NCBI GenBank assembly: GCA_921293015.1
Contig: OV121091.1
Span: 12,801,755 to 12,865,754 of the forward strand
DNA: 64,000 bases
Reading direction: 5' to 3'
Source of the DNA: Phorcus lineatus
Taxonomy: Eukaryota; Mollusca; Gastropoda; Trochida; Trochidae
The notes below the pieces were generated by a model that was given only the letters and a program-made list of their open reading frames with translations, was not told the DNA's origin and made no database searches. Shown here one piece after another: positions 1 to 64,000 of this stretch. Numbering within the stretch: position 1 is the first letter of the stretch; each line of letters opens with the position of its first letter. The translations under genes and the position numbers were made by a program.

Positions 1-1350
1 TGTTTCAAAATTTCATCTACAATTACTCAGTTTATTCACGGTGAAAACAATGAAAGTCGCTTGTCGTTATCATTTGAACCAAGAGGTGTTCTTAGCTGTT
101 GAATGTTAAGGAGTTTAAAGTCACAAATTATATCAATTTGAGCAAAGGTAAGCAGTCACAGATATATGTGTTATCTGATACTTTCGTAGAAATCTTTGAA
201 TGGCTGTTTAAAGGCACAAAACCAATTCATAAATAAATTTTCCTGATGAAAATTCATCCTGAGACATCAGCGCGTTCGTATCCGCCTAGCTCCGACAATA
301 CCCCGTTATTCATCAGGATTAGATTCTCGTATTGCCATTTATAACCAACCAATGAAATGTTTCACTTCAAGCAGTAGCGGAATCACCCGGATGAGAGGTC
401 ATGCGAGTGTCAGTCACATAAACAAATGAGAGCACATTTTATTATAGTCAGTTCGTTGGCATGAATATTGTTTCGCAGTTACTAAGTTTTAATTACTGAG
501 GAATTAACAGATATGACATTTTGCACCAAAAACAAATCGTTTTATTTTCGAAGCTATCCCGCGGCCGAACTTGCTTTCTGATAAATTGCAAGATTGAAAT
601 ACCGCTGAGTAACCAGACGCCACTGTTATGGTTCGTTTGATATCGAGGTATTTTATAAGTTATGCGGATACGAAAACGCTGACGTAGCAGGAATATTTTT
701 CTAAGTTGTGAGCAAATTCTTTTTGAACGCTAATCTCACCATATAGCCGATACTTTCCCGTTTTTTGTTAGATTTTTTAGGAAACCTCTAGATTAATGAA
801 TTTCAAAGCCTAGTAATTTGACAAATTTTGGGTTTGTCTTTTTAAAAAAGTCAGTATCATATTTTCCTTACTAACAGTTCGACGTAATGTTCCTTTGAAT
901 CTATTTTCTATGTTTGGATTATTTTGTTAAAGAAGTCGATAATTTCACACCAGTAAAAAAATTAACTCACATTGGCTACTGATGACAACCAGAAGAGTCG
1001 ACAATACAGTTGGGAGCATCATCCAAGTTGACCCCATCATCAGCTTTCTAAATGATATAAATTTTTGTTACTTTGATTGACTTGTAAAGTTTTAACTTAT
1101 TTTGCTAAAAATATTTTTTAAAGATTTGTTTATCAGATACAAGTCACTGAAAGTAAGGTAATTAGATAAAAAAAAATCAAAATTAGTTAGCACGGTTAAA
1201 GAACAAAAATCAATAACAACCAGGTCATATTTCCTCTCTCTTGAAGCGAGAAAATTAAGGCGAATCACAGGGTGAACTTAAAACGTGTGAATATTGAAAA
1301 TGCGACATATTATTGCCATGTACATAAGTACCATTATTAACAAGAACAAA

Positions 1351-1374
1351 AATAATAATAACAATAATGATAAA

Positions 1375-1422
<48 letters not shown>
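1351..1422. repeat. (AAT)n microsatellite
   Basis: Interrupted AAT trinucleotide run followed by a short GATGAC stretch. It creates poly-Asn and poly-Ile open frames on the two strands that are not genes. Confidence 0.9.
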
Positions 1423-1424
<2 letters not shown>

Positions 1425-2390
1425 TGATGACGACTCGAGCATGAACGAAACAAATTTGAAACCGAAAGAAGGAGCAATAGATCAATAGTGTAATCTTAGT
1501 TTACATTTAAACCTATGTCAACACGAATTGAACTATAAGTCAGGTATGGATTGAAAAATAACGTACTTTTGATTTCCTCAGTCTCTTCGGCCTGGACGAT
1601 TCGAGTGGCACATAGGAGAAATTATCCTCTTCATATACATTTCACAAAATTCATAAATTACCTGTAAATTTAGTTGAAAACTTTTAGATTAATGTTGTTT
1701 ATCATAAAATAATTTCATAGTGCATTTTTCTATTATTAAAGTAATTGGTCTTTTCTCACAAACAATGCCATCCAATTTTAAAAAATATTTTCACCCTGAT
1801 TTATTAGTGGTAATTTGAATTTTGAAAGTTGAAACAAGAGGAAAAGAAAAGATTTTGGCATCGTTTACTCCATATCATCTCATTTGCTCAGTCTGTATGG
1901 TATAACTTGCAAGTATTTATATCTAATCTTATTTATTTTTATGAAAATTAGGATTGGAGCTTCTAACAAATGTAAAGATAAAACATGAATTTTCAGATTT
2001 TGAGGACCTGATAACAACAAATATCTTTAAGATATTGTTATTTATGAACACACAGTATGCTATTATATCCTAAATTACATCATTTCATGAAAAAATTAAT
2101 AAAACTAAATTCATGTATGGATGTATTAAAGAAGATGACTAACGAAGTGTCATTTTCTTGTCGTTCGTTCTTATGACGACATTAAACAAAGGTGTATTTT
2201 CACATGAAAAAATATTACTCTATTATATGAATAAAGGTGAAAACTTTTTATGATAGTGGACATTTCAAAATGCTTTTAACTCCTCTAAGTACAAGCTTTA
2301 AAATATTCTTATTGATACTGATGAATTTATATAATTTGAGTTCTAATTTTAATTGGGTATGCATGAAACAAAATGACAAGAAATGAGGTG

Positions 2391-2648
2391 ATTTGGGGAT
2401 TAACGCCGCTTTCAAGAGTATTTTTCTTATATCATGGCTGCTAGTGTTATTGAGAAAGCCAGCAACACCATTGTGGCTCTGCATTGCGGTGAAACCAGCG
2501 AGCATCGGCTGGAAGTAGCGGACCATTGATGAAATTCAGTATAGCATTGCAGCCAAACCTCACTATGTGTAGATCAGTTCTTTACTGCAGATAAAGTTGC
2601 CAAGCCCCCGGCGGGAATAACACCACGAACGTCTTGATCCGAAGAATA
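2391..2648 (+). mobile_element. SINE-like dispersed repeat, copy 1
   Basis: Begins with the motif GGATTAACGCCGCTTTCAAG and carries ATTGCGGTGAAACC and AGCATTGCA blocks that recur in the same order at 32.6 kb and 63.6 kb. The ACGCCGCTTT..ATATCATGGC core resembles a dispersed repeat I recall as abundant in gastropod genomes; that family link is from memory and is not proven here. Confidence 0.6.
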
Positions 2649-3259
2649 GAATATACTGTGTTTTGAAATTCAATAGACTTATCCATTCCCATAAACTTGA
2701 ATCTAGAGTTTACAAGGTATAACCTTCATCTTTCGGCGTTTTGGCAAAAACTCCAGCTTATATACGAGATGGCACTCGTCTAGTTATTTATGAGTTGGTG
2801 AACAAGGTTCTTTTGTGCTCTTTTTACTTCACCATGTTCACAAGAATACAAATATCTTGAAGCAAACAATGGTGGACGCCAGAGTACTGAAATCGCTTTC
2901 ATCCTTAAAAACATCGCTTGTTTTTTTACGGAACTCCCTAAATACTAAGATAGTCTTAGGTACCGTTCGTTACCATTTTCCATGGAAAATCTTAGCACTA
3001 GAGGTTGAAAATCTGGACTCTTGCTCTTTTCAACAGCTTTTTAATTCCACCGATGTGGTGGTCGGAAAATGACATTTTCTAGACAGAAATGGTTACGCAA
3101 CCAAAACTATCCGAATTTTGCACGATGGCATATTATTCAGAAACATGGCATTAAAAGCACAACGAAATTAATTTTGACAGGTTTTGTTTTTTCTTTTTCT
3201 TGAAGTTTGAGCTGAAATAATTAAGAAGTAAAATACGTTGACGCTTACAAAAGAACACG

Positions 3260-3700
3260 TTAAAGGCGTTAGCGCACACCAAAACTTCGTTAACATAACG
3301 AATGCACAGTTGGTGCATACCTTTTAATGTTAATACACCAACAAGGCTAATACTATGTTATTAAATCGGTTAGTTTACAACATTGCTTTAATAATCTTTA
3401 TTTCATCCTTTGTTCTCAGTTCAGAGTAAAGGTATATTCTAAAGTTGCACACATTGCTAGTTCGGCCATTTTTAATAATTCATCCGTTTTGTACACAGCT
3501 TGGCAGAGATTGTTTTAAATCTCGAAACCGGAAGCAGCCGTCTTAACATTTGCATCGTTAGTTTGTTGGTCAATTGTAGAGATTGATAGGTATTTCATTG
3601 TATGAATAGAAAGTAAACGTGTATGCCTATGTCCTCATATGTGTTAAAATTGCAAATTTGAACCGGAAACGGGTTCCATATCGGCTTTAAGTCAAATTCA
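3260..3700 (+). mobile_element. TTAA-flanked non-autonomous element, deleted copy
   Basis: Starts TTAAAGGCGTTAGCGCACAC and follows the same internal order as the complete copies at 35.1 and 58.98 kb (blocks around GTTTACAACATTG, TTTGTTCTCAGTTCAGAGT and ATCCGTTTTG). Its middle is shortened relative to those copies and the right end is diverged. No coding capacity. Confidence 0.6.
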
Positions 3701-5796
3701 CACTGACAAACCGTGATAAAAGTTATTGACGCATTGCGTCAATTAGATTACTATACAGACTTCTTATCTAGCAATTTATATCTTAGTGATGCACAAACTA
3801 AGTGTTAGATGTTAAAGCTGTCGTCATATATTAGGACGATTTGATACCAGTGCTGTAACCAATTTTCTACAGGCGCTAAACCATAAATTCCATGAAGCAT
3901 ACAATTTTGTCTATATTGAATGCAATATCTTATATACCTATGTAAAGTTAGGGCAGAAAAAAGGCATGTAATACAGAAGAAGTCTTAGAAGTCGTTCTTT
4001 CCTCTTTTTACTCGTGTTTACCTCTAACTTGATTGGTAGCAATGGTACATTGAACCAGCGCGGTACAACCAATGGATTGCTAAGTTCAGCCAATGCTCGC
4101 AAGTTTCACCACAATGCATATTCCCATTATTGTAGCGAGTTTGCATGTAGAACATATTTTGACTATTTGTTAAATAGATTTCGTGAACTATCATTGGAAC
4201 CTTGCAAATTTGGTGATTTATTGTTTTGATTCAACTTCTCGTACACCAAATCCTTAGACAATTAACAAGATGTTGATTCTTTGGTCTAACATTTCACGTC
4301 CTCAAATTAAACCTGACAATGACGTCAATAACTACTTATTAAAATCCTCATCCAAGATATATTATTTCATATTTTTCACGTCTGGTTATTTGTGATAAAG
4401 TGACAAGGTCTGTACATTTGAATTTTACCTTTTGTTTCATATTTTGCAATGAGAAAAATGTCTGATAACGAAAATAAGTGAAAAATTTGGGAGATGGGGT
4501 ATTTTCAATAAGATCATTACACCTGTCTTCTATCTGCATAATTAATAACCCCCCATCAAACAAATTAGTCTTTCTGCTTTTAAAGAGTTTTTTAAAATTT
4601 AAATTTCGTATTTTCGATCATGATTCACTTGAGAGTACATACTTACCTTGAGAGAATTGCACTTACGATGCAATTTTTTTTATTTCAATGTAAAATTATA
4701 GACGGAAATGCAATCACAAGGCAATTATCCTTCTTTCAAATCATTTGATTTTCATATTTATTTTCCTTAATTCAACTGTCAATGCAAAAAAAAATCATAA
4801 ATCTTAAACACATCGGAAAAAAATGTAAAATACCATATGCCACAACGACAATCGTATATATTCAGCGAAACAAATCATTTCTTAAGAATTGCTTAACGTT
4901 TCCCTGGTGTTCCGATGTAAGTAACAAATTTGTGATTTTAGTTGTCTTTCGGGGCTTTTCTTGAAACAATCTTATTATGACTGCTATATCTCTACTTTGA
5001 AGGTATACCGCTCAATATTCTTAATATTTGTATGATTTCAAATAGTAGGGATAATTATTGAAATATGGTGCGAGTATCGGTGTTCATTAACTTTATGATG
5101 TAAGTATTCTTAATTTCTTAATGAGATGGTTTTGGCAATAGGAACAAATGTCTGTAAACGGTTGAAAGTTATTCAACCATTGTTCTGAAGGGCAAAGAAT
5201 TTATCCAGTGCGCCAGGGCATGTATCGCAATTCTTTCGATGCCAACTGCATCTCTTCTTAATGTTAGATTCCTTGCTACGTTTTGGTAAGAGTTAATTTG
5301 AAAAAAAGATAGTACAATCACTTGGTATTTTTTCATAAGTGAACAAGAGAGAAACGGACAATGTCTACAACGAGGCCCAGCAGTGTATACGCACTGATTC
5401 TCGGTTCGAAGAAATAGACACATTATCACCTTGGATGGTAATCAATATTTCACAAACCTCCTATGAATAAGAAAACATTGTTCCTCATTGTTTTCATATT
5501 ATTCATTAAGTTTGGATTTCGTTCGGGTTTTTTTTAAAGATGAAAAATACCTCATTAGATTATTTTCGATATTAAAAACGAACTAGATATGTCACTGAAA
5601 TATTGAACAAGGAATACTACAATAGGCAGTGTAGCTGGCTTTGCACGAAGTAAATATCTCTAGTTCAACAGATTTGTCATCTTGAGAAACCGAATATGCT
5701 AGATTTGTCCTTTCATTGGATGTTTATTTTTAGAATTTTACGAGCCTTTTGACCTAACACAGATCAGGATATATATGAGAATGACTACATTGTCTA

Positions 5797-5881
5797 TGAC
5801 GTCACAATTTTAGACATGTACAAAGAGCTTGTGTAAGTATCCTTACACAAGCTCTTTGTACATGTCCAAAATAGTGACGTC

Positions 5882-5882
<1 letters not shown>
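5797..5882. repeat. Near-perfect 42-bp hairpin (foldback)
   Basis: Two ~42-bp arms, 5797-5838 and 5841-5882, are reverse complements with about one mismatch and a two-base loop. The outer ends carry the palindrome TGACGTCA. It is directly followed by an (AT)n run, as is common for small MITEs. Confidence 0.85.

Positions 5883-5883
<1 letters not shown>

Positions 5884-5921
<38 letters not shown>
5884..5921. repeat. (AT)n microsatellite
   Basis: Pure AT dinucleotide run abutting the hairpin to its left. Confidence 0.95.
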
Positions 5922-5922
<1 letters not shown>

Positions 5923-6837
5923 CTGGTCTGCGGATTCAAATGCACTGTGGCAGTAATTTTTGGCGACGCATGGCTTCGTTTCGATATTTCTTGTTCTTAA
6001 TGAATTCGCAGAACGTCAGTTAATGAAACCTACGAAACAACAATATTAGTAAAATATTTAAAGAGGATTGTACAATACCCATTTAATGAAAAAAAGGAAT
6101 GCACCCTCAAATTACGTTTCCACAAGAAATACCATAAGATTTGAACTCTCACCTATGAAGCTCCTGCAGATGTTCTTATGTCCTCGATTGCATATTAACC
6201 ACTATGAAACAATTGCATTTTTGGAAAGAAAGCATATAGACAAGAAAATATCAATGGATTGAGTGGTATAATATATTTAAAAGGACAGTCCTATCAGGGT
6301 GTTTTGGGGAAACGAAATTCAAGGGGACATTCCTGTTTATGCCAACATGTTATTTGTACATGCATGATTATAACAAAACACAGTTGAAAAATGTTACTGA
6401 GGGTAGAATTTTAGTAGTTCATAAGTAGGAACGTATACTAGCATAAAGAACACGACAATGCAAAGTGAAGCCATGCACCGGCAAATAGAGCGGGAAATGC
6501 CTTGATACAGCATAACAACACATTTTTGATTATTCGTATCACAAGGCATTCGTAAATGTGTGAATATTCTCTCCATACGTATATAGTCTTATTTTTTTAG
6601 CTTCTCAACTTTGTAAAAGTAGGCTGCTGCGCGCTCTTTCGTGTCATGCATTCCCTCAAATAACAACATGGGAAGACGATTGCCTATGAAACAGCCTCTT
6701 TAAAGTCATTGTCTCAATTTCACAAAGCCAAACAGGGAACTAATTATTCTCGGCGAGGAAATAGTTGATAACTTACAAACATCCATCTTCCTTTTCAAGG
6801 CTTAGAGAGGCACAGAATAATGCTCATCAGTTCAGTA

Positions 6838-7129
6838 TAGTGACATAAACGGGTAAAAAATCGGGATTCGTGATCGAAAATCGGATAGTGGCGCGCGCCT
6901 ATGTCTTTACCGTAATTTTGGAAACTTATTTACATCAGACACAAAGACAAACTAGGTTAATAGAGTTAATTGGGTCATTTAACGAATGTTCAGATAAGTT
7001 AGACACAGAATTTCGAACATTTTAACATTTCACATTTAACATTTTTATACATTCAACTCAGGTGATAAGGTATTTTGGCTTTTACTATAGCCACAATAAA
7101 AAACATGAGATATACTCTGTGTCACTTGA
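6838..7129 (+). mobile_element. Dispersed element with CTCTGTGTCACTT end, copy 1
   Basis: Shares blocks with 45830-46301 in the same order: ATCGAAAA(T/C)CGGA, GGCGCGCGCC, GTAATTTT, then TAGCCACA and the terminal ATACTCTGTGTCACTT. The left end is poorly kept. No coding capacity. Confidence 0.6.
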
Positions 7130-7329
7130 ACTGGCGATAGGAAGCCTTGCGTAGGAGGATGACATACAGCTTTCTTCTTCTGTTTGAAACATTTTTATTT
7201 GTATGTCCTTTTATATTTTTTAACAGCTGCTCAGCCGGCAAGTACATGCAAATGAAGTTGACTTACGAGTACGATGTAGTTAGCAGCTAGCAACTACATT
7301 GCCTATATGTATGACATTTGTCTTTCAGT

Positions 7330-7773
7330 CAGTCTGATTAAAATCGACCATGTTCCGAAGAATAAAAGTTTCAAAATATTGACTTTACCGAGATTCGAAC
7401 TCTATATGTGTAGGCTATCTTCTCCACTAGGTCTGACCGCAGCCTACTGTAGCGCACGTGCTGACACCAGTTTAGCGCATACAAAACCTAGTCATTAGCG
7501 AACCAATCGCATCATCGCGTTTAAAATAAGGATAGCAGCAGTCAATGTTAACGAATGGTGAATGAGAGTTACTTGCCCCTAGCTACTGATACCGAATGCT
7601 TTTGCCGCACGCATTGTGATTGGTTAGCTGTGTTTACGTAAGAACGTGCGCTACAGTAGGCTGCGGTCAGACCTAGTGGAGAAGATAGCCTACACATATA
7701 GAGTTCGAATCTCGGTAGAGTCAATATTTTGAAACTTTTATTCTTCGGAACATGGTCGATTTTAATCAGACTG
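7330..7773. mobile_element. MULE-like MITE with 130-bp terminal inverted repeats and 10-bp target duplication
   Basis: Arms 7330-7459 and 7644-7773 are almost identical reverse complements, from CAGTCTGATTAAAATCGACC inwards. A direct 10-bp duplication GTCTTTCAGT flanks it (7320-7329 and 7774-7783). Long inverted repeats with a 9-11 bp target duplication are characteristic of Mutator-like elements. The 184-bp core codes for nothing, so it is non-autonomous. The near-identity of the arms suggests a young insertion. Confidence 0.8.
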
Positions 7774-8164
7774 GTCTTTCAGTTTACCACCACCAGTATA
7801 TCTGCTTCCTGTAAGTGAAGAATGTAAACATGAACCTTCAATATTTTATTATGTGAATTTCATGTGTTCTAACACTTTTGCAAATGGTGTGTCCTGCGTG
7901 TGGCCTACCATTAGATAAGTTAAGACAATATTTGCATAACTGTTACAAACATAAGGGGAAGATGGTGGGAGTGATGAACTATTGCTTAGCTTGCATAAAA
8001 GATTCATTTGATAGCAAAGACAATGACTCTTGGTTTTATTTCGTGCACGTTACATTCTTGGCATTTAAACAATAATACTTTCATTGAATAATGTAGCTAG
8101 TAATGTTAATATTGGAACAGCTTGCAGCTGAAAAAGTAGAAAATAACTTTCTTATTATTTCAGA

Positions 8165-8219
8165 ATGGGTGTGACCGAATTTCTAGTTCTTCTTTCAATG
8201 ACCATTGGAGTTATCTGCT
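8165..8219 (+). CDS. Gene B exon: signal peptide
   Basis: An acceptor CAG at 8161-8163 is followed one base later by ATG. It encodes MGVTEFLVLLSMTIGVIC, a Met, short polar start and hydrophobic core typical of a secretory signal. A donor GTGGGT at 8220 gives phase 1, which joins the first VWA exon in frame; the competing donor GTGAAG at 8224 would give the wrong phase. An upstream untranslated exon is implied. Confidence 0.7.
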
Positions 8220-11200
8220 GTGGGTGAAGTAAAACAGAGCATTTTTTCTATATTATTTTATCATTATAATATAAGTATTCATAATTTATTAAATTGTTTG
8301 ACATAACAGTCTGTTTGCAGTATTTGTAAATGAGGTTAAAACAATAGGTTACATGCGACGTATTAATAAAATGCTTTTTCTTCAGTAAAACAATGCAGCA
8401 TGCCTACAGACATAATTCTCCTGCTTGATGGTTCTGGCAGTGTCTCGGCTGACGATTGGATAAATCAATTAAGTTTTGCAGAAAGATTTATTGAAACTCT
8501 TGACATCAAACCAGACGGAATCCGTGTTGGAGTTGTCACGTTTGGCAAAGTCATAGGAGACGTCATTGGACTTGAACCCTTTGTTTCCAAATCTGAGTTG
8601 AAAACGCTCCTTAGAGGTTTAGTACAACCAATGTCTAAGACCAATACTGCATTGGGTATAGAGCAAGTTCGAGAACTTTTCAGGCATCAGGGACGTCCAG
8701 ACGTGGCCTACAAGGCTGTTGTGCTAACTGATGGCCAATCTACAAACAAAACACAAACCATCAAACAAGCCGAAATTGCAGAGAGTGACGGGATCGTCAT
8801 GACGGCTGTTGGCATTGGTAGAGATATTGACATTGCAGAACTGAAGGCAATCGCAAGCTCTGAAAAGCATCTATTTAATGTCTCTGACTTCGAATCTCTA
8901 CCTGGACTCCTGGAAGACCTCACGCAAGGCATATGTAGAGTTGAGGTGAATTTGGGTGAGTAAAGTAAAGTTGATACTCAAAGTTGATGTACTAAATTCT
9001 ATGGTTGCTGATTTTAATAGTTGATCACGATCTTCTTATTTCCAAAATTTTTATTGCCAAAATATATACCTACAAAGTTGTTTACCATTGGCACCGAGTT
9101 CCTATAGCTTTTCAAATGATATATAGATGTAAAAGTTAAATGTTCATGGTTTATGTATCAAGTATTCTTTAAAAATAACAAACTGAAGATTGATCTTCAT
9201 ATAAGTTCATTACCAACCGGTGTCACAACATAGTGATCATCGGGGTAACTTATACGTTGTATTTGTAAATGAGGTTAAAACAATAGGTTACATGCGACGT
9301 TTTATGAAAAAGGTAGATTAGGAACACGCAATTGATTGTTAACCATTTTAATAAAATGCTTTTTCTTCAGTAAAACAATGCAGCATGCCTACAGACATAA
9401 TTCTCCTGCTTGATGGTTCTGGCAGTGTCTCGGCTGACGATTGGATAAATCAATTAAGTTTTGCAGAAAGATTTATTGAAACTCTTGACATCAAACCAGA
9501 CGGAATCCGTGTTGGAGTTGTCACGTTTGGCAAAGTCATAGGAGACGTCATTGGACTTGAACCCTTTGTTTCCAAATCTGAGTTGAAAACGCTCCTTAGA
9601 GGTTTAGTACAACCAATGTCTAAGACCAATACTGCATTGGGTATAGAGCAAGTTCGAGAACTTTTCAGGCATCAGGGACGTCCAGACGTGGCCTACAAGG
9701 CTGTTGTGCTAACTGATGGCCAATCTACAAACAAAACACAAACCATCAAACAAGCCGAAATTGCAGAGAGTGACGGGATCGTCATGACGGCTGTTGGCAT
9801 TGGTAGAGATATTGACATTGCAGAACTGAAGGCAATCGCAAGCTCTGAAAAGCATCTATTTAATGTCTCTGACTTCGAATCTCTACCTGGACTCCTGGAA
9901 GACCTCACGCAAGGCATATGTAGAGTTGAGGTGAATTTGGGTGAGTAAAGTAAAGTTGATACTCAAAGTTGATGTACTAAATTCTATGGTTGCTGATTTT
10001 AATAGTTGATCACGATCTTCTTATTTCCAAAATTTTTATTGCCAAAATATATACCTACAAAGTTGTTTACCATTGGCACCGAGTTCCTATAGCTTTTCAA
10101 ATGATATATAGATGTAAAAGTTAAATGTTCATGGTTTATGTATCAAGTATTCTTTAAAAATAACAAACTGAAGATTGATCTTCATATAAGTTCATTACCA
10201 ACCGGTGTCACAACATAGTGATCATCGGGGTAACTTATACGTTGCATTTGTAAATGAGGTTAAAACAATCGGTTACATGCGACGTTTTATGAAAAAGGTA
10301 GATTAGGAACACGCAATTGATTGTTAACCATTTTAATAAAATGCTTTTTCTTCAGTAAAACAATGCAGCATGCCTACAGACATAATTCTCCTGCTTGATG
10401 GTTCTGGCAGTGTCTCGGCTGACGATTGGATAAATCAATTAAGTTTTGCAGAAAGATTTATTGAAACTCTTGACATCAAACCAGACGGAATCCGTGTTGG
10501 AGTTGTCACGTTTGGCAAAGTCATAGGAGACGTCATTGGACTTGAACCCTTTGTTTCCAAATCTGAGTTGAAAACGCTCCTTAGAGGTTTAGTACAACCA
10601 ATGTCTAAGACCAATACTGCATTGGGTATAGAGCAAGTTCGAGAACTTTTCAGGCATCAGGGACGTCCAGACGTGGCCTACAAGGCTGTTGTGCTAACTG
10701 ATGGCCAATCTACAAACAAAACACAAACCATCAAACAAGCCGAAATTGCAGAGAGTGACGGGATCGTCATGACGGCTGTTGGCATTGGTAGAGATATTGA
10801 CATGGCAGAACTGAAGGCAATCGCAAGCTCTGAAAAGCATCTATTTAATGTCTCTGACTTCGAATCTCTACCTGGACTCCTGGAGGACCTCACGCAAGGC
10901 ATATGTAGAGTTGAGGTGAATTTGGGTGAGTAAAGTAAAGTTGATACTCAAAGTTGATGCACTAAATTCTATGGTTGCTGATTTTAATAGCTGATCACGA
11001 TCTTCTTATTTCCAAAATTTTTATGGCCAAAATATATACCAACAAAGTTGTTTACCATTGGCACCGAGTTCCTATAGCTTTTCAAATGATATATAGATGT
11101 AAAAGTTAAATGTTCATGGTTTATGTATCAAGTATTCTTTAAAAATAACAAACTGAAGATTGGTCTTCATATAAGTTCATTACCAACCGGTTTCACAACA

Positions 11201-14200
11201 TAGTGATCATCAGGGTAACTTATACATTGTATTTGTAAATGAGGTTAAAACAATAGGTTACATGCGACGTTTTATGAAAAAGGTAGATTAGGAACACGCA
11301 ATTGATTGTTAACCATTTTAATGAAATGCTTTTTCTTCAGTAAAACAATGCAGCATGCCTACAGACATAATTTTCCTGCTTGATGGTTCTGGCAGTGTCT
11401 CGGCTGACGATTGGATAAATCAATTAAGTTTTGCAGAAAGATTTATTGAAACTCTTGACATCAAACCAGACGGAATCCGTGTTGGAGTTGTCACGTTTGG
11501 CAAAGTCATAGGAGACGTCATTGGACTTGAACCCTTTGTTTCCAAATCTGAGTTGAAAACGCTCCTTAGAGGTTTAGTACAACCAATGTCTAAGACCAAT
11601 ACTGCATTGGGTATAGAGCAAGTTCGAGAACTTTTCAGGCATCAGGGACGTCCAGACGTGGCCTACAAGGCTGTTGTGCTAACTGATGGCCAATCTACAA
11701 ACAAAACACAAACCATCAAACAAGCCGAAATTGCAGAGAGTGACGGGATCGTCATGACGGCTGTTGGCATTGGTAGAGATATTGACATGGCAGAACTGAA
11801 GGCAATCGCAAGCTCTGAAAAGCATCTATTTAATGTCTCTGACTTCGAATCTCTACCTGGACTTCTGGAAGACCTCACGCAAGGCATATGTAGAGTTGAG
11901 GTGAATTTGGGTGAGTAAAGTAAAGTTGATACTCAAAGTTGATGTACTAAATTCTATGGTTGCTGATTTTAATAGCTGATCACGATCTTCTTATTTCCAA
12001 AATTTTTATTGCCAAAATATATACCTACAAAGTTGTTTACCATTGGCACCGAGTTCCTATAGCTTTTCAAATGATATATAGATGTAAAAGTTAAATGTTC
12101 ATGGTTTATGTATCAAGTATTCTTTAAAAATAACAAACTGAAGATTGGTCTTCATATAAGTTCATTACCAACCGGTTTCACAACATAGTGATCATCAGGG
12201 TAACTTATACATTGTATTTGTAAATGAGGTTAAAACAATAGGTTACATGCGACGTTTTATGAAAAAGGTAGATTAGAAACACGCAATTGATTGTTAACCA
12301 TTTTAATCAAATGCTTTTTCTTCAGTAAAACAATGCAGCATGCCTACAGACATAATTCTCCTGCTTGATGGTTCTGGCAGTGTCTCGGCTGACGATTGGA
12401 TAAATCAATTAAGTTTTGCAGAAAGATTTATTGAAACTCTTGACATCAAACCAGACGGAATCCGTGTTGGAGTTGTCACGTTTGGCAAAGTCATAGGAGA
12501 CGTCATTGGACTTGAACCCTTTGTTTCCAAATCTGAGTTGAAAACGCTCCTTAGAGGTTTAGTACAACCAATGTCTAAGACCAATACTGCATTGGGTATA
12601 GAGCAAGTTCGAGAAATTTTCAGGCATCAGGGACGTCCAGACGTGGCCTACAAGGCTGTTGTGCTAACTGATGGCCAATCTACAAACAAAACACAAACCA
12701 TCAAACAAGCCGAAATTGCAGAGAGTGACGGGATCGTCATGACGGCTGTTGGCATTGGTAGAGATATTGACATGGCAGAACTGAAGGCAATCGCAAGCTC
12801 TGAAAAGCATCTATTTAATGTCTCTGACTTCGAATCTCTACCTGGACTCCTGGAAGACCTCACGCAAGGCATATGTAGAGTTGAGGTGAATTTGGGTGAG
12901 TAAAGTAAAGTTGATACTCAAAGTTGATGTACTAAATTCTATGGTTGCTGATTTTAATAGTTGATCACGATCTTCTTATTTCCAAAATTTTTATTGCCAA
13001 AATGTATACCTACAAAGTTGTTTACCATTGGCACCGAGTTCCTATAGCTTTTCAAATGATATATAGATGTAAAAGTTAAATGTTCATGGTTTATGTATCA
13101 AGTATTCTTTAAAAATAACAAACTGAAGATTGGTCTTCATATAAGTTCATTACCAACCGGTTTCACAACATAGTGATCATCAGGGTAACTTATACATTGT
13201 ATTTGTAAATGAGGTTAAAACAATAGGTTACATGCGACGTTTTATGAAAAAGGTAGATTAGGAACACGCAATTGATTGTTAACCATTTTAATGAAATGCT
13301 TTTTCTTCAGTAAAACAATGCAGCATGCCTACAGACATAATTTTCCTGCTTGATGGTTCTGGCAGTGTCTCGGCTGACGATTGGATAAATCAATTAAGTT
13401 TTGCAGAAAGATTTATTGAAACTCTTGACATCAAACCAGACGGAATCCGTGTTGGAGTTGTCACGTTTGGCAAAGTCATAGGAGACGTCATTGGACTTGA
13501 ACCCTTTGTTTCCAAATCTGAGTTGAAAACGCTCCTTAGAGGTTTAGTACAACCAATGTCTAAGACCAATACTGCATTGGGTATAGAGCAAGTTCGAGAA
13601 CTTTTCAGGCATCAGGGACGTCCAGACGTGGCCTACAAGGCTGTTGTGCTAACTGATGGCCAATCTACAAACAAAACACAAACCATCAAACAAGCCGAAA
13701 TTGCAGAGAGTGACGGGATCGTCATGACGGCTGTTGGCATTGGTAGAGATATTGACATGGCAGAACTAAAGGCAATCGCAAGCTCTGAAAAGCATCTATT
13801 TAATGTCTCTGACTTCGAATCTCTACCTGGACTCCTGGAAGACCTCACGCAAGGCATATGTAGAGTTGAGGTGAATTTGGGTGAGTAAAGTAAAGTTGAT
13901 ACTCAAAGTTGATGTACTAAATTCTATGGTTGCTGATTTTAATAGTTGATCACGATCTTCTTATTTCCAAAATTTTTATTGCCAAAATATATACCTACAA
14001 AGTTGTTTACCATTGGCACCGAGTTCCTATAGCTTTTCAAATGATATATAGATGTAAAAGTTAAATGTTCATGGTTTATGTATCAAGTATTCTTTAAAAA
14101 TAACAAATGAAGATTGGTCTTCATATAAGTTCATTACCAACCGGTTTCACAACATAGTGATCATCAGGGTAACTTATACATTGTATTTGTAAATGAGGTT

Positions 14201-17200
14201 AAAACAATAGGTTACATGCGACGTTTTATGAAAAAGGTAGATTAGGAACACGCAATTGATTGTTAACCATTTTAATGAAATGCTTTTTCTTCAGTAAAAC
14301 AATGCAGCATGCCTACAGACATAATTCTCCTGCTTGATGGTTCTGGCAGTGTCTCGGCTGACGATTGGATAAATCAATTAAGTTTTGCAGAAAGATTTAT
14401 TGAAACTCTTGACATCAAACCAGACGGAATCCGTGTTGGAGTTGTCACGTTTGGCAAAGTCATAGGAGACGTCATTGGACTTGAACCCTTTGTTTCCAAA
14501 TCTGAGTTGAAAACGCTCCTTAGAGGTTTAGTACAACCAATGTCTAAGACCAATACTGCATTGGGTATAGAGCAAGTTCGAGAACTTTTCAGGCATCAGG
14601 GACGTCCAGACGTGGCCTACAAGGCTGTTGTGCTAACTGATGGCCAATCTACAAACAAAACACAAACCATCAAACAAGCCGAAATTGCAGAGAGTGACGG
14701 GATCGTCATGACGGCTGTTGGCATTGGTAGAGATATTGACATGGCAGAACTGAAGGCAATCGCAAGCTCTGAAAAGCATCTATTTAATGTCTCTGACTTC
14801 GAATCTCTACCTGGACTTCTGGAAGACCTCACGCAAGGCATATGTAGAGTTGAGGTGAATTTGGGTGAGTAAAGTAAAGTTGATACTCAAAGTTGATGTA
14901 CTAAATTCTATGGTTGCTGATTTTAATAGCTGATCACGATCTTCTTATTTCCAAAATTTTTATTGCCAAAATATATACCTACAAAGTTGTTTACCATTGG
15001 CACCGAGTTCCTATAGCTTTTCAAATGATATATAGATGTAAAAGTTAAATGTTTTATGTATCAAGTATTCTTTAAAAATAACGAACTGAAGATTGGTCTT
15101 CATATAAGTTCATTACCAACCGGTGTCACAACATAGTGATCATCGGGGTAACTTATACGTTGTATTTGTAAATGAGGTTAAAACAATAGGTTACATGCGA
15201 CGTTTTATGAAAAAGATAGATTTGGAACACGCAATTGATTGTTAACCATTTTAATCAAATGCTTTTTCTTCAGTAAAACAATGCAGCATGCCTACAGACA
15301 TAATTCTCCTGCTTGATGGTTCTGGCAGTGTCTCGGCTGACGATTGGATAAATCAATTAAGTTTTGCAGAAAGATTTATTGAAACTCTTGACATCAAACC
15401 AGACGGAATCCGTGTTGGAGTTGTCACGTTTGGCAAAGTCATAGGAGACGTCATTGGACTTGAACCCTTTGTTTCCAAATCTGAGTTGAAAACGCTCCTT
15501 AGAGGTTTAGTACAACCAATGTCTAAGACCAATACTGCATTGGGTATAGAGCAAGTTCGAGAACTTTTCAGGCATCAGGGACGTCCAGACGTGGCCTACA
15601 AGGCTGTTGTGCTAACTGATGGCCAATCTACAAACAAAACACAAACCATCAAACAAGCCGAAATTGCAGAGAGTGACGGGATCGTCATGACGGCTGTTGG
15701 CATTGGTAGAGATATTGACATGGCAGAACTAAAGGCAATCGCAAGCTCTGAAAAGCATCTATTTAATGTCTCTGACTTCGAATCTCTACCTGGACTCCTG
15801 GAAGACCTCACGCAAGGCATATGTAGAGTTGAGGTGAATTTGGGTGAGTAAAGTAAAGTTGATACTCAAAGTTGATGTACTAAATTCTATGGTTGCTGAT
15901 TTTAATAGTTGATCACGATCTTCTTATTTCCAAAATTTTTATTGCCAAAATATATACCTACAAAGTTGTTTACCATTGGCACCGAGTTCCTATAGCTTTT
16001 CAAATGATATATAGATGTAAAAGTTAAATGTTCATGGTTTATGTATCAAGTATTCTTTAAAAATAACAAACTGAAGATTGGTCTTCATATAAGTTCATTA
16101 CCAACCGGTTTCACAACATAGTGATCATCAGGGTAACTTATACATTGTATTTGTAAATGAGGTTAAAACAATAGGTTACATGCGACGTTTTATGAAAAAG
16201 GTAGATTAGGAACACGCAATTGATTGTTAACCATTTTAATGAAATGCTTTTTCTTCAGTAAAACAATGCAGCATGCCTACAGACATAATTTTCCTGCTTG
16301 ATGGTTCTGGCAGTGTCTCGGCTGACGATTGGATAAATCAATTAAGTTTTGCAGAAAGATTTATTGAAACTCTTGACATCAAACCAGACGGAATCCGTGT
16401 TGGAGTTGTCACGTTTGGCAAAGTCATAGGAGACGTCATTGGACTTGAACCCTTTGTTTCCAAATCTGAGTTGAAAACGCTCCTTAGAGGTTTAGTACAA
16501 CCAATGTCTAAGACCAATACTGCATTGGGTATAGAGCAAGTTCGAGAACTTTTCAGGCATCAGGGACGTCCAGACGTGGCCTACAAGGCTGTTGTGCTAA
16601 CTGATGGCCAATCTACAAACAAAACACAAACCATCAAACAAGCCGAAATTGCAGAGAGTGACGGGATCGTCATGACGGCTGTTGGCATTGGTAGAGATAT
16701 TGACATGGCAGAACTGAAGGCAATCGCAAGCTCTGAAAAGCATCTATTTAATGTCTCTGACTTCGAATCTCTACCTGGACTCCTGGAGGACCTCACGCAA
16801 GGCATATGTAGAGTTGAGGTGAATTTGGGTGAGTAAAGTAAAGTTGATACTCAATGTTGATGTACTAAATTCTATGGTTGCTGATTTTAATAGTTGATCA
16901 CGATCTTCTTATTTCCAAAATTTTTATTGCCAAAATATATACCTACAAAGTTGTTTACCATTGGCACCGAGTTCCTATAGCTTTTCAAATGATATATAGA
17001 TGTAAAAGTTAAATGTTCATGGTTTATGTATCAAGTATTCTTTAAAAATAACAAACTGAAGATTGGTCTTCATATAAGTTCATTACCAACCGGTTTCACA
17101 ACATAGTGATCATCAGGGTAACTTATACATTGTAAAGAATACATTTTTAAAGAATATATATATATAAACTCTTCAAAAAAGGAAACTTGACTTTGACTTT

Positions 17201-20200
17201 CAAAGTTCAATATAAAGACCACAGATGCAAGTTAAACATTGGAATGAAAACTAAAACGCTGTTTGAAGATCTCTGTTCAGTATATTTTATTCAGAATAAG
17301 CATGATCTTGAAATGCACAGGTGCACAAGTGTTTCAACATCACAGGGGTGCACAAATGTCAGTATCGGGTATGGCCAATATTGGCATTGATTATTGCTTG
17401 GCACCAACGACCCATGGGATGCAATCAAGTTGTCAGTCACAGCCTGTGGAATGTTCTGCCATTCGTGCTGAAGTGCTGCAAGAGATGCTCAATTGGTGGC
17501 AAATCTGGTGACCTGGCTTGCCATGGCAATGTCTGGACATTGTTACGCTGTAAAAAGTCTTGACAAACAAGACATGTGGTCAAGCATTGTCCTGCTGAAG
17601 GAGACCACCATGGACGTTGACGTGAGGAATAATGTAAGGCTGTAGGATCAAGTTCCTATACCGTACTCCTGTGAGCCTACCCACAACATGCACAAGGGGT
17701 AACCTAACACCATGACGAATCCCGGCCCACACCATGACACTCCCACCTCCAAATGGGACAACCTCCTGAACACAGTTGGCAGCATAACGTTCTCCACGAC
17801 GTCGGTATACACGTGCACGTCCATCACTTCGTCGAAGCAGAAAACGGGACTCATCAGTGAAGAGAACGGTTCTCCACCTTGCACGTGCCCATCCCATCCT
17901 CTGTTGGCACCACTGGAGACGTTCCACCAGATCACGTTGCGTAAAACGGGAAGTTCAGCCTCTCTCAGCCTGTTGCGTACCGTGTGGTCGGAAATTCGAT
18001 GCAGGCCTGGTATCTGCGTTGTTGTTGACGTTGCTGTCCTGGAGCGTTCCCGAAGGTGGAGCAGTCGGATGTACTGATCTTGGGCCCGAGTAGTCACCCT
18101 TGGTCTGCCTGACCTTGGCCTATCATCAACGCTGTTTCGGGTGTTGAAACGGGTCCACCATGAAGAGATGGTCTGTCTGGACACGCCAAAGTGTGTTGCA
18201 ACATCTCGCTGCGTCGCTATGGTTTTTTCTACCCCTAAAGCAGACGTGTCTACATGTAAACCTTCATGATTCCATGCTGCACGTGCTTTGGCAGAAAATG
18301 CATATGGACGAATCGCTCGTTTTCGTCCCTGAACACAACGTAAACTGTTTGGGTCATTGTTTTTGGTTAATTTACACTTTTGAGCAAGCCTTTCTTTAAA
18401 TAACAGGTATGTATCGTGAAAAAAATTGACCCGTTTTGAAAAAATCAATTTCGCATGAATGTCAAGTTTCTTTTTTTGAAGAGTTTACATCGATAGAGGC
18501 ACAACAAATGTAAAACAATTCTAATAATTACAAAATCAACTCTATTTCCCAAGAGTTTCTGAATAATTTAAACACATCTTGAAAATTTGTCAACATTACG
18601 TTAGTTTGCAGTTTGTTATCAGCATTGACGCGCATGCAATCAAAGTACGTCTTAACTCCAGTCCGCATTTCTGAAATAACCTTCATTAGCATATCACGTG
18701 ACATGCAAAACTGCTACCGTTTGTAGTAACGATTCGAGCTATCAAACTTCAGGACTCGTAGATATTAAAATCAAGAGTTTTCGGTGACGGTAATTGTTTC
18801 TTAAGGGGGGGGGGGGAGTATTATCTGGTTATCCACTCAGTTATGAAGATGATGACATGCGTACATTTCTTATTTTGCAAAAAAAACTAAAGTAACGCGA
18901 TGTTGTTATAACCGAACTAGCCGTTGCGTCAATTGTTCTGTCAGATTGTGACGTCATAAAGTATGAATGCACGAGGTATAACAGCAAAATTTTCTGCATT
19001 CATCGAGAAATGGTTGCATGGTTTTTAGAGCTCTCGTCTAATCAGAATCGCCGAAAAACGTGTAACAACATCATTATGTAATTATATTGATATGTTTAGT
19101 TTGTTTCTCACTATAGCTCTAATAAATTTTAGTTTCAGAATGCAAACCTATATTTCTCTTTGCAAATGGCATAACTGATCGCCAATATGAGAAAGGAGCT
19201 ACGATAGCTGTAACCAATATCAAGTTCAACTCTGTATTAACTGGTGAGAGCAGATTGGAGTTACTGAGTCACTCAGGAGCTGACTTTGGTGAACAACTCT
19301 CCATCAATATGACCTTTAAAATGCCTTCCCTCCTTCCGAGAAGAAATCCATTCTTTTGGCCTTTACAACCTCTTGTTTCCAACTGTGAATCCTTGATGAA
19401 GGGAAAGAGGCCATCAATTTCGATCCTTGTTGGACCAAGCATAGTTGAAATGGCAGTTAAGACAGAAAAAGACGATAAACATGTCTCCTTCAACATGTCA
19501 GTGGTATGTTAAAGCGAAAATGCGTCCACAATAGAAATGAGACTAATGGAAATCAACCCATGTTCAGTGGTTGTTTGGCAAGAGTAATTGTCTGCAAACA
19601 CCATTCCTTTTGCCCCGGTCGATAACGATATGTCTCATTTCCATTGTGAACGCAGTCTCCATTTAAGTTTTCTTTCAATTGTATTTTTACTTATGCAGCT
19701 GAAGCAATACCATCTTCCGAAACCGTTCCCCAACAGTGTTTTCATACTGACAGTGCTGTCGCAATCTAAGCAGTATATATATTCTGTGAACATCCAGAAG
19801 ATTTGCATCTTTGCACATGTGCGATTTTGCAGTTAAAGAGTCATATCTTTGTCATGGGTTTTGTCAATTTAATAAAAAATCACATTCGTTAGCATTTCAT
19901 TAAAGCAAAATAGACTAAGCTATCCTAAGACGAAATTAAATGATTTATTGTTATTTGGAACGCCCTCATTTGCAAACATATGTTTGTATCATAAATCAAT
20001 GCGTATTGTCACAATCACTATTTCAGATAAGTGGTAACAACACAGTGACGTTGACGTATGATGGTTCAGACGTTGTGGCCAGGGTTAATGGTGTGGAGGA
20101 GACCAAACCTTTAGCTGGTAAACGAAATTCGTTTTGATGGAATACATCCCAATTGATGTCCTAGTAAAAAGTTCAAATAAAAGTAAACATCGGATGTTTT

Positions 20201-21351
20201 ATCGTTGACATAACCGATATTGTAAAAATTTTAAATGAATGTGTGGAACGAACTCTTTAAGTTTAAGGGTTTATAGAGCTCACGATTCGATTGTTCCACA
20301 TTTACAAAATCCACAGGCTATTCAATACAACTAGCCATCTATTTATAAATGAAAAAATCTAAAAACTGGTGTCAACACCAGATCACTATATATGTCATTG
20401 TTTCTTAAAACCTTGACTTCAAAATTCCAAATATGTAACACAAAATTTCATGTTTGTTTTGGAGCGAACAATAAAATTTCTTCAATATACCAATTTTGAA
20501 AAGTCATCCATAAGGATACTAGGTTGAGATATCGTATTGTTGTTTTACAGGAGACATAATGAAAAGAGAGACGGGGATTTCCCTTGGACTGTGCACAAGA
20601 TTTCCACCATTTGTTGGTAAAATTGAGGATGTAAGCAAAAGTGACCGGTTAAATGTGGTAGATATGGACGTCCGCTTATCTTATGTTCCACAGAAGACGT
20701 CGCTGGTGGTAATTCAAGTGATACGTCTTAAGGAATGCATGATCCTCAGGGAGATAGGCTCTATCAAATGCATTGGCAGGTTTTACTGTATGAGGAGGAG
20801 ACCTAAAGGAACTTCAGCTTGAAAATTGTCAACGTCCAAACCTTCACAAATCTAATGGTTTATTCTCCTAACATAACGTGACCATTAACCCTTTACCAGT
20901 TGTTGATCAAATGATATCATAAGAATGAACCCTATCCTATGGATTTTCAAGCATATTAACTAAAATATTCTGACCAAAAATTTTCACTGTTCCTTGAATT
21001 ATTTTGAGCTGTATGTATCGACGCTCATTTATAAACACTTCGGTAAGATGTTTTATGTAATAGAAATTTAAAGTCGATGATTTTTAATGCCCCTAAGATT
21101 GTTTCAGTTTTGCAAACTGCTCCTTCACCTAAATCATTCTCTTTTTGTAGAGAATTGATTTCACTGTAAATGTTTTTATTTTAACTAAAAGTTTCTTCTT
21201 TTCTGTGTTGTTTTGGTTTGTGAAATAAGCCTTTATTGTCAAAGTTATAGTCACACAATTTGTGCAGTGTTTTTTCAAAGAACTTTTTTTTTAATTTCAG
21301 ATCGAGATCTCTAGGTGTGGGGCTAGTACTGGTGCACATGGACACGTTTAA
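8165..21351 (+). CDS. Gene B: secreted protein with nine tandem VWA domains and a C-terminal LamG-like domain (14 coding exons)
   Basis: Join 8165-8219, nine 570-nt exons (8386-8955, 9371-9940, 10356-10925, 11341-11910, 12326-12895, 13311-13880, 14295-14864, 15274-15843, 16259-16828), 19139-19503, 20027-20117, 20551-20630, 21301-21351. The sum is 5772 nt, an uninterrupted frame of 1923 residues. Residues 1-18 are a signal peptide, 19-1728 nine VWA domains of 190 residues, 1729-1923 a LamG-like domain. All VWA copies keep the MIDAS residues (DGSGS, a Thr in KTNTALG, Asp in LTDGQS), so metal-dependent binding is expected. VWA plus LamG is the Pif/BMSP shell-matrix architecture, but no chitin-binding exon was found in this gene. 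Extracellular matrix role is inferred. The true number of VWA exons joined in mRNA is not provable from sequence, because any cassette can be skipped in frame. Confidence 0.75.
8386..8955 (+). CDS. Gene B VWA exon 1
   Basis: Phase 1-1, bounded by TTCTTCAG and G|GTGAGT. Encodes KQCSMPTDIILLLDGSGSVS onward to ICRVEVNLG. Copies 1 and 2 have Ile in the GRDIDIAEL segment where all others have Met. If the intron is retained the frame ends two codons after the exon with TAA. Confidence 0.88.
9371..9940 (+). CDS. Gene B VWA exon 2
   Basis: Same protein sequence as copy 1 (IILLLD, DIDIAEL). It is preceded by the full-length intron end that copy 1 lacks. Confidence 0.88.
10356..10925 (+). CDS. Gene B VWA exon 3
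   Basis: IILLLD and DIDMAEL type. Silent GAG in LLEDLTQ is shared only with copy 9. Confidence 0.88.
11341..11910 (+). CDS. Gene B VWA exon 4
   Basis: IIFLLD type, shared with copies 6 and 9. Silent CTTCTG in GLLEDL is shared with copy 7. Confidence 0.88.
12326..12895 (+). CDS. Gene B VWA exon 5
   Basis: IILLLD type with a private Leu-to-Ile change (VREIFRHQG). The intron end carries TAATCAAATG, shared with copy 8. Confidence 0.88.
13311..13880 (+). CDS. Gene B VWA exon 6
   Basis: IIFLLD type. Silent CTA in AELKAIA is shared with copy 8. The following intron has lost one base. Confidence 0.88.
14295..14864 (+). CDS. Gene B VWA exon 7
   Basis: IILLLD type preceded by the TAATGAAATG intron end that otherwise goes with IIFLLD copies, so it looks recombinant. 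The following intron has a 6-bp deletion and reverts to the GTGTCAC / CGGGG variant of introns 1 and 2. Confidence 0.88.
15274..15843 (+). CDS. Gene B VWA exon 8
   Basis: IILLLD type with the TAATCAAATG intron end of copy 5 and the silent CTA of copy 6. Confidence 0.88.
16259..16828 (+). CDS. Gene B VWA exon 9
   Basis: IIFLLD type with the silent GAG of copy 3. Last cassette; its phase-1 donor joins the LamG exon at 19139 after a 2.3-kb intron that holds a Tc1/mariner insertion. Confidence 0.88.
17167..18485 (-). mobile_element. Tc1/mariner element with TA target duplication
   Basis: Both ends carry the inverted repeat AACTCTTCAAAAAA(A)GAAACTTGAC in opposite orientation, with TA at 17165-17166 and 18486-18487 as the target duplication. 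Length 1319 bp, within the usual Tc1 range. It encodes a broken transposase on the minus strand. It lies in the last large intron of Gene B, about 30 bp beyond the VWA array edge. Confidence 0.92.
17480..18448 (-). pseudogene. Tc1-like transposase, frameshifted and stop-bearing
   Basis: The N-terminal part shows the helix-turn-helix segment (ATHFGVSRQTISSWWTRF) and the RPRSGRPR linker. The catalytic part, in another frame from ~17930 down, has FTDESRF (first Asp) and QQDNA (second Asp). DNARPH is cut by a stop where TGA replaces the Arg codon CGA, and the third acidic motif SPDLPPIEHL is still readable near 17481-17510 in a shifted frame. At least one frameshift and one CpG-type nonsense change make it inactive. 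Confidence 0.88.
18806..18815. repeat. Poly-G run
   Basis: About ten consecutive G in otherwise AT-rich intron sequence; likely length-variable. Confidence 0.8.
19139..19503 (+). CDS. Gene B LamG exon a
   Basis: The acceptor TTTCAG joins phase 1 to VWA9. It encodes ECKPIFLFANGITDRQYEKG.., then SINMTFKM, a 16-residue loop with a PRR dibasic, LVSNC and PSISILVG, ending phase 0 at GTATGT. Every block lines up with the ends of Gene A's giant exon (CKPSVHYTFDKG, LNMTYRM, LVTNC, PSIMILTG), which identifies it as the same LamG-like fold without the giant insert. Confidence 0.8.
20027..20117 (+). CDS. Gene B LamG exon b
   Basis: 91 nt, phase 0 to 1, encoding ISGNNTVTLTYDGSDVVARV.. Gene A has a 91-nt exon at 34746-34836 with QLVYDGS at the same place. 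Acceptor TTTCAG, donor GTAAAC. Confidence 0.8.
20551..20630 (+). CDS. Gene B LamG exon c
   Basis: 80 nt, phase 1 to 0, encoding GDIMKRETGISLGLCTRF.. to FVGKIED. Same length and motif (G-I-x-L-G-x-C .. G-x-I-E) as Gene A exon 34386-34465. Reading through the GTAAGC donor would instead extend to TGA at 20820-20822 with 63 unrelated residues. Confidence 0.72.
21301..21351 (+). CDS. Gene B terminal exon
   Basis: A strong acceptor (T8 tract, AATTTCAG) is followed by IEISRCGASTGAHGHV and TAA. GKIED + IEISRC restores the expected LamG ending with a final Cys, as in Gene A (GEIEE + FILYQC). A polyadenylation signal follows 109 bp later. Confidence 0.65.
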   Translation: MEISRCGASTGAHGHV

Positions 21352-21459
21352 AGAAAGAGTGCTTCTATTGACTCTTCCATGCATTTTAATTATTTGTGGT
21401 TCAAATGGATTTCATGTTTGATTATCAAATACATTGGCAAGCCTATTCATTTTACCCGG

Positions 21460-21465
21460 AATAAA
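21460..21465 (+). terminator. AATAAA polyadenylation signal of Gene B
   Basis: Canonical AATAAA downstream of the terminal-exon stop codon; supports the spliced 3' end. Confidence 0.5.
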
Positions 21466-22439
21466 TTCTTTTCTGAAACCGTGGTGTGTCTGTGGTTGTC
21501 AAACTGTTTCGCACCTTCATACTGTTAAGCCGAGTCTGTTTACCTTTCGATTGACATTGTAGGAAAAATGTCCATTTTTCCGATGGTAAACACTACAAAT
21601 AACAGTTATCTTCTATCTTCCCATTACAAACGAAATGAAATTGTGATTCATCACTGAATTAACCTTGCCTAAGTTTTAAGCTTCCGGTTCCTAATTATAG
21701 AACTCCACTGAAGGAGATTACGCTCAAAACAGGGGAGATAACTGACCTTCTTGGTTGAATATCCTTTCCAGGAGAACAATTAAGTTAAGTTGACTTAAAG
21801 AGGATTGTGTTGTTAAGTCTTCATCGTTTTAAAAACACGTTGACGTATGTGATTGACCCGGATACCTCTTATTAAGACACATCTAGAGCTCTTCTGAGCG
21901 GAATTGGTTTGCGCAGGAACTGACCCCAAAGGATTATATAGCACCGGTATGAACGTTTAATTGTCAGGAAACTGTATTTTGTAACTTGAGGCTTTCAGTC
22001 CAATGTACAATGACGTTCCATTTTCGACACTTAATCTTGGCTTGCTGATAACATCTTTTCCATGAAAAATCGAATAACAAAATTTTAAACAATGATTGCC
22101 TTTCTTTTGTTATCAGTGCCATATGCTTTTACTATTACTCTCCCGTGATTTTTACTCTTCATGTTTTCCTATTGATTTTTTTTTTAAAACGCCTTCAAAT
22201 GCGTATGATATGGCTTTCCTTCCCCTCATTGCAGAGATTCTTGCCAACAAACCTAACAGTTGGAACTAGTTAAAAGCAAGTCGTTTTGAAACATATAACA
22301 CTTATTACGTCTCTTATAACATGAAACCTTATGGGAAAATTGTTTTGAACATAATTGTGAAAAAAATACATTTGGGTTTCCGTTTCCTATAATTTCATTC
22401 GCCTTATAACACGTGTTAGATTTCCTTATTCAAAATGAC

Positions 22440-22830
22440 ATGAAAAGGTTTACGTGGTCTAGGAATGTAAAAATCTGATTAGATACAATCATAATTAGTT
22501 GTGCGATCAGCGACGCCGTTTCAAATGTTATCATTCATATCGTCTGAGTTATTTCCGTAAGCTTTTCAAAATCTAATCTTTATTCGAATATTGCATTTTT
22601 AGCCACTTTTCAAGTACACGCGACTCATTAGCGACTGCATCATTGCATATATAGGCCTGTGTGACAACACATATATTATTCATGCATTCGGTGTTTTCAT
22701 TGGCTGAAATATTGCAAGGTAATTCAAGTTGCAATATTATGCCGAAACTCGAGAAGAACTCTTATCAAAACAGAGGTTGTACGAGGCTACCTCTTTTGGG
22801 AGAGAATGGCCTTTGCAATGCTGATGAAAT
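22440..22830 (-). mobile_element. Foldback-type dispersed element, copy 1
   Basis: In inverted orientation it matches 33.8-34.2 kb: TTGTGCGATCAGCGACGCCG, GAATATTGC, a block near TTGCAATATTATGCCG, and AACAGAGGTTGTACGAG..TTGGGAGAGAATGG. Non-coding; ends are approximate. Confidence 0.6.
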
Positions 22831-23061
22831 TGTTAATACACCAAATCCGTTTGATTCTGGTTGAATGGTGGTCATATTGTCATTTTTATAATAACCCTTG
22901 TCAATATTGTAAATTTTTTACTTATTTTTTCATATCTTTAATTTGATATTGATAAGTTGAATAATTAAAACAAAAAACAAATAACCAGAAATAAAATTAC
23001 CATTTAAAAGTTTTGTGTAAGTTATTTTGCCAAAAAACTCTTAAATAAGAGTATATTTCTC

Positions 23062-23182
<121 letters not shown>

Positions 23183-23568
23183 GATTGAGAAGAGATTTAG
23201 ATCAACTGGCCTTTGACTGTACATTTGTATTCAGCATATATGTTACCATGAGGGGACAAGAATATTGATTTTGACGAACGACACCTTCTTTATAAATGAT
23301 CATATAAATAATATCAAGTTATATTATTCTAATGTTAATTTTTTGGTTCTGATTTTGATTTAATTTTTATATTGCTCTGTGCTCATGTTCCTATTAAATT
23401 ATTAAGCATTTTATTTTAGTATTACTTTTAAGTTAGGCCGAACATACCTAAAGCTCTCACTGAACGTGTCCAAGAGTTGGGTAAGGTGCCTAGATTTACT
23501 TCATGGTGGCTTTTAAAATACTAACCAATATTAGCCTCATGAATTACCTATGACCATGCCATTTATTG

Positions 23569-23900
23569 ATGACTGTGACATCGTTAGCTGGTTCCGCAAA
23601 GGAAACTGCTTTCGAAGTTGATATAGAAACAAGTTCACAGTACATTTAGAATATTTTGAAAATTCAACATCGAAATATTGCAAGAAATCTAGAGAGGATG
23701 ATCGATGTTCCTTGGACCATACACTACAAGATACTACATTATTGATGATCTCGACATTGTTAGCTTTTACCGCATAAGAAACTGCATTCAAAGCTTGTCT
23801 AAGTTGATATAGTCAACAAGTTCACAGTAAATTTTGAAAATTTTGAAAACTCAACGTCGAAATATTGCATGAAATCTAGGCAGGATAATCGATGTGCTGC
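23569..23900. repeat. Diverged direct duplication of ~165 bp
   Basis: Blocks at ~23569-23735 and ~23744-23900 share GACAT(C/T)GTTAGCT, GAAACTGC, GTTGATATAG, AACAAGTTCACAGTA, CAAC(A/G)TCGAAATATTGCA and GAAATCTAG..GGAT in the same order. Non-coding. Confidence 0.75.
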
Positions 23901-24347
23901 AAATTTCTCTAGCTTCTCTTTGATTTTTTAACCAATAGCAAGGGCCCTGTAGATGTATCTTCCTAGATTACTTTAACCAAACTTTTAACAAACCACACTA
24001 AAGCTGAACTTCTTTTTTCTTCATATTGGATAAAAATAACTATCTTTCTTTCAACTATCAATAAAACTCGTAAATGAACAAAAAGAATTCTCGCGGCGTT
24101 CATATTTATCTTATGCTTAACAAATCGATCAAACACGTGTATCAGTTGCAAATGTCAGTGTTTTCATCACCATTCGATGACTTGCGCTTATTTCGTTTTC
24201 AAATCTAGAACAAAGAAAAAAACAACATCAAGAATCATGCTGGATTATAACAGGTAAAGCCAGATATGTTAGTAAGAATACATAGATAATAATAGATAGA
24301 TGAAAATATTTGAAATCTAATGTGTAGCATCTATACAAGTACGAGTG

Positions 24348-24352
<5 letters not shown>

Positions 24353-24426
<74 letters not shown>
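24353..24426. repeat. (AT)n microsatellite
   Basis: Long pure AT run. Confidence 0.97.
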
Positions 24427-24429
<3 letters not shown>

Positions 24430-24746
24430 CTATACTAATATAGATATACATATTATTATTATTATATTTGTAAATTCAACAAAATATAACATAACCAACT
24501 TCTTCATAACCAACTTCTTCAGCCAAGTTGGTTTTTGAATTTCGAAATATCGAAGTCTGAAACGTATACAAAAAACTATTTTTTGAGAGACATTGTAAAA
24601 AGCATTATACTAATTTTATACTAAAACAAGAAAACGATCTGAATTATTAATCACCAAACTTTAACAACAAAAGCATGATCTGCCTTTCCCAAACCCTCTG
24701 TAATTATTTCAATAAAAGAAAGATTGCCCAATTTTGAAATTTTTAC

Positions 24747-25301
24747 CTTCACAGAGATTGCTGATATAAGTCTCGACTTTCTTTGTAACCCTCAAGCCAT
24801 CGAAGTCAGAAACCTTGAATACGTCCTTTGAGGACGTTGCTATTCCGTTGAGTACGGCATCGGTTGTTCTATTTCCAACATCAACAGCTATCATGTGAAC
24901 ACCCTCAGCCTTAGCAAGATTGGCTTCTGAAATGATTTGAGAAGGTTGCTCATAATTGTTATTGGTGATAATCACTGCGATCTTTTGGGTGTTTGGTCGT
25001 CCTTCATTTCGAAACATCTGTCTCGCTTTTGCAATAACCCCGGCTGTGTTCGGCTCAAGCCTCGGATGTGCCAGTGTGGGTAGGAGAGATCGCAGTGTTT
25101 CCTTGCTTTGGTTAAAATTTAGTTGGTCGCCAACGATGGAACGAAGGACAATCAATCCGACCTTGACCCCTGAGGGCTGAACGTCCAGTTTGTCCAACAG
25201 TTCGCTTACAAGGGCTACTTCACTTGACCAATCATGTCTTGAGATGCTGTCTGAACCATCCAATAAGAATAGAACATCCGCAGGCACTCTGCAAGGGGGT
25301 T
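24747..25301 (-). CDS. Gene 2 VWA3 exon
   Basis: 555 nt. Encodes EPPCRVPADVLFLLDGSDSI.. to YISNLCEG. DGSDS is intact but the later Asp is replaced (VIITNNNYEQ). The donor GTAAAA is usable; if skipped, the frame continues 12 residues to a TGA at 24709. Confidence 0.85.
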
Positions 25302-28300
25302 CTGCAAAAGAAAGTTACTAACTTGGTTCACTTCTTTGGGAGATATAGTGTTATTAGATAAAATTTTGTCTAAAAGAAAAGTCACCTCATTCACTTGATA
25401 TAATGAATGACCATCTTACTATTTTTTTTTATTAGAGTCATTACCTAGGTGACAATTAATCATTAATTTCGAGAGATTTGATTTTTTTTTTTTTTAAATT
25501 TCATGAATTGTAAGATCAATGAGTTTGTACCTGGCGTTGTAGTCGTTGTTTCTGGCGTTATCGTCGTTGTTGTTCCCGTTGAAGATGTTGTTGTTAATGC
25601 TGTTGATGTTGATGGTAACGTTGACGTTGTTGATGTTATTGGTGTCGTTGATGTTGTTGATTTTGGTTCCCCTTAAAAGTAAACATCCAAACCCTTCCAA
25701 ATGTTAATCATACTTATTATCCATCCATTTACAGCTGCATATCAAAAGTTTGTTCACTTACTACTGTATCTTATTGCAAATAGCATGTAATTAGGTTATT
25801 ATGTAATTTGGTTTGAACGTCAATAAAATGACTTCAGCAAAACCGACAAAGGATTTCAAATTGTCATTGTGTATAATAGCCATTGAACATGATAGTTACA
25901 TTTGAAATATATTTAGAATAGAGAAACCTACATTGCAAGTTTTTCTACCCGGAAGACGTCCATTGCAAAAAAAAAAATTCAAAAACAAATAATATCCATA
26001 TAATATTCTTACACGTGCAAATTGTGTCCGAAATGTTATATAGGAGGTTCTTGAAAGATGCGAAAGATGACACCTTCACAAATAATTCCGAAGATGACAC
26101 AAGCTCTGCCAATTCTGATGCGTTATAACGGCTGCCAAGGCCAAGGGCCATCATCTTCACACCCTCGCTTTTTGCACCAGCCGCCTCTGAAGTTGTTGCC
26201 ACTGGATCGGAGGACGGCCCATCGGTAATTACAACAGCAACTTTGGAGATATTTTGTCGTCCATGACTTACGAAGTGAACTCTGGCTTCTTTCAAACCCA
26301 ACCCTATGTTTCCTCCACCTCCGGATGGCCTGAATACGTCCAAAGCAGTCGTTAGATTTGTTGCGTTGCGAAAAGGACTGAGATTTAGGATTTTGTTTTT
26401 CAGGGAAGCATACGCAACTATTCCAACATTGACGCCTTGCTCAGTGATGTTCAGGTTTGCGATAATCATCTTCAACACGGCAACTTTAGATCTCCAATTG
26501 CTTAGTGAACTAGCTCCTATGAGTAACAGAACATCTCTAGGGGATTTGCAATCTGGAACTGACACGAGGGTAATGGTGATGAGGAAATCTTTACAGATTA
26601 AAAGATGCGTATGATTATCCTGGTATATCAATATTTTGTCAACAGTTAAAAATTGGAAAGTGACTTTTATAAAACACGTTGCAACAGGCATAGGTCCGTT
26701 TTGCAGTATGAAAAATCTTTCACATACGTTTTACTTTTGGTTCCTATCACTGATGAAGAACACACTGTACCCTAGTTTGTTGCACAAACATTTTGGAAGT
26801 GAAATATAATATAATATCCAAAAGGATATCTTAAAATAATAATGAAAGGAAATGATAGTGCTAAAAACTTGTATACACATCAAAATCAAGGTTAGCTTTT
26901 TTCTCGTTTTTTTGCCAGCGTACTGATATTGGCGCATATTCTATTCCTTATCAAAATAATCATCTTCTTTATGAGTATGAATTTATAAATGCAAAGCGAT
27001 GATTCTTAATTGAAATACATGGCAAATTATGAAGATCTTTACCCCAATATAGAAGTAAATGAAATATATTGTTATGGATGTATAACTTCTTTAATTTTCA
27101 CATTGGCGACGTTTCGGTATAGATCTTTTAGTATATATACCAAAACATTACCTTTGTGAAAATAAAGAAGTTTTACATCCATAAAAATATTATTGTCGTA
27201 TATGCCATTCAACCAACCTAATTTTTTTCAAATACAATTTAATATTAATAATCCTGATTTTGTGAAAGATTTACAGAGTAAACGCTTACCAATAGGCGCC
27301 GTAGTTGTCGTAGCTGTCGTGGTTGTTGTAGTTGTCGTTTGTGTCGGTGTTGTTGTTGTTGTCGTTTGTGTCGTTGTTGTTGTTGTCGTGGGTTCTGTTG
27401 TTACTAAATTCAAACACCGTCTGTGTTAAACTGATTCAGTAGCTTTGAATGAACAGAGTGATGCTTTAGAATCTATCAATGCGAAAAATAAGCTACAAAC
27501 TGGACAAGTAAAAAAAGAACACTTACCTGAACATATTTGTTTCCCAAAGGTTTCATGGAGGTTAGACAGTTCACTGTATTTCTTCACTGATAGAAAATAA
27601 CCTGCATCGCTGACAAGAAGTTGTAGCTCCGCAGGGTAAGTGCTTCCACCGACGCCAATAGCCATCATAGAAATGCCGATAGCCTTGGCATCATTTGCCT
27701 CTTGCACAGTAGCAGGAGGGGATGATGACCGACTGCCAGTGATGACGACAATTATTTGTGTAGCGTTGTGATTTGAAGATTTCAACATGTCTCTTGCTTT
27801 GGCAATGCCCTTGTGTGCATTCGCGCCCTCACCGGGGGGCGCTAGTTTCGACATTTCTGCCCTTAGTGTTGTTATGTTTTTATTCATCTCGATAACTCCT
27901 CCAACTCTGGTGCTGTAGACGACAAAACCGATGTTCACGTCTTTTGGGATGTTGCCAAGGTGGTTTAATATACCATCCACGAAATTAATTACTTTCTTGA
28001 AGTCCTCAGACATTACGTGTTCTGAGCCGTCGATGACAAAAATTACTTCAGCTTTGTTGTCACATGTTGCCGCTAAAATAAGTGGGATAGAAGTTTTGCA
28101 GCTTTGATATCGAACAGAAAGCTTTGTCATTGAATTTGAGTTTGGTATTATGTTTAAAATAAGTATATTTCACACACCCTTCTATGTAGACCAAGCATAC
28201 AGTTCACTGAAAATTTCAAGCGCAACGTATTATTTGCAATTCTCTTAGGACTAGAAAAGGAAAAAGACATCAAAGTAAGTCAGTTGTGCAAACAGCGACG

Positions 28301-31300
28301 TCTTTTCGAAATTAAATTTCAGTTTTTGAAAATCTAGAATGTATTCGACTGTGCACTTCGCACTTGATGTCTTCTTGACAAATAAGTTATTATAGCTTCT
28401 GCTTACTATGACACAAGCATCAGTTACAAGGAGTGAAGAGTGGGCGATTATAAAATAGGCAATATTCCTATTCTTGCTTTATTTTCTATACTAATTACAA
28501 AACCTGACATAAAAACAGATGTCTACAAAATTTAATACAAATACCCTAAAACATAGGATAAATCAAAAACAGTATTGAAAAAACTATACAGACTATAAAT
28601 TATAGAAATTTACCGGTTTATAAGATAGGTAAAACACTTTCACTCGCCTTTATTAAAAACTCTGATGATGACGTCAGAACGGGCCTGATGCCTTACCAAA
28701 TATGATCACTTCCTTTTAAATCCCATTGGTTAAGTTTTATCCATATTGTAAAACTCTTTTTAAATAAAGGTGGATTTTTCTAAAAATCAAATTCACTCAC
28801 GAGGATCAACTGCAAGTGTTGATGTCAACAGTGACAGCAACAGGGCAGATGATAAGGACCAAATGTTGATGAGTTTCTGAAAATGAAACAAACTAATGGG
28901 TGTTTAAGATTAAATTTACTTGGTGTAATTTTATCTATCAAATACACCAAACTGGTTTTATGATACAAGGTACTATTTATATTGCCCTGACATTTGCAAC
29001 AAAAATATCCCCAGATTGGTCGAGAGAAAATGTAATTCTCTGTCAATGTAATTCCATTTATTTATGTATATCCAGATATGTTTTTACATGTAAGGCAATT
29101 AACATTGTTTTTTTTAACAGGAAATGTTTAAACGAATAGGATACTAAGCTAGGAATAGGTCATCCTTTTCGTCTATCGGTTTATTACAGCAGTTTTTTTG
29201 CATAAGTCCACGTATAAGCCTACGTTTTCCTTCGAAAGAAACTAAAACCTTAACAATGATTTATGAGTTTACATATAATAATGTTAATGTGAATTTATCC
29301 CACAGCTGTGTCTGGTCTATTATAAACTAAATTAATATTCATTTTATTTATTGAGATTATATATTGAAAATAATATAAGTATGAACGAATTCGATGAAAA
29401 TCCAACCTGCAACGTCAGCATATTTTTCCCCCACAGATCCTACAATACCCTAATGTCTAGCAAGGTCAAGGCCACACATCGCCGACACCTGTTTATATGG
29501 CTTATATGGTTTATATTTTTTCAATCAATACATATCAATGCATGAAGCCTGATGCAAAATATCTCGGACCGCTCACGACCTCATCCGGGTACAAGGGAGC
29601 AGTTCATTGTCTGATTAAATAAGAGCTTCGAAGGGTTTGACGTTGATATATAAAAGAGAATTGTGAATATAAAACGCCGATAATGCAGGATATTTAAGAT
29701 CCCCATGCAACGGTAGATCCATCAGTTTTGATTATTTCAATTATTGCGGCGTCTATTAAAATGATTATACTCATTACGTCTTTCGCGATTGTATGAGGGA
29801 AGATTTCTGACATTCGCGTCTTCGCTATTTCGCGATATCCCAACCTAGGGCGAAGTAGCGAAATAGCGGTGTGAAATAGCGAAGTAGTGATGCGAAAGAG
29901 CGAAATTGCGATGCGAAGTAGCGAAGACGCGAAGCACCTTCTCAGTGCTATTTTGTATCGTACCTTCGCTATTTTGATAGCATCTTCGCTGTTTCGCATC
30001 GCTATTTCGCTATTTCGTATCGCTACTTCGATATTTCGCTACTTCGCCCTAGGTTGGTATATCGTGAAATAGCGAAGACGCGAATGGCAGAAATCAGCCA
30101 CCATACGATTGCATAAATATGTATGTCATTAATACAAAAAACGAAGAATCCAGCTTCTAGATTCATGGTCACTTGTAGGATCTCTTGATAACACTTTCGA
30201 TATCCCCGCACATAAATGTTGTAAAGTTAATTGTAACGATATAGATTAAACTTCAACCAATCAGAATAAATCAATATGAAAATCAACCAATCATTAATAC
30301 ATTGGTTCATTACTGATTCCCCTAGGTTGTAAAAAGGGCAGGGCAATCTGATTTTAAAAACGGCACAACTCCTTTCAAAAGGGCACTTCCATGCAAATTC
30401 ATTTGAAAGTATGTTTAGAACAAAAACGGCGCTTTTTTGTGTATATGAAACAGTTTTCGTTGCACTTGTGTCGATTGTAGCAGTCTATATATACTTTGAT
30501 AATTTTCCTAATCTTGTGAATAAATTCAGAAAAACATCACATGTATTTTAACAAACTTTAAATGAGGTACAGATTTCAAACATGTGCGCATACATTTCAC
30601 TCATTAAATCATATGGCATCATTCGACTGTGTCCGTCAGTGATCCCCCTATTGTTCCTGTATCTAGCTAAACATGTGGTCAACAGCTGTGTACCAGTAAA
30701 CAAAGGACGGGTCATTAGTTTAATCATTCTCTTCTTTGGTTTCTTTGGCTTGTAGTTCCTAAAATTATAGCAAGAATGAGCTCTTCAAACATAAGTATCT
30801 TAATACAATTGCGACATTGTAGATTATTTCATTGTACATGGTATTCTGCAATAAGACAACACGAAGATTTGGGCTAGCTACAAGGCAGGGCGCTAAGAAA
30901 TAAGGGCAGTAGTCTTGAGTGACACGCATCAATCGACTACTGCGTGCGGGAATTCTACTGTAAAAGAAATAGTTTTTTAAGCTAAACCAAACTTGGCGCG
31001 TTCAATTAAGTAATCTTTGTAATAATTGAGTCCTGTCATTCACGCTTACAACGATACAAGAACCTGTATCGAAACGTCGCAAATCTCAGAATTAAGAAAT
31101 TGTCATCGATAAATATTTACACTAACTTATATCCAATTTCTAAATGCCACTCAAAGAAAGTCTGTCTTGCAATGTCCACTGTAAACACTTTTTTCTTTTT
31201 CGTTACATGGCATTATTTCCTAAGAAAACGTTCAACAATGCCTTAATGATGATTGTAAAATTATATTATATCAAGAAAACTTATTTAGAAACCAATAAAT

Positions 31301-31949
31301 TCTGAAATGAAATAATATTGCATCAGTTTTAACAGTGTAATTATATCCATTTTGTAACATGTAATTTGGATTTTTGAATTTGTTATCATTTTTAAGTGAG
31401 GAAGTATTTTCAATATGCCCATATATCAGTCTCCTCTATCCTTTAACATCACTCTACTGTTACAGTTTATGCCACTCGAGTAACATCGTCGGATCAATGT
31501 TATTACGTTACTAACAAATAGGGTACTAGGTATCTTGGGCAGCAAATAGACCGTTGAAACAGGTCATTTTTAATATAAAACACAAAAATAGTAAAATGAT
31601 AATATAATATCTGTTTTCACTTAACACATTACATCTTTCTCTTGTACAGGTAGAAAAGATTTGTCATTCCTGCATATTCATGAATTATACCGACACTCCT
31701 GCTTCTGTCCTGTTATCCAAACAATGAAATTTAACAATTCATAAGTAAGAGAAAACCCTATTCAACGGGGCAAGAAAAGATCACGTTTTGGGATTATCCC
31801 CTGTTTAGGTTTATTGCATTCCCGAGATATTTGCTATCGTATTTTATCCTTCACATTTTCATGTTTATTTACCCGTTTTACTTGGCATTGATATTCATAA
31901 TAGGAATTATTGTGAACAAAGATAAACTTACCTTGTTTGTTACCAACAT
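24747..31949 (-). CDS. Gene 2: secreted protein with three diverged VWA domains and Thr-rich linkers (3' end not found)
   Basis: Join, in transcript order: 31949-31932, 28876-28801, 28072-27527, 27403-27290, 26558-26013, 25671-25531, 25301-24747. This gives 665 residues in one frame, ending phase 1. Exons 1-2 encode MLVTNKKLINIWSLSSALLL.., a signal peptide. Three VWA domains follow, with a Thr-rich linker exon after the first and second. All domain and linker exons are phase 1-1. MIDAS residues are degraded in every domain, so metal-dependent ligand binding is doubtful. The gene lies between the VWA genes A and B and is probably a paralogue. No LamG or chitin-binding exon was found downstream; the frame could simply end at TGA 24709-24711 if the last donor is unused. 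Confidence 0.78.
25531..25671 (-). CDS. Gene 2 Thr/Ser-rich linker exon 2
   Basis: 141 nt, phase 1-1, starting WEPKSTTSTTPITSTTSTLP and ending TTTTTPG. The donor is GTACAA, weaker than its neighbours. The Asn-rich open frame overlapping it is the wrong frame. Confidence 0.65.
26013..26558 (-). CDS. Gene 2 VWA2 exon
   Basis: 546 nt, same length as the VWA1 exon, phase 1-1. Encodes VPDCKSPRDVLLLIGASSLS.. to NISDTICT. The first MIDAS Asp is replaced (LLIGASSLS), while VVITDGPSS is kept. N-x-T/S sites (NAT, NIS, NAS) suggest glycosylation. Confidence 0.85.
27072..27184. repeat. Foldback element in Gene 2 intron
   Basis: TTATGGATGTATAACTTCTT at the left is mirrored by AAGAAGTTTTACATCCATAA at the right, with GACGTTTCGGTATA / TATACCAAAACATTAC inside. 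Small hairpin MITE. Confidence 0.75.
27290..27403 (-). CDS. Gene 2 Thr-rich linker exon 1
   Basis: 114 nt, phase 1-1: VTTEP followed by Thr runs with occasional Gln, Pro and Ala to TTTTAPIG. A likely O-glycosylated spacer between VWA1 and VWA2. Confidence 0.72.
27527..28072 (-). CDS. Gene 2 VWA1 exon
   Basis: 546 nt, phase 1-1. Encodes ATCDNKAEVIFVIDGSEHV.. to FGKQICS. Typical VWA pattern (V-x-F-V-I-D-G-S, VNIGFVVYS, KGIAKAR, QIIVVIT, GISMMAIGVG). The MIDAS motif reads DGSEH rather than DGSxS, the Thr region is GANAHKG, and the later Asp is Gly (VVITGSRS): three metal-site positions are lost. Confidence 0.85.
28801..28876 (-). CDS. Gene 2 exon 2: signal-peptide core
   Basis: ATTTTCAG | KLINIWSLSSALLLSLLTST.. 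AVDP | GTGAGT. Hydrophobic Leu-rich core followed by small residues suitable for signal peptidase. Phase 0 to 1. Confidence 0.75.
29787..30112. repeat. Large foldback built of GCGAAATAGCGAAG units
   Basis: The outer arms mirror each other (CGATTGTATGAGGGAAGATT / reverse of a similar block at 30080-30112), then CATTCGCGTCTTCGCTATTT and CCAACCTAGGGCGAAGTAGC on both sides. Inside, short CGAAATAGCG / CGAAGTAGCG units repeat. It lies in intron 1 of Gene 2 and has an unusually high CpG content for this window. Confidence 0.8.
31932..31949 (-). CDS. Gene 2 exon 1: start codon
   Basis: 18 nt, MLVTNK, ending at GTAAGT. Its phase-0 end joins the hydrophobic exon at 28876, giving a convincing signal peptide; that exon has no in-frame ATG of its own. 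The intron is 3 kb. Confidence 0.6.
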
Positions 31950-32011
31950 CGTTGATCCAATTGAACCACGGATGTTACATCTTTGATATATATCGCGACA
32001 CGTGAACACCA

Positions 32012-32021
32012 TTAAATTATA
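32012..32021 (-). promoter_or_regulatory. Possible TATA box of Gene 2
   Basis: TATAATTTAA on the minus strand, 63 bp upstream of the proposed ATG. Position fits a core promoter, but AT-rich sequence makes chance matches likely. Confidence 0.22.
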
Positions 32022-32334
32022 ACCAATGTTGTAAACTAAGTTTCACCTTGAAGTTAGATTTAATTTGGTTTTTGTTTACGACCCGAATTGTATTTTTTCT
32101 CTAGACACAGTTCTCTGATGTTGCAGAAAATATCTGCGTCAATTTGTATGAGTAGCATTGTCTGGTTAACTATCATCTGTCTTAACTTTTTTCTTGCATT
32201 TGTTGAACCTTTTACGGCGTTCGTGTTGTTGTTATATTACACAATTTTTAAATGTCAAGAGCAAGAAGAATTATGTGTTTAGCTTCTGATCATCCAACGG
32301 ATAAATCTCATTTTGCTAATATGTATGGCAGGCG

Positions 32335-32447
32335 GTAGTAGTAGGTCTAAGGATTTTTAGGGAATGTGGGTGAACCCTGACGTGACCCCTCTCCCTGTAT
32401 CAATAGATGACCCCCTTTCCTTTCAATATTCCTGGATCCGCCACTGG
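32335..32447 (-). mobile_element. MITE-like element ending GGATCCGCCACTG, diverged copy
   Basis: Right part TTTCAATATTCCTGGATCCGCCACTGGG matches the end of the 48183-48294 element in overall order (CCCC-rich core, then the terminal motif); the left end is decayed. Confidence 0.5.
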
Positions 32448-32589
32448 GTGGGAAACCTTTATAAACTATATTCCAGGTTAAACATTTAAATGACGTAGAT
32501 ATTTGGAACGTGGCCTCTTAATGTTTGATTACATTGTATCATCTTATTATTTTTCTCTTTACACATGTGTAAGGTGAGCTGAAGTGATT

Positions 32590-32745
32590 TTGGGTTTAAC
32601 GCCGCTTTAAGGATTATTTCATGGCTGCTGGTATTACTGCAGGGAGAAAGCCCGCAATAGCATTGTTGCTATATATTGCGGTGAAACCTTCGAGTATCGA
32701 CTGGAACTTGCAAACTGTGGGTGGTACTGCGTTGAAATCCCGGAT
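32590..32745 (+). mobile_element. SINE-like dispersed repeat, copy 2
   Basis: GGGTTTAACGCCGCTTTAAG, TTTCATGGCTGCTGGTATTA and ATTGCGGTGAAACC match the other two copies. The 3' part is missing. Confidence 0.6.
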
Positions 32746-33213
32746 AATCCATGTGCCTTAACTAGGTCGTTTAAACTGACGTAAGTTTTCTTGAGGACGT
32801 TCCCCCGGCTTCAAAAATCATCAGCTGTCATTGATAATGTTCTCTGAATTCGCATCACTTTCAAGTATAGCGAATATGATTCCGGCACGATTTTTATTTA
32901 AATAACTACTCATAAATGTAAAAAAAAAAAATTTTTAACAGTGCCAGCACTTATATACTAGATATCATATGGGATGTTAAGAATGTTTAATAAATCATTT
33001 CTAAATTTTGTACCATTGAATGTTTAAAAACGGATTATTGAAAATCAGGATATTCGATACGCTTTTGGAGCAGGTTGATTGGCTTTCTGTATCAGACTCA
33101 AAGTTTATTTACATACATTTAATTCCATTCTTTAGCCTACGGAATATACTTTCGATAAAGTTCGTACCTGTAACTTCAAAACAAAACTTGAAGAGTGAAT
33201 TAAGAAACACAAT

Positions 33214-33219
33214 TTTATT
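33214..33219 (-). terminator. Possible AATAAA polyadenylation signal of Gene A
   Basis: AATAAA on the minus strand about 220 bp past the proposed stop codon; chance occurrence is possible in AT-rich DNA. Confidence 0.3.
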
Positions 33220-33440
33220 GGAATTATACACAAACGGATTTCTCATGAATCATTTACACACATATAATATTTTACATTTTACGTCATTGTATTTTACACA
33301 GATGTTTTAAAGATAAATTTTATCTTTTGCGATGTTCCTGAAATGCCTTCTTTGCTTACAGACATTAACCGCGATGGTTTTTTTCTTCAGGAACTGCTGC
33401 TTATGCCTCAAGAACTGAAGCGTTTGGACATCATCTTGAA

Positions 33441-33467
33441 TTAAGGTAAGCACTGATATAAGATGAA
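33441..33467 (-). CDS. Gene A terminal exon
   Basis: Acceptor TTATTTTCAG, then FILYQCLP and TAA. It supplies the final Cys and I-x-x-x-C pattern seen in Gene B (IEISRC). Very short, so less certain. A minus-strand AATAAA lies at 33214-33219. Confidence 0.5.
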   Translation of the reverse strand, partial: FILYQCLP

Positions 33468-36400
33468 CTGAAAATAAGGATAAGATTTTATGGCGCTTCA
33501 TTTAGAAGGGCACATGAATAACAAATCAAGCTGTTAATTCATACATTTTAAGGCGAAACCTTTGAGAGAAGCTATATATTTAAAAACATTTAATTATTTT
33601 TGACGACAAAAATTAATGCAAGCCAGAATAATGGAATTGTTTAAGAGTATCATGGCCGAGTCAGTAATGTAATTGATATCCACTTAAATAGAAATACCAG
33701 TCAATTACCTGGCTCATAAAAAGGAGATTGGAAATATTTCATTACAAATATCACATAAAAAATGCTTTTAAAAAATTCAACTTCTCCAAAAAATATGACA
33801 AAAATCCAACAAAGGAACCTCCGTCATAAATTCCTATACAACATCTGTCTTAATACGAAGGTTTCTCGGGCTTCCGTCAGTTCCTCTACCGGCACAATAT
33901 TGCAACTTAAAATACCTGGCAATATTTCAGCTAATGAAAACAACGAATGCATGTAAAACATATTTGTTCTCATACAAGCCTGTGCAATGATACAGTCGCA
34001 AAATGACTATAGGTGCAAGGAGCATATTCGAATTAAGTTTAGCTTTTGGAAAGCTTGAGGAAATAATTTAGACGATTTGAATGATAACTTTTGAAACGGC
34101 GTCGCTGATTGCACAACTAACTTTGATTGCATCCAATCAGCGTTCTACATTTCTAAACCAAGAAACCTTCGTTTTAAGGCAGAGGTTGTATAGGAATTTA
34201 TGACGGAACTACCTCTGTTGGGAGAGAATGGTCAATGAGTTAATGTATTAGAAAATAGAAAACAATTGTTTGCATAAGCGGTCAGAGAAACGGTAAGATA
34301 ACACAAATGCTTGTCAAGGCTAGACATTGATATTGCTTTACTAGGTAACGGGTTTCACTGTAGGATTCGAACTACGAATACTAACCTCTTCAATCTCCCC
34401 CGAAAACGACGGGTACCCCTCACAAGCTCCGAGCAGAATACCGGCTTGTCGTCTCTCTATTTTACCTGTGATAAAACATAAAGGTTACTATGTAATAAGC
34501 ATAACCAGTGTCATTTACATCATATGAGAAATATGTGCATCAAAATATATTATGTAATACGTGTACCTTACTATGAATTGACCATTACAAGTGTCATTTA
34601 CAATGTACATTGTATGTGCACGATGTGCAAATATATTTTTTTAGTTTCAATACTGCATCATTTACTTACATCTTTTAATGTTCCAGATATGTAAATAATC
34701 AATTTTCATTTACAAGAATTTGCATTAATCACTGTAGATAATTACCTGACAAAGGTAGAATCTTTTCTAGGTTGTTGACAACAGCTTTGATGTGGGAACC
34801 ATCGTAGACCAATTGGACGTTGTTAAAACCAGCCCGCTATAATACAAAAAAGGAGTAGGGTTTCTTTATCAAAATGTCAGAATATTCAAAACATATTATT
34901 CAAGACACGTAAGACAGAGTCATCTTCATCCCTGACAATAGTTTAAGTGTGGAATAAGTTCGATGAATGACTATTGATATTTCTATTTTTAGAAAAGATT
35001 CCACAGTGGATATCAATCAAGCGATATCTAAATTGAAAACCCAATCGAGCACGTTCCGAGTATTAAAAAGTTTTTAAAATATTCTCCAGCGGGAATGGAA
35101 CTTAAAGGCACTAGTGCACGCTTTTACGGTTTAAATTGGCTATTTTAAGGTTTACGAGGACTTATGCATTCACTTAACTTTCTATCGATGCAATGAAATA
35201 CTAAACATTCTTTACAATTTACCTGCAATCAACAATGAAAAAGTTTAGACAGCCGCTGTCGGCTTGGACATATAAAAATCTATGGTTAGCTGTGCACAAA
35301 ACGGATAAATTATTGACACTTGGAAACGGCTGGACTAGTACTGTAAGCTGCTATTAAATTTACCTAAACTCTGAACTGAGAACAAATCATGAAACATGTT
35401 TTATGAAAGCAATGTTGTAAATTAACCCGTTTAATAACACAATATTAGCACTGTTATTAGATTGACCATAGCGGCTGCCGTTTCCGATTTTCTGGTTATG
35501 AGCAAAATCTTAATATTTCCGATATCGTAGTTCATGCGGTTTTAATGTAAAGGCCTTTAAAAATCCACTTTACTACTTGAATACGTAAATATGTGTTAAA
35601 TACCTTACGAGGTAGATTACTTGAGTGAGGATAGTGAGTAATATCGAGTGATATGCAGTATCTGTGCATTCGTTGTGTTTACGAAATATTGGCGTGCACT
35701 AGTGCGTTTAATCTAACATGGGCGTAGCTCGCACGTTCTGGCGTTACCTCTACTGACCAATTACAATTACTCTTGCAAAAGCCTTCGGTATCAGTATCTA
35801 GGGGCATGAAACACCCGTTCACCATCCGTTAAACTTGATCGCCTCTATCCTTATTTCAAACTCGATGATTTGATTGGTCTGCTAATGACTAGGTTTTTGT
35901 CTACGCTAAACTGGTGTAAGAACGTGCGAGCTATGAGGTTGTGGAGAGGAAAGCTGCTGATTAAATACGTTTGAGTCCGGCCAGAGTAAAAAATAAATTG
36001 TAATTTATTCCTCGGAAAACATGATTTTAATCAGATTGATTGAGAACCCATATAATAATGCTATGACGTCATAAAGTTCATGTGAATGTTTTCATATCGT
36101 AATGTTGATGACATTAAATGATATGCTAACTACGATGTACCGATGACAAATCAAATCTTAGGTTACATAGAGAATATCACCACATTGTCTTCTGATATAA
36201 TTTTATCAACTCACGTTGATTCAAGTAAATATATCCTCGGTAAGGCTCGGATATTTGTCCCTTTAATCGATTTGTGTTGATATAATTGATATCAGAAGGA
36301 ATTTGATATGCTCTATTTAGTCTTTAACCACTCTAAATAACTCCTGAATGTTTACTTTAAAGTTTATATAGAAGATAAAGTAGTAGTTTTAATTCAAACC

Positions 36401-39400
36401 TGCACAAATCATTCGGATTCATTTAAATTGGCCACTAGCTACCGAAAACGGATTTTTATTGGTTTTCGTCATGATATCAGAAATCCCATATCATGCCCAA
36501 ATTTAATCACATATTGAGAACGAACCTGTTAATCGAATCATTACCTACAAAAATATATACGTCATGAACAAACTACAGCTTACGTAATGAAAGTTTCTAC
36601 GGGACAAATCCCCTTTTGACCGAAATCGGATAAATTATTACCGAGATGAAAGCAGGTATAAGATACAACTCATGCTGATGACTGTGGGCATTTCCCCGGA
36701 AAATAATTTTTACTTTAACATAATATCAAGTAGTGACATGCTTCATGAAAACGAAAAAAGCAGTTTGGACATACTTACTGCAGGTAAGGACATCAGAACT
36801 GGTCGAGCCGTCCTCTCCGTTTTCAAAGAGAATATGACTCTCTTGTGCCCAGTGAGGATCATTATAGAAGGTCCTTCGCCATCTCTTCCGTTGCAGTTTG
36901 TGACCAAAGCTTGGTGCGGATTTGGGTTCTTTGCTTGTCGTTTCATCCTTGCAACAAGACTTCGTCTGGTTCTAACGTTTCCTCTCATTGATACAAGATC
37001 GTAACTCAGAGGACCGATATAGGTCTTCTTTACACCGACAGTATCCCCAGGTCCTGACATTCCCGCACCCATCATCCATGAGGGATCGTTGCTTGAGGAT
37101 GTTGATTTTGATGGCGAGCCACCTGCTAGCATAGTTTTGATTGCGTTTGGGATTTGACCATTTCCAGAATAAATCTTGCCGTCAGGGCCCATAGCCTGCC
37201 AGCGGCTGTTGGCCCCGGATCCTTGGATTATGTCAGCTGGTATTTCTCCGGTTCCCTCCCTTACCTCTCCATCAGGACCTATTAACGTCCAGTGTGTCGA
37301 TTTAGTGACTACAGATCCGAAGGTTGGACCTTGCAATATTTTATCAGGAATAGCTCCATTCCCAGAATGGACAGTACCGCCTCTGCTGATGGTCCAGCTT
37401 GTTTCTCCACCAGAACTCATCTTCTGTATCAGCTCGGCAGGGACTGATCCACTTCCAGTGATTACTGTTCCATTTGCTAACGTCAGTGTCCATGTTGTAT
37501 CAACACTCCAAGTTCCCTGTGGTTCCGATCCTTGGGCCTGACCAGATCCGGAAACCTGCCCACCTTCAATAGTTTTCACTAAATCAGCTGGCAAAGAAGG
37601 ACTTCTAGGGATGTTGGCACCAGGAATTGATGCAGCCACAGTTATTGATTTGCCACCAGTAAGAGAAGGTATATTAGCTCCTGGTATTGATCCATCTGCT
37701 CTATAAGTATCAGATTTTCCTAACATATTGTCAGGGAGTTGACCTGTTCCATTTTGCACTGTTCCGTCAGGTTTGGTTATTGACCATGTCTGCAAACTCC
37801 CGGCAAGGCTGCTTGGAATATCACCAGTTCCCTTGCGGACAACTCCTCCAGGTAGCACAACTTCCCATTGTTGGACAACTGCAGTTTGACCTCCTCCTGT
37901 TTTCTGAGCATCCTGCTGAGCATTTTGTCTCATCATCACATTGCGATATAACGATTGTAAGAGGGACTGTGGCATAGTTCCAGTGCCTGATTTTATTCCA
38001 CCTCCTAGAGTAATGATCTTCCAGCTACCATCTCCTATCCCTGACTGACTGATGATTGTTCCTGGTATCTTACCACTTGACACATCAGCAATTACATCGG
38101 CTGGAATTTCGCCATTTCCAGATTTAACAACATTACCGTCATGGCCCAGAATATACCATAAAACAACTTCCGCAGTTTGTGTTCCACCAGAACCTGAAAT
38201 GCGGATGCCATTATTGCTAGGATCAACATTACTCGTCTGGCTGGCTGTATTTGATGGCAAGGTATACTTTTTCACTGTGGGGGCCATGATCCAATCAGAA
38301 CCAGCACCACCAGAGGCTGTTCCAAGAGAAGCCCCTGACGATGGCTGCTGCTGGCCATTTCCTGATACCGACATTCCAGCTCCAATGTTAACAATTCCGC
38401 TATCTTTGTTTACCCCAGGCGTAATGGTCTGAGAAGTTTTACCAAAAGTCAACTGGCCAGATGACCCTTGTCCTTTTGGTCCAACTACGCCTTGTGTACC
38501 TGTAGCAAAACTTCCTTGGCCTGCCATTGTGTTTGCAGAAGTTGGATCAGATCCATCCTTAGATATTGTGCCCTCATTATTTGAGGTCGACCGGATGCCA
38601 TCTGTACCATATCCTGTCCCAGTTGACATGGTACCCGAACCGATGCCAATACCAGAACCTTTTCCAGGTATAGACATGCCATTTTTGGCCCCTGTATTAG
38701 GATTTTGTCTTACATCAGTTGGTAGAGATTGTCCTGGACTGTTAGTGTTTGGTAATCCAGTTCCAATCATACCATTTTGTGAACCAGTGCCTGAGTTAGA
38801 CTGCATATCGGGGAATTGTACGTTGAAACCAGGATCTTTATTAGATGTTGCTGCTGAGACTAAGATATCCCGTATCGCCTCTGAAAGTGATCCTTGTCCA
38901 CTCTTCGGTGATCCATCTCTTCCCGAAATTTGCCAGTTTATCCTTGTGCTTCCATTTCCATTTACATACTGCGCCAGATCTTGTGGGAGTTGACCACGTC
39001 CACTACGTGTTGTCCCATCTGGCAGAGTCAGATTCCAGGTAGCATCTATCGAAGGATTAAACACTGTACCTTGTCCTGGCAAGGTCGACCCAGAGTTTGC
39101 CTGGTTTTGACCAGTTTGACCAGACATGTTACTTGTTCCATCTATGCCTGTTGCCCAAGAGCCACTCCCTCCAGTCATTGAAGGTCTTCCTTCAAATCTA
39201 GATCCACCCGTCATGGTATTAGGAAATCCTTCCCCAGTATTGCTGGTCCAGGAGCCTCTCATTGTATTGCCTCCTCCAGAAACCCCCGCTGCTGGATCTA
39301 TAACACCCTGTCCTTGGGATCCTTGTGATACCCAATTAGGATCTGCACCACCCTGTCCTTGGGATCCTTGTGACATCCAAGATGGATTTTGACCAGTCTG

Positions 39401-42400
39401 CCCTTGGGAGCCTGTTGAAACCCACGATTGGTCTTGACCACCCTGTCCTTGGGATCCTTGTGATACCCACGATGGGTCTCCACCACCCTGCCTTTGGGAT
39501 CCTTGTGACATCCACGATGGATTTTGAACAGTCTGCCCTTGAGGGCCTGTTGATCCCCACGATTGATCTTGACCACCCTGTCCTTGGGATCCCTGTGATA
39601 CCCACGATGGGTCTCCACCACCCTGGCCTTGAGATCCTTGTGACATCCAAGATGGGTCTCCACCAAACTGTCCTTGCGACCCTTGGGTTGCCCAGGATGG
39701 ATCACCACCAGTCTGCCCTTGTGATCCTGGTGATACCCAAGACCCTTGTGACACCATCTGAAGTAGGTTCATTGGTATTCTACCTGTACCAGTGTTGATG
39801 ATATTTCCATCTCTTCCCATCAATTTCCAATGTCCTAGCGCTCCGGATTTTGTAACTGTTTGTTTAACAAGTGTGCCAACAATGGTGCCGCTAGCAAGAC
39901 CTCTTAGAACATCTTCTGGTATGACGTCATATCCAGATTTTCTTACTGCTCCATTGGAGTCGAGAATATACCATATGTAGGAGCCAGTGCCAAGGAAGTT
40001 TGATATTCTATCTTTTGTAATTTTTCCTGAACCTGATTCGAGTACTTTCCCAGAGGTTGAAATGATATGATACGTTGAGGAGCTTGATGGAGCACTTTCT
40101 GAAGCCCCTAGCACATATCGTACAATGACTCCATTAAGTGTGCCCTGAGACACAAGTTGAAGTATATTCTGTGGAACATCGCCATTTCCAGAACGAAGAA
40201 GTGTTCCGTTATTGTCGTAGACAAACCACATCATTCGTTTTCCCTGGTCATTAAACTTTATGATGATATCCTTGGTGATCTGACCAGTTCCCGTCTTTAT
40301 GGTTTGCCCTGCTGGGGATAGAATCTGCCATCTAGCGGTTCTGCCAGTCACGGCAGCAGCTTGTTTCACCAGGGTCCCCTGCAGCTCTCCTTTTCTAATC
40401 AAGTCGAATACCAATGGAGGAACTTCTCCATTTCCAGACCTCACAACTGTGCCGTTGGTGCCATAGACAAACCATACAATCCTCATTCCATTGACAGAGT
40501 TGAAACTTCCAATACGTCTTAGAACTTCAGGTGTCATCAAACCATCTCCAGAATTAAGGACTTTTCCTGTCGGGGAAAGAATCTGCCAAATTGGTCTGTT
40601 AGCTCCTGCAATGAGTTGACGTGCCAGCGTTCCAGAAAGAGTTCCAAGCTGCAAACCTTGGAAAACAGATGCAGGAATGGATCCTTTGTTTGATCTCAAG
40701 ACGTCTCCAGCCTCGCTAATAAGGAACCAAGCTGTGTGATGGGTGTTTCCCCCGATTCCACTAAGATCACCAGGAATGGATCCAGTGGAGGACATTCTGT
40801 AGGTCATGTTAAGAACCAGTTTGGTGCCAAATTCAACTCCTGCAAATCTCCATATATTTAGCTTACTTTTGCCATTAAATACAGCTTGTCCTCTGCCGTT
40901 TATTTGGACATTGGTGACCCCAGCCTGGACATTCTCTCCCGACTGGTCAATTACGCCTTTGTCAAATGTGTAGTGAACTGATGGCTTGCAGACTGAAATA
41001 TAAAAATTGTTCATTAATTGACGTTGTCGTTATAATGTCAAATTCAATTACGTATACTCTTATTTTATTCGAAAGTTACAGTAAACTCAACGTTAAAATG
41101 ACGTCATAACAATGTTACGTCTTAGACAACACAAAATAAGGTTAACATGATTTATTGTTTTCACCAAAGACACTCTAAGGTCACGTGAAGAAAAGACATA
41201 TGGTAACAGTGTATAGAGCTTTATTAATGACCAGTAGTCTGCTTGCACGATTCCTCGCAAAAAATTATTCTTGACCTTGACCTTGACCTACCCTCAGGGG
41301 TTATATTTCCGCTCTGGGCCCCCATTATACAACTGCACAGAGCCAGACTGAAGACAGACCCTGGAGCACAGGGACGAACTATATCTCCATAGCCTGGGAT
41401 GTTCTGGACGTAATTTCTCCGGTCTGAGTGAGGCTTCATCGTACATTTCACTAGGTAAAGAGAAATAGTTTTTAATCCGTAAAATGCGTTTCATTGTTGC
41501 ATAAACAGTTAGCAGTTATTGGCGGTACAATAGCTGCTCATAGTTGATGGTTATCAATCGTTCAGTTTACTGGGTAAAGCAATCTGGTTGTTATTGTTTG
41601 GTACATTTACGTAACACTGTACATATTAATTGGGAAAATAGATTTTGTAATGATTAATCATGCTATTCGTGCATCCGATTTTATATGAAAATAAAAGGTA
41701 GTATTAAAGCGATGATTAAATTTGATGGTGATCGTACTGTTTGAGTGCAAGGCCCTCTTCGGTGAAAAGTTGCAATTCACATTTGATTGCCAATGGACAG
41801 TCGAGAAAAATCGCAATAGCCTAGACGACAAGCACAAAAAGTTTGGGGAAATGCTGCAAGAACTGCATTAATCATTCATTGTTGTTGGCGTTCTTTAAAT
41901 CTTTTTCGTCAGTTACTCAACGGCAGTTCCGAGGAGGCGAAAAAAAAGATTTATATCCTACTCACTCTCGGTGTTGTCGGCTGGTGGGTCGGGCGGACAC
42001 TTTTCGACACATGTGGGGTCTCTGACACACCCGACATTTGCCAAGTAGCGGGTACCCTTGGGGCAGCAGGAAGGTATGGAGTTACCTCCCCTGCACATCC
42101 AGTAGGCTCGACATCCGTTTCCGTTATAATTGTGCACAGTGTTATCAGGGCGATTCTTGCAGGGATCTGAAGACAAACCAGAAGTCATCAAATTCGTAGG
42201 TTATGATGCGTATGGGAAAGGAACATTTATCCTCTGATAAAGTATGGTGGTTATATGAGAAATCGTATTCCTCGAATTGAGGCCCCGGCGCCTATTTTCT
42301 TGTTCAGACGATCTGCAGCCTCTATAGATATGATTTGGCAAGATCATTCCGCGGGTGGAAATGTATTAATGTCAAATTCATTTTAAAAAGACTTATTTTG

Positions 42401-45400
42401 AGGGGAAACAAATTCACTTCTGAACGTGAGTATATGATTGGATTTATGCCTTTGTAAAATGGGTTGGAATAATAAGTAGCGAAACTTTCCATTTAGAATA
42501 TTTCAAGATTTACAAGAAAATTTATCAATCAAATTAATTATTTCCTCCCTTAAAACGCAAAAAAATTCGGTTCGAATAACTGAAGTTCCTGCATTATAGA
42601 ATTTTCGATTTTGATGTATCTATGGTGATGAATGTTTCAAGACAAAAACGGATGAAGTCCAAAGTTAAAATCATAATATTTTTCATACATATCTTTCACT
42701 AAAACGTTTTTAGATAAATATGGTAAGCTTTCAAAATGTAATAAACAACAAAATGACATGCAATAGCGTATTTGTTAACTAGGAAAACATTGCGAGTTAT
42801 ACCCCTCAGACATACAGGTGTCGATGTCAAACATAGAGAGGGATTATGTTAGTTTGATCTCGAATTGAATACGTGTAAAACAGTCATACTAATAAAGAAT
42901 ACAAAATTAATATATTCCCACCTGTTCTACACTTAACCAGCTGAGCAGGTCTGCAGGTGATGGCCGAAGCGTCCCAGTACTGACCAAATGGACATGGTCT
43001 GACCATCGCCCTAAACCTCTCTCCCTCCCGATAGCACTGTACGTATTTGCTGCAGTCCTCCGGGTACGGGTTGTACCCGATACCGTTGTCTATGATACAT
43101 CCCGTGCACAGTTCTGGAGCGGAGAATTAAACATGTTTAAAGGAATAGGGTACGTATTTCATACAAAAACATTGTAAACAAACGTCATGTGTTGCATCAA
43201 TTATCATGACGATAATCATCAATTATCATGACGATAATCATCAATTATCATGACGATAATCATCAATTATCATGACGATAATCATCAATTATCATGACGA
43301 TAATCATCAATTATCATGACGATATCAAGCTGTCAAAAGTGACATAGGTCACATGAGTTTCTGTTCAGTCCCGGGGTCAGAACATTTGATAATAACAAGT
43401 CTCAAAGGGAGCTTTACGTTATAAATCCTTGTTGAGGAACCCATATTCGATTGGATAACTCGTTTGTGGATAAAAGCTGTTGATAAAGTCGAGTTAAAGT
43501 ATATCGATTTGAATGTTACGTTTCATATTTGGAAAGTGTATCCGTTTAAGTAAAAATGTTGTATGTTCTAATCTTAATTCTGTGAAAGTAACAGTTTATA
43601 TAATTTGTTCTAACCATTCATACAGTTTGGCACCTAATGAAATATTTTCTTCAAATTAACAACATTATATTAACGTTTATACGTTATCAAGTTGTCAAAC
43701 ATAATTTTAGGGATTACCAGTACACATTTCCCGTTGTTATATACATGTACTTATTAACACTCAAAATGTATTAAAGGGCGTGAAAAGCTTACCAGGCATG
43801 GTGATGGGTGGCATTGGGGTAGTCGTCGCAGGAACAGCAACGCTCGTGGTGATAACTGAACATATAATTGGTCTTCTGTTAATTTAGTACACAAAAGCAC
43901 ATATAATTGGTCTTCTGTTAATGTAGTACACAAAAGGACATATAATTGGTCTTATGTTAATTTAGTACACAAAAGGACATATAATTGGTCTTCTGTTAAT
44001 GTAGTACACAAAAGGACATATAATTGGTCTTCTGTTAATTTAGTACACAAAAGGACATATAATTGGTCTTCTGTTAATGTAGTACACAAAAGGACATATA
44101 ATTGGTCTTCTGTTAATTTAGTACACAAAAGGACATATAATTGGTCTTATGTTAATTTAGTACACAAAAGGACATATAATTGGTCTTATGTTAATTTAGT
44201 ACACAAAAGGACATATAATTGGTCTTATGTTAATTTAGTACACAAAAGCACATATAATTGGTCTTCTGTTAATGTAGTACACAAAACCACATGAATCACC
44301 AGAAGATCACATCTTCAACTCAACATCTTTATTTATGATACCTAAAATTAGCAGTCAATAAAGCGCAATGCAAAACATTTAATTTATAAATAGTAAACAC
44401 AAAAACCACTTCTTACATAATCGCAGTTCCTTAGGACTCTGCACCATACCATATACCTTTGAAACCTTTGTAGTAAAACCCTTTAGAGTTATTTTACCTT
44501 TAAAACGAGTTTTTCAATAGTCTGTTTTAAGCAATAAACATCACAGTGCAACATTGAGATAATATCTTACCTTTACAGATAAGCTCTTTAAGAGTTTGCA
44601 CCAAGCCAGCAAGGGCTCTGAAGTCTTCGACACTGAACAGCTTCCTACGAGAAGTTGCGATACCTTCAAGCTCGGGCATGAAGACGGAATCGCCTATGCC
44701 GACAGCTATCATGATAATACCCTCGTCCTTAGCGTACCTGTACATTTCAATCAGAGTTTTCATGAAGAAAGAAATTCTGGTATAAGAACTTATTCAAATA
44801 CGAAAATACAATAGATGCTATCTAATATGCTTACCCCTTCATCAGATGGTGATTTCACTATGTAAAGGCCTGGTCACACAGCCCAAAAGTCGCGTAAACG
44901 CATGAATCACTCACACGATTGGAGTCTTACTCGAAACATGAGCGTTTTGCGCATTTCATCAGTTTGTCTGATGTGGAACCTCCGTAGTTGTCCGTCGATG
45001 TTCGCCGGATCAGCGCATTACGCGATTCCGATTTTAGCAGATCAAAACTCGGCTTCGCGTAGAAGTTTACGCAGTACTGCGCTGCTTTACGTAAGTTTTG
45101 CGTAGTGTGCGTAGTTCATACGTGGACAGTGCGCGAAATATGCGTGGAATGTCAGTGATCCTTCACGAACATGTTGCCGCTATCGCGTTCATCGACGACT
45201 TTCCACTGACGATTAGCAGACATACGACTCATGGTTCGTGCATATGTGCCCGTTGTGCGCAATTCATACGTGAATCATGCGCGATTCATACGCAGTTCAT
45301 TAGTGCAAGTGCGCAGATTTTGCGTGGTTTTCAGAGGACCTTTCGTCGCTCACGTGTTCGCCCTGTGTGCGTGTCTATGCGCTGAAGTGCGTGATTTGTT

Positions 45401-48400
45401 AGTGATTTGTGCGTTCTCTTTCTGTAGTTTTTGCGCAATTCTTCGGTGATTTTTAATCGCGTAAATCAGTGAAAATGGTCAAATTCTCGACGGACAGGCA
45501 CGCACAACCAAACTTTGTACGTGATTCGTGCATTTACGCGACTTTTGGGCTGTATGACCAGGCCTTGAGTAAACATATGCTCAGGAGGTGCGTATATTCA
45601 CAATAGAGAAGTTGTTATCAAGAAAAGTTTTGATAAGTTTGCAACTAAACCCCATGTCCTTGAAGAGTTTACACTAAATTACAAGCAGAGCCATACCAAA
45701 TACTATCATATAAACATATTCATATGATACTCTATCATGGGAAACATCATCCTGCTACATCAGCGTATTTGTATCCGCATATACCTCCTGTAAGCACTTC
45801 TTTGTATGCGTTCATTGCTTCGTTACATTAAAGGGACACAGAGTATCTTCTTTGGGTCAAATATGGCAAACTTTATAAATCGTGTTATTTCATCGACAAG
45901 AAGTGTTTGATTCTGAAAATTAAGATCTTGATGCTTATCAGTTAGCATAGTGACCTGGGGGAAATAGATTTTAAGGATCGAAAACCGGACAATGGCGCGC
46001 GCCAATGACTCAAACGTAATTTTGATCACTTATTTAGGGCAGACACAACGCGAAATATAGTTTGGTATTGTTTAGTAGGTCATTTTACTAAACAACATGT
46101 AATGGGACGCTGAATTTCGACTTTTAAACATTTATATGGCTGATTTAATTTTACAACAAAACAAGAAAATGTCATAATGTTGGCATTAAGAGAAAAAGAT
46201 GAAACTTTAGGAAGGCGATTTCAGCTTAGCTTTGGGTCATGCGATATTTTGGCTGTATTTAAGCCACATAAAAATTCATGAAACATACTCTGTGTCACTT
46301 TGATTAATAATGGTTGTGACAAAGAACTGTAAAAGATATCTTCAACTCATTTCCTTTTGAATGAGATTTTTTAATTTGTCAGTTTCCGATTAATATTAAA
46401 CCTTTTAGGGTATAATACACTAATGTTTTACTGATAATAACGTCTGCAGCAAAAATTATCTTTTTATTTATTAAAGGATGTGTAACTGTTTCTGAAATGG
46501 TCTAAAGCAATCTATCATCCAAAACTGTGCTCCACTTTAAATATCGCTTGTTGGAGATTAATCGATATCTGATATCGTTTTGATTTTGAACAATGCGAGA
46601 AAGGAAACACTTAAAACACATTAATATTATTAATCAACGGCCACTAGCTTCCATAAATACCTTGTGTTCAGTTAAGTAAGCAGTCGGGAAAGTTTAACAG
46701 GTGCTGAAGTAGTAAAATTACCAAAGAAGGTTACATTAAGAAACAGAACACATTGTTCCATGCCAAACGTCCTGGACAGGTTAATACTCAAATTAATTTT
46801 TTTTAAATTACATTGGTCTTTGGTCTGTGGTCTATACTCATCACGCTCAAATGAAATATGTTTAATGGTTCAGACCAAAATGGAATACCTGGCCTGATCG
46901 ATGGTATCATTTGGAGATTTGCTCTGCCCGTCTGTGATGACAATGGATATCTGAGGAATTCCTTGAGCACGTCGTCCTTGTTGGGCCATCATCTTCCTCA
47001 CTTCCAGGATTCCAAGAGCAGTGTTGGTACCAAACCGCGGATGGGTCAGATCACTTGCGATGTATTTAAGCTGGGTCTTGTCATTATAGGGGCTCAGTCC
47101 AACAACGTCGCCTATGAAGGTGCTGAAATATCAAGTGAGTTCTTTGCGTGCATTTAAATACTGATGAAAACGAATAAGAACCTTTGGCTGTATTTCCAGA
47201 TCAAACCTGTCACAAACTCATCATCAGGATGGGAGGTCACCATCGATTACTAAGGGTCTCATGTTCTGATATTTTTCTTATATCACCCTTTCAGTGAGTT
47301 TTAATCAGGAATAATTGTATTACCTGCCCTTGATTTGAGTAAAGACACATGTCCCCGAAGACCTCTAACAACAAGCCTTTTTTGCTAAAACGTCTAGGAA
47401 ATTTGCCACCTCTCTAGTTTTTCAGCCAATCAGATGGAAAGTTTAACTATATTATTCTTAAGTTCGTGAGCATGTGCTTAATACGATAGTTTTAAACACA
47501 TAGATACCAAGAGACGCCATTCCATCATCGCATATCAAAAACATCCTTGGTAACTTACATAATTTTATATTGCCAACAGTAAGTACAACATTTGAGTCAT
47601 AATGTATAACAAAGCAACTGTCTTTAAAAATGTTACTGAAGTTTTACCTGTAGACGATCATGCCGACCTTGATAAAGTTTGGATGGACATCAAGGCTGTT
47701 GATTAGGGTAGCTACGAATTGTTTTGCTCTCACCCAATCAGCGGGCTCTATGCTGTCTGAACCGTCCAATAGGAGCACGAGATCAGCGGGCATGTTGCAT
47801 TCAAGAACTGGAACAAAGGAAACTCTACCTCATTGGTCGTCACATGAGGGTTTATCAGGCATTCTTGTCAAAATAAGTTCGTATGGGATTGAATTGGATT
47901 ATTTAATAAATAGATCTTGCTTTGAAAGATATGTTTATGATTTATCTCTATGACACATACTTTTTTAGAGACGATAAGACAAACATCTCAAGCCGAATTG
48001 TATGCAATATGCAATCTATATCATCTGGCTGTTAGCTAAGTTTTTTTTAATAGAATACGTCATGTTTTCTTAAACAGCTTATGCCATTAGATTAGATTTT
48101 ATAAACGTTTGGCAAGTTGCAACATGCATTTCAAATATAATACCTGAAGGAATGTATTTCTTTATAATTGGAGCAGTGATCTCAGTGGCGGATCCATCGG
48201 GAAATATTTCTAAATCGCCCTGTAAGAGGTTGAAGCTCCCCCTTCTTTTCAATAAGTGATTCCCCCCGCCCTCCAATTCCTGGACCCGCCACTGCTCATT
48301 GTTAACATGACCTTCATTTAATCATCAAAACATATGTCATACTCACACTCTGGCGGAAGTGGTGTCATGGTGGTTGTTGTGGTGGTTGTGGTGGTTGTTG

Positions 48401-50113
48401 TTGTGGTTGACGTGGTGGTTGTTATAACTTGAACACAGTATCAATAAATAATTATTCTTTAAAAAACTTAAAAATCAAATTGGTAGTTCAACCAATAGTG
48501 TCTGTTCATGTACCAATATACAAGGTACATGCCAATACCTATTTGGTTTCAGTTGAATTTTCATTAGATTCTCAGATTTATATATGTTCAAATTGGAACA
48601 GTGTAATATTTTTATGGCAATCAATACATTCCTAGCTGATCCGCCTCAAGAAATACTGAAGAACACAAGAAAAAGGTTTGCAGGAACCATTGCATATTGA
48701 ATATCATCTCTTTTACAAAATCATGAATACCATTATCTGCTGACAGATTCCAAGGAATATGGAGCATCATCTTAAAATGCATTCTTCAAGAGTACGATAC
48801 TTCCAAGAGCATAAACACAGCCAAGAACTTTTTCATGAATCTGAGCCTATTATGCACACAGCTCACCAAAAGAACATTAAATTGGACTAACCATATTTTT
48901 TTTTAAAATGCACACCATTAACCTATTTCATACGATTCCTTGGAAAGGAAAAAACACAACTCACCCCAACAGATGCTATCGCGCAGACTCTGGACAAGAC
49001 CGGGCAAAGATCTGAAATCTGCGACATTGAAAAGCTTCCTCTCAGAGGTTGCAATCTCCTGCAGCTCATCGATGAAGATTTTGTCTCCAACACCAAGAGC
49101 AATCATGATGATACCATCATCCCTCTTGGCAGCAATGGCCTGGGCAATGGTGTCTCTTGGCACCGTAGATCGTCCATCGGTAATAACCACAGCAATATGA
49201 GGAACATTCGGTCTTCCCTGAGTCCTGAACATCCTTCTTGCTTCTTCAATACCTTTGGCAGTGTTCGTACCGTCCTGGGGCTGCTTCAGATATTGCACTG
49301 CATCCTTGAGCTGCGCCTTGCTTTTGTAAGGATTTAGGCCAATGACGTCTCCTATGAAGGTGCTGTAGACGATGACTCCCGCGTGAATGGCCAGTGGTTT
49401 AACGTCCAAACTGTCAATCAGAATCTCCACGAAATTGATAACTCTTCTCCACTCTTCTGGCAGAATGCTTATGGAACCGTCAAGGATGAAGATCACGTCT
49501 CCGGGAACATCGCATCTGATCACTGAAAATTAAGGAGGGCAGCATTTATGGTAAAAAAAATAATATTTGATAAATCACCATAATTCATACGTCGTTTTTT
49601 GGGAAAATTATTTTCGGAGGATTTTGGATGATTAAAAGCCACGTGGCAGTGACAAATTTGCCAGTTAATTTCCTTTTAAACCTATGTATTGTTCATTGTC
49701 TTTGGTATCAGTTATAGTATTATGATATGTCAAGTACACTTGCTTGGAAATTTGACATAAATTAGTGTATTTCTGAGTAGCTAAAAATTTCAGAAAGAAA
49801 TTTGATATACATACACCAGTACATGAACAATCTTCCTGGCATCAGTTAACTAGTTTTACGAATTTTTCCAGCTATTGCAGAAACCACTCACATCAACAAT
49901 CAACTTAATTTCTTCTCAGGTGTCACTTGGTTGACAACGACCCCAAAACTATCTAGAATCGTCGCCAATATTATCATGGCAAAAGTGAGTAAATGAAATT
50001 GTAATTATTCTTCAATAAATGGTCAAATACGAGAATATAGACTTACTTTGAGAGGAAACAAGTGATCCTCCTATAAGTGTCCCAAAGACAAGAAGAAAAA
50101 TCGTCCATCTCAT
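33441..50113 (-). CDS. Gene A: Pif/BMSP-like shell-matrix protein (VWA-VWA-chitin binding-LamG) with a giant repeat insert (14 coding exons)
   Basis: Join in transcript order: 50113-50047, 49522-48965, 48427-48347, 47807-47648, 47122-46889, 44737-44571, 43855-43793, 43113-42922, 42166-41966, 41450-41292, 40992-36779, 34836-34746, 34465-34386, 33467-33441; 6294 nt, 2097 residues, no frame conflict. Residues 1-22 signal peptide; 23-208 VWA1; 209-235 Thr linker; 236-422 VWA2; 423-443 linker; 444-627 three Cys-rich chitin-binding-type exons; 628-2097 LamG-like domain with an insert at ~695-1989. Both VWA domains keep MIDAS (DGSIS, DGSDS; ITDG). VWA + peritrophin-type + LamG is the architecture of Pif and BMSP, which bind chitin and guide calcium carbonate deposition in molluscan shells; the role here is inferred from that. 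Similarity to a described orthologue cannot be checked by eye. Confidence 0.82.
33795..34235. mobile_element. Foldback-type dispersed element, copy 2
   Basis: AACCTCCGTCATAAATTCCT near 33818 is mirrored by AGGAATTTATGACGGAACTA near 34192, and ACGAAGGTTTC by GAAACCTTCGT. The interior AACGGCGTCGCTGATTGCAC matches 22440-22830 in inverted orientation. It lies in the last intron of Gene A. Confidence 0.75.
34386..34465 (-). CDS. Gene A LamG exon c
   Basis: 80 nt by analogy with Gene B: GKIERRQAGILLGACEGYPS.. to GEIEE, then donor GTTAGT. If the donor is not used, the frame runs on 15 codons to TAG at 34341-34343. Confidence 0.7.
34746..34836 (-). CDS. Gene A LamG exon b
   Basis: 91 nt, phase 0 to 1: RAGFNNVQLVYDGSHIKAVV.. 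ILPLS. Same length and YDGS motif as Gene B exon 20027-20117. Confidence 0.82.
35102..35711. mobile_element. piggyBac-like MITE flanked by TTAA, copy A
   Basis: Ends TTAAAGGCACTAGTGCACGC and GCGTGCACTAGTGCGTTTAA are inverted repeats with TTAA at each outer edge, the piggyBac target site. Non-coding, 610 bp, in a Gene A intron. Reverse orientation of the 58981-59619 copy. Confidence 0.82.
35712..36050 (-). mobile_element. Diverged second copy of the MULE-like MITE
   Basis: Inverted relative to 7330-7773: CAAAAGCCTTCGGTATCAGT, TAATGACTAGGTTTTTG, GCTAAACTGGTGTAAGAACG and the end ATGATTTTAATCAGATTG correspond to the first copy. Its arms are much decayed. It abuts the TTAA element to its left. 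Confidence 0.65.
36779..40992 (-). CDS. Gene A giant exon: LamG start, repeat insert, LamG continuation
   Basis: 4214 nt in one open frame. It opens with CKPSVHYTFDKG..KLVLNMTYRM (LamG strands) and closes with LVTNC..PSIMILTG..LMSLPA. Between them (36908-40792) lie ~1295 residues: eight W..GxGxIP repeats, ten 15-residue SW-x-SQGSQGQ repeats, two more W repeats, a Gly/Ser/Thr/Asn-rich low-complexity tract, eight further W repeats, then RTRR and RMKR. The paralogue Gene B has 16 residues at this point. Flanked by TTTCAG and GTAAGT with phases that fit its neighbours, so the whole exon is likely translated. Confidence 0.9.
36938..36975 (-). other. Paired dibasic cleavage-type sites (RTRR, RMKR)
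   Basis: The segment RTRRSLVARMKRQ sits between the repeat insert and the resumption of LamG. Both RTRR and RMKR fit the R-x-K/R-R proprotein convertase consensus. Pif is known to be processed into two chains, so a similar split is plausible but not shown. Confidence 0.5.
37115..38165 (-). repeat. W..GxGxIP block 3 (8 units)
   Basis: Units: LWYILGHDGNVVKSGNGEIP, SWKIITLGGGIKSGTGTMP, QWEVVLPGGVVRKGTGDIP, TWSITKPDGTVQNGTGQLP, TWTLTLANGTVITGSGSVP, SWTISRGGTVHSGNGAIP, HWTLIGPDGEVREGTGEIP, RWQAMGPDGKIYSGNGQIP. Confidence 0.88.
38865..39035 (-). repeat. W..GxGxIP block 2 (2 units)
   Basis: ATWNLTLPDGTTRSGRGQLP and INWQISGRDGSPKSGQGSLS. Confidence 0.8.
39296..39744 (-). repeat. Ten 15-residue SWxSQGSQGQ repeats (45-bp)
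   Basis: Units such as SWMSQGSQGQGGGDP, SWVSQGSQGQGGQDQ and SWGSTGPQGQTVQNP. Units 3-5, 6-8 and 9-10 repeat as triplets, giving a 135-bp higher-order period. Gln/Gly-rich, probably disordered, as in other shell-matrix low-complexity domains. Confidence 0.92.
39750..40735 (-). repeat. W..GxGxIP protein repeat block 1 (8 units)
   Basis: Units run AWFLISEAGDVLRSNKGSIP, IWQILSPTGKVLNSGDG, VWFVYGTNGTVVRSGNGEVP, RWQILSPAGQTIKTGTG, MWFVYDNNGTLLRSGNGDVP, TYHIISTSGKVLESGSG, IWYILDSNGAVRKSGYDVIP, HWKLMGRDGNIINTGTGRIP. Odd units are followed by a GTLxGTLVKQ-like segment, so the true period is a dimer of ~75-80 residues. Confidence 0.88.
41292..41450 (-). CDS. Gene A degenerate chitin-binding-type domain 3
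   Basis: 159 nt, phase 1-1: KCTMKPHSDRRNYVQNIPGY.., RPCAPGSVF, LCSC, ending GNITPE. Only four Cys remain; the pair expected around NYVQ is missing. Acceptor TTTACCTAG. Confidence 0.7.
41966..42166 (-). CDS. Gene A chitin-binding-type domain 2
   Basis: 201 nt, phase 1-1: DPCKNRPDNTVHNYNGNGCR, AYWMCRGG, CCPKGTRY, GCVRDPTCVEKC. CBM14-like Cys spacing with an extra adjacent Cys (CC). A Pro/Asp-rich tail (PPDPPADNTES) follows. Donor GTGAGT. Confidence 0.78.
42922..43113 (-). CDS. Gene A chitin-binding domain 1 (peritrophin-A/CBM14 type)
   Basis: 192 nt, phase 1-1. Reads CTGCIIDNGIGYNPYPEDCS, KYVQCYREG, RPCPFGQYWD, ITC and KC. Spacing of the last six Cys and the aromatic residues at KYVQCY and QYWD fit the CBM14 fold, which binds chitin with exposed aromatics. 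Confidence 0.85.
43198..43325. repeat. 22-bp tandem repeat, ~5.7 units
   Basis: CAATTATCATGACGATAATC + AT repeated head to tail; each unit is itself nearly palindromic (ATTATCATGACGATAAT). Intron of Gene A. Confidence 0.95.
43793..43855 (-). CDS. Gene A short linker exon
   Basis: 63 nt, phase 1-1: VITTSVAVPATTTPMPPITM + PG. Joins VWA2 to the chitin-binding region. Confidence 0.72.
43858..44288. repeat. 39-bp satellite, about 11 units
   Basis: Unit ACATATAATTGGTCTTCTGT + TAATTTAGTACACAAAAGG. Variants TCTG../TATG.. and AATTTAG/AATGTAG alternate along the array. It starts within a few bases of the splice acceptor of the linker exon at 43855. Confidence 0.95.
44571..44737 (-). CDS. Gene A VWA2 exon c
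   Basis: 167 nt, phase 2 to 1: YAKDEGIIMIAVGIGDSVFM.. to LKELICKG. It is the C-terminal third of VWA2. The 2.15-kb intron before it holds two MITE-like insertions. Confidence 0.85.
44865..45566. mobile_element. 700-bp MITE with ~45-bp inverted ends
   Basis: AAGGCCTGGTCACACAGCCC at 44865 is mirrored by GGGCTGTATGACCAGGCCTT at 45566, and the match continues through AAAAGTCGCGTAAA and TGAATCAC. The interior is rich in GCG, CGTA and TGCGC words and codes for nothing recognisable. No clear target duplication. Inserted in the VWA2 b-c intron. Confidence 0.8.
45830..46301. mobile_element. Element with AAAGGGACACAGAGTAT ends, copy 2
   Basis: Left AAAGGGACACAGAGTAT and right ATACTCTGTGTCACTTT are inverted repeats; interior matches 6838-7129. 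Inserted in the VWA2 b-c intron of Gene A. Confidence 0.7.
46889..47122 (-). CDS. Gene A VWA2 exon b
   Basis: 234 nt, phase 2 to 2: STFIGDVVGLSPYNDKTQLK.., HPRFGTNTALGILEVR and ISIVITDGQSK. Completes MIDAS Thr and Asp. Acceptor TATTTCAG, donor GTATTC. Confidence 0.85.
47648..47807 (-). CDS. Gene A VWA2 exon a
   Basis: 160 nt, phase 1 to 2: LECNMPADLVLLLDGSDSIE.. VGMIVY. Carries the DGSDS part of MIDAS. Confidence 0.85.
48183..48294. mobile_element. Small MITE with CAGTGGCGGATCC ends
   Basis: 112 bp, starts CAGTGGCGGATCCA and ends TGGACCCGCCACTG, which are inverted repeats. It sits in the Gene A intron after the Thr linker exon. Non-coding. Confidence 0.65.
48347..48427 (-). CDS. Gene A Thr-rich linker exon
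   Basis: 81 nt, phase 1-1: VITTTTSTTTT.. ending MTPLPPE. Likely O-glycosylated spacer, same design as Gene 2 linkers. Confidence 0.75.
48965..49522 (-). CDS. Gene A VWA1 exon
   Basis: 558 nt, phase 1-1. MIRCDVPGDVIFILDGSISI.. to LRDSICWG. Intact MIDAS: DGSIS, DGTNTAKGIEEAR, VVITDGRST. The flanking Cys near each end probably pair, as in the other VWA exons of the window. Confidence 0.9.
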
Positions 50114-50130
50114 TTTTGCAACTTGAAAAT
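50047..50130 (-). CDS. Gene A signal-peptide exon
   Basis: Acceptor TTTTTTCAG ends at 50131, 17 nt of leader follow, then ATG at 50113. It encodes MRWTIFLLVFGTLIGGSLVS and SQ, a clear signal peptide. Donor GTAAGT, phase 1. The acceptor means an upstream non-coding exon exists, not located. Confidence 0.82.
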
Positions 50131-50354
50131 CTGAAAAAAGATAAATTGTTTGGTAAATATCTCGGTCAAAAATTATTGATAGTCTAAATTTCAATTTGTT
50201 TCAATTTTACTTCACTTCTCTTTTACTTTTTATTTTCAAGGCAATAGAAATATTATAAATAACAAGAGGATATGGTAAGAAGAACTTTTTGAAGTGATAT
50301 GACCGATTTTTACATAAAAAAAAAATTCAAGTATTAAAGTAGTATCTCCTAATT

Positions 50355-50446
50355 CTACCACTACTCCTACTGCTGCTGCTGCTGCTGCTACTACTACTAC
50401 TACTACTACTTTTACTACTTCTACTACTACTACTACTACTACTAAT
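50355..50446. repeat. Trinucleotide (CTN)n microsatellite
   Basis: CTG and CTA runs, interrupted once by TTTACTACTT. About 220 bp upstream of the Gene A signal-peptide exon. Confidence 0.9.
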
Positions 50447-53400
50447 GTTACTAAAATGTATTTCTTACTATGCCATTACATCTTTTGAATCGCGCGTCAC
50501 AATTTAAAAAATACATCCCTTTTCTTACTTTTGTAAAACAAAATATCATAACGACACTACAATTCCTCTTTTCGATTTCAAAATCAATTTGTATAAATAT
50601 CAAGTACTTGAACAATAACCTGCCCCAAATACAAATGTCAATTTAACATTACTATTGGTTTATAAGTAGCATAAAATACTTCTTTAATTCAACAGCTGTT
50701 GTCATCACCTAATGCAGTAACCATTGAGCTGACATGGCTAACGTATCAGGAAGAGATGCAAGAAACGAGGAAACGAGCCCCGCACAAGCTAACGAGTAGA
50801 ACCTGTATTCTTAAATGCATGTCTGTATTTCATTTGACATTGTATGCATTTCGTAGTTTGGAAAAATGAGACAGTGATTAACTTTTAAAATCTAATTTTT
50901 TTAGAAAATTACAATAAATTTGACATTCTGTGATGTTTTTTTACCAATTTTCATAGTAGGACCGTTTCTTTGGGCCACATGTATATTCAAGATAAATTTC
51001 TTGTATGGATGTATATATCATAAAACATGATAATTGTAAAAAAAATTGTTGTGTTAATCAATGTGAAATTTTATGTATTGAGGAAAGGTAAATTATTTCG
51101 AAAAATAATATCTAATGATAAAAAAATCAATCGAACAGTATACTGTATTGATAAGTATAATATATCCATGTTTTTTTGTAAATAGCTAAAAGCCTACAGC
51201 TACTTAAAAGGACAGTAGAGGTTTTTTCGCTGAAATAAGTCGCTTAAATATATTTGGAAATTGATATACAGTAAAATACTTCTTTTTCTTCGAAATATCA
51301 AGTTCAAGAGCGAGTCTACATGGTTCCGTAAAGTCATGCGAATCATTTATGTAATTTTAAGTAAAAAAGGTGTTAAGATTAAAATGGCCGCTTTACATGG
51401 GACACCTTTTCGAACGATTACTGATAATTGGGTCGTGTAATGAGATGTTTTGCCCTCTAATGTTATATAAAGTACACAATTTAAACGGTAAGTTTTTAAA
51501 AGTATAACGTTTATGCTATCCCCCTTATAACATGTTTACCCTCTTCCGTGAATGATGTAAAAGAAGCAGGCACGTTTTTGATAGTAGATAAAAGAGTCTA
51601 GCGAACAATTACCATAACTAAGTGCATCGTCGCAAACTAGCATCAAATTGTTTGAGATATTGCCATGCATATTCCGTATAATCCGTATTATAAATGGTAA
51701 TATTTAGACGATATAGTTTTTGAGTAATAATTATTAGAAATAATAATGATTAGAGAACAATAGAATAATTAAACTTTTGTGTCCTTATATGATCGCGCAC
51801 CGTCTTTCTAATAATAACTGTCAACAAAAATGTGAATATTTCAAAAATGATTTAGGCATCATTAAAAATATTGTCTTATTTTTAAATATGTTGGATCAAA
51901 TGATAAATTGTGAAAAAATATCAAAGACCAATACATCAGTTTCGGCTTACAATTAAGCATAATCATCTCCCATTCAATCCAATTTTGAAATTTATTTAAA
52001 ACATTTATGTAGATTATATGCTATCAAGATGAACCAAAAAAATAATTTGCTGGGACATTTTTAAAGTTTATTTACAACACAGCCTACATATAAATAATGT
52101 ACATGTGAAATTTTACAAATACTTTTTCAAACATAGGTATAATAGAATCATAATTCACAAACCTTATGCCCAAATTAAAGTTCCATACAGCCGTCTTGTT
52201 CCTCAGTATGTCTCCGAAAAATTCTTGCCGAATATTCAAGCACCACGACTGGACTAAGAAGTCAGGTGACGCGATAAGGATATTTACTTATATCCGACTT
52301 TGGTGCACTTTGATGGGGGTCTGTGTAGAGGACCCACGGTGGTGTGTAATGGCCCTGGGGGACGGGCTGTATAGACAGAGGACTAATGTCTTTCATCCTT
52401 GACTTGATAAACGATGGAAAGATGAAACAGGTCACGTGACTGTCGTGACGGGACGATCTTCTACGTTATGCAAAAGTCAACTGAACTAGATTCGTGCTGT
52501 ACTTTGATATCTTAATTGGTAATGAAATTAATTTTCTTATGTCGTTTTTGGATTCTAGATATTATGGGGAAAATATTTTTTATTCAAAGCCTGAAACAGG
52601 TGTCATGATAAAATTGTTTCCACTTCTCTTAGACCCCGATTTACTATTCCAAAGAATACCTGCATTAGGGGATGTGTTAATCTTTTAATTCTTTTATTCA
52701 ATCATTTCTAAGGTTACATCATAAATTATGGTGTTACCGTTGTAACATGAGGTTACAGAATATAACCAACTGCTAGAATCACATGTTGCAAAAGGTACCT
52801 ATGTGTTACGTGGCTAATGTTTTAAAACATTGATTTTTTTAAATTTTGTTTAGGAAAAATGAAGCGTTATAACTTGTTATTTCATCGATCTCTTTTGAAA
52901 CAGATATTGCACTCTAGAATATTTGGGAATGAAAATGCTCTGTGTTATGTCAAATATATATAGATGATATTAACATGTCAACACTTAATAAGATGACATA
53001 TGATAAACTATTCCACGATGATATGATAGAAGTACCATTTGTATCTCCAAATCTAGGGGAATAAAATAAACCCACATTCTTACCTCTCTTTGAAAGAAAG
53101 GTATTTCTGATGAAAACGAACAATGTATTGAAGACATCGCTTGCACGCACTATTTGGTGCAACGAAAAATTAGGTACCTTTTTGTCTAACAAAACACGAC
53201 ACATTTGACTTGAAAATGTTCTAAAGGTCATAAAAGCAGTAAATATATAAATGTGACGTGAAATTTCGCCTTCTGCATATGCAGAGGAACATTACATGTT
53301 TTTATTGAAAACAGGTAAATTATATATAATTGCCATTGGGAAATGTATATGCAGTTTCAGTGATATAGATGGACTATCAACACGTATTATATTTTTGATC

Positions 53401-56400
53401 GCAATAAAACCAGTTTATTTTTCAATACACCTTGTCATTTTGCTTCTTCTCATAAGACAAGAAATGATGTTTATGCAGTTTATGCGAAGTCCTACCGATG
53501 TGTTTATTATGACTTAAATCATGTGAATTACATTCATAAAATTTGATTTTGTAACACTGAATTATTATTCATGTAATAATTTTTTTTAAAAGTACATAAT
53601 TAACGCCACCATATGACTGACGCTTTCTCGATATTCTTCAGTCGTTGTGAATAGCTATAAAACAAAATATACCAACTTCCGATAATAATATCTCAACATT
53701 GTTTGCACATGAATAAAGTTTATAATTCTGAGGACCATCTCAGGACGTGTGTAATATTGTCCTAATGGTGATGAACCCACTGAAAGTTCATTCTGTACCA
53801 TGGATGTGCATTTCCTCACTGTATAGTATTGTACATACATTAATCTGGAAGTGTACATGGAGAATGGATGATGATGGTGATGAATTATATATGTTCTCGT
53901 TCTGACGTACAGAGGATTACCGTTATTCTTAGCCATTTCCTGTGACATTGGCAGTTATCACAGATTAATCTGTGAACGTAGAATTAAATGGATTTTGATG
54001 TTTGTAGGATCAAAAGCTTTGTATCCATCCATCTGGAACAACATTTGAAATTTTGAAATTGTGTTCTGATATAAACTATTTTCAATGTTTGTAAGATTAA
54101 AAGCTTTGTGTATGCATGTATACATACATTTGGAACTTTGAAAAGAATTTTTTTTTAAATATTGTGAGAAACGATGTATGATGTTTTTAGAATTATACGC
54201 TTTATAATTCATCCGAGGTACACTTGGAAGTTTGAAATGAATAGAGAGAGATATCGATTTAAACAAAGTTAAGAATTTAAGAAATTAGAAGACTTGCATC
54301 CAGCTAATTAAACTACGGTTGGAAATTTGAGTTTTTGTAAGGATTTGGTATTGTGTGGATCAGCCAATCAGTTGGCAATAAGTTTTTATTTCTCCGAAGA
54401 TTGAAAGATATGGCTATAAATATGTTTTACCAATCTTGGAATGGAATATTGCAAAATAGCACAAGATACAGAATATATAAAGAATATAAAACCCTTTTAT
54501 CATCGGAAAAATACTTAACTGACATTACTGTAAAAAAAATTCCGCAATTTGTATATAAGATTAAGATCTGGTTTAATACGTTTAAAAGCAAATGAAAGAA
54601 GATGTTCTCCAAACATGTTTAAATTTAAAAGCCTCATGAGGACGGGGAATGAAGCCCTGATGCTAAGTACATGTAAATATGTGTTTCATTGCCTAAACAG
54701 AAGGCAAAGATTACTTGAATTGTGATATTTGTTAATACTGAAAATTTATTATGTATAAAATTTATTATGTATTGAACTGCACATGTATATGGGCCAATGG
54801 CCTACAAAAATGAATAAACACACTTGACTTGAGTAGAGTTTGAGATACTGCTGTAAAATGAATGTATTCTTCCTTAGACTGAAATATGCTTATTTTGAAT
54901 TACATTATGAAATTAATAATGACTTATATAAAATAAACGAGGTTAAATAATTCGGATATGATGTGATACGTTCGTTACGCATGTTTGAAGAGGTTTTACA
55001 AATTACTTGTATTCTTTTAACTAGACATAAGACATAAGAAATAAAGTATTGCCCTTCTCATTATCATGTTAAAGGCACAGTAGCACGTTTTTTTTAATTA
55101 GGTAATGTAATTTAATTTTAAACCCAAATCGTATGTACCATATCTTCAAAAAAATGAAACGACACTAGCCTAGATCACATTGACATGCAAGTGCCCCTTA
55201 ACATCCCAGACTTAAATTTAGATTTTCGGTAGAGTAATTTGAGGAAATTCCGTGATACTTCCTAAGACAGGTCATTAATTTTATCTAGGTCTGTAGACAA
55301 ACTTCAAAACCTTTTACCCCGTGCCCAAACAGGTATAACTAGTTTTGCACACCAGAATACTAGCCCAAGACGTCAAGACCAGCGTCAGGGTCAGGTATTT
55401 GTAATGCGATTATGGGAATTCGTTGGAATGAACCTAGAATCGTGACTTTGTGGAAATGTGTGATATGCTCAGCTTATTTCTACAGTATAGAGACGGGAAA
55501 TGACAGAATCTCTGGTGATTTTATGGTGTGATGTTTTAAAGACCTTAATATCTGAAGATATTTTGTCACAAGAATCATTCAAAAGGCGGATTATTATTAT
55601 TAAATATGGTAGCTGACTGAGCTACCATAGAGACATTAGCAATTTTGCATATTAGCCGCAACCTTTGGTTAAAAAAATATTGCAATACCTCTCATACTAT
55701 CTCATGACTCTTCTTTGTGGTATAGTTTTCCTATCATGTTAAAATGTAAGTTAACAGAATAAAACACAACAAAACGAGTGGAGGTTGTCCTGGTATGTGT
55801 GGGGTATGTTTGGGTTCTGTCCGGATGGCTTTTCGTCCTTTGTGGTTTCGTTCGGTTAGGTTTTGCAATTTTAAGACGAAAGCACACCTGGACAAAGCCC
55901 GCTTGGACAAACCCCCCACAAATGTGAGGGAAAAAACCTAACTCTTATTTATATTTTTCTGTAAAAAAGGACATTTTGAAAAGATGTAGGAAACAAATAC
56001 ACAATAATGAATATAACAGCACGTCTCGTATTAAATTGCAATGTTTCAAATACATTATATACAGTAAGATTTCATTAAACAAAGATTTCATCGAGTAAAC
56101 AGCACTTACATCAAGGGTTTTTTCAGTTAAAAATATATTTAGATGTTATAATCATAAATCTAAACAAAATATAGATAATCAGCACTTATCTCATGTTACA
56201 TAATAGTTCTCATGATTTTTTATAATTTCATTTTCAGACTTCTATAGCCAATGATGAAAACATTTAATCTATATATATTATAGATTGAAGGGATGATGAA
56301 ATCACTTATTTCATTAAGGATCTTTCTAATCTACTTCCCAACCCTCAGTGACTGATACCTATTGCCTGACTCACCCCCAATGACTGGTCAGTGACCTCAA

Positions 56401-56636
56401 ATTTATCTATTAAGAGGTCAGGAAAGACCACTCCATCAGCTTGGACATTTGGTCACGTGATGACGTAACTTCTGCTTGTTCGTGTCCAGTCTATCGCCGA
56501 GCGTGCAGGACGTGACATGAACAGGTGACCATCATAATGACCATTGTGAGAACCGTTTTGATTAACGTTCCTCTTACTGAACTTTTACATCCCAAAATTT
56601 ATTCAATTATCAAAGATTCGAAATGGGCTCTCGTTT

Positions 56637-56939
56637 AAGGGGAAGTAGCACGTTTTTAATAAATAAAATATAAAGTCTTTTCTCAAAAAGAAAGAGTCTT
56701 CAAACGAACGTACGATGATCGGTAAAGCGATGTGAATTCATTTCTCTTCCGTGTTCACACGAAAATGGCCGCTAGTGGTTTTCACTTGATACCTGATTAT
56801 TTCCTCTACGACTACGAATGCTTGAGTAGAGTCATGATATGTTTTGACTCTACGGAAATAATACATTTGGCAAAAACTATTGTTTATTAAGTAAATTTTG
56901 AAGAAATAAATCTTGCAAAATCGTGCTACTGCCCCTTTG
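56637..56939. mobile_element. ~300-bp MITE with AAGGGGAAGTAGCACG ends
   Basis: AAGGGGAAGTAGCACGTTTT and AAAATCGTGCTACTGCCCCT are imperfect inverted repeats. Half-copies start at ~55072 (GGCACAGTAGCACGTTTT) and ~51208 (AAAGGACAGTAGAGG). Non-coding. Confidence 0.6.
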
Positions 56940-58980
56940 ATAAACGACGCTCGGATAACGTTTCTCAGAAATGAAAAAAAAAATTTAATCCTTTTTCCTC
57001 AATTCAATTTGGCTATTTATCAAGCATTTAAGTATGGACTGAACTGTGTTTTCCTTGTTTCTCTACTCGTTCGACCTGTTAGATTGTCAATATAGAACGT
57101 ATTGTCTAAAACAAGAGACAACAGAGCATATAAAGATATGACCACATTGCCAATATCTTCGAGGCTGAGAAGTAAATCCGACATGTTTCACTAACAATCA
57201 TTTGTATATACGATCTCATATGTAGGTGCATTGGAACGTTCCTTAAAGTAAAGTCAAAGTCCTTAAAGCTCTTTTCATATTTTTTCATTAATAAAAAATG
57301 CTTTAATCATAGTAATCATGTTCAATATACCTAAGCATCTTATTACAGTGGAACATAAAAATACGTTTGTCCACAACATTTCGTCCAGCGCGTTTTTTAT
57401 GACATTCCTTCACATAAATGTCGTGGTTTAAAAGTACTTATAAAGTATTTCAATTTCATTGTTTTAGCACAAGGAGCGTCTACTACATCCCGTTATATGA
57501 CACGTACGGTTCATATGACAGGTCATATGGTTAGGTTATATGATATATTGACAGTTTCAAGTGGTAACGGTAACTTGAATAACAAAACAAATGGTAAACT
57601 TCTTAAATCATTACATCAGTTCTTCAACAGAGGCAACAGCTTTTCTTGAAATCTCAAAACTATCTAAAGCATTTTCTATTCAATGTGCTATTCTTAAGCT
57701 TCATCAAACCTCCTTATCACATACCAAACAATGTTTGAAAAGTGTATTTACAAGTCACAAGATTGTCATTATGTTGCTGTTGTCTCTGAGTTTTGAATTT
57801 CTTTATTTCCTATTTCGTGTCCCGCTATGTCTGATGTACTGTCCAAATAAGCCATACGGCTTGTTCGCCTATCCTTCTTTCTTTTCAAATGAAAGAATGT
57901 ATAAACCTCATGACAGGTTTACTTTAACGATATATGCATTCTGTTGACAACGTTTCCAGAAAAGAATATTTCAAAAGAATTTAGGCATTTTTTAGCGATG
58001 CTTGTACTGCTGCATATAGAAGGTTTGTTCACATACCTGGGTTTTACTAGTGCACATATCATGCAATTTCGGATGCCTTTGAGGTATCGTAGCATTGCGA
58101 AAAGGAAACGTACAAAAAACAAATGTGCAGATTCATTCTTCTCTAAGGCAAATATTTATCATACCCTGCAATTAACCGTAACTGTTTGGAGAGGTCATTG
58201 AAGTGACCAGGGTTCAAAAGCAGAGATCTTTTCAACACAGGCTATCATATTTTGTCGTTTGTGACGTCATGAAACCATTGTCCGTGACGTCAGTGATTTA
58301 ATTTCTGATATTTCATGTCGATTTGAATGGAATAAAATCGTTAATAAGGAAATTATTAAACTCGGGAGTGTTTCATACAACTTTACGAAACTCGTACAAA
58401 GTTGTGTACACACGTCGCTCTCGCTCGGTCAGTCCAAATTTTCCCATTCGTTTCGTTAAAAGTCATATGAAACATCTCCTCGGGTAATGATCTATATTTA
58501 TGTATATATTATAATTTGATTGTGTTTGCCAACCATTGTGTCCATTGATGCATACTGTGTATTTGTTTATCCGATGCACATGTTTGTACACATGGTTGTA
58601 AGGTTTGCTTGTTGGAAGAATCATATGTTTAAACCATAATTATTTCTGGAAAATTTGAAACAACAGTTAATCACTAGATTCATTTATACATAATTTGTTG
58701 TATATTCATGAATTCATTAATCCGGAACAGATGGTATTCATGCCATTGTTTGATCCCATAGGAGTTACCAAAATTATAAAATGAACAAAACGTATCATTT
58801 TATTGTTTAAAAGAGTAAATACAGAGTTCATCATTGGGTCAATACGTCGATATGATACTTGCAGTTTCGTCTTCTGTCCTTGAAACGGAAAGTAATTCTG
58901 ATGTAATCAAATTTCCGTTTGTATCTTGAAGGTAAATATATAAATTTTCTGCTCTAAAAAGGAGTGTTATTCTGATGTAA

Positions 58981-59619
58981 TTAAACGCACTAGTGCACGC
59001 CAATATTTCGTAAACACAACGAATGCACATAATTATCTCACATGCATATCTCTCGATATTACTGACGATCTTCACTAAAGTAAAGTAACCTCGTAAGTTA
59101 TTTAACAAATATTTACGTATTCAGTTAGTAAAGTGGAATTTTAAAGGCCGGATGTATTTAATGTTACGTTACATTAAATCCACATGAACTGCGATATCGG
59201 ATATATTAAAATTTTGCTCATAACCAGAAAAGCGGAAAGGGCAACCCCTATGGTCAATCTAATAACAATGCTAATACTGTGTTAATAAATTGGTTAATTT
59301 ACAACATTGATTTCATAAAACATATTTCATGATTTGTTCTCAGTTCAGAGTTTAGGTTAATTCAATAGCTGCACACAGTACTAGTTCAGCCGTTTCCAAG
59401 CGTCAATAATTTATCCGTTTTGTGCACAGCTAACCATAGATATTTTATATGTTCAAGCCGACAGCGGCTGTCTTAACGTTTTCATTGTTGATTGCAGATA
59501 AATTGTATAGAATGTTTAGTATTTCATTACAATTATAGAAAGTTGAAGTGAATGCATAAGTCCTCGTAAACCTTAAAATAGCCAATTTAAACCGTAAAAG
59601 CGTGCACTAGTGCCTTTAA
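58981..59619. mobile_element. piggyBac-like MITE flanked by TTAA, copy B
   Basis: TTAAACGCACTAGTGCACGC at the left and GCGTGCACTAGTGCCTTTAA at the right, TTAA at both edges. Near full-length match, inverted, to copy A. It splits a short tandem duplication whose halves (CCGTTTGTATCTTGAAGGTA and CGTTTGTATCATGAAGGTAA) flank it. Confidence 0.82.
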
Positions 59620-60821
59620 AGTTTCGTTTGTATCATGAAGGTAAATATATCAATTATCTGCCCTTGAAATGGAAAGTTATTCTCATATCTGTATCATGAA
59701 TGTATTATGAAATATATTTTAAGTCCATACTATCTTTTGGTCTTCGAGCAAAAACGTTCTGTTTTTTACTACTTTTTTCCTTTATATTTTTCTTAAAGAG
59801 GCTTACCTATCGGCTACAGTCCGCCATGTTGCGTTGGCGGAAATGACATGAAAAATGCGCTGTACTTTGAATGATTTCACAACATTATGAAATTAAACTA
59901 TATGTATGGATATTATATCTACAAATTAACAAATGATTTATGAAAGGACTAATAAAAATGCCTTGTAATGCCGTAAGAAGGCTTTTAAAGCTCGTAGCGC
60001 CGATGAATGGTTTCACTTCTATTTCTTGTTTTGTTTATAGAGTGTGCGCTCTCATTTATCTACTTGTAAAATCTAAATCATCCACAATGTTATCCTAGGT
60101 ACCATGTTTTAACTGGGTAATGTTACAATCATGCACTGATAACATACTTGAATGTCCTCTTGAATTTCGTTTCCACAAAAATACCAAGAAAGGACTGTCC
60201 TTTTAAATATGACATTGAATTAGTTAAATAGTTACTGAATAGTAAACAGTCTTAACACTCTTTACTAGAGAAGTGCCACTGCAATTGTGTCGACTGCTGT
60301 TGAATATTGACATCCTCTAAACCATCTTATTCCATGTACATCTTTTAGTAAAGAAACAAAATTCGTGAATTTGCCTTTATTTGATTTTGATCAATGATTA
60401 CATAAAGAAATATAAAAATATAAAATATGAGAAAACGCTATCTGGTTTTTTTTCTAAATTTAGCAATAGGACAATTTAGTTTTTAGACTGATACCAATAT
60501 GATACCAATATGATATAAAATGATGATATATTAAATTCAATGCCACATAATTGTATACATGCGGGAAAATGAATTCGTTGACGACCTTAAAACTCGATGA
60601 AAATGAGGTAATAAATAAATATGTTGATATAAATACTAAAAGAAACATTAAAAGTGAATATAAATATAAAATGTCATCAGCACTACCTCTTTTTAAAAAA
60701 TAATCAAACATTCACATAATGCCAAAAACGTAAAAAGTTTTCAGAAAATATGATAAACTGATGTTCAAAATAAAGTTTTTGGAAAGAAAGTCCCAGCATA
60801 GAAAACAGAAAGTTAAAGAAT

Positions 60822-61010
60822 TGTAATGCTGTAATTTGATCGTAGTTCTGCAATGATCTTAACAACCCGTTGTAATGACGTAAATGGATCGTAGTTCAGT
60901 AATGATCTTATCAACCCGTTGTAATGTTGTAGTTGAATCGTAGTTCAGTAATGATCTCAACAACCCGTTGTAATGTTGTAGTTGAATCGTAGTTCTGTGA
61001 CGATCTTAAC
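60822..61010. repeat. 49-bp tandem repeat, ~3.8 units
   Basis: Unit begins GTAATGTTGTAGTTGAATCG and contains TAGTTCAGTAATGATCT and CAACAACCCGTT. Units diverge by a few bases each. Confidence 0.92.
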
Positions 61011-62474
61011 ATCACACGATCTTCGCATTAACACGAAGATGCATCCCTAAAGTTTGTTCACATACTGTTGTATCTAAATGCAAAATATCATGCAGCTATG
61101 ATTAATGATTTCAATACTTTATCTGCACAGAAAAATGATCGTTCGCTGTCCACGTGTAGGCTACAGCTATAATTGACAAACCTATTTGATATTCAAGTCA
61201 GTTGGGCAAGTTTTAGAATGATGATATTTGACAATAAGCAGGAAGGGTAAAATTTTCAAAATTTTCGATTCCTTAATTTTGAAATAAATCATAACAATTA
61301 CGTTAATTGATTATGAAAGAAAACAAATGATGATTATATGTTGCTGGTCACTTACTCGAGTGTTACAGAGAAAATCAAACATCATATTTTCGAATTTTGA
61401 TCCTTGGTCACTTTCAGGAAATGCCAAAAGAGGCCAGGTTTAACAGTGAGGAATAAAATAGTTAGATCTGAGGCACATCAAATCGTTACTTCTGAAGTGT
61501 AAACGCAACCTAATCGTTGTTTTTCGCCATGCTACGATTCTTTAAATTGCATGGCATTTGCATTGAGACAGGCAAGTAGGTGAACATTACAATAAGGGGG
61601 ACATTTTGGGAAGCAGCCTATATGTAGTTTACATACATTTCTATTATAAAACCTGAAATGATCATTACAATTTGAACACGTTAGATTTCATCGTTAACAA
61701 TTTTTCTCCATTCTTATCAGATAATTCGTGAGATTTGCGATTAGTTTGGAAATTAAATCGATATAGTACTCTATCATTCAATACAGACCTTTTGGTAAAA
61801 AAAATTGTATGAAAAAATATCAACATTTATCACTTTAAAATAAATATCAAAAACTGATAAATTCAAAATTGAACAAAACACAACAAAGATTATAGTAATG
61901 TGCTAAGTAGTATGTTTCATGTTAAGATTAATAATACGAAACCTATTGAAACTGTTCCCTAACTTACTTGTGATGTTCATTTGAGAAAATGATTATTTTC
62001 AGAGGCAGTTAAATTTGTAAGTTGAAGGATTAATATACATACAAATATTTAGTTGGAACAATGGTGGTCTTACTTTATCGAGAAAGGTCACTCTGTTATC
62101 ATATGGGAACGATTGAAGAGCTGAAAAACTGGCATAACTGCTTCAAACGTTAAATTGACGAGGCCAACTTTATAATAAACTCAACTTATAAGTTATGGAC
62201 CACTCATTATTTCAATATTGAAGTATTTAATAATTCATATTATGATTCATACAATACTAGAATATTGCATCATTAGATGGCCCTAAACTTATTTTTCAAG
62301 TACATGAACTTTATTTCGTTGCAAGACGTAGGGGAAAACAAGTAGGGCATAAACTCCCCTCTCTTATTTATGTTTTACCTACTTTCTACCTACTTTTTAC
62401 TTACTCACGATATCAACTCCAGTATTTTTAAAAACGTGAAACATACATAACAAGCATGTAAAATAAATCATAAT

Positions 62475-62733
62475 TCACGTAAACTTCACTTTAACAACTT
62501 GTGAGGTAGTTTCCTTTGCATTGGCATATACCAAGTAGACGTCTTTATCCTCTGTGAACACCTCCCAGTCCGCTGAAGGTTGTGTTCTAAGTTCGTGGAC
62601 CGGTACAAACTTATCGAGTCCCTGCCACCGATACACCACACTAGCCAGCTCAAGGCCCCTCCCCCCATTCTGGGCATTAGATACCACTAGGAAGTGGTCC
62701 CCACCCACGCTGAAATACTCCCAGTCTATTGCG
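62475..62733 (-). CDS. EAR gene last exon
   Basis: AIDWEYFSVGGDHFLVVSNA.. VVYRWQGLDKFVPVHELRTQ, then DWEVFTEDKDVYLVYANA and KVKFT stop. One complete EAR blade plus the start of the closing one. Acceptor GTTCCAG. Confidence 0.85.
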
Positions 62734-63410
62734 CTGGAACAGAGAAGGTGATGTTAATTCGCTGATGATTTTTACCTTAAAAAGAGATTTTACGAGCGCT
62801 TCGATAGCAGCTGATTTCGCACTATGGTTTTAATGGACTAAAACTGAAAGTAACCATTTATTTTTCTTTGTTTTGAAATAAATTTTGCCTTCATTTTTAT
62901 TCATTGATCAAGATATGTTATTCTAAAGGATATTGAAATCTTTTTACCTTACGTGGAGGATTCATGTAAACACAATAGAAAGCCTTTTTACAGGTTGAAA
63001 TGATTTTTAAAATGCATATATGAGGTTCAAATCGCCTGACTTTTGCACTCATACAACGATTTTATAAACTGAGATAATCTGAGCAAAATCGGATTTTAGT
63101 AAAATACTCGAGCTGTTATAAAGAAGGCATGATTGCAAAAGTCAAAGTTTTTATTTATATTTTTCATAAGGTCAAACCAGCGACTCGAACCTCTGAAAAC
63201 TATGACTCTCAGTCTCAATTACCTGTACGTTGAAATAGTCTGGAACTTCTCGAAGACCCGCTTCTGTCGGTTGAGTCTGTAGATAGAGGAGTTTGTATGG
63301 TAAGTATCAACATCCTTGAAGTTCTGGGGGCCGTAGTTGTAGGCGTTGGCTACTGCCAGGAAGTGATCCCCTTCTATAGTGAAGAACTCCCAGTCTGTGG
63401 CACCGTTGGT
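62475..63410 (-). CDS. EAR/EPTP-repeat protein, 3' end (partial)
   Basis: Two exons, 63410-63223 and 62733-62475, join phase 2 in frame and end at TGA 62475-62477. The protein carries WEFFTIEGDHFLAVANAYN, WEYFSVGGDHFLVVSNAQN and WEVFTEDKDVYLVYANA, three copies of the epilepsy-associated (EAR/EPTP) repeat that forms beta-propeller blades in LGI1, TSPEAR and related secreted proteins. The 5' part lies beyond the window. A TSPEAR-like secreted or adhesion protein is likeliest; which subfamily cannot be decided from the last blades. Confidence 0.85.
63223..63410 (-). CDS. EAR gene penultimate exon
   Basis: 188 nt: TNGATDWEFFTIEGDHFLAV.. SSIYRLNRQKRVFEKFQTIS + TY, ending at GTAATT. Acceptor TTGTAG. 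Confidence 0.82.
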
Positions 63411-63461
63411 CTACAATTGATGGAGAATACTAAATGGTCTTCTAATACCATTTAACGGAGA

Positions 63462-64000
63462 ATGGTAAAGAACTCAAAATCTATGGCACCGTTCGTCTGC
63501 AATAACATCGAGTGTTCTAAACGCTCTTCCGTATAATATCGTTTTATGAGTGAAAACTCAAAGTCTGTGTCACCGTTTGTCTATAATCACAAGCAGATAA
63601 TATAGGGGAGGTGGGGTTTAACGCCGCTTTCATGAATATTCAACTTATATCATGGCTATGCATTGCGGTGAAACCTTCGAGCATCCCCTGCAACTAGCGA
63701 ACAATGGGTTGTACTACGCTTGAATTCAGTGTAGCATTGCACCCAAACCTTACTGCGTGTAGAACAGCTCTCTACTGTAGACAATGCTGACGAGCCCGAA
63801 CCACAACCTAACCTCTGCACTTGATCTTGATCCGAAGCCACCGCGCTATTCAGCCCCCTTTTACCAGTAATAATGAATAGTTTCCACTTTGGGACCGTAA
63901 GTCAGGAAATAAAACTTAACCAAAGAAAACAAAACAATCTCCAATGCGCAATCACTCTAGATTTAGTAGTGACGAACTCCCAATTTGTATCATCGTTAGT
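63462..64000 (-). repeat. Degenerate partial copies of the EAR exon start
   Basis: Minus-strand matches to the first ~40 nt of exon 63410 occur at about 63462-63500 (TNGAIDFEFFTI), 63547-63592 (TNGDTDFEF) and 63965-64000 (TNDDTNWEF). Each breaks off before the FLAVAN motif, so none is a working exon. They lie in the intron upstream of the real exon. Confidence 0.7.
63606..63845 (+). mobile_element. SINE-like dispersed repeat, copy 3
   Basis: GGTGGGGTTTAACGCCGCTT, TATATCATGGCT, ATTGCGGTGAAACCTTCGAG and the tail TTGATCCGAAG match copy 1 over its length. It lies in the EAR gene intron, between two ghost exon pieces. Confidence 0.65.

Follow-up and report, generated by a model that had tools for sequence, protein, structure and literature searches.

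Nine near-identical VWA exons in a Pif/BMSP-type gene of the gastropod Phorcus lineatus: a probable lineage-specific amplification

Proteins of the Pif/BMSP family carry a signal peptide, one or more N-terminal VWA domains and, at the C-terminus, a region of laminin-G (LG) type (PMC11291548, PMC7747718), and the family is defined by a VWA that falls inside its clade in a molluscan VWA tree (PMC11291548). The chitin-binding (CB) domain CBM_14 is present in 38 of 50 members and thus not obligatory (PMC11291548). Bivalve BMSP, with the plan of four tandem VWAs, CB and LG, differs from other members, which have one or two VWAs; four domains form the largest VWA array that we found described for the family in the open-access literature. 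The Pif VWA pulls down Pif80, nacrein and other proteins (PMC11291548), and RNAi of six VWA proteins is reported to have led to disordered nacre in pearl oyster (PMC5597905). In oysters, Pif/LamG3 genes occur as inverted clustered paralogs (PMC10543319).

Besides this family, three systems invite comparison. The N-terminal region of collagen VI alpha-3 has about ten VWAs in a row, as beads on a string; these VWAs are divergent and sit on a collagen chain (PMC3919171). Abalone VERL is a molluscan extracellular array of 22 tandem repeats homogenised by concerted evolution, with ~153-aa egg-coat repeats that are at least 95% identical in nucleotides for repeats 3-22 and, according to that study, intronless between repeats 1-2 and 3-22 (PMC2704960). 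The mussel byssal protein PTMP1 (4cn8) is a secreted tandem VWA protein, with two divergent VWAs and a solved chain without an LG-type region. The gene of Phorcus lineatus described here shares the N-terminal VWAs and C-terminal LG-type region of the Pif/BMSP family, with a putative signal peptide, whereas its VWAs are nine and nearly identical. They are clones of one exon, without a collagen repeat, and unlike in VERL every VWA has a phase 1-1 exon to itself and the repeat unit includes introns. No shell gene with a comparably homogeneous VWA array was found described in the open-access literature.

The gene lies in a window of 64,000 nucleotides, the whole stretch of DNA analysed, and its features are collected in Table 1.

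Table 1. Features of the array gene and its surroundings (positions in the window).
Feature	Position	Strand	Evidence
Putative signal-peptide exon (MGVTEFLVLLSMTIGVIC), phase 1 at its end, donor GCT/GTGGGT	8165..8219	+	aligns with P1, P2 signal exons
Nine-unit array, ~985 bp per unit (VWA exon + intron)	8321..17132	+	unit comparison
VWA exon 1, phase 1-1	8386..8955	+	Pfam VWA E=4.7e-34
VWA exon 2, phase 1-1	9371..9940	+	
VWA exon 3, phase 1-1	10356..10925	+	
VWA exon 4, phase 1-1	11341..11910	+	
VWA exon 5, phase 1-1	12326..12895	+	
VWA exon 6, phase 1-1	13311..13880	+	
VWA exon 7, phase 1-1	14295..14864	+	
VWA exon 8, phase 1-1	15274..15843	+	
VWA exon 9, phase 1-1	16259..16828	+	
Transposon in intron after array, 33-bp terminal inverted repeats	17162..18490	-	repeats + HTH_28
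C-terminal (LG-type) exon 1, phase 1-0	19139..19503	+	homologous to LG exons of minus-strand gene, P1/P2; matches Pif LG N-part
C-terminal (LG-type) exon 2, phase 0-1	20027..20117	+	homology to minus-strand gene, P1/P2; Pif LG
C-terminal (LG-type) exon 3, phase 1-0, donor GTAAGC	20551..20630	+	homology to minus-strand gene, P1/P2
Last coding exon (IEISRCGASTGAHGHV, stop TAA)	21301..21351	+	homologous to FTISRCVPKTGSAP (P1), FTIFRCVPSTGSVAE (P2)
AATAAA, candidate polyadenylation signal	21460..21465	+	motif only
Neighbouring Pif/BMSP-type gene (VWA + chitin-binding + LG)	34371..50113	-	homology, exon by exon
Neighbour, signal exon	~50113-50047	-	exon ends read by eye
Neighbour, first VWA	~49522-48965	-	exon ends read by eye
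Neighbour, second VWA, three exons	47808-47650, 47127-46891, 44751-44563	-	
Neighbour, CBM_14	43120-42920	-	
Neighbour, CBM_14-like	42167-41967	-	
Neighbour, 1,428-codon open frame with long insert in it	41029-36746	-	
Neighbour, LG N-part	40990-40787	-	
Neighbour, LG C-parts	36919-36773, 34833-34744, 34472-34371	-	

Nine phase 1-1 exons of exactly 570 nt, repeating every ~985 bp and encoding ~1710 residues of tandem VWA, had been predicted from the DNA alone, and each of these figures was recovered: the frame is open in 9/9 exons between 8386 and 16828, exon starts are spaced by 985 (six times), 984 and 979 bp, and 9 x 190 residues give 1,710. All nine exons share the same splice hexamers, CTTCAG before the exon and GTGAGTAA after it. 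Unit 1 has a left intron with 46 bp missing; compared with the unit at 9351-10335, all others are 98.4-99.8% identical. When 658 nt of the unit served as a query against the 958-Mb genome, these nine matched at 99-100%, and the only further matches were the VWA of paralog P1 (72%) and 147 nt at 71%. With nine ~985-bp units more than 98% identical, chance is not at issue. Treating the array as a satellite was rejected in view of constrained exons and intact splice sites, and so was a row of nine separate genes, as neither a signal exon nor LG exons lie between the cassettes.

The original prediction of a single gene was supported, and its limits, 8165 and 21351, proved right, as the first and the last coding exon each have a homologue in P1 and P2. 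The full model closes with the signal exon, nine VWA exons and four C-terminal exons (1,923 aa); its 14 coding exons are all open with agreeing phases, and GT/AG borders all 13 introns. The cassettes are phase-neutral, as had been claimed: both the end of the signal exon and the start of the first C-terminal exon are in phase 1, which keeps the frame whatever the number of cassettes. The hydrophobic N-terminus is homologous to those of P1 and P2, and an acceptor for a 5' UTR lies immediately upstream of the signal exon. A 9-nt in-frame deletion relative to P1/P2 places the signal-exon donor at the homologous site; this GTGGGT donor is weak, whereas the paralogs have GTAAGT. A phase-2 donor was discarded, since the paralogs point to 8219; this earlier reading, two GTs downstream, would meet a stop. 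Likewise, reading exon 20551 through into the intron to a stop at 20822 was discarded on the last exon that the paralogs show. A scan for an alternative signal exon upstream within the window gave no better candidate. The predicted product would be a secreted, acidic matrix protein of ~207 kDa with nine VWAs and an LG-type C-terminus.

The VWA match (PF00092) reaches 118.5 bits against a Pfam cut-off of 23.8. DGSGS, SKTNTALG and LTDGQS, which we take to be the motifs of the metal-dependent adhesion site (MIDAS) of VWA, each occur nine times in the protein and are whole in 9/9 copies; the MIDAS motifs of paralog P1 are no longer complete. Each VWA has two Cys, 180 apart, and LFNVSDFESLPGLLEDLTQGICR is a peptide whose family is common to the nine copies. 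By total score, the best solved-structure match is collagen VI alpha-3 (9han_C, E=1.3e-68); the closest solved invertebrate relative among the matches listed is PTMP1 (E=1.1e-32).

P1 and P2, two paralogs that lie 70-95 kb from the array gene, follow its exon plan but have a single VWA each. P1 (C17:12,714,503-12,720,339, minus strand) splices to 413 aa with matching exon phases, and P2 has the same pieces. Between the array gene and P1, omega is 0.46 for the VWA and 0.79 for the C-terminal region, indicating only moderate constraint. A tree built from 75 VWA exons, all of this genome, places the array VWAs in one clade (99/89), sister to P1+P2 (100/98), and groups them with the VWA of the neighbouring gene and the cluster's other VWAs at 95/84. 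One-VWA paralogs together with a single clade of nine that is sister to theirs point to a lineage-specific growth from one to nine, and a single clade also sets the nine apart from the four VWAs of BMSP.

That the gene is akin to a shell-matrix family was supported by VWAs plus a Pif-like LG region, next to a gene with VWA, chitin-binding and LG domains. The C-terminus aligns without gaps to the N- and C-parts of the P. fucata Pif LG (the two pieces printed in PMC11291548), at scores reached by 3 and 2 of 2,000 shuffles; the same test gave 4 and 0 for P1, 0 and 7 for the neighbouring gene, and 1,379 and 1,829 for a VWA control, which does not rise above shuffles. An LG-type region with N- and C-parts, as the Pif/BMSP family has, is therefore found, unsplit by the low-complexity insert of that family. 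Pfam LG (Laminin_G_3) gave no match to the array gene C-terminus at E<=10, and P1 reached it at E=0.11 only, below the cut-off; no solved structure matching the array gene C-terminus was found. The Pfam and Pif LG comparisons used a corrected query, whereas that for the minus-strand gene and for one solved-structure comparison carried ~60 intron residues. By tblastn of 193 kb with the neighbour's two CB domains, the neighbouring gene alone was matched, and no chitin-binding domain was found in the array gene, P1 or P2. With nine VWAs and no CB found, the gene departs from the BMSP subfamily plan. The paralogs of the cluster are inverted as in oysters.

We give a probability of roughly 70% to the reading that a Pif/BMSP-type VWA-LG gene, encoding a matrix protein, has had its VWA exon amplified from one copy to nine in this lineage. 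The ancestor would have been a single-VWA gene of this type, of which two paralogs lie in the cluster. One phase 1-1 exon plus introns may have been duplicated in tandem and then multiplied by unequal crossing over, and later exchange between units, by crossing over or gene conversion, would have shuffled a few variants. The protein could present nine disulfide-closed VWA beads on a string, each with an intact MIDAS. By analogy with Pif VWA and its partners Pif80 and nacrein, it might bind matrix partners with nine-fold avidity, in shell or periostracum.

The matrix might instead be another one, such as pedal mucus, an egg coat or one of immune recognition, for a secreted VWA-LG protein. This is doubtful, though the failure of tblastn to find a chitin-binding domain in the array gene, P1 and P2, the byssal nature of PTMP1 as closest solved invertebrate relative among the matches listed and the Lottia PifG members without CB and LG, which were not found in shell (PMC11291548), speak for it; the Pif-type LG region and the VWA-CB-LG gene in the same cluster speak against it.

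Variation within the array bears on how it became homogeneous. Introns had been described as similar to each other as exons are, and this did not hold: 6/570 sites vary in exons against 18/415 in introns (Fisher P=0.0013). Counting substitutions only, with indels left out, mean pairwise divergence is 0.40% in exons, 1.42% in introns and 0.82% over the whole unit, so that exons are ~3.5 times less diverged, as purifying selection on exons would give. Nonsynonymous sites vary at 3 of ~437 against 21 of ~548 synonymous plus intron sites (P=0.0013); nonsynonymous and synonymous sites of the nine exons compared alone (3 vs 3) do not differ significantly (P=0.14). Variants are mosaic across copies, 11 of 45 informative site pairs being incompatible in the four-gamete test. 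Similarity is no higher between adjacent units than between units far apart (Spearman 0.09, P=0.62), and thus no simple stepwise order of growth can be read.

Continuing exon-level gene conversion, rather than recent amplification, could also have kept the copies alike, and we consider this improbable. At C17:30.45-30.49 Mb, VWA exons are 93-99% alike over the aligned exon with unrelated introns in 7/7 pairs tested, indicating that conversion acts on VWA exons in this genome, and mosaic variants fit such exchange. Nevertheless, average identity among the array introns is 98.6%, which implies that entire units are either young or were converted together with their introns; and the single VWA of P1 and of P2 dates the array after that split, unless these two lost copies. 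Near-identical VWA exons are not confined to this locus: among 66 other VWA exons compared, 20 match a partner at no less than 95% DNA identity, and 0/12 such pairs examined sit in a nine-fold array with introns.

An assembly expansion, in which the assembler repeated a unit or joined units of two haplotypes and the real cassettes are fewer, is quite unlikely. Allelic differences in molluscs can span a range that includes the 0.82% seen between units. About 17-20 kb upstream of the array gene lies an 8,001-bp tandem duplication whose copies differ by one gap and by no mismatch, and which may be false itself; it shows that recent tandem copies arise here, whether from the assembly or in the region, and calls for caution about the assembly. 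Yet no two units are identical, the variants are mosaic and not two block haplotypes, and similarity is not raised at any of the lags 1 to 6 (fraction of random orders 0.18 at its lowest), by which an ordinary concatenation of two haplotypes was rejected. The 8.8-kb array is shorter than ordinary long reads, and a second copy or haplotig of the locus is absent among 74 contigs.

The intron after the array holds an element, presumably Tc1/mariner-like, with inverted repeats (17162-17194 / 18458-18490, 30/33 matching) that flank a transposase-like frame with a helix-turn-helix (HTH_28, E=7.1e-7). A decaying gene, whose array grew but whose expression or export was lost through a damaged signal exon or donor, would fit this transposon, the weak donor left by the 9-nt deletion and the omega of 0.79, but it is very unlikely given 14 open coding exons with consistent phases, MIDAS motifs whole in all copies while those of P1 are partly lost, and an exon variability below that of introns that needs selection after the amplification.

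On the reading of a recent 1-to-9 amplification, VWA number may, tentatively, be a fast-changing and possibly polymorphic trait. Unequal crossing over between ~99% identical units would gain or lose cassettes, selection would keep the copies functional, and individuals or isoforms could differ, copy number being free to change because the frame would be kept. If so, bead number would set the length and avidity of a matrix fibre, as with VERL repeats, though the matrix would here be a biomineral or a cuticle one. Pif/BMSP proteins differ mainly in VWA number, and arguments on how it evolved (one, two, four) have been drawn from domains that are old and divergent. In the present gene, the rise from one to nine appears recent enough to be read, with the borders of units, mosaic variants, constraint on exons and parents with a single VWA all in one cluster. 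In a short-read assembly, a gene of this kind would be collapsed to a single VWA. Direct tests therefore become possible, by counting cassettes across individuals, linking them to shell traits and comparing avidity with bead number.

The original prediction of nine tandem 570-nt, phase 1-1 VWA exons in one gene of the Phorcus lineatus genome (958 Mb in 74 contigs; the window lies within C17) was borne out. A unit of ~985 bp occurs nine times, each with one such exon bounded by CTTCAG and GTGAGT (9/9), and the translations of all nine VWA exons are free of stop codons. The domain was identified as VWA (Pfam, E=4.7e-34). Copies 1 and 2 encode the same protein; relative to copy 1, copies 3-9 each carry one or two residue changes, with three variable positions overall. 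Splicing of the 14 coding exons yields 1,923 residues without an internal stop. The signal-exon donor GCT|GTGGGT is weak and is set at the paralogs' GTAAGT site by a 9-nt gap in the alignment. The predicted mature chain has a pI of 4.9 and a mass of 207 kDa, and the protein carries 21 N-glycosylation sequons. Each VWA contains two cysteines 180 residues apart, and nine residues lead from the last cysteine of one domain to the first of the next. According to the available part of PMC3919171, VWA domains are often closed by terminal cysteines.

Features of the nine-VWA gene and its relatives (bare coordinates, window; C17, contig carrying the window; C25, another contig of the same genome)
Feature	Position	Strand	Remarks
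Signal exon	8165-8219	plus	aligns with signal exons of P1 and P2
Tandem array	8321-17132	plus	nine units
C-terminal exon 1	19139-19503	plus	
C-terminal exon 2	20027-20117	plus	
C-terminal exon 3	20551-20630	plus	
Last coding exon	21301-21351	plus	homologues in both P1 and P2
Three VWA exons	24712-28169	minus	altered MIDAS-like motifs; long tree branches
Neighbour gene	34.4-50.1 kb	opposite to nine-VWA gene	two VWAs, CBM_14, CBM_14-like domain, LG-type region
1,428-codon open frame	36746-41029	minus	inside neighbour gene's LG region
45/135-bp tandem repeat	39293-39742		within the 1,428-codon frame
22-bp repeat	43195-43324		perfect, 5.9 copies; between neighbour gene's second VWA and chitin-binding exon
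39-bp repeat	43860-44286		10.9 copies, 96% matches; same interval
Open frame, EAR/EPTP-type repeat look (translation, by eye)	62478-62753	minus	unrelated gene at window's end
P1	C17:12,714,503-12,720,339	minus	spliced, 413 residues; signal peptide, one VWA, C-terminal exons and phases as in nine-VWA gene
P2	about C17:12,732,969-12,739,337	minus	same parts as P1, as separate pieces
8,001-bp tandem duplication	C17:12,777,468-12,793,465		one VWA exon per copy
Row of VWA exons	C17:30,448,001-30,497,000		
Further relative of C-terminal LG-type exons	C25:31,907,041-31,907,921		two pieces, 34% and 57% identical

The introns had been described as alike as the exons, which does not hold. Counting substitutions and excluding indels, 18/415 sites are variable across the array in introns against 6/570 in exons (Fisher P=0.0013), and mean pairwise divergence is 1.42% in introns versus 0.40% in exons. 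Nonsynonymous changes (3/~437 sites) are rarer than synonymous and intron changes together (21/~548; P=0.0013); synonymous versus nonsynonymous changes alone gave no significant difference (3 vs 3, P=0.14). The direction of these differences, with lower divergence in exons and scarcer nonsynonymous change, favours selection on array exons after amplification.

All four combinations were found in 11/45 pairs of the 10 informative biallelic sites, and therefore inter-copy exchange or repeated mutation is needed. Adjacent units are no more alike than distant ones (Spearman 0.09, P=0.62), no excess similarity was seen at unit lags 1 to 6, and no two of the nine units are identical. By eye, a 3-bp GTA is common to the outer ends and inner junctions of the array, which would fit microhomology as the site of an initial duplication. 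In behaviour, the nearest analogue is abalone VERL (PMC2704960, available part). The 8,001-bp duplication nearby, with zero mismatches and one gap, either arose very recently or is an error of the assembly, giving reason for a read-level check of the array.

Elsewhere in the genome, 20/66 other VWA exons are matched by another such exon at >=95% DNA identity, and 26/66 at >=90%, in a sample covering 150/317 candidates. In the row at C17:30.45-30.49 Mb, exon identity within the closest pairs is 93-99% across the aligned part, with unrelated introns, and likeness ends <=86 bp from the domain ends, near exon borders (both 7/7), except for a weaker second piece in one pair (70%, 338 bp) and a 56-bp piece in another. 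This pattern points to gene conversion confined to the exons or running through cDNA. Judging from likeness that stops near exon borders, VWA exons are homogenised there too, without introns. Among the VWA exons examined, the nine-fold array, introns included, is the extreme case.

A row of related genes lies within a joined 193-kb stretch. Phylogeny of 75 VWA exons, all from the P. lineatus genome, groups the nine array VWAs in one clade (99/89), with the single-VWA paralogs P1 and P2 as its sister (100/98). Against P1, constraint is moderate, with omega of 0.46 in the VWA and 0.79 in the C-terminal region. MIDAS-like motifs (metal-dependent adhesion site) are kept in the nine VWAs and partly lost in P1, which has DGSSN, and TGKS instead of TDGQS. 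The three VWA exons between the array and the neighbour gene may represent a family member that has decayed or diverged strongly; tblastn found no LG or chitin-binding exon beside them.

In the neighbour gene, CBM_14 scores 33.0 bits, over the cut-off, and the CBM_14-like domain 18.5 bits, below the cut-off of 22.1; the LG-type region is split by a long insert. As read from its predicted domains, this layout is that of Pif/BMSP proteins. The 1,428-codon frame fits the long inserts described between partial LG pieces of such proteins. In the available part of PMC11291548, the Pif/BMSP family is defined by its VWA clade, CBM_14 is present in 38/50 members, 5/5 BMSPs of bivalves have four tandem VWAs, and a BMSP of Lottia has two. 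Two P. fucata LG-region pieces printed there align without gaps to the C-terminus of the nine-VWA gene, to P1 and to the neighbour gene, with scores reached by 3 and 2, 4 and 0, and 0 and 7 of 2,000 shuffles, respectively, against 1,379 and 1,829 for a VWA control. With the nine-VWA C-terminus, Pfam gave no LG match at E<=10 and solved structures gave no match; the C-terminus of P1 reached no better than E=0.11 in Pfam. No shell-type gene with >4 tandem VWAs was found in the open-access literature searched.

On grounds of kinship, the likeliest role of the product is that of a multivalent adhesive secreted into a matrix, by analogy with Pif, whose VWA captured Pif80, nacrein, a collagen-like protein and two proteinase inhibitors in a pull-down (PMC11291548, available part), and with six VWA proteins whose RNAi disordered nacre (PMC5597905, available part). 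The closeness to byssal PTMP1 and the missing chitin-binding domain mean that it may instead belong to a matrix other than shell or periostracum; tblastn with the neighbour gene's two such domains found none in P1 or P2 either. For the nine-VWA adhesive, shell or periostracum is predicted as the likeliest site.
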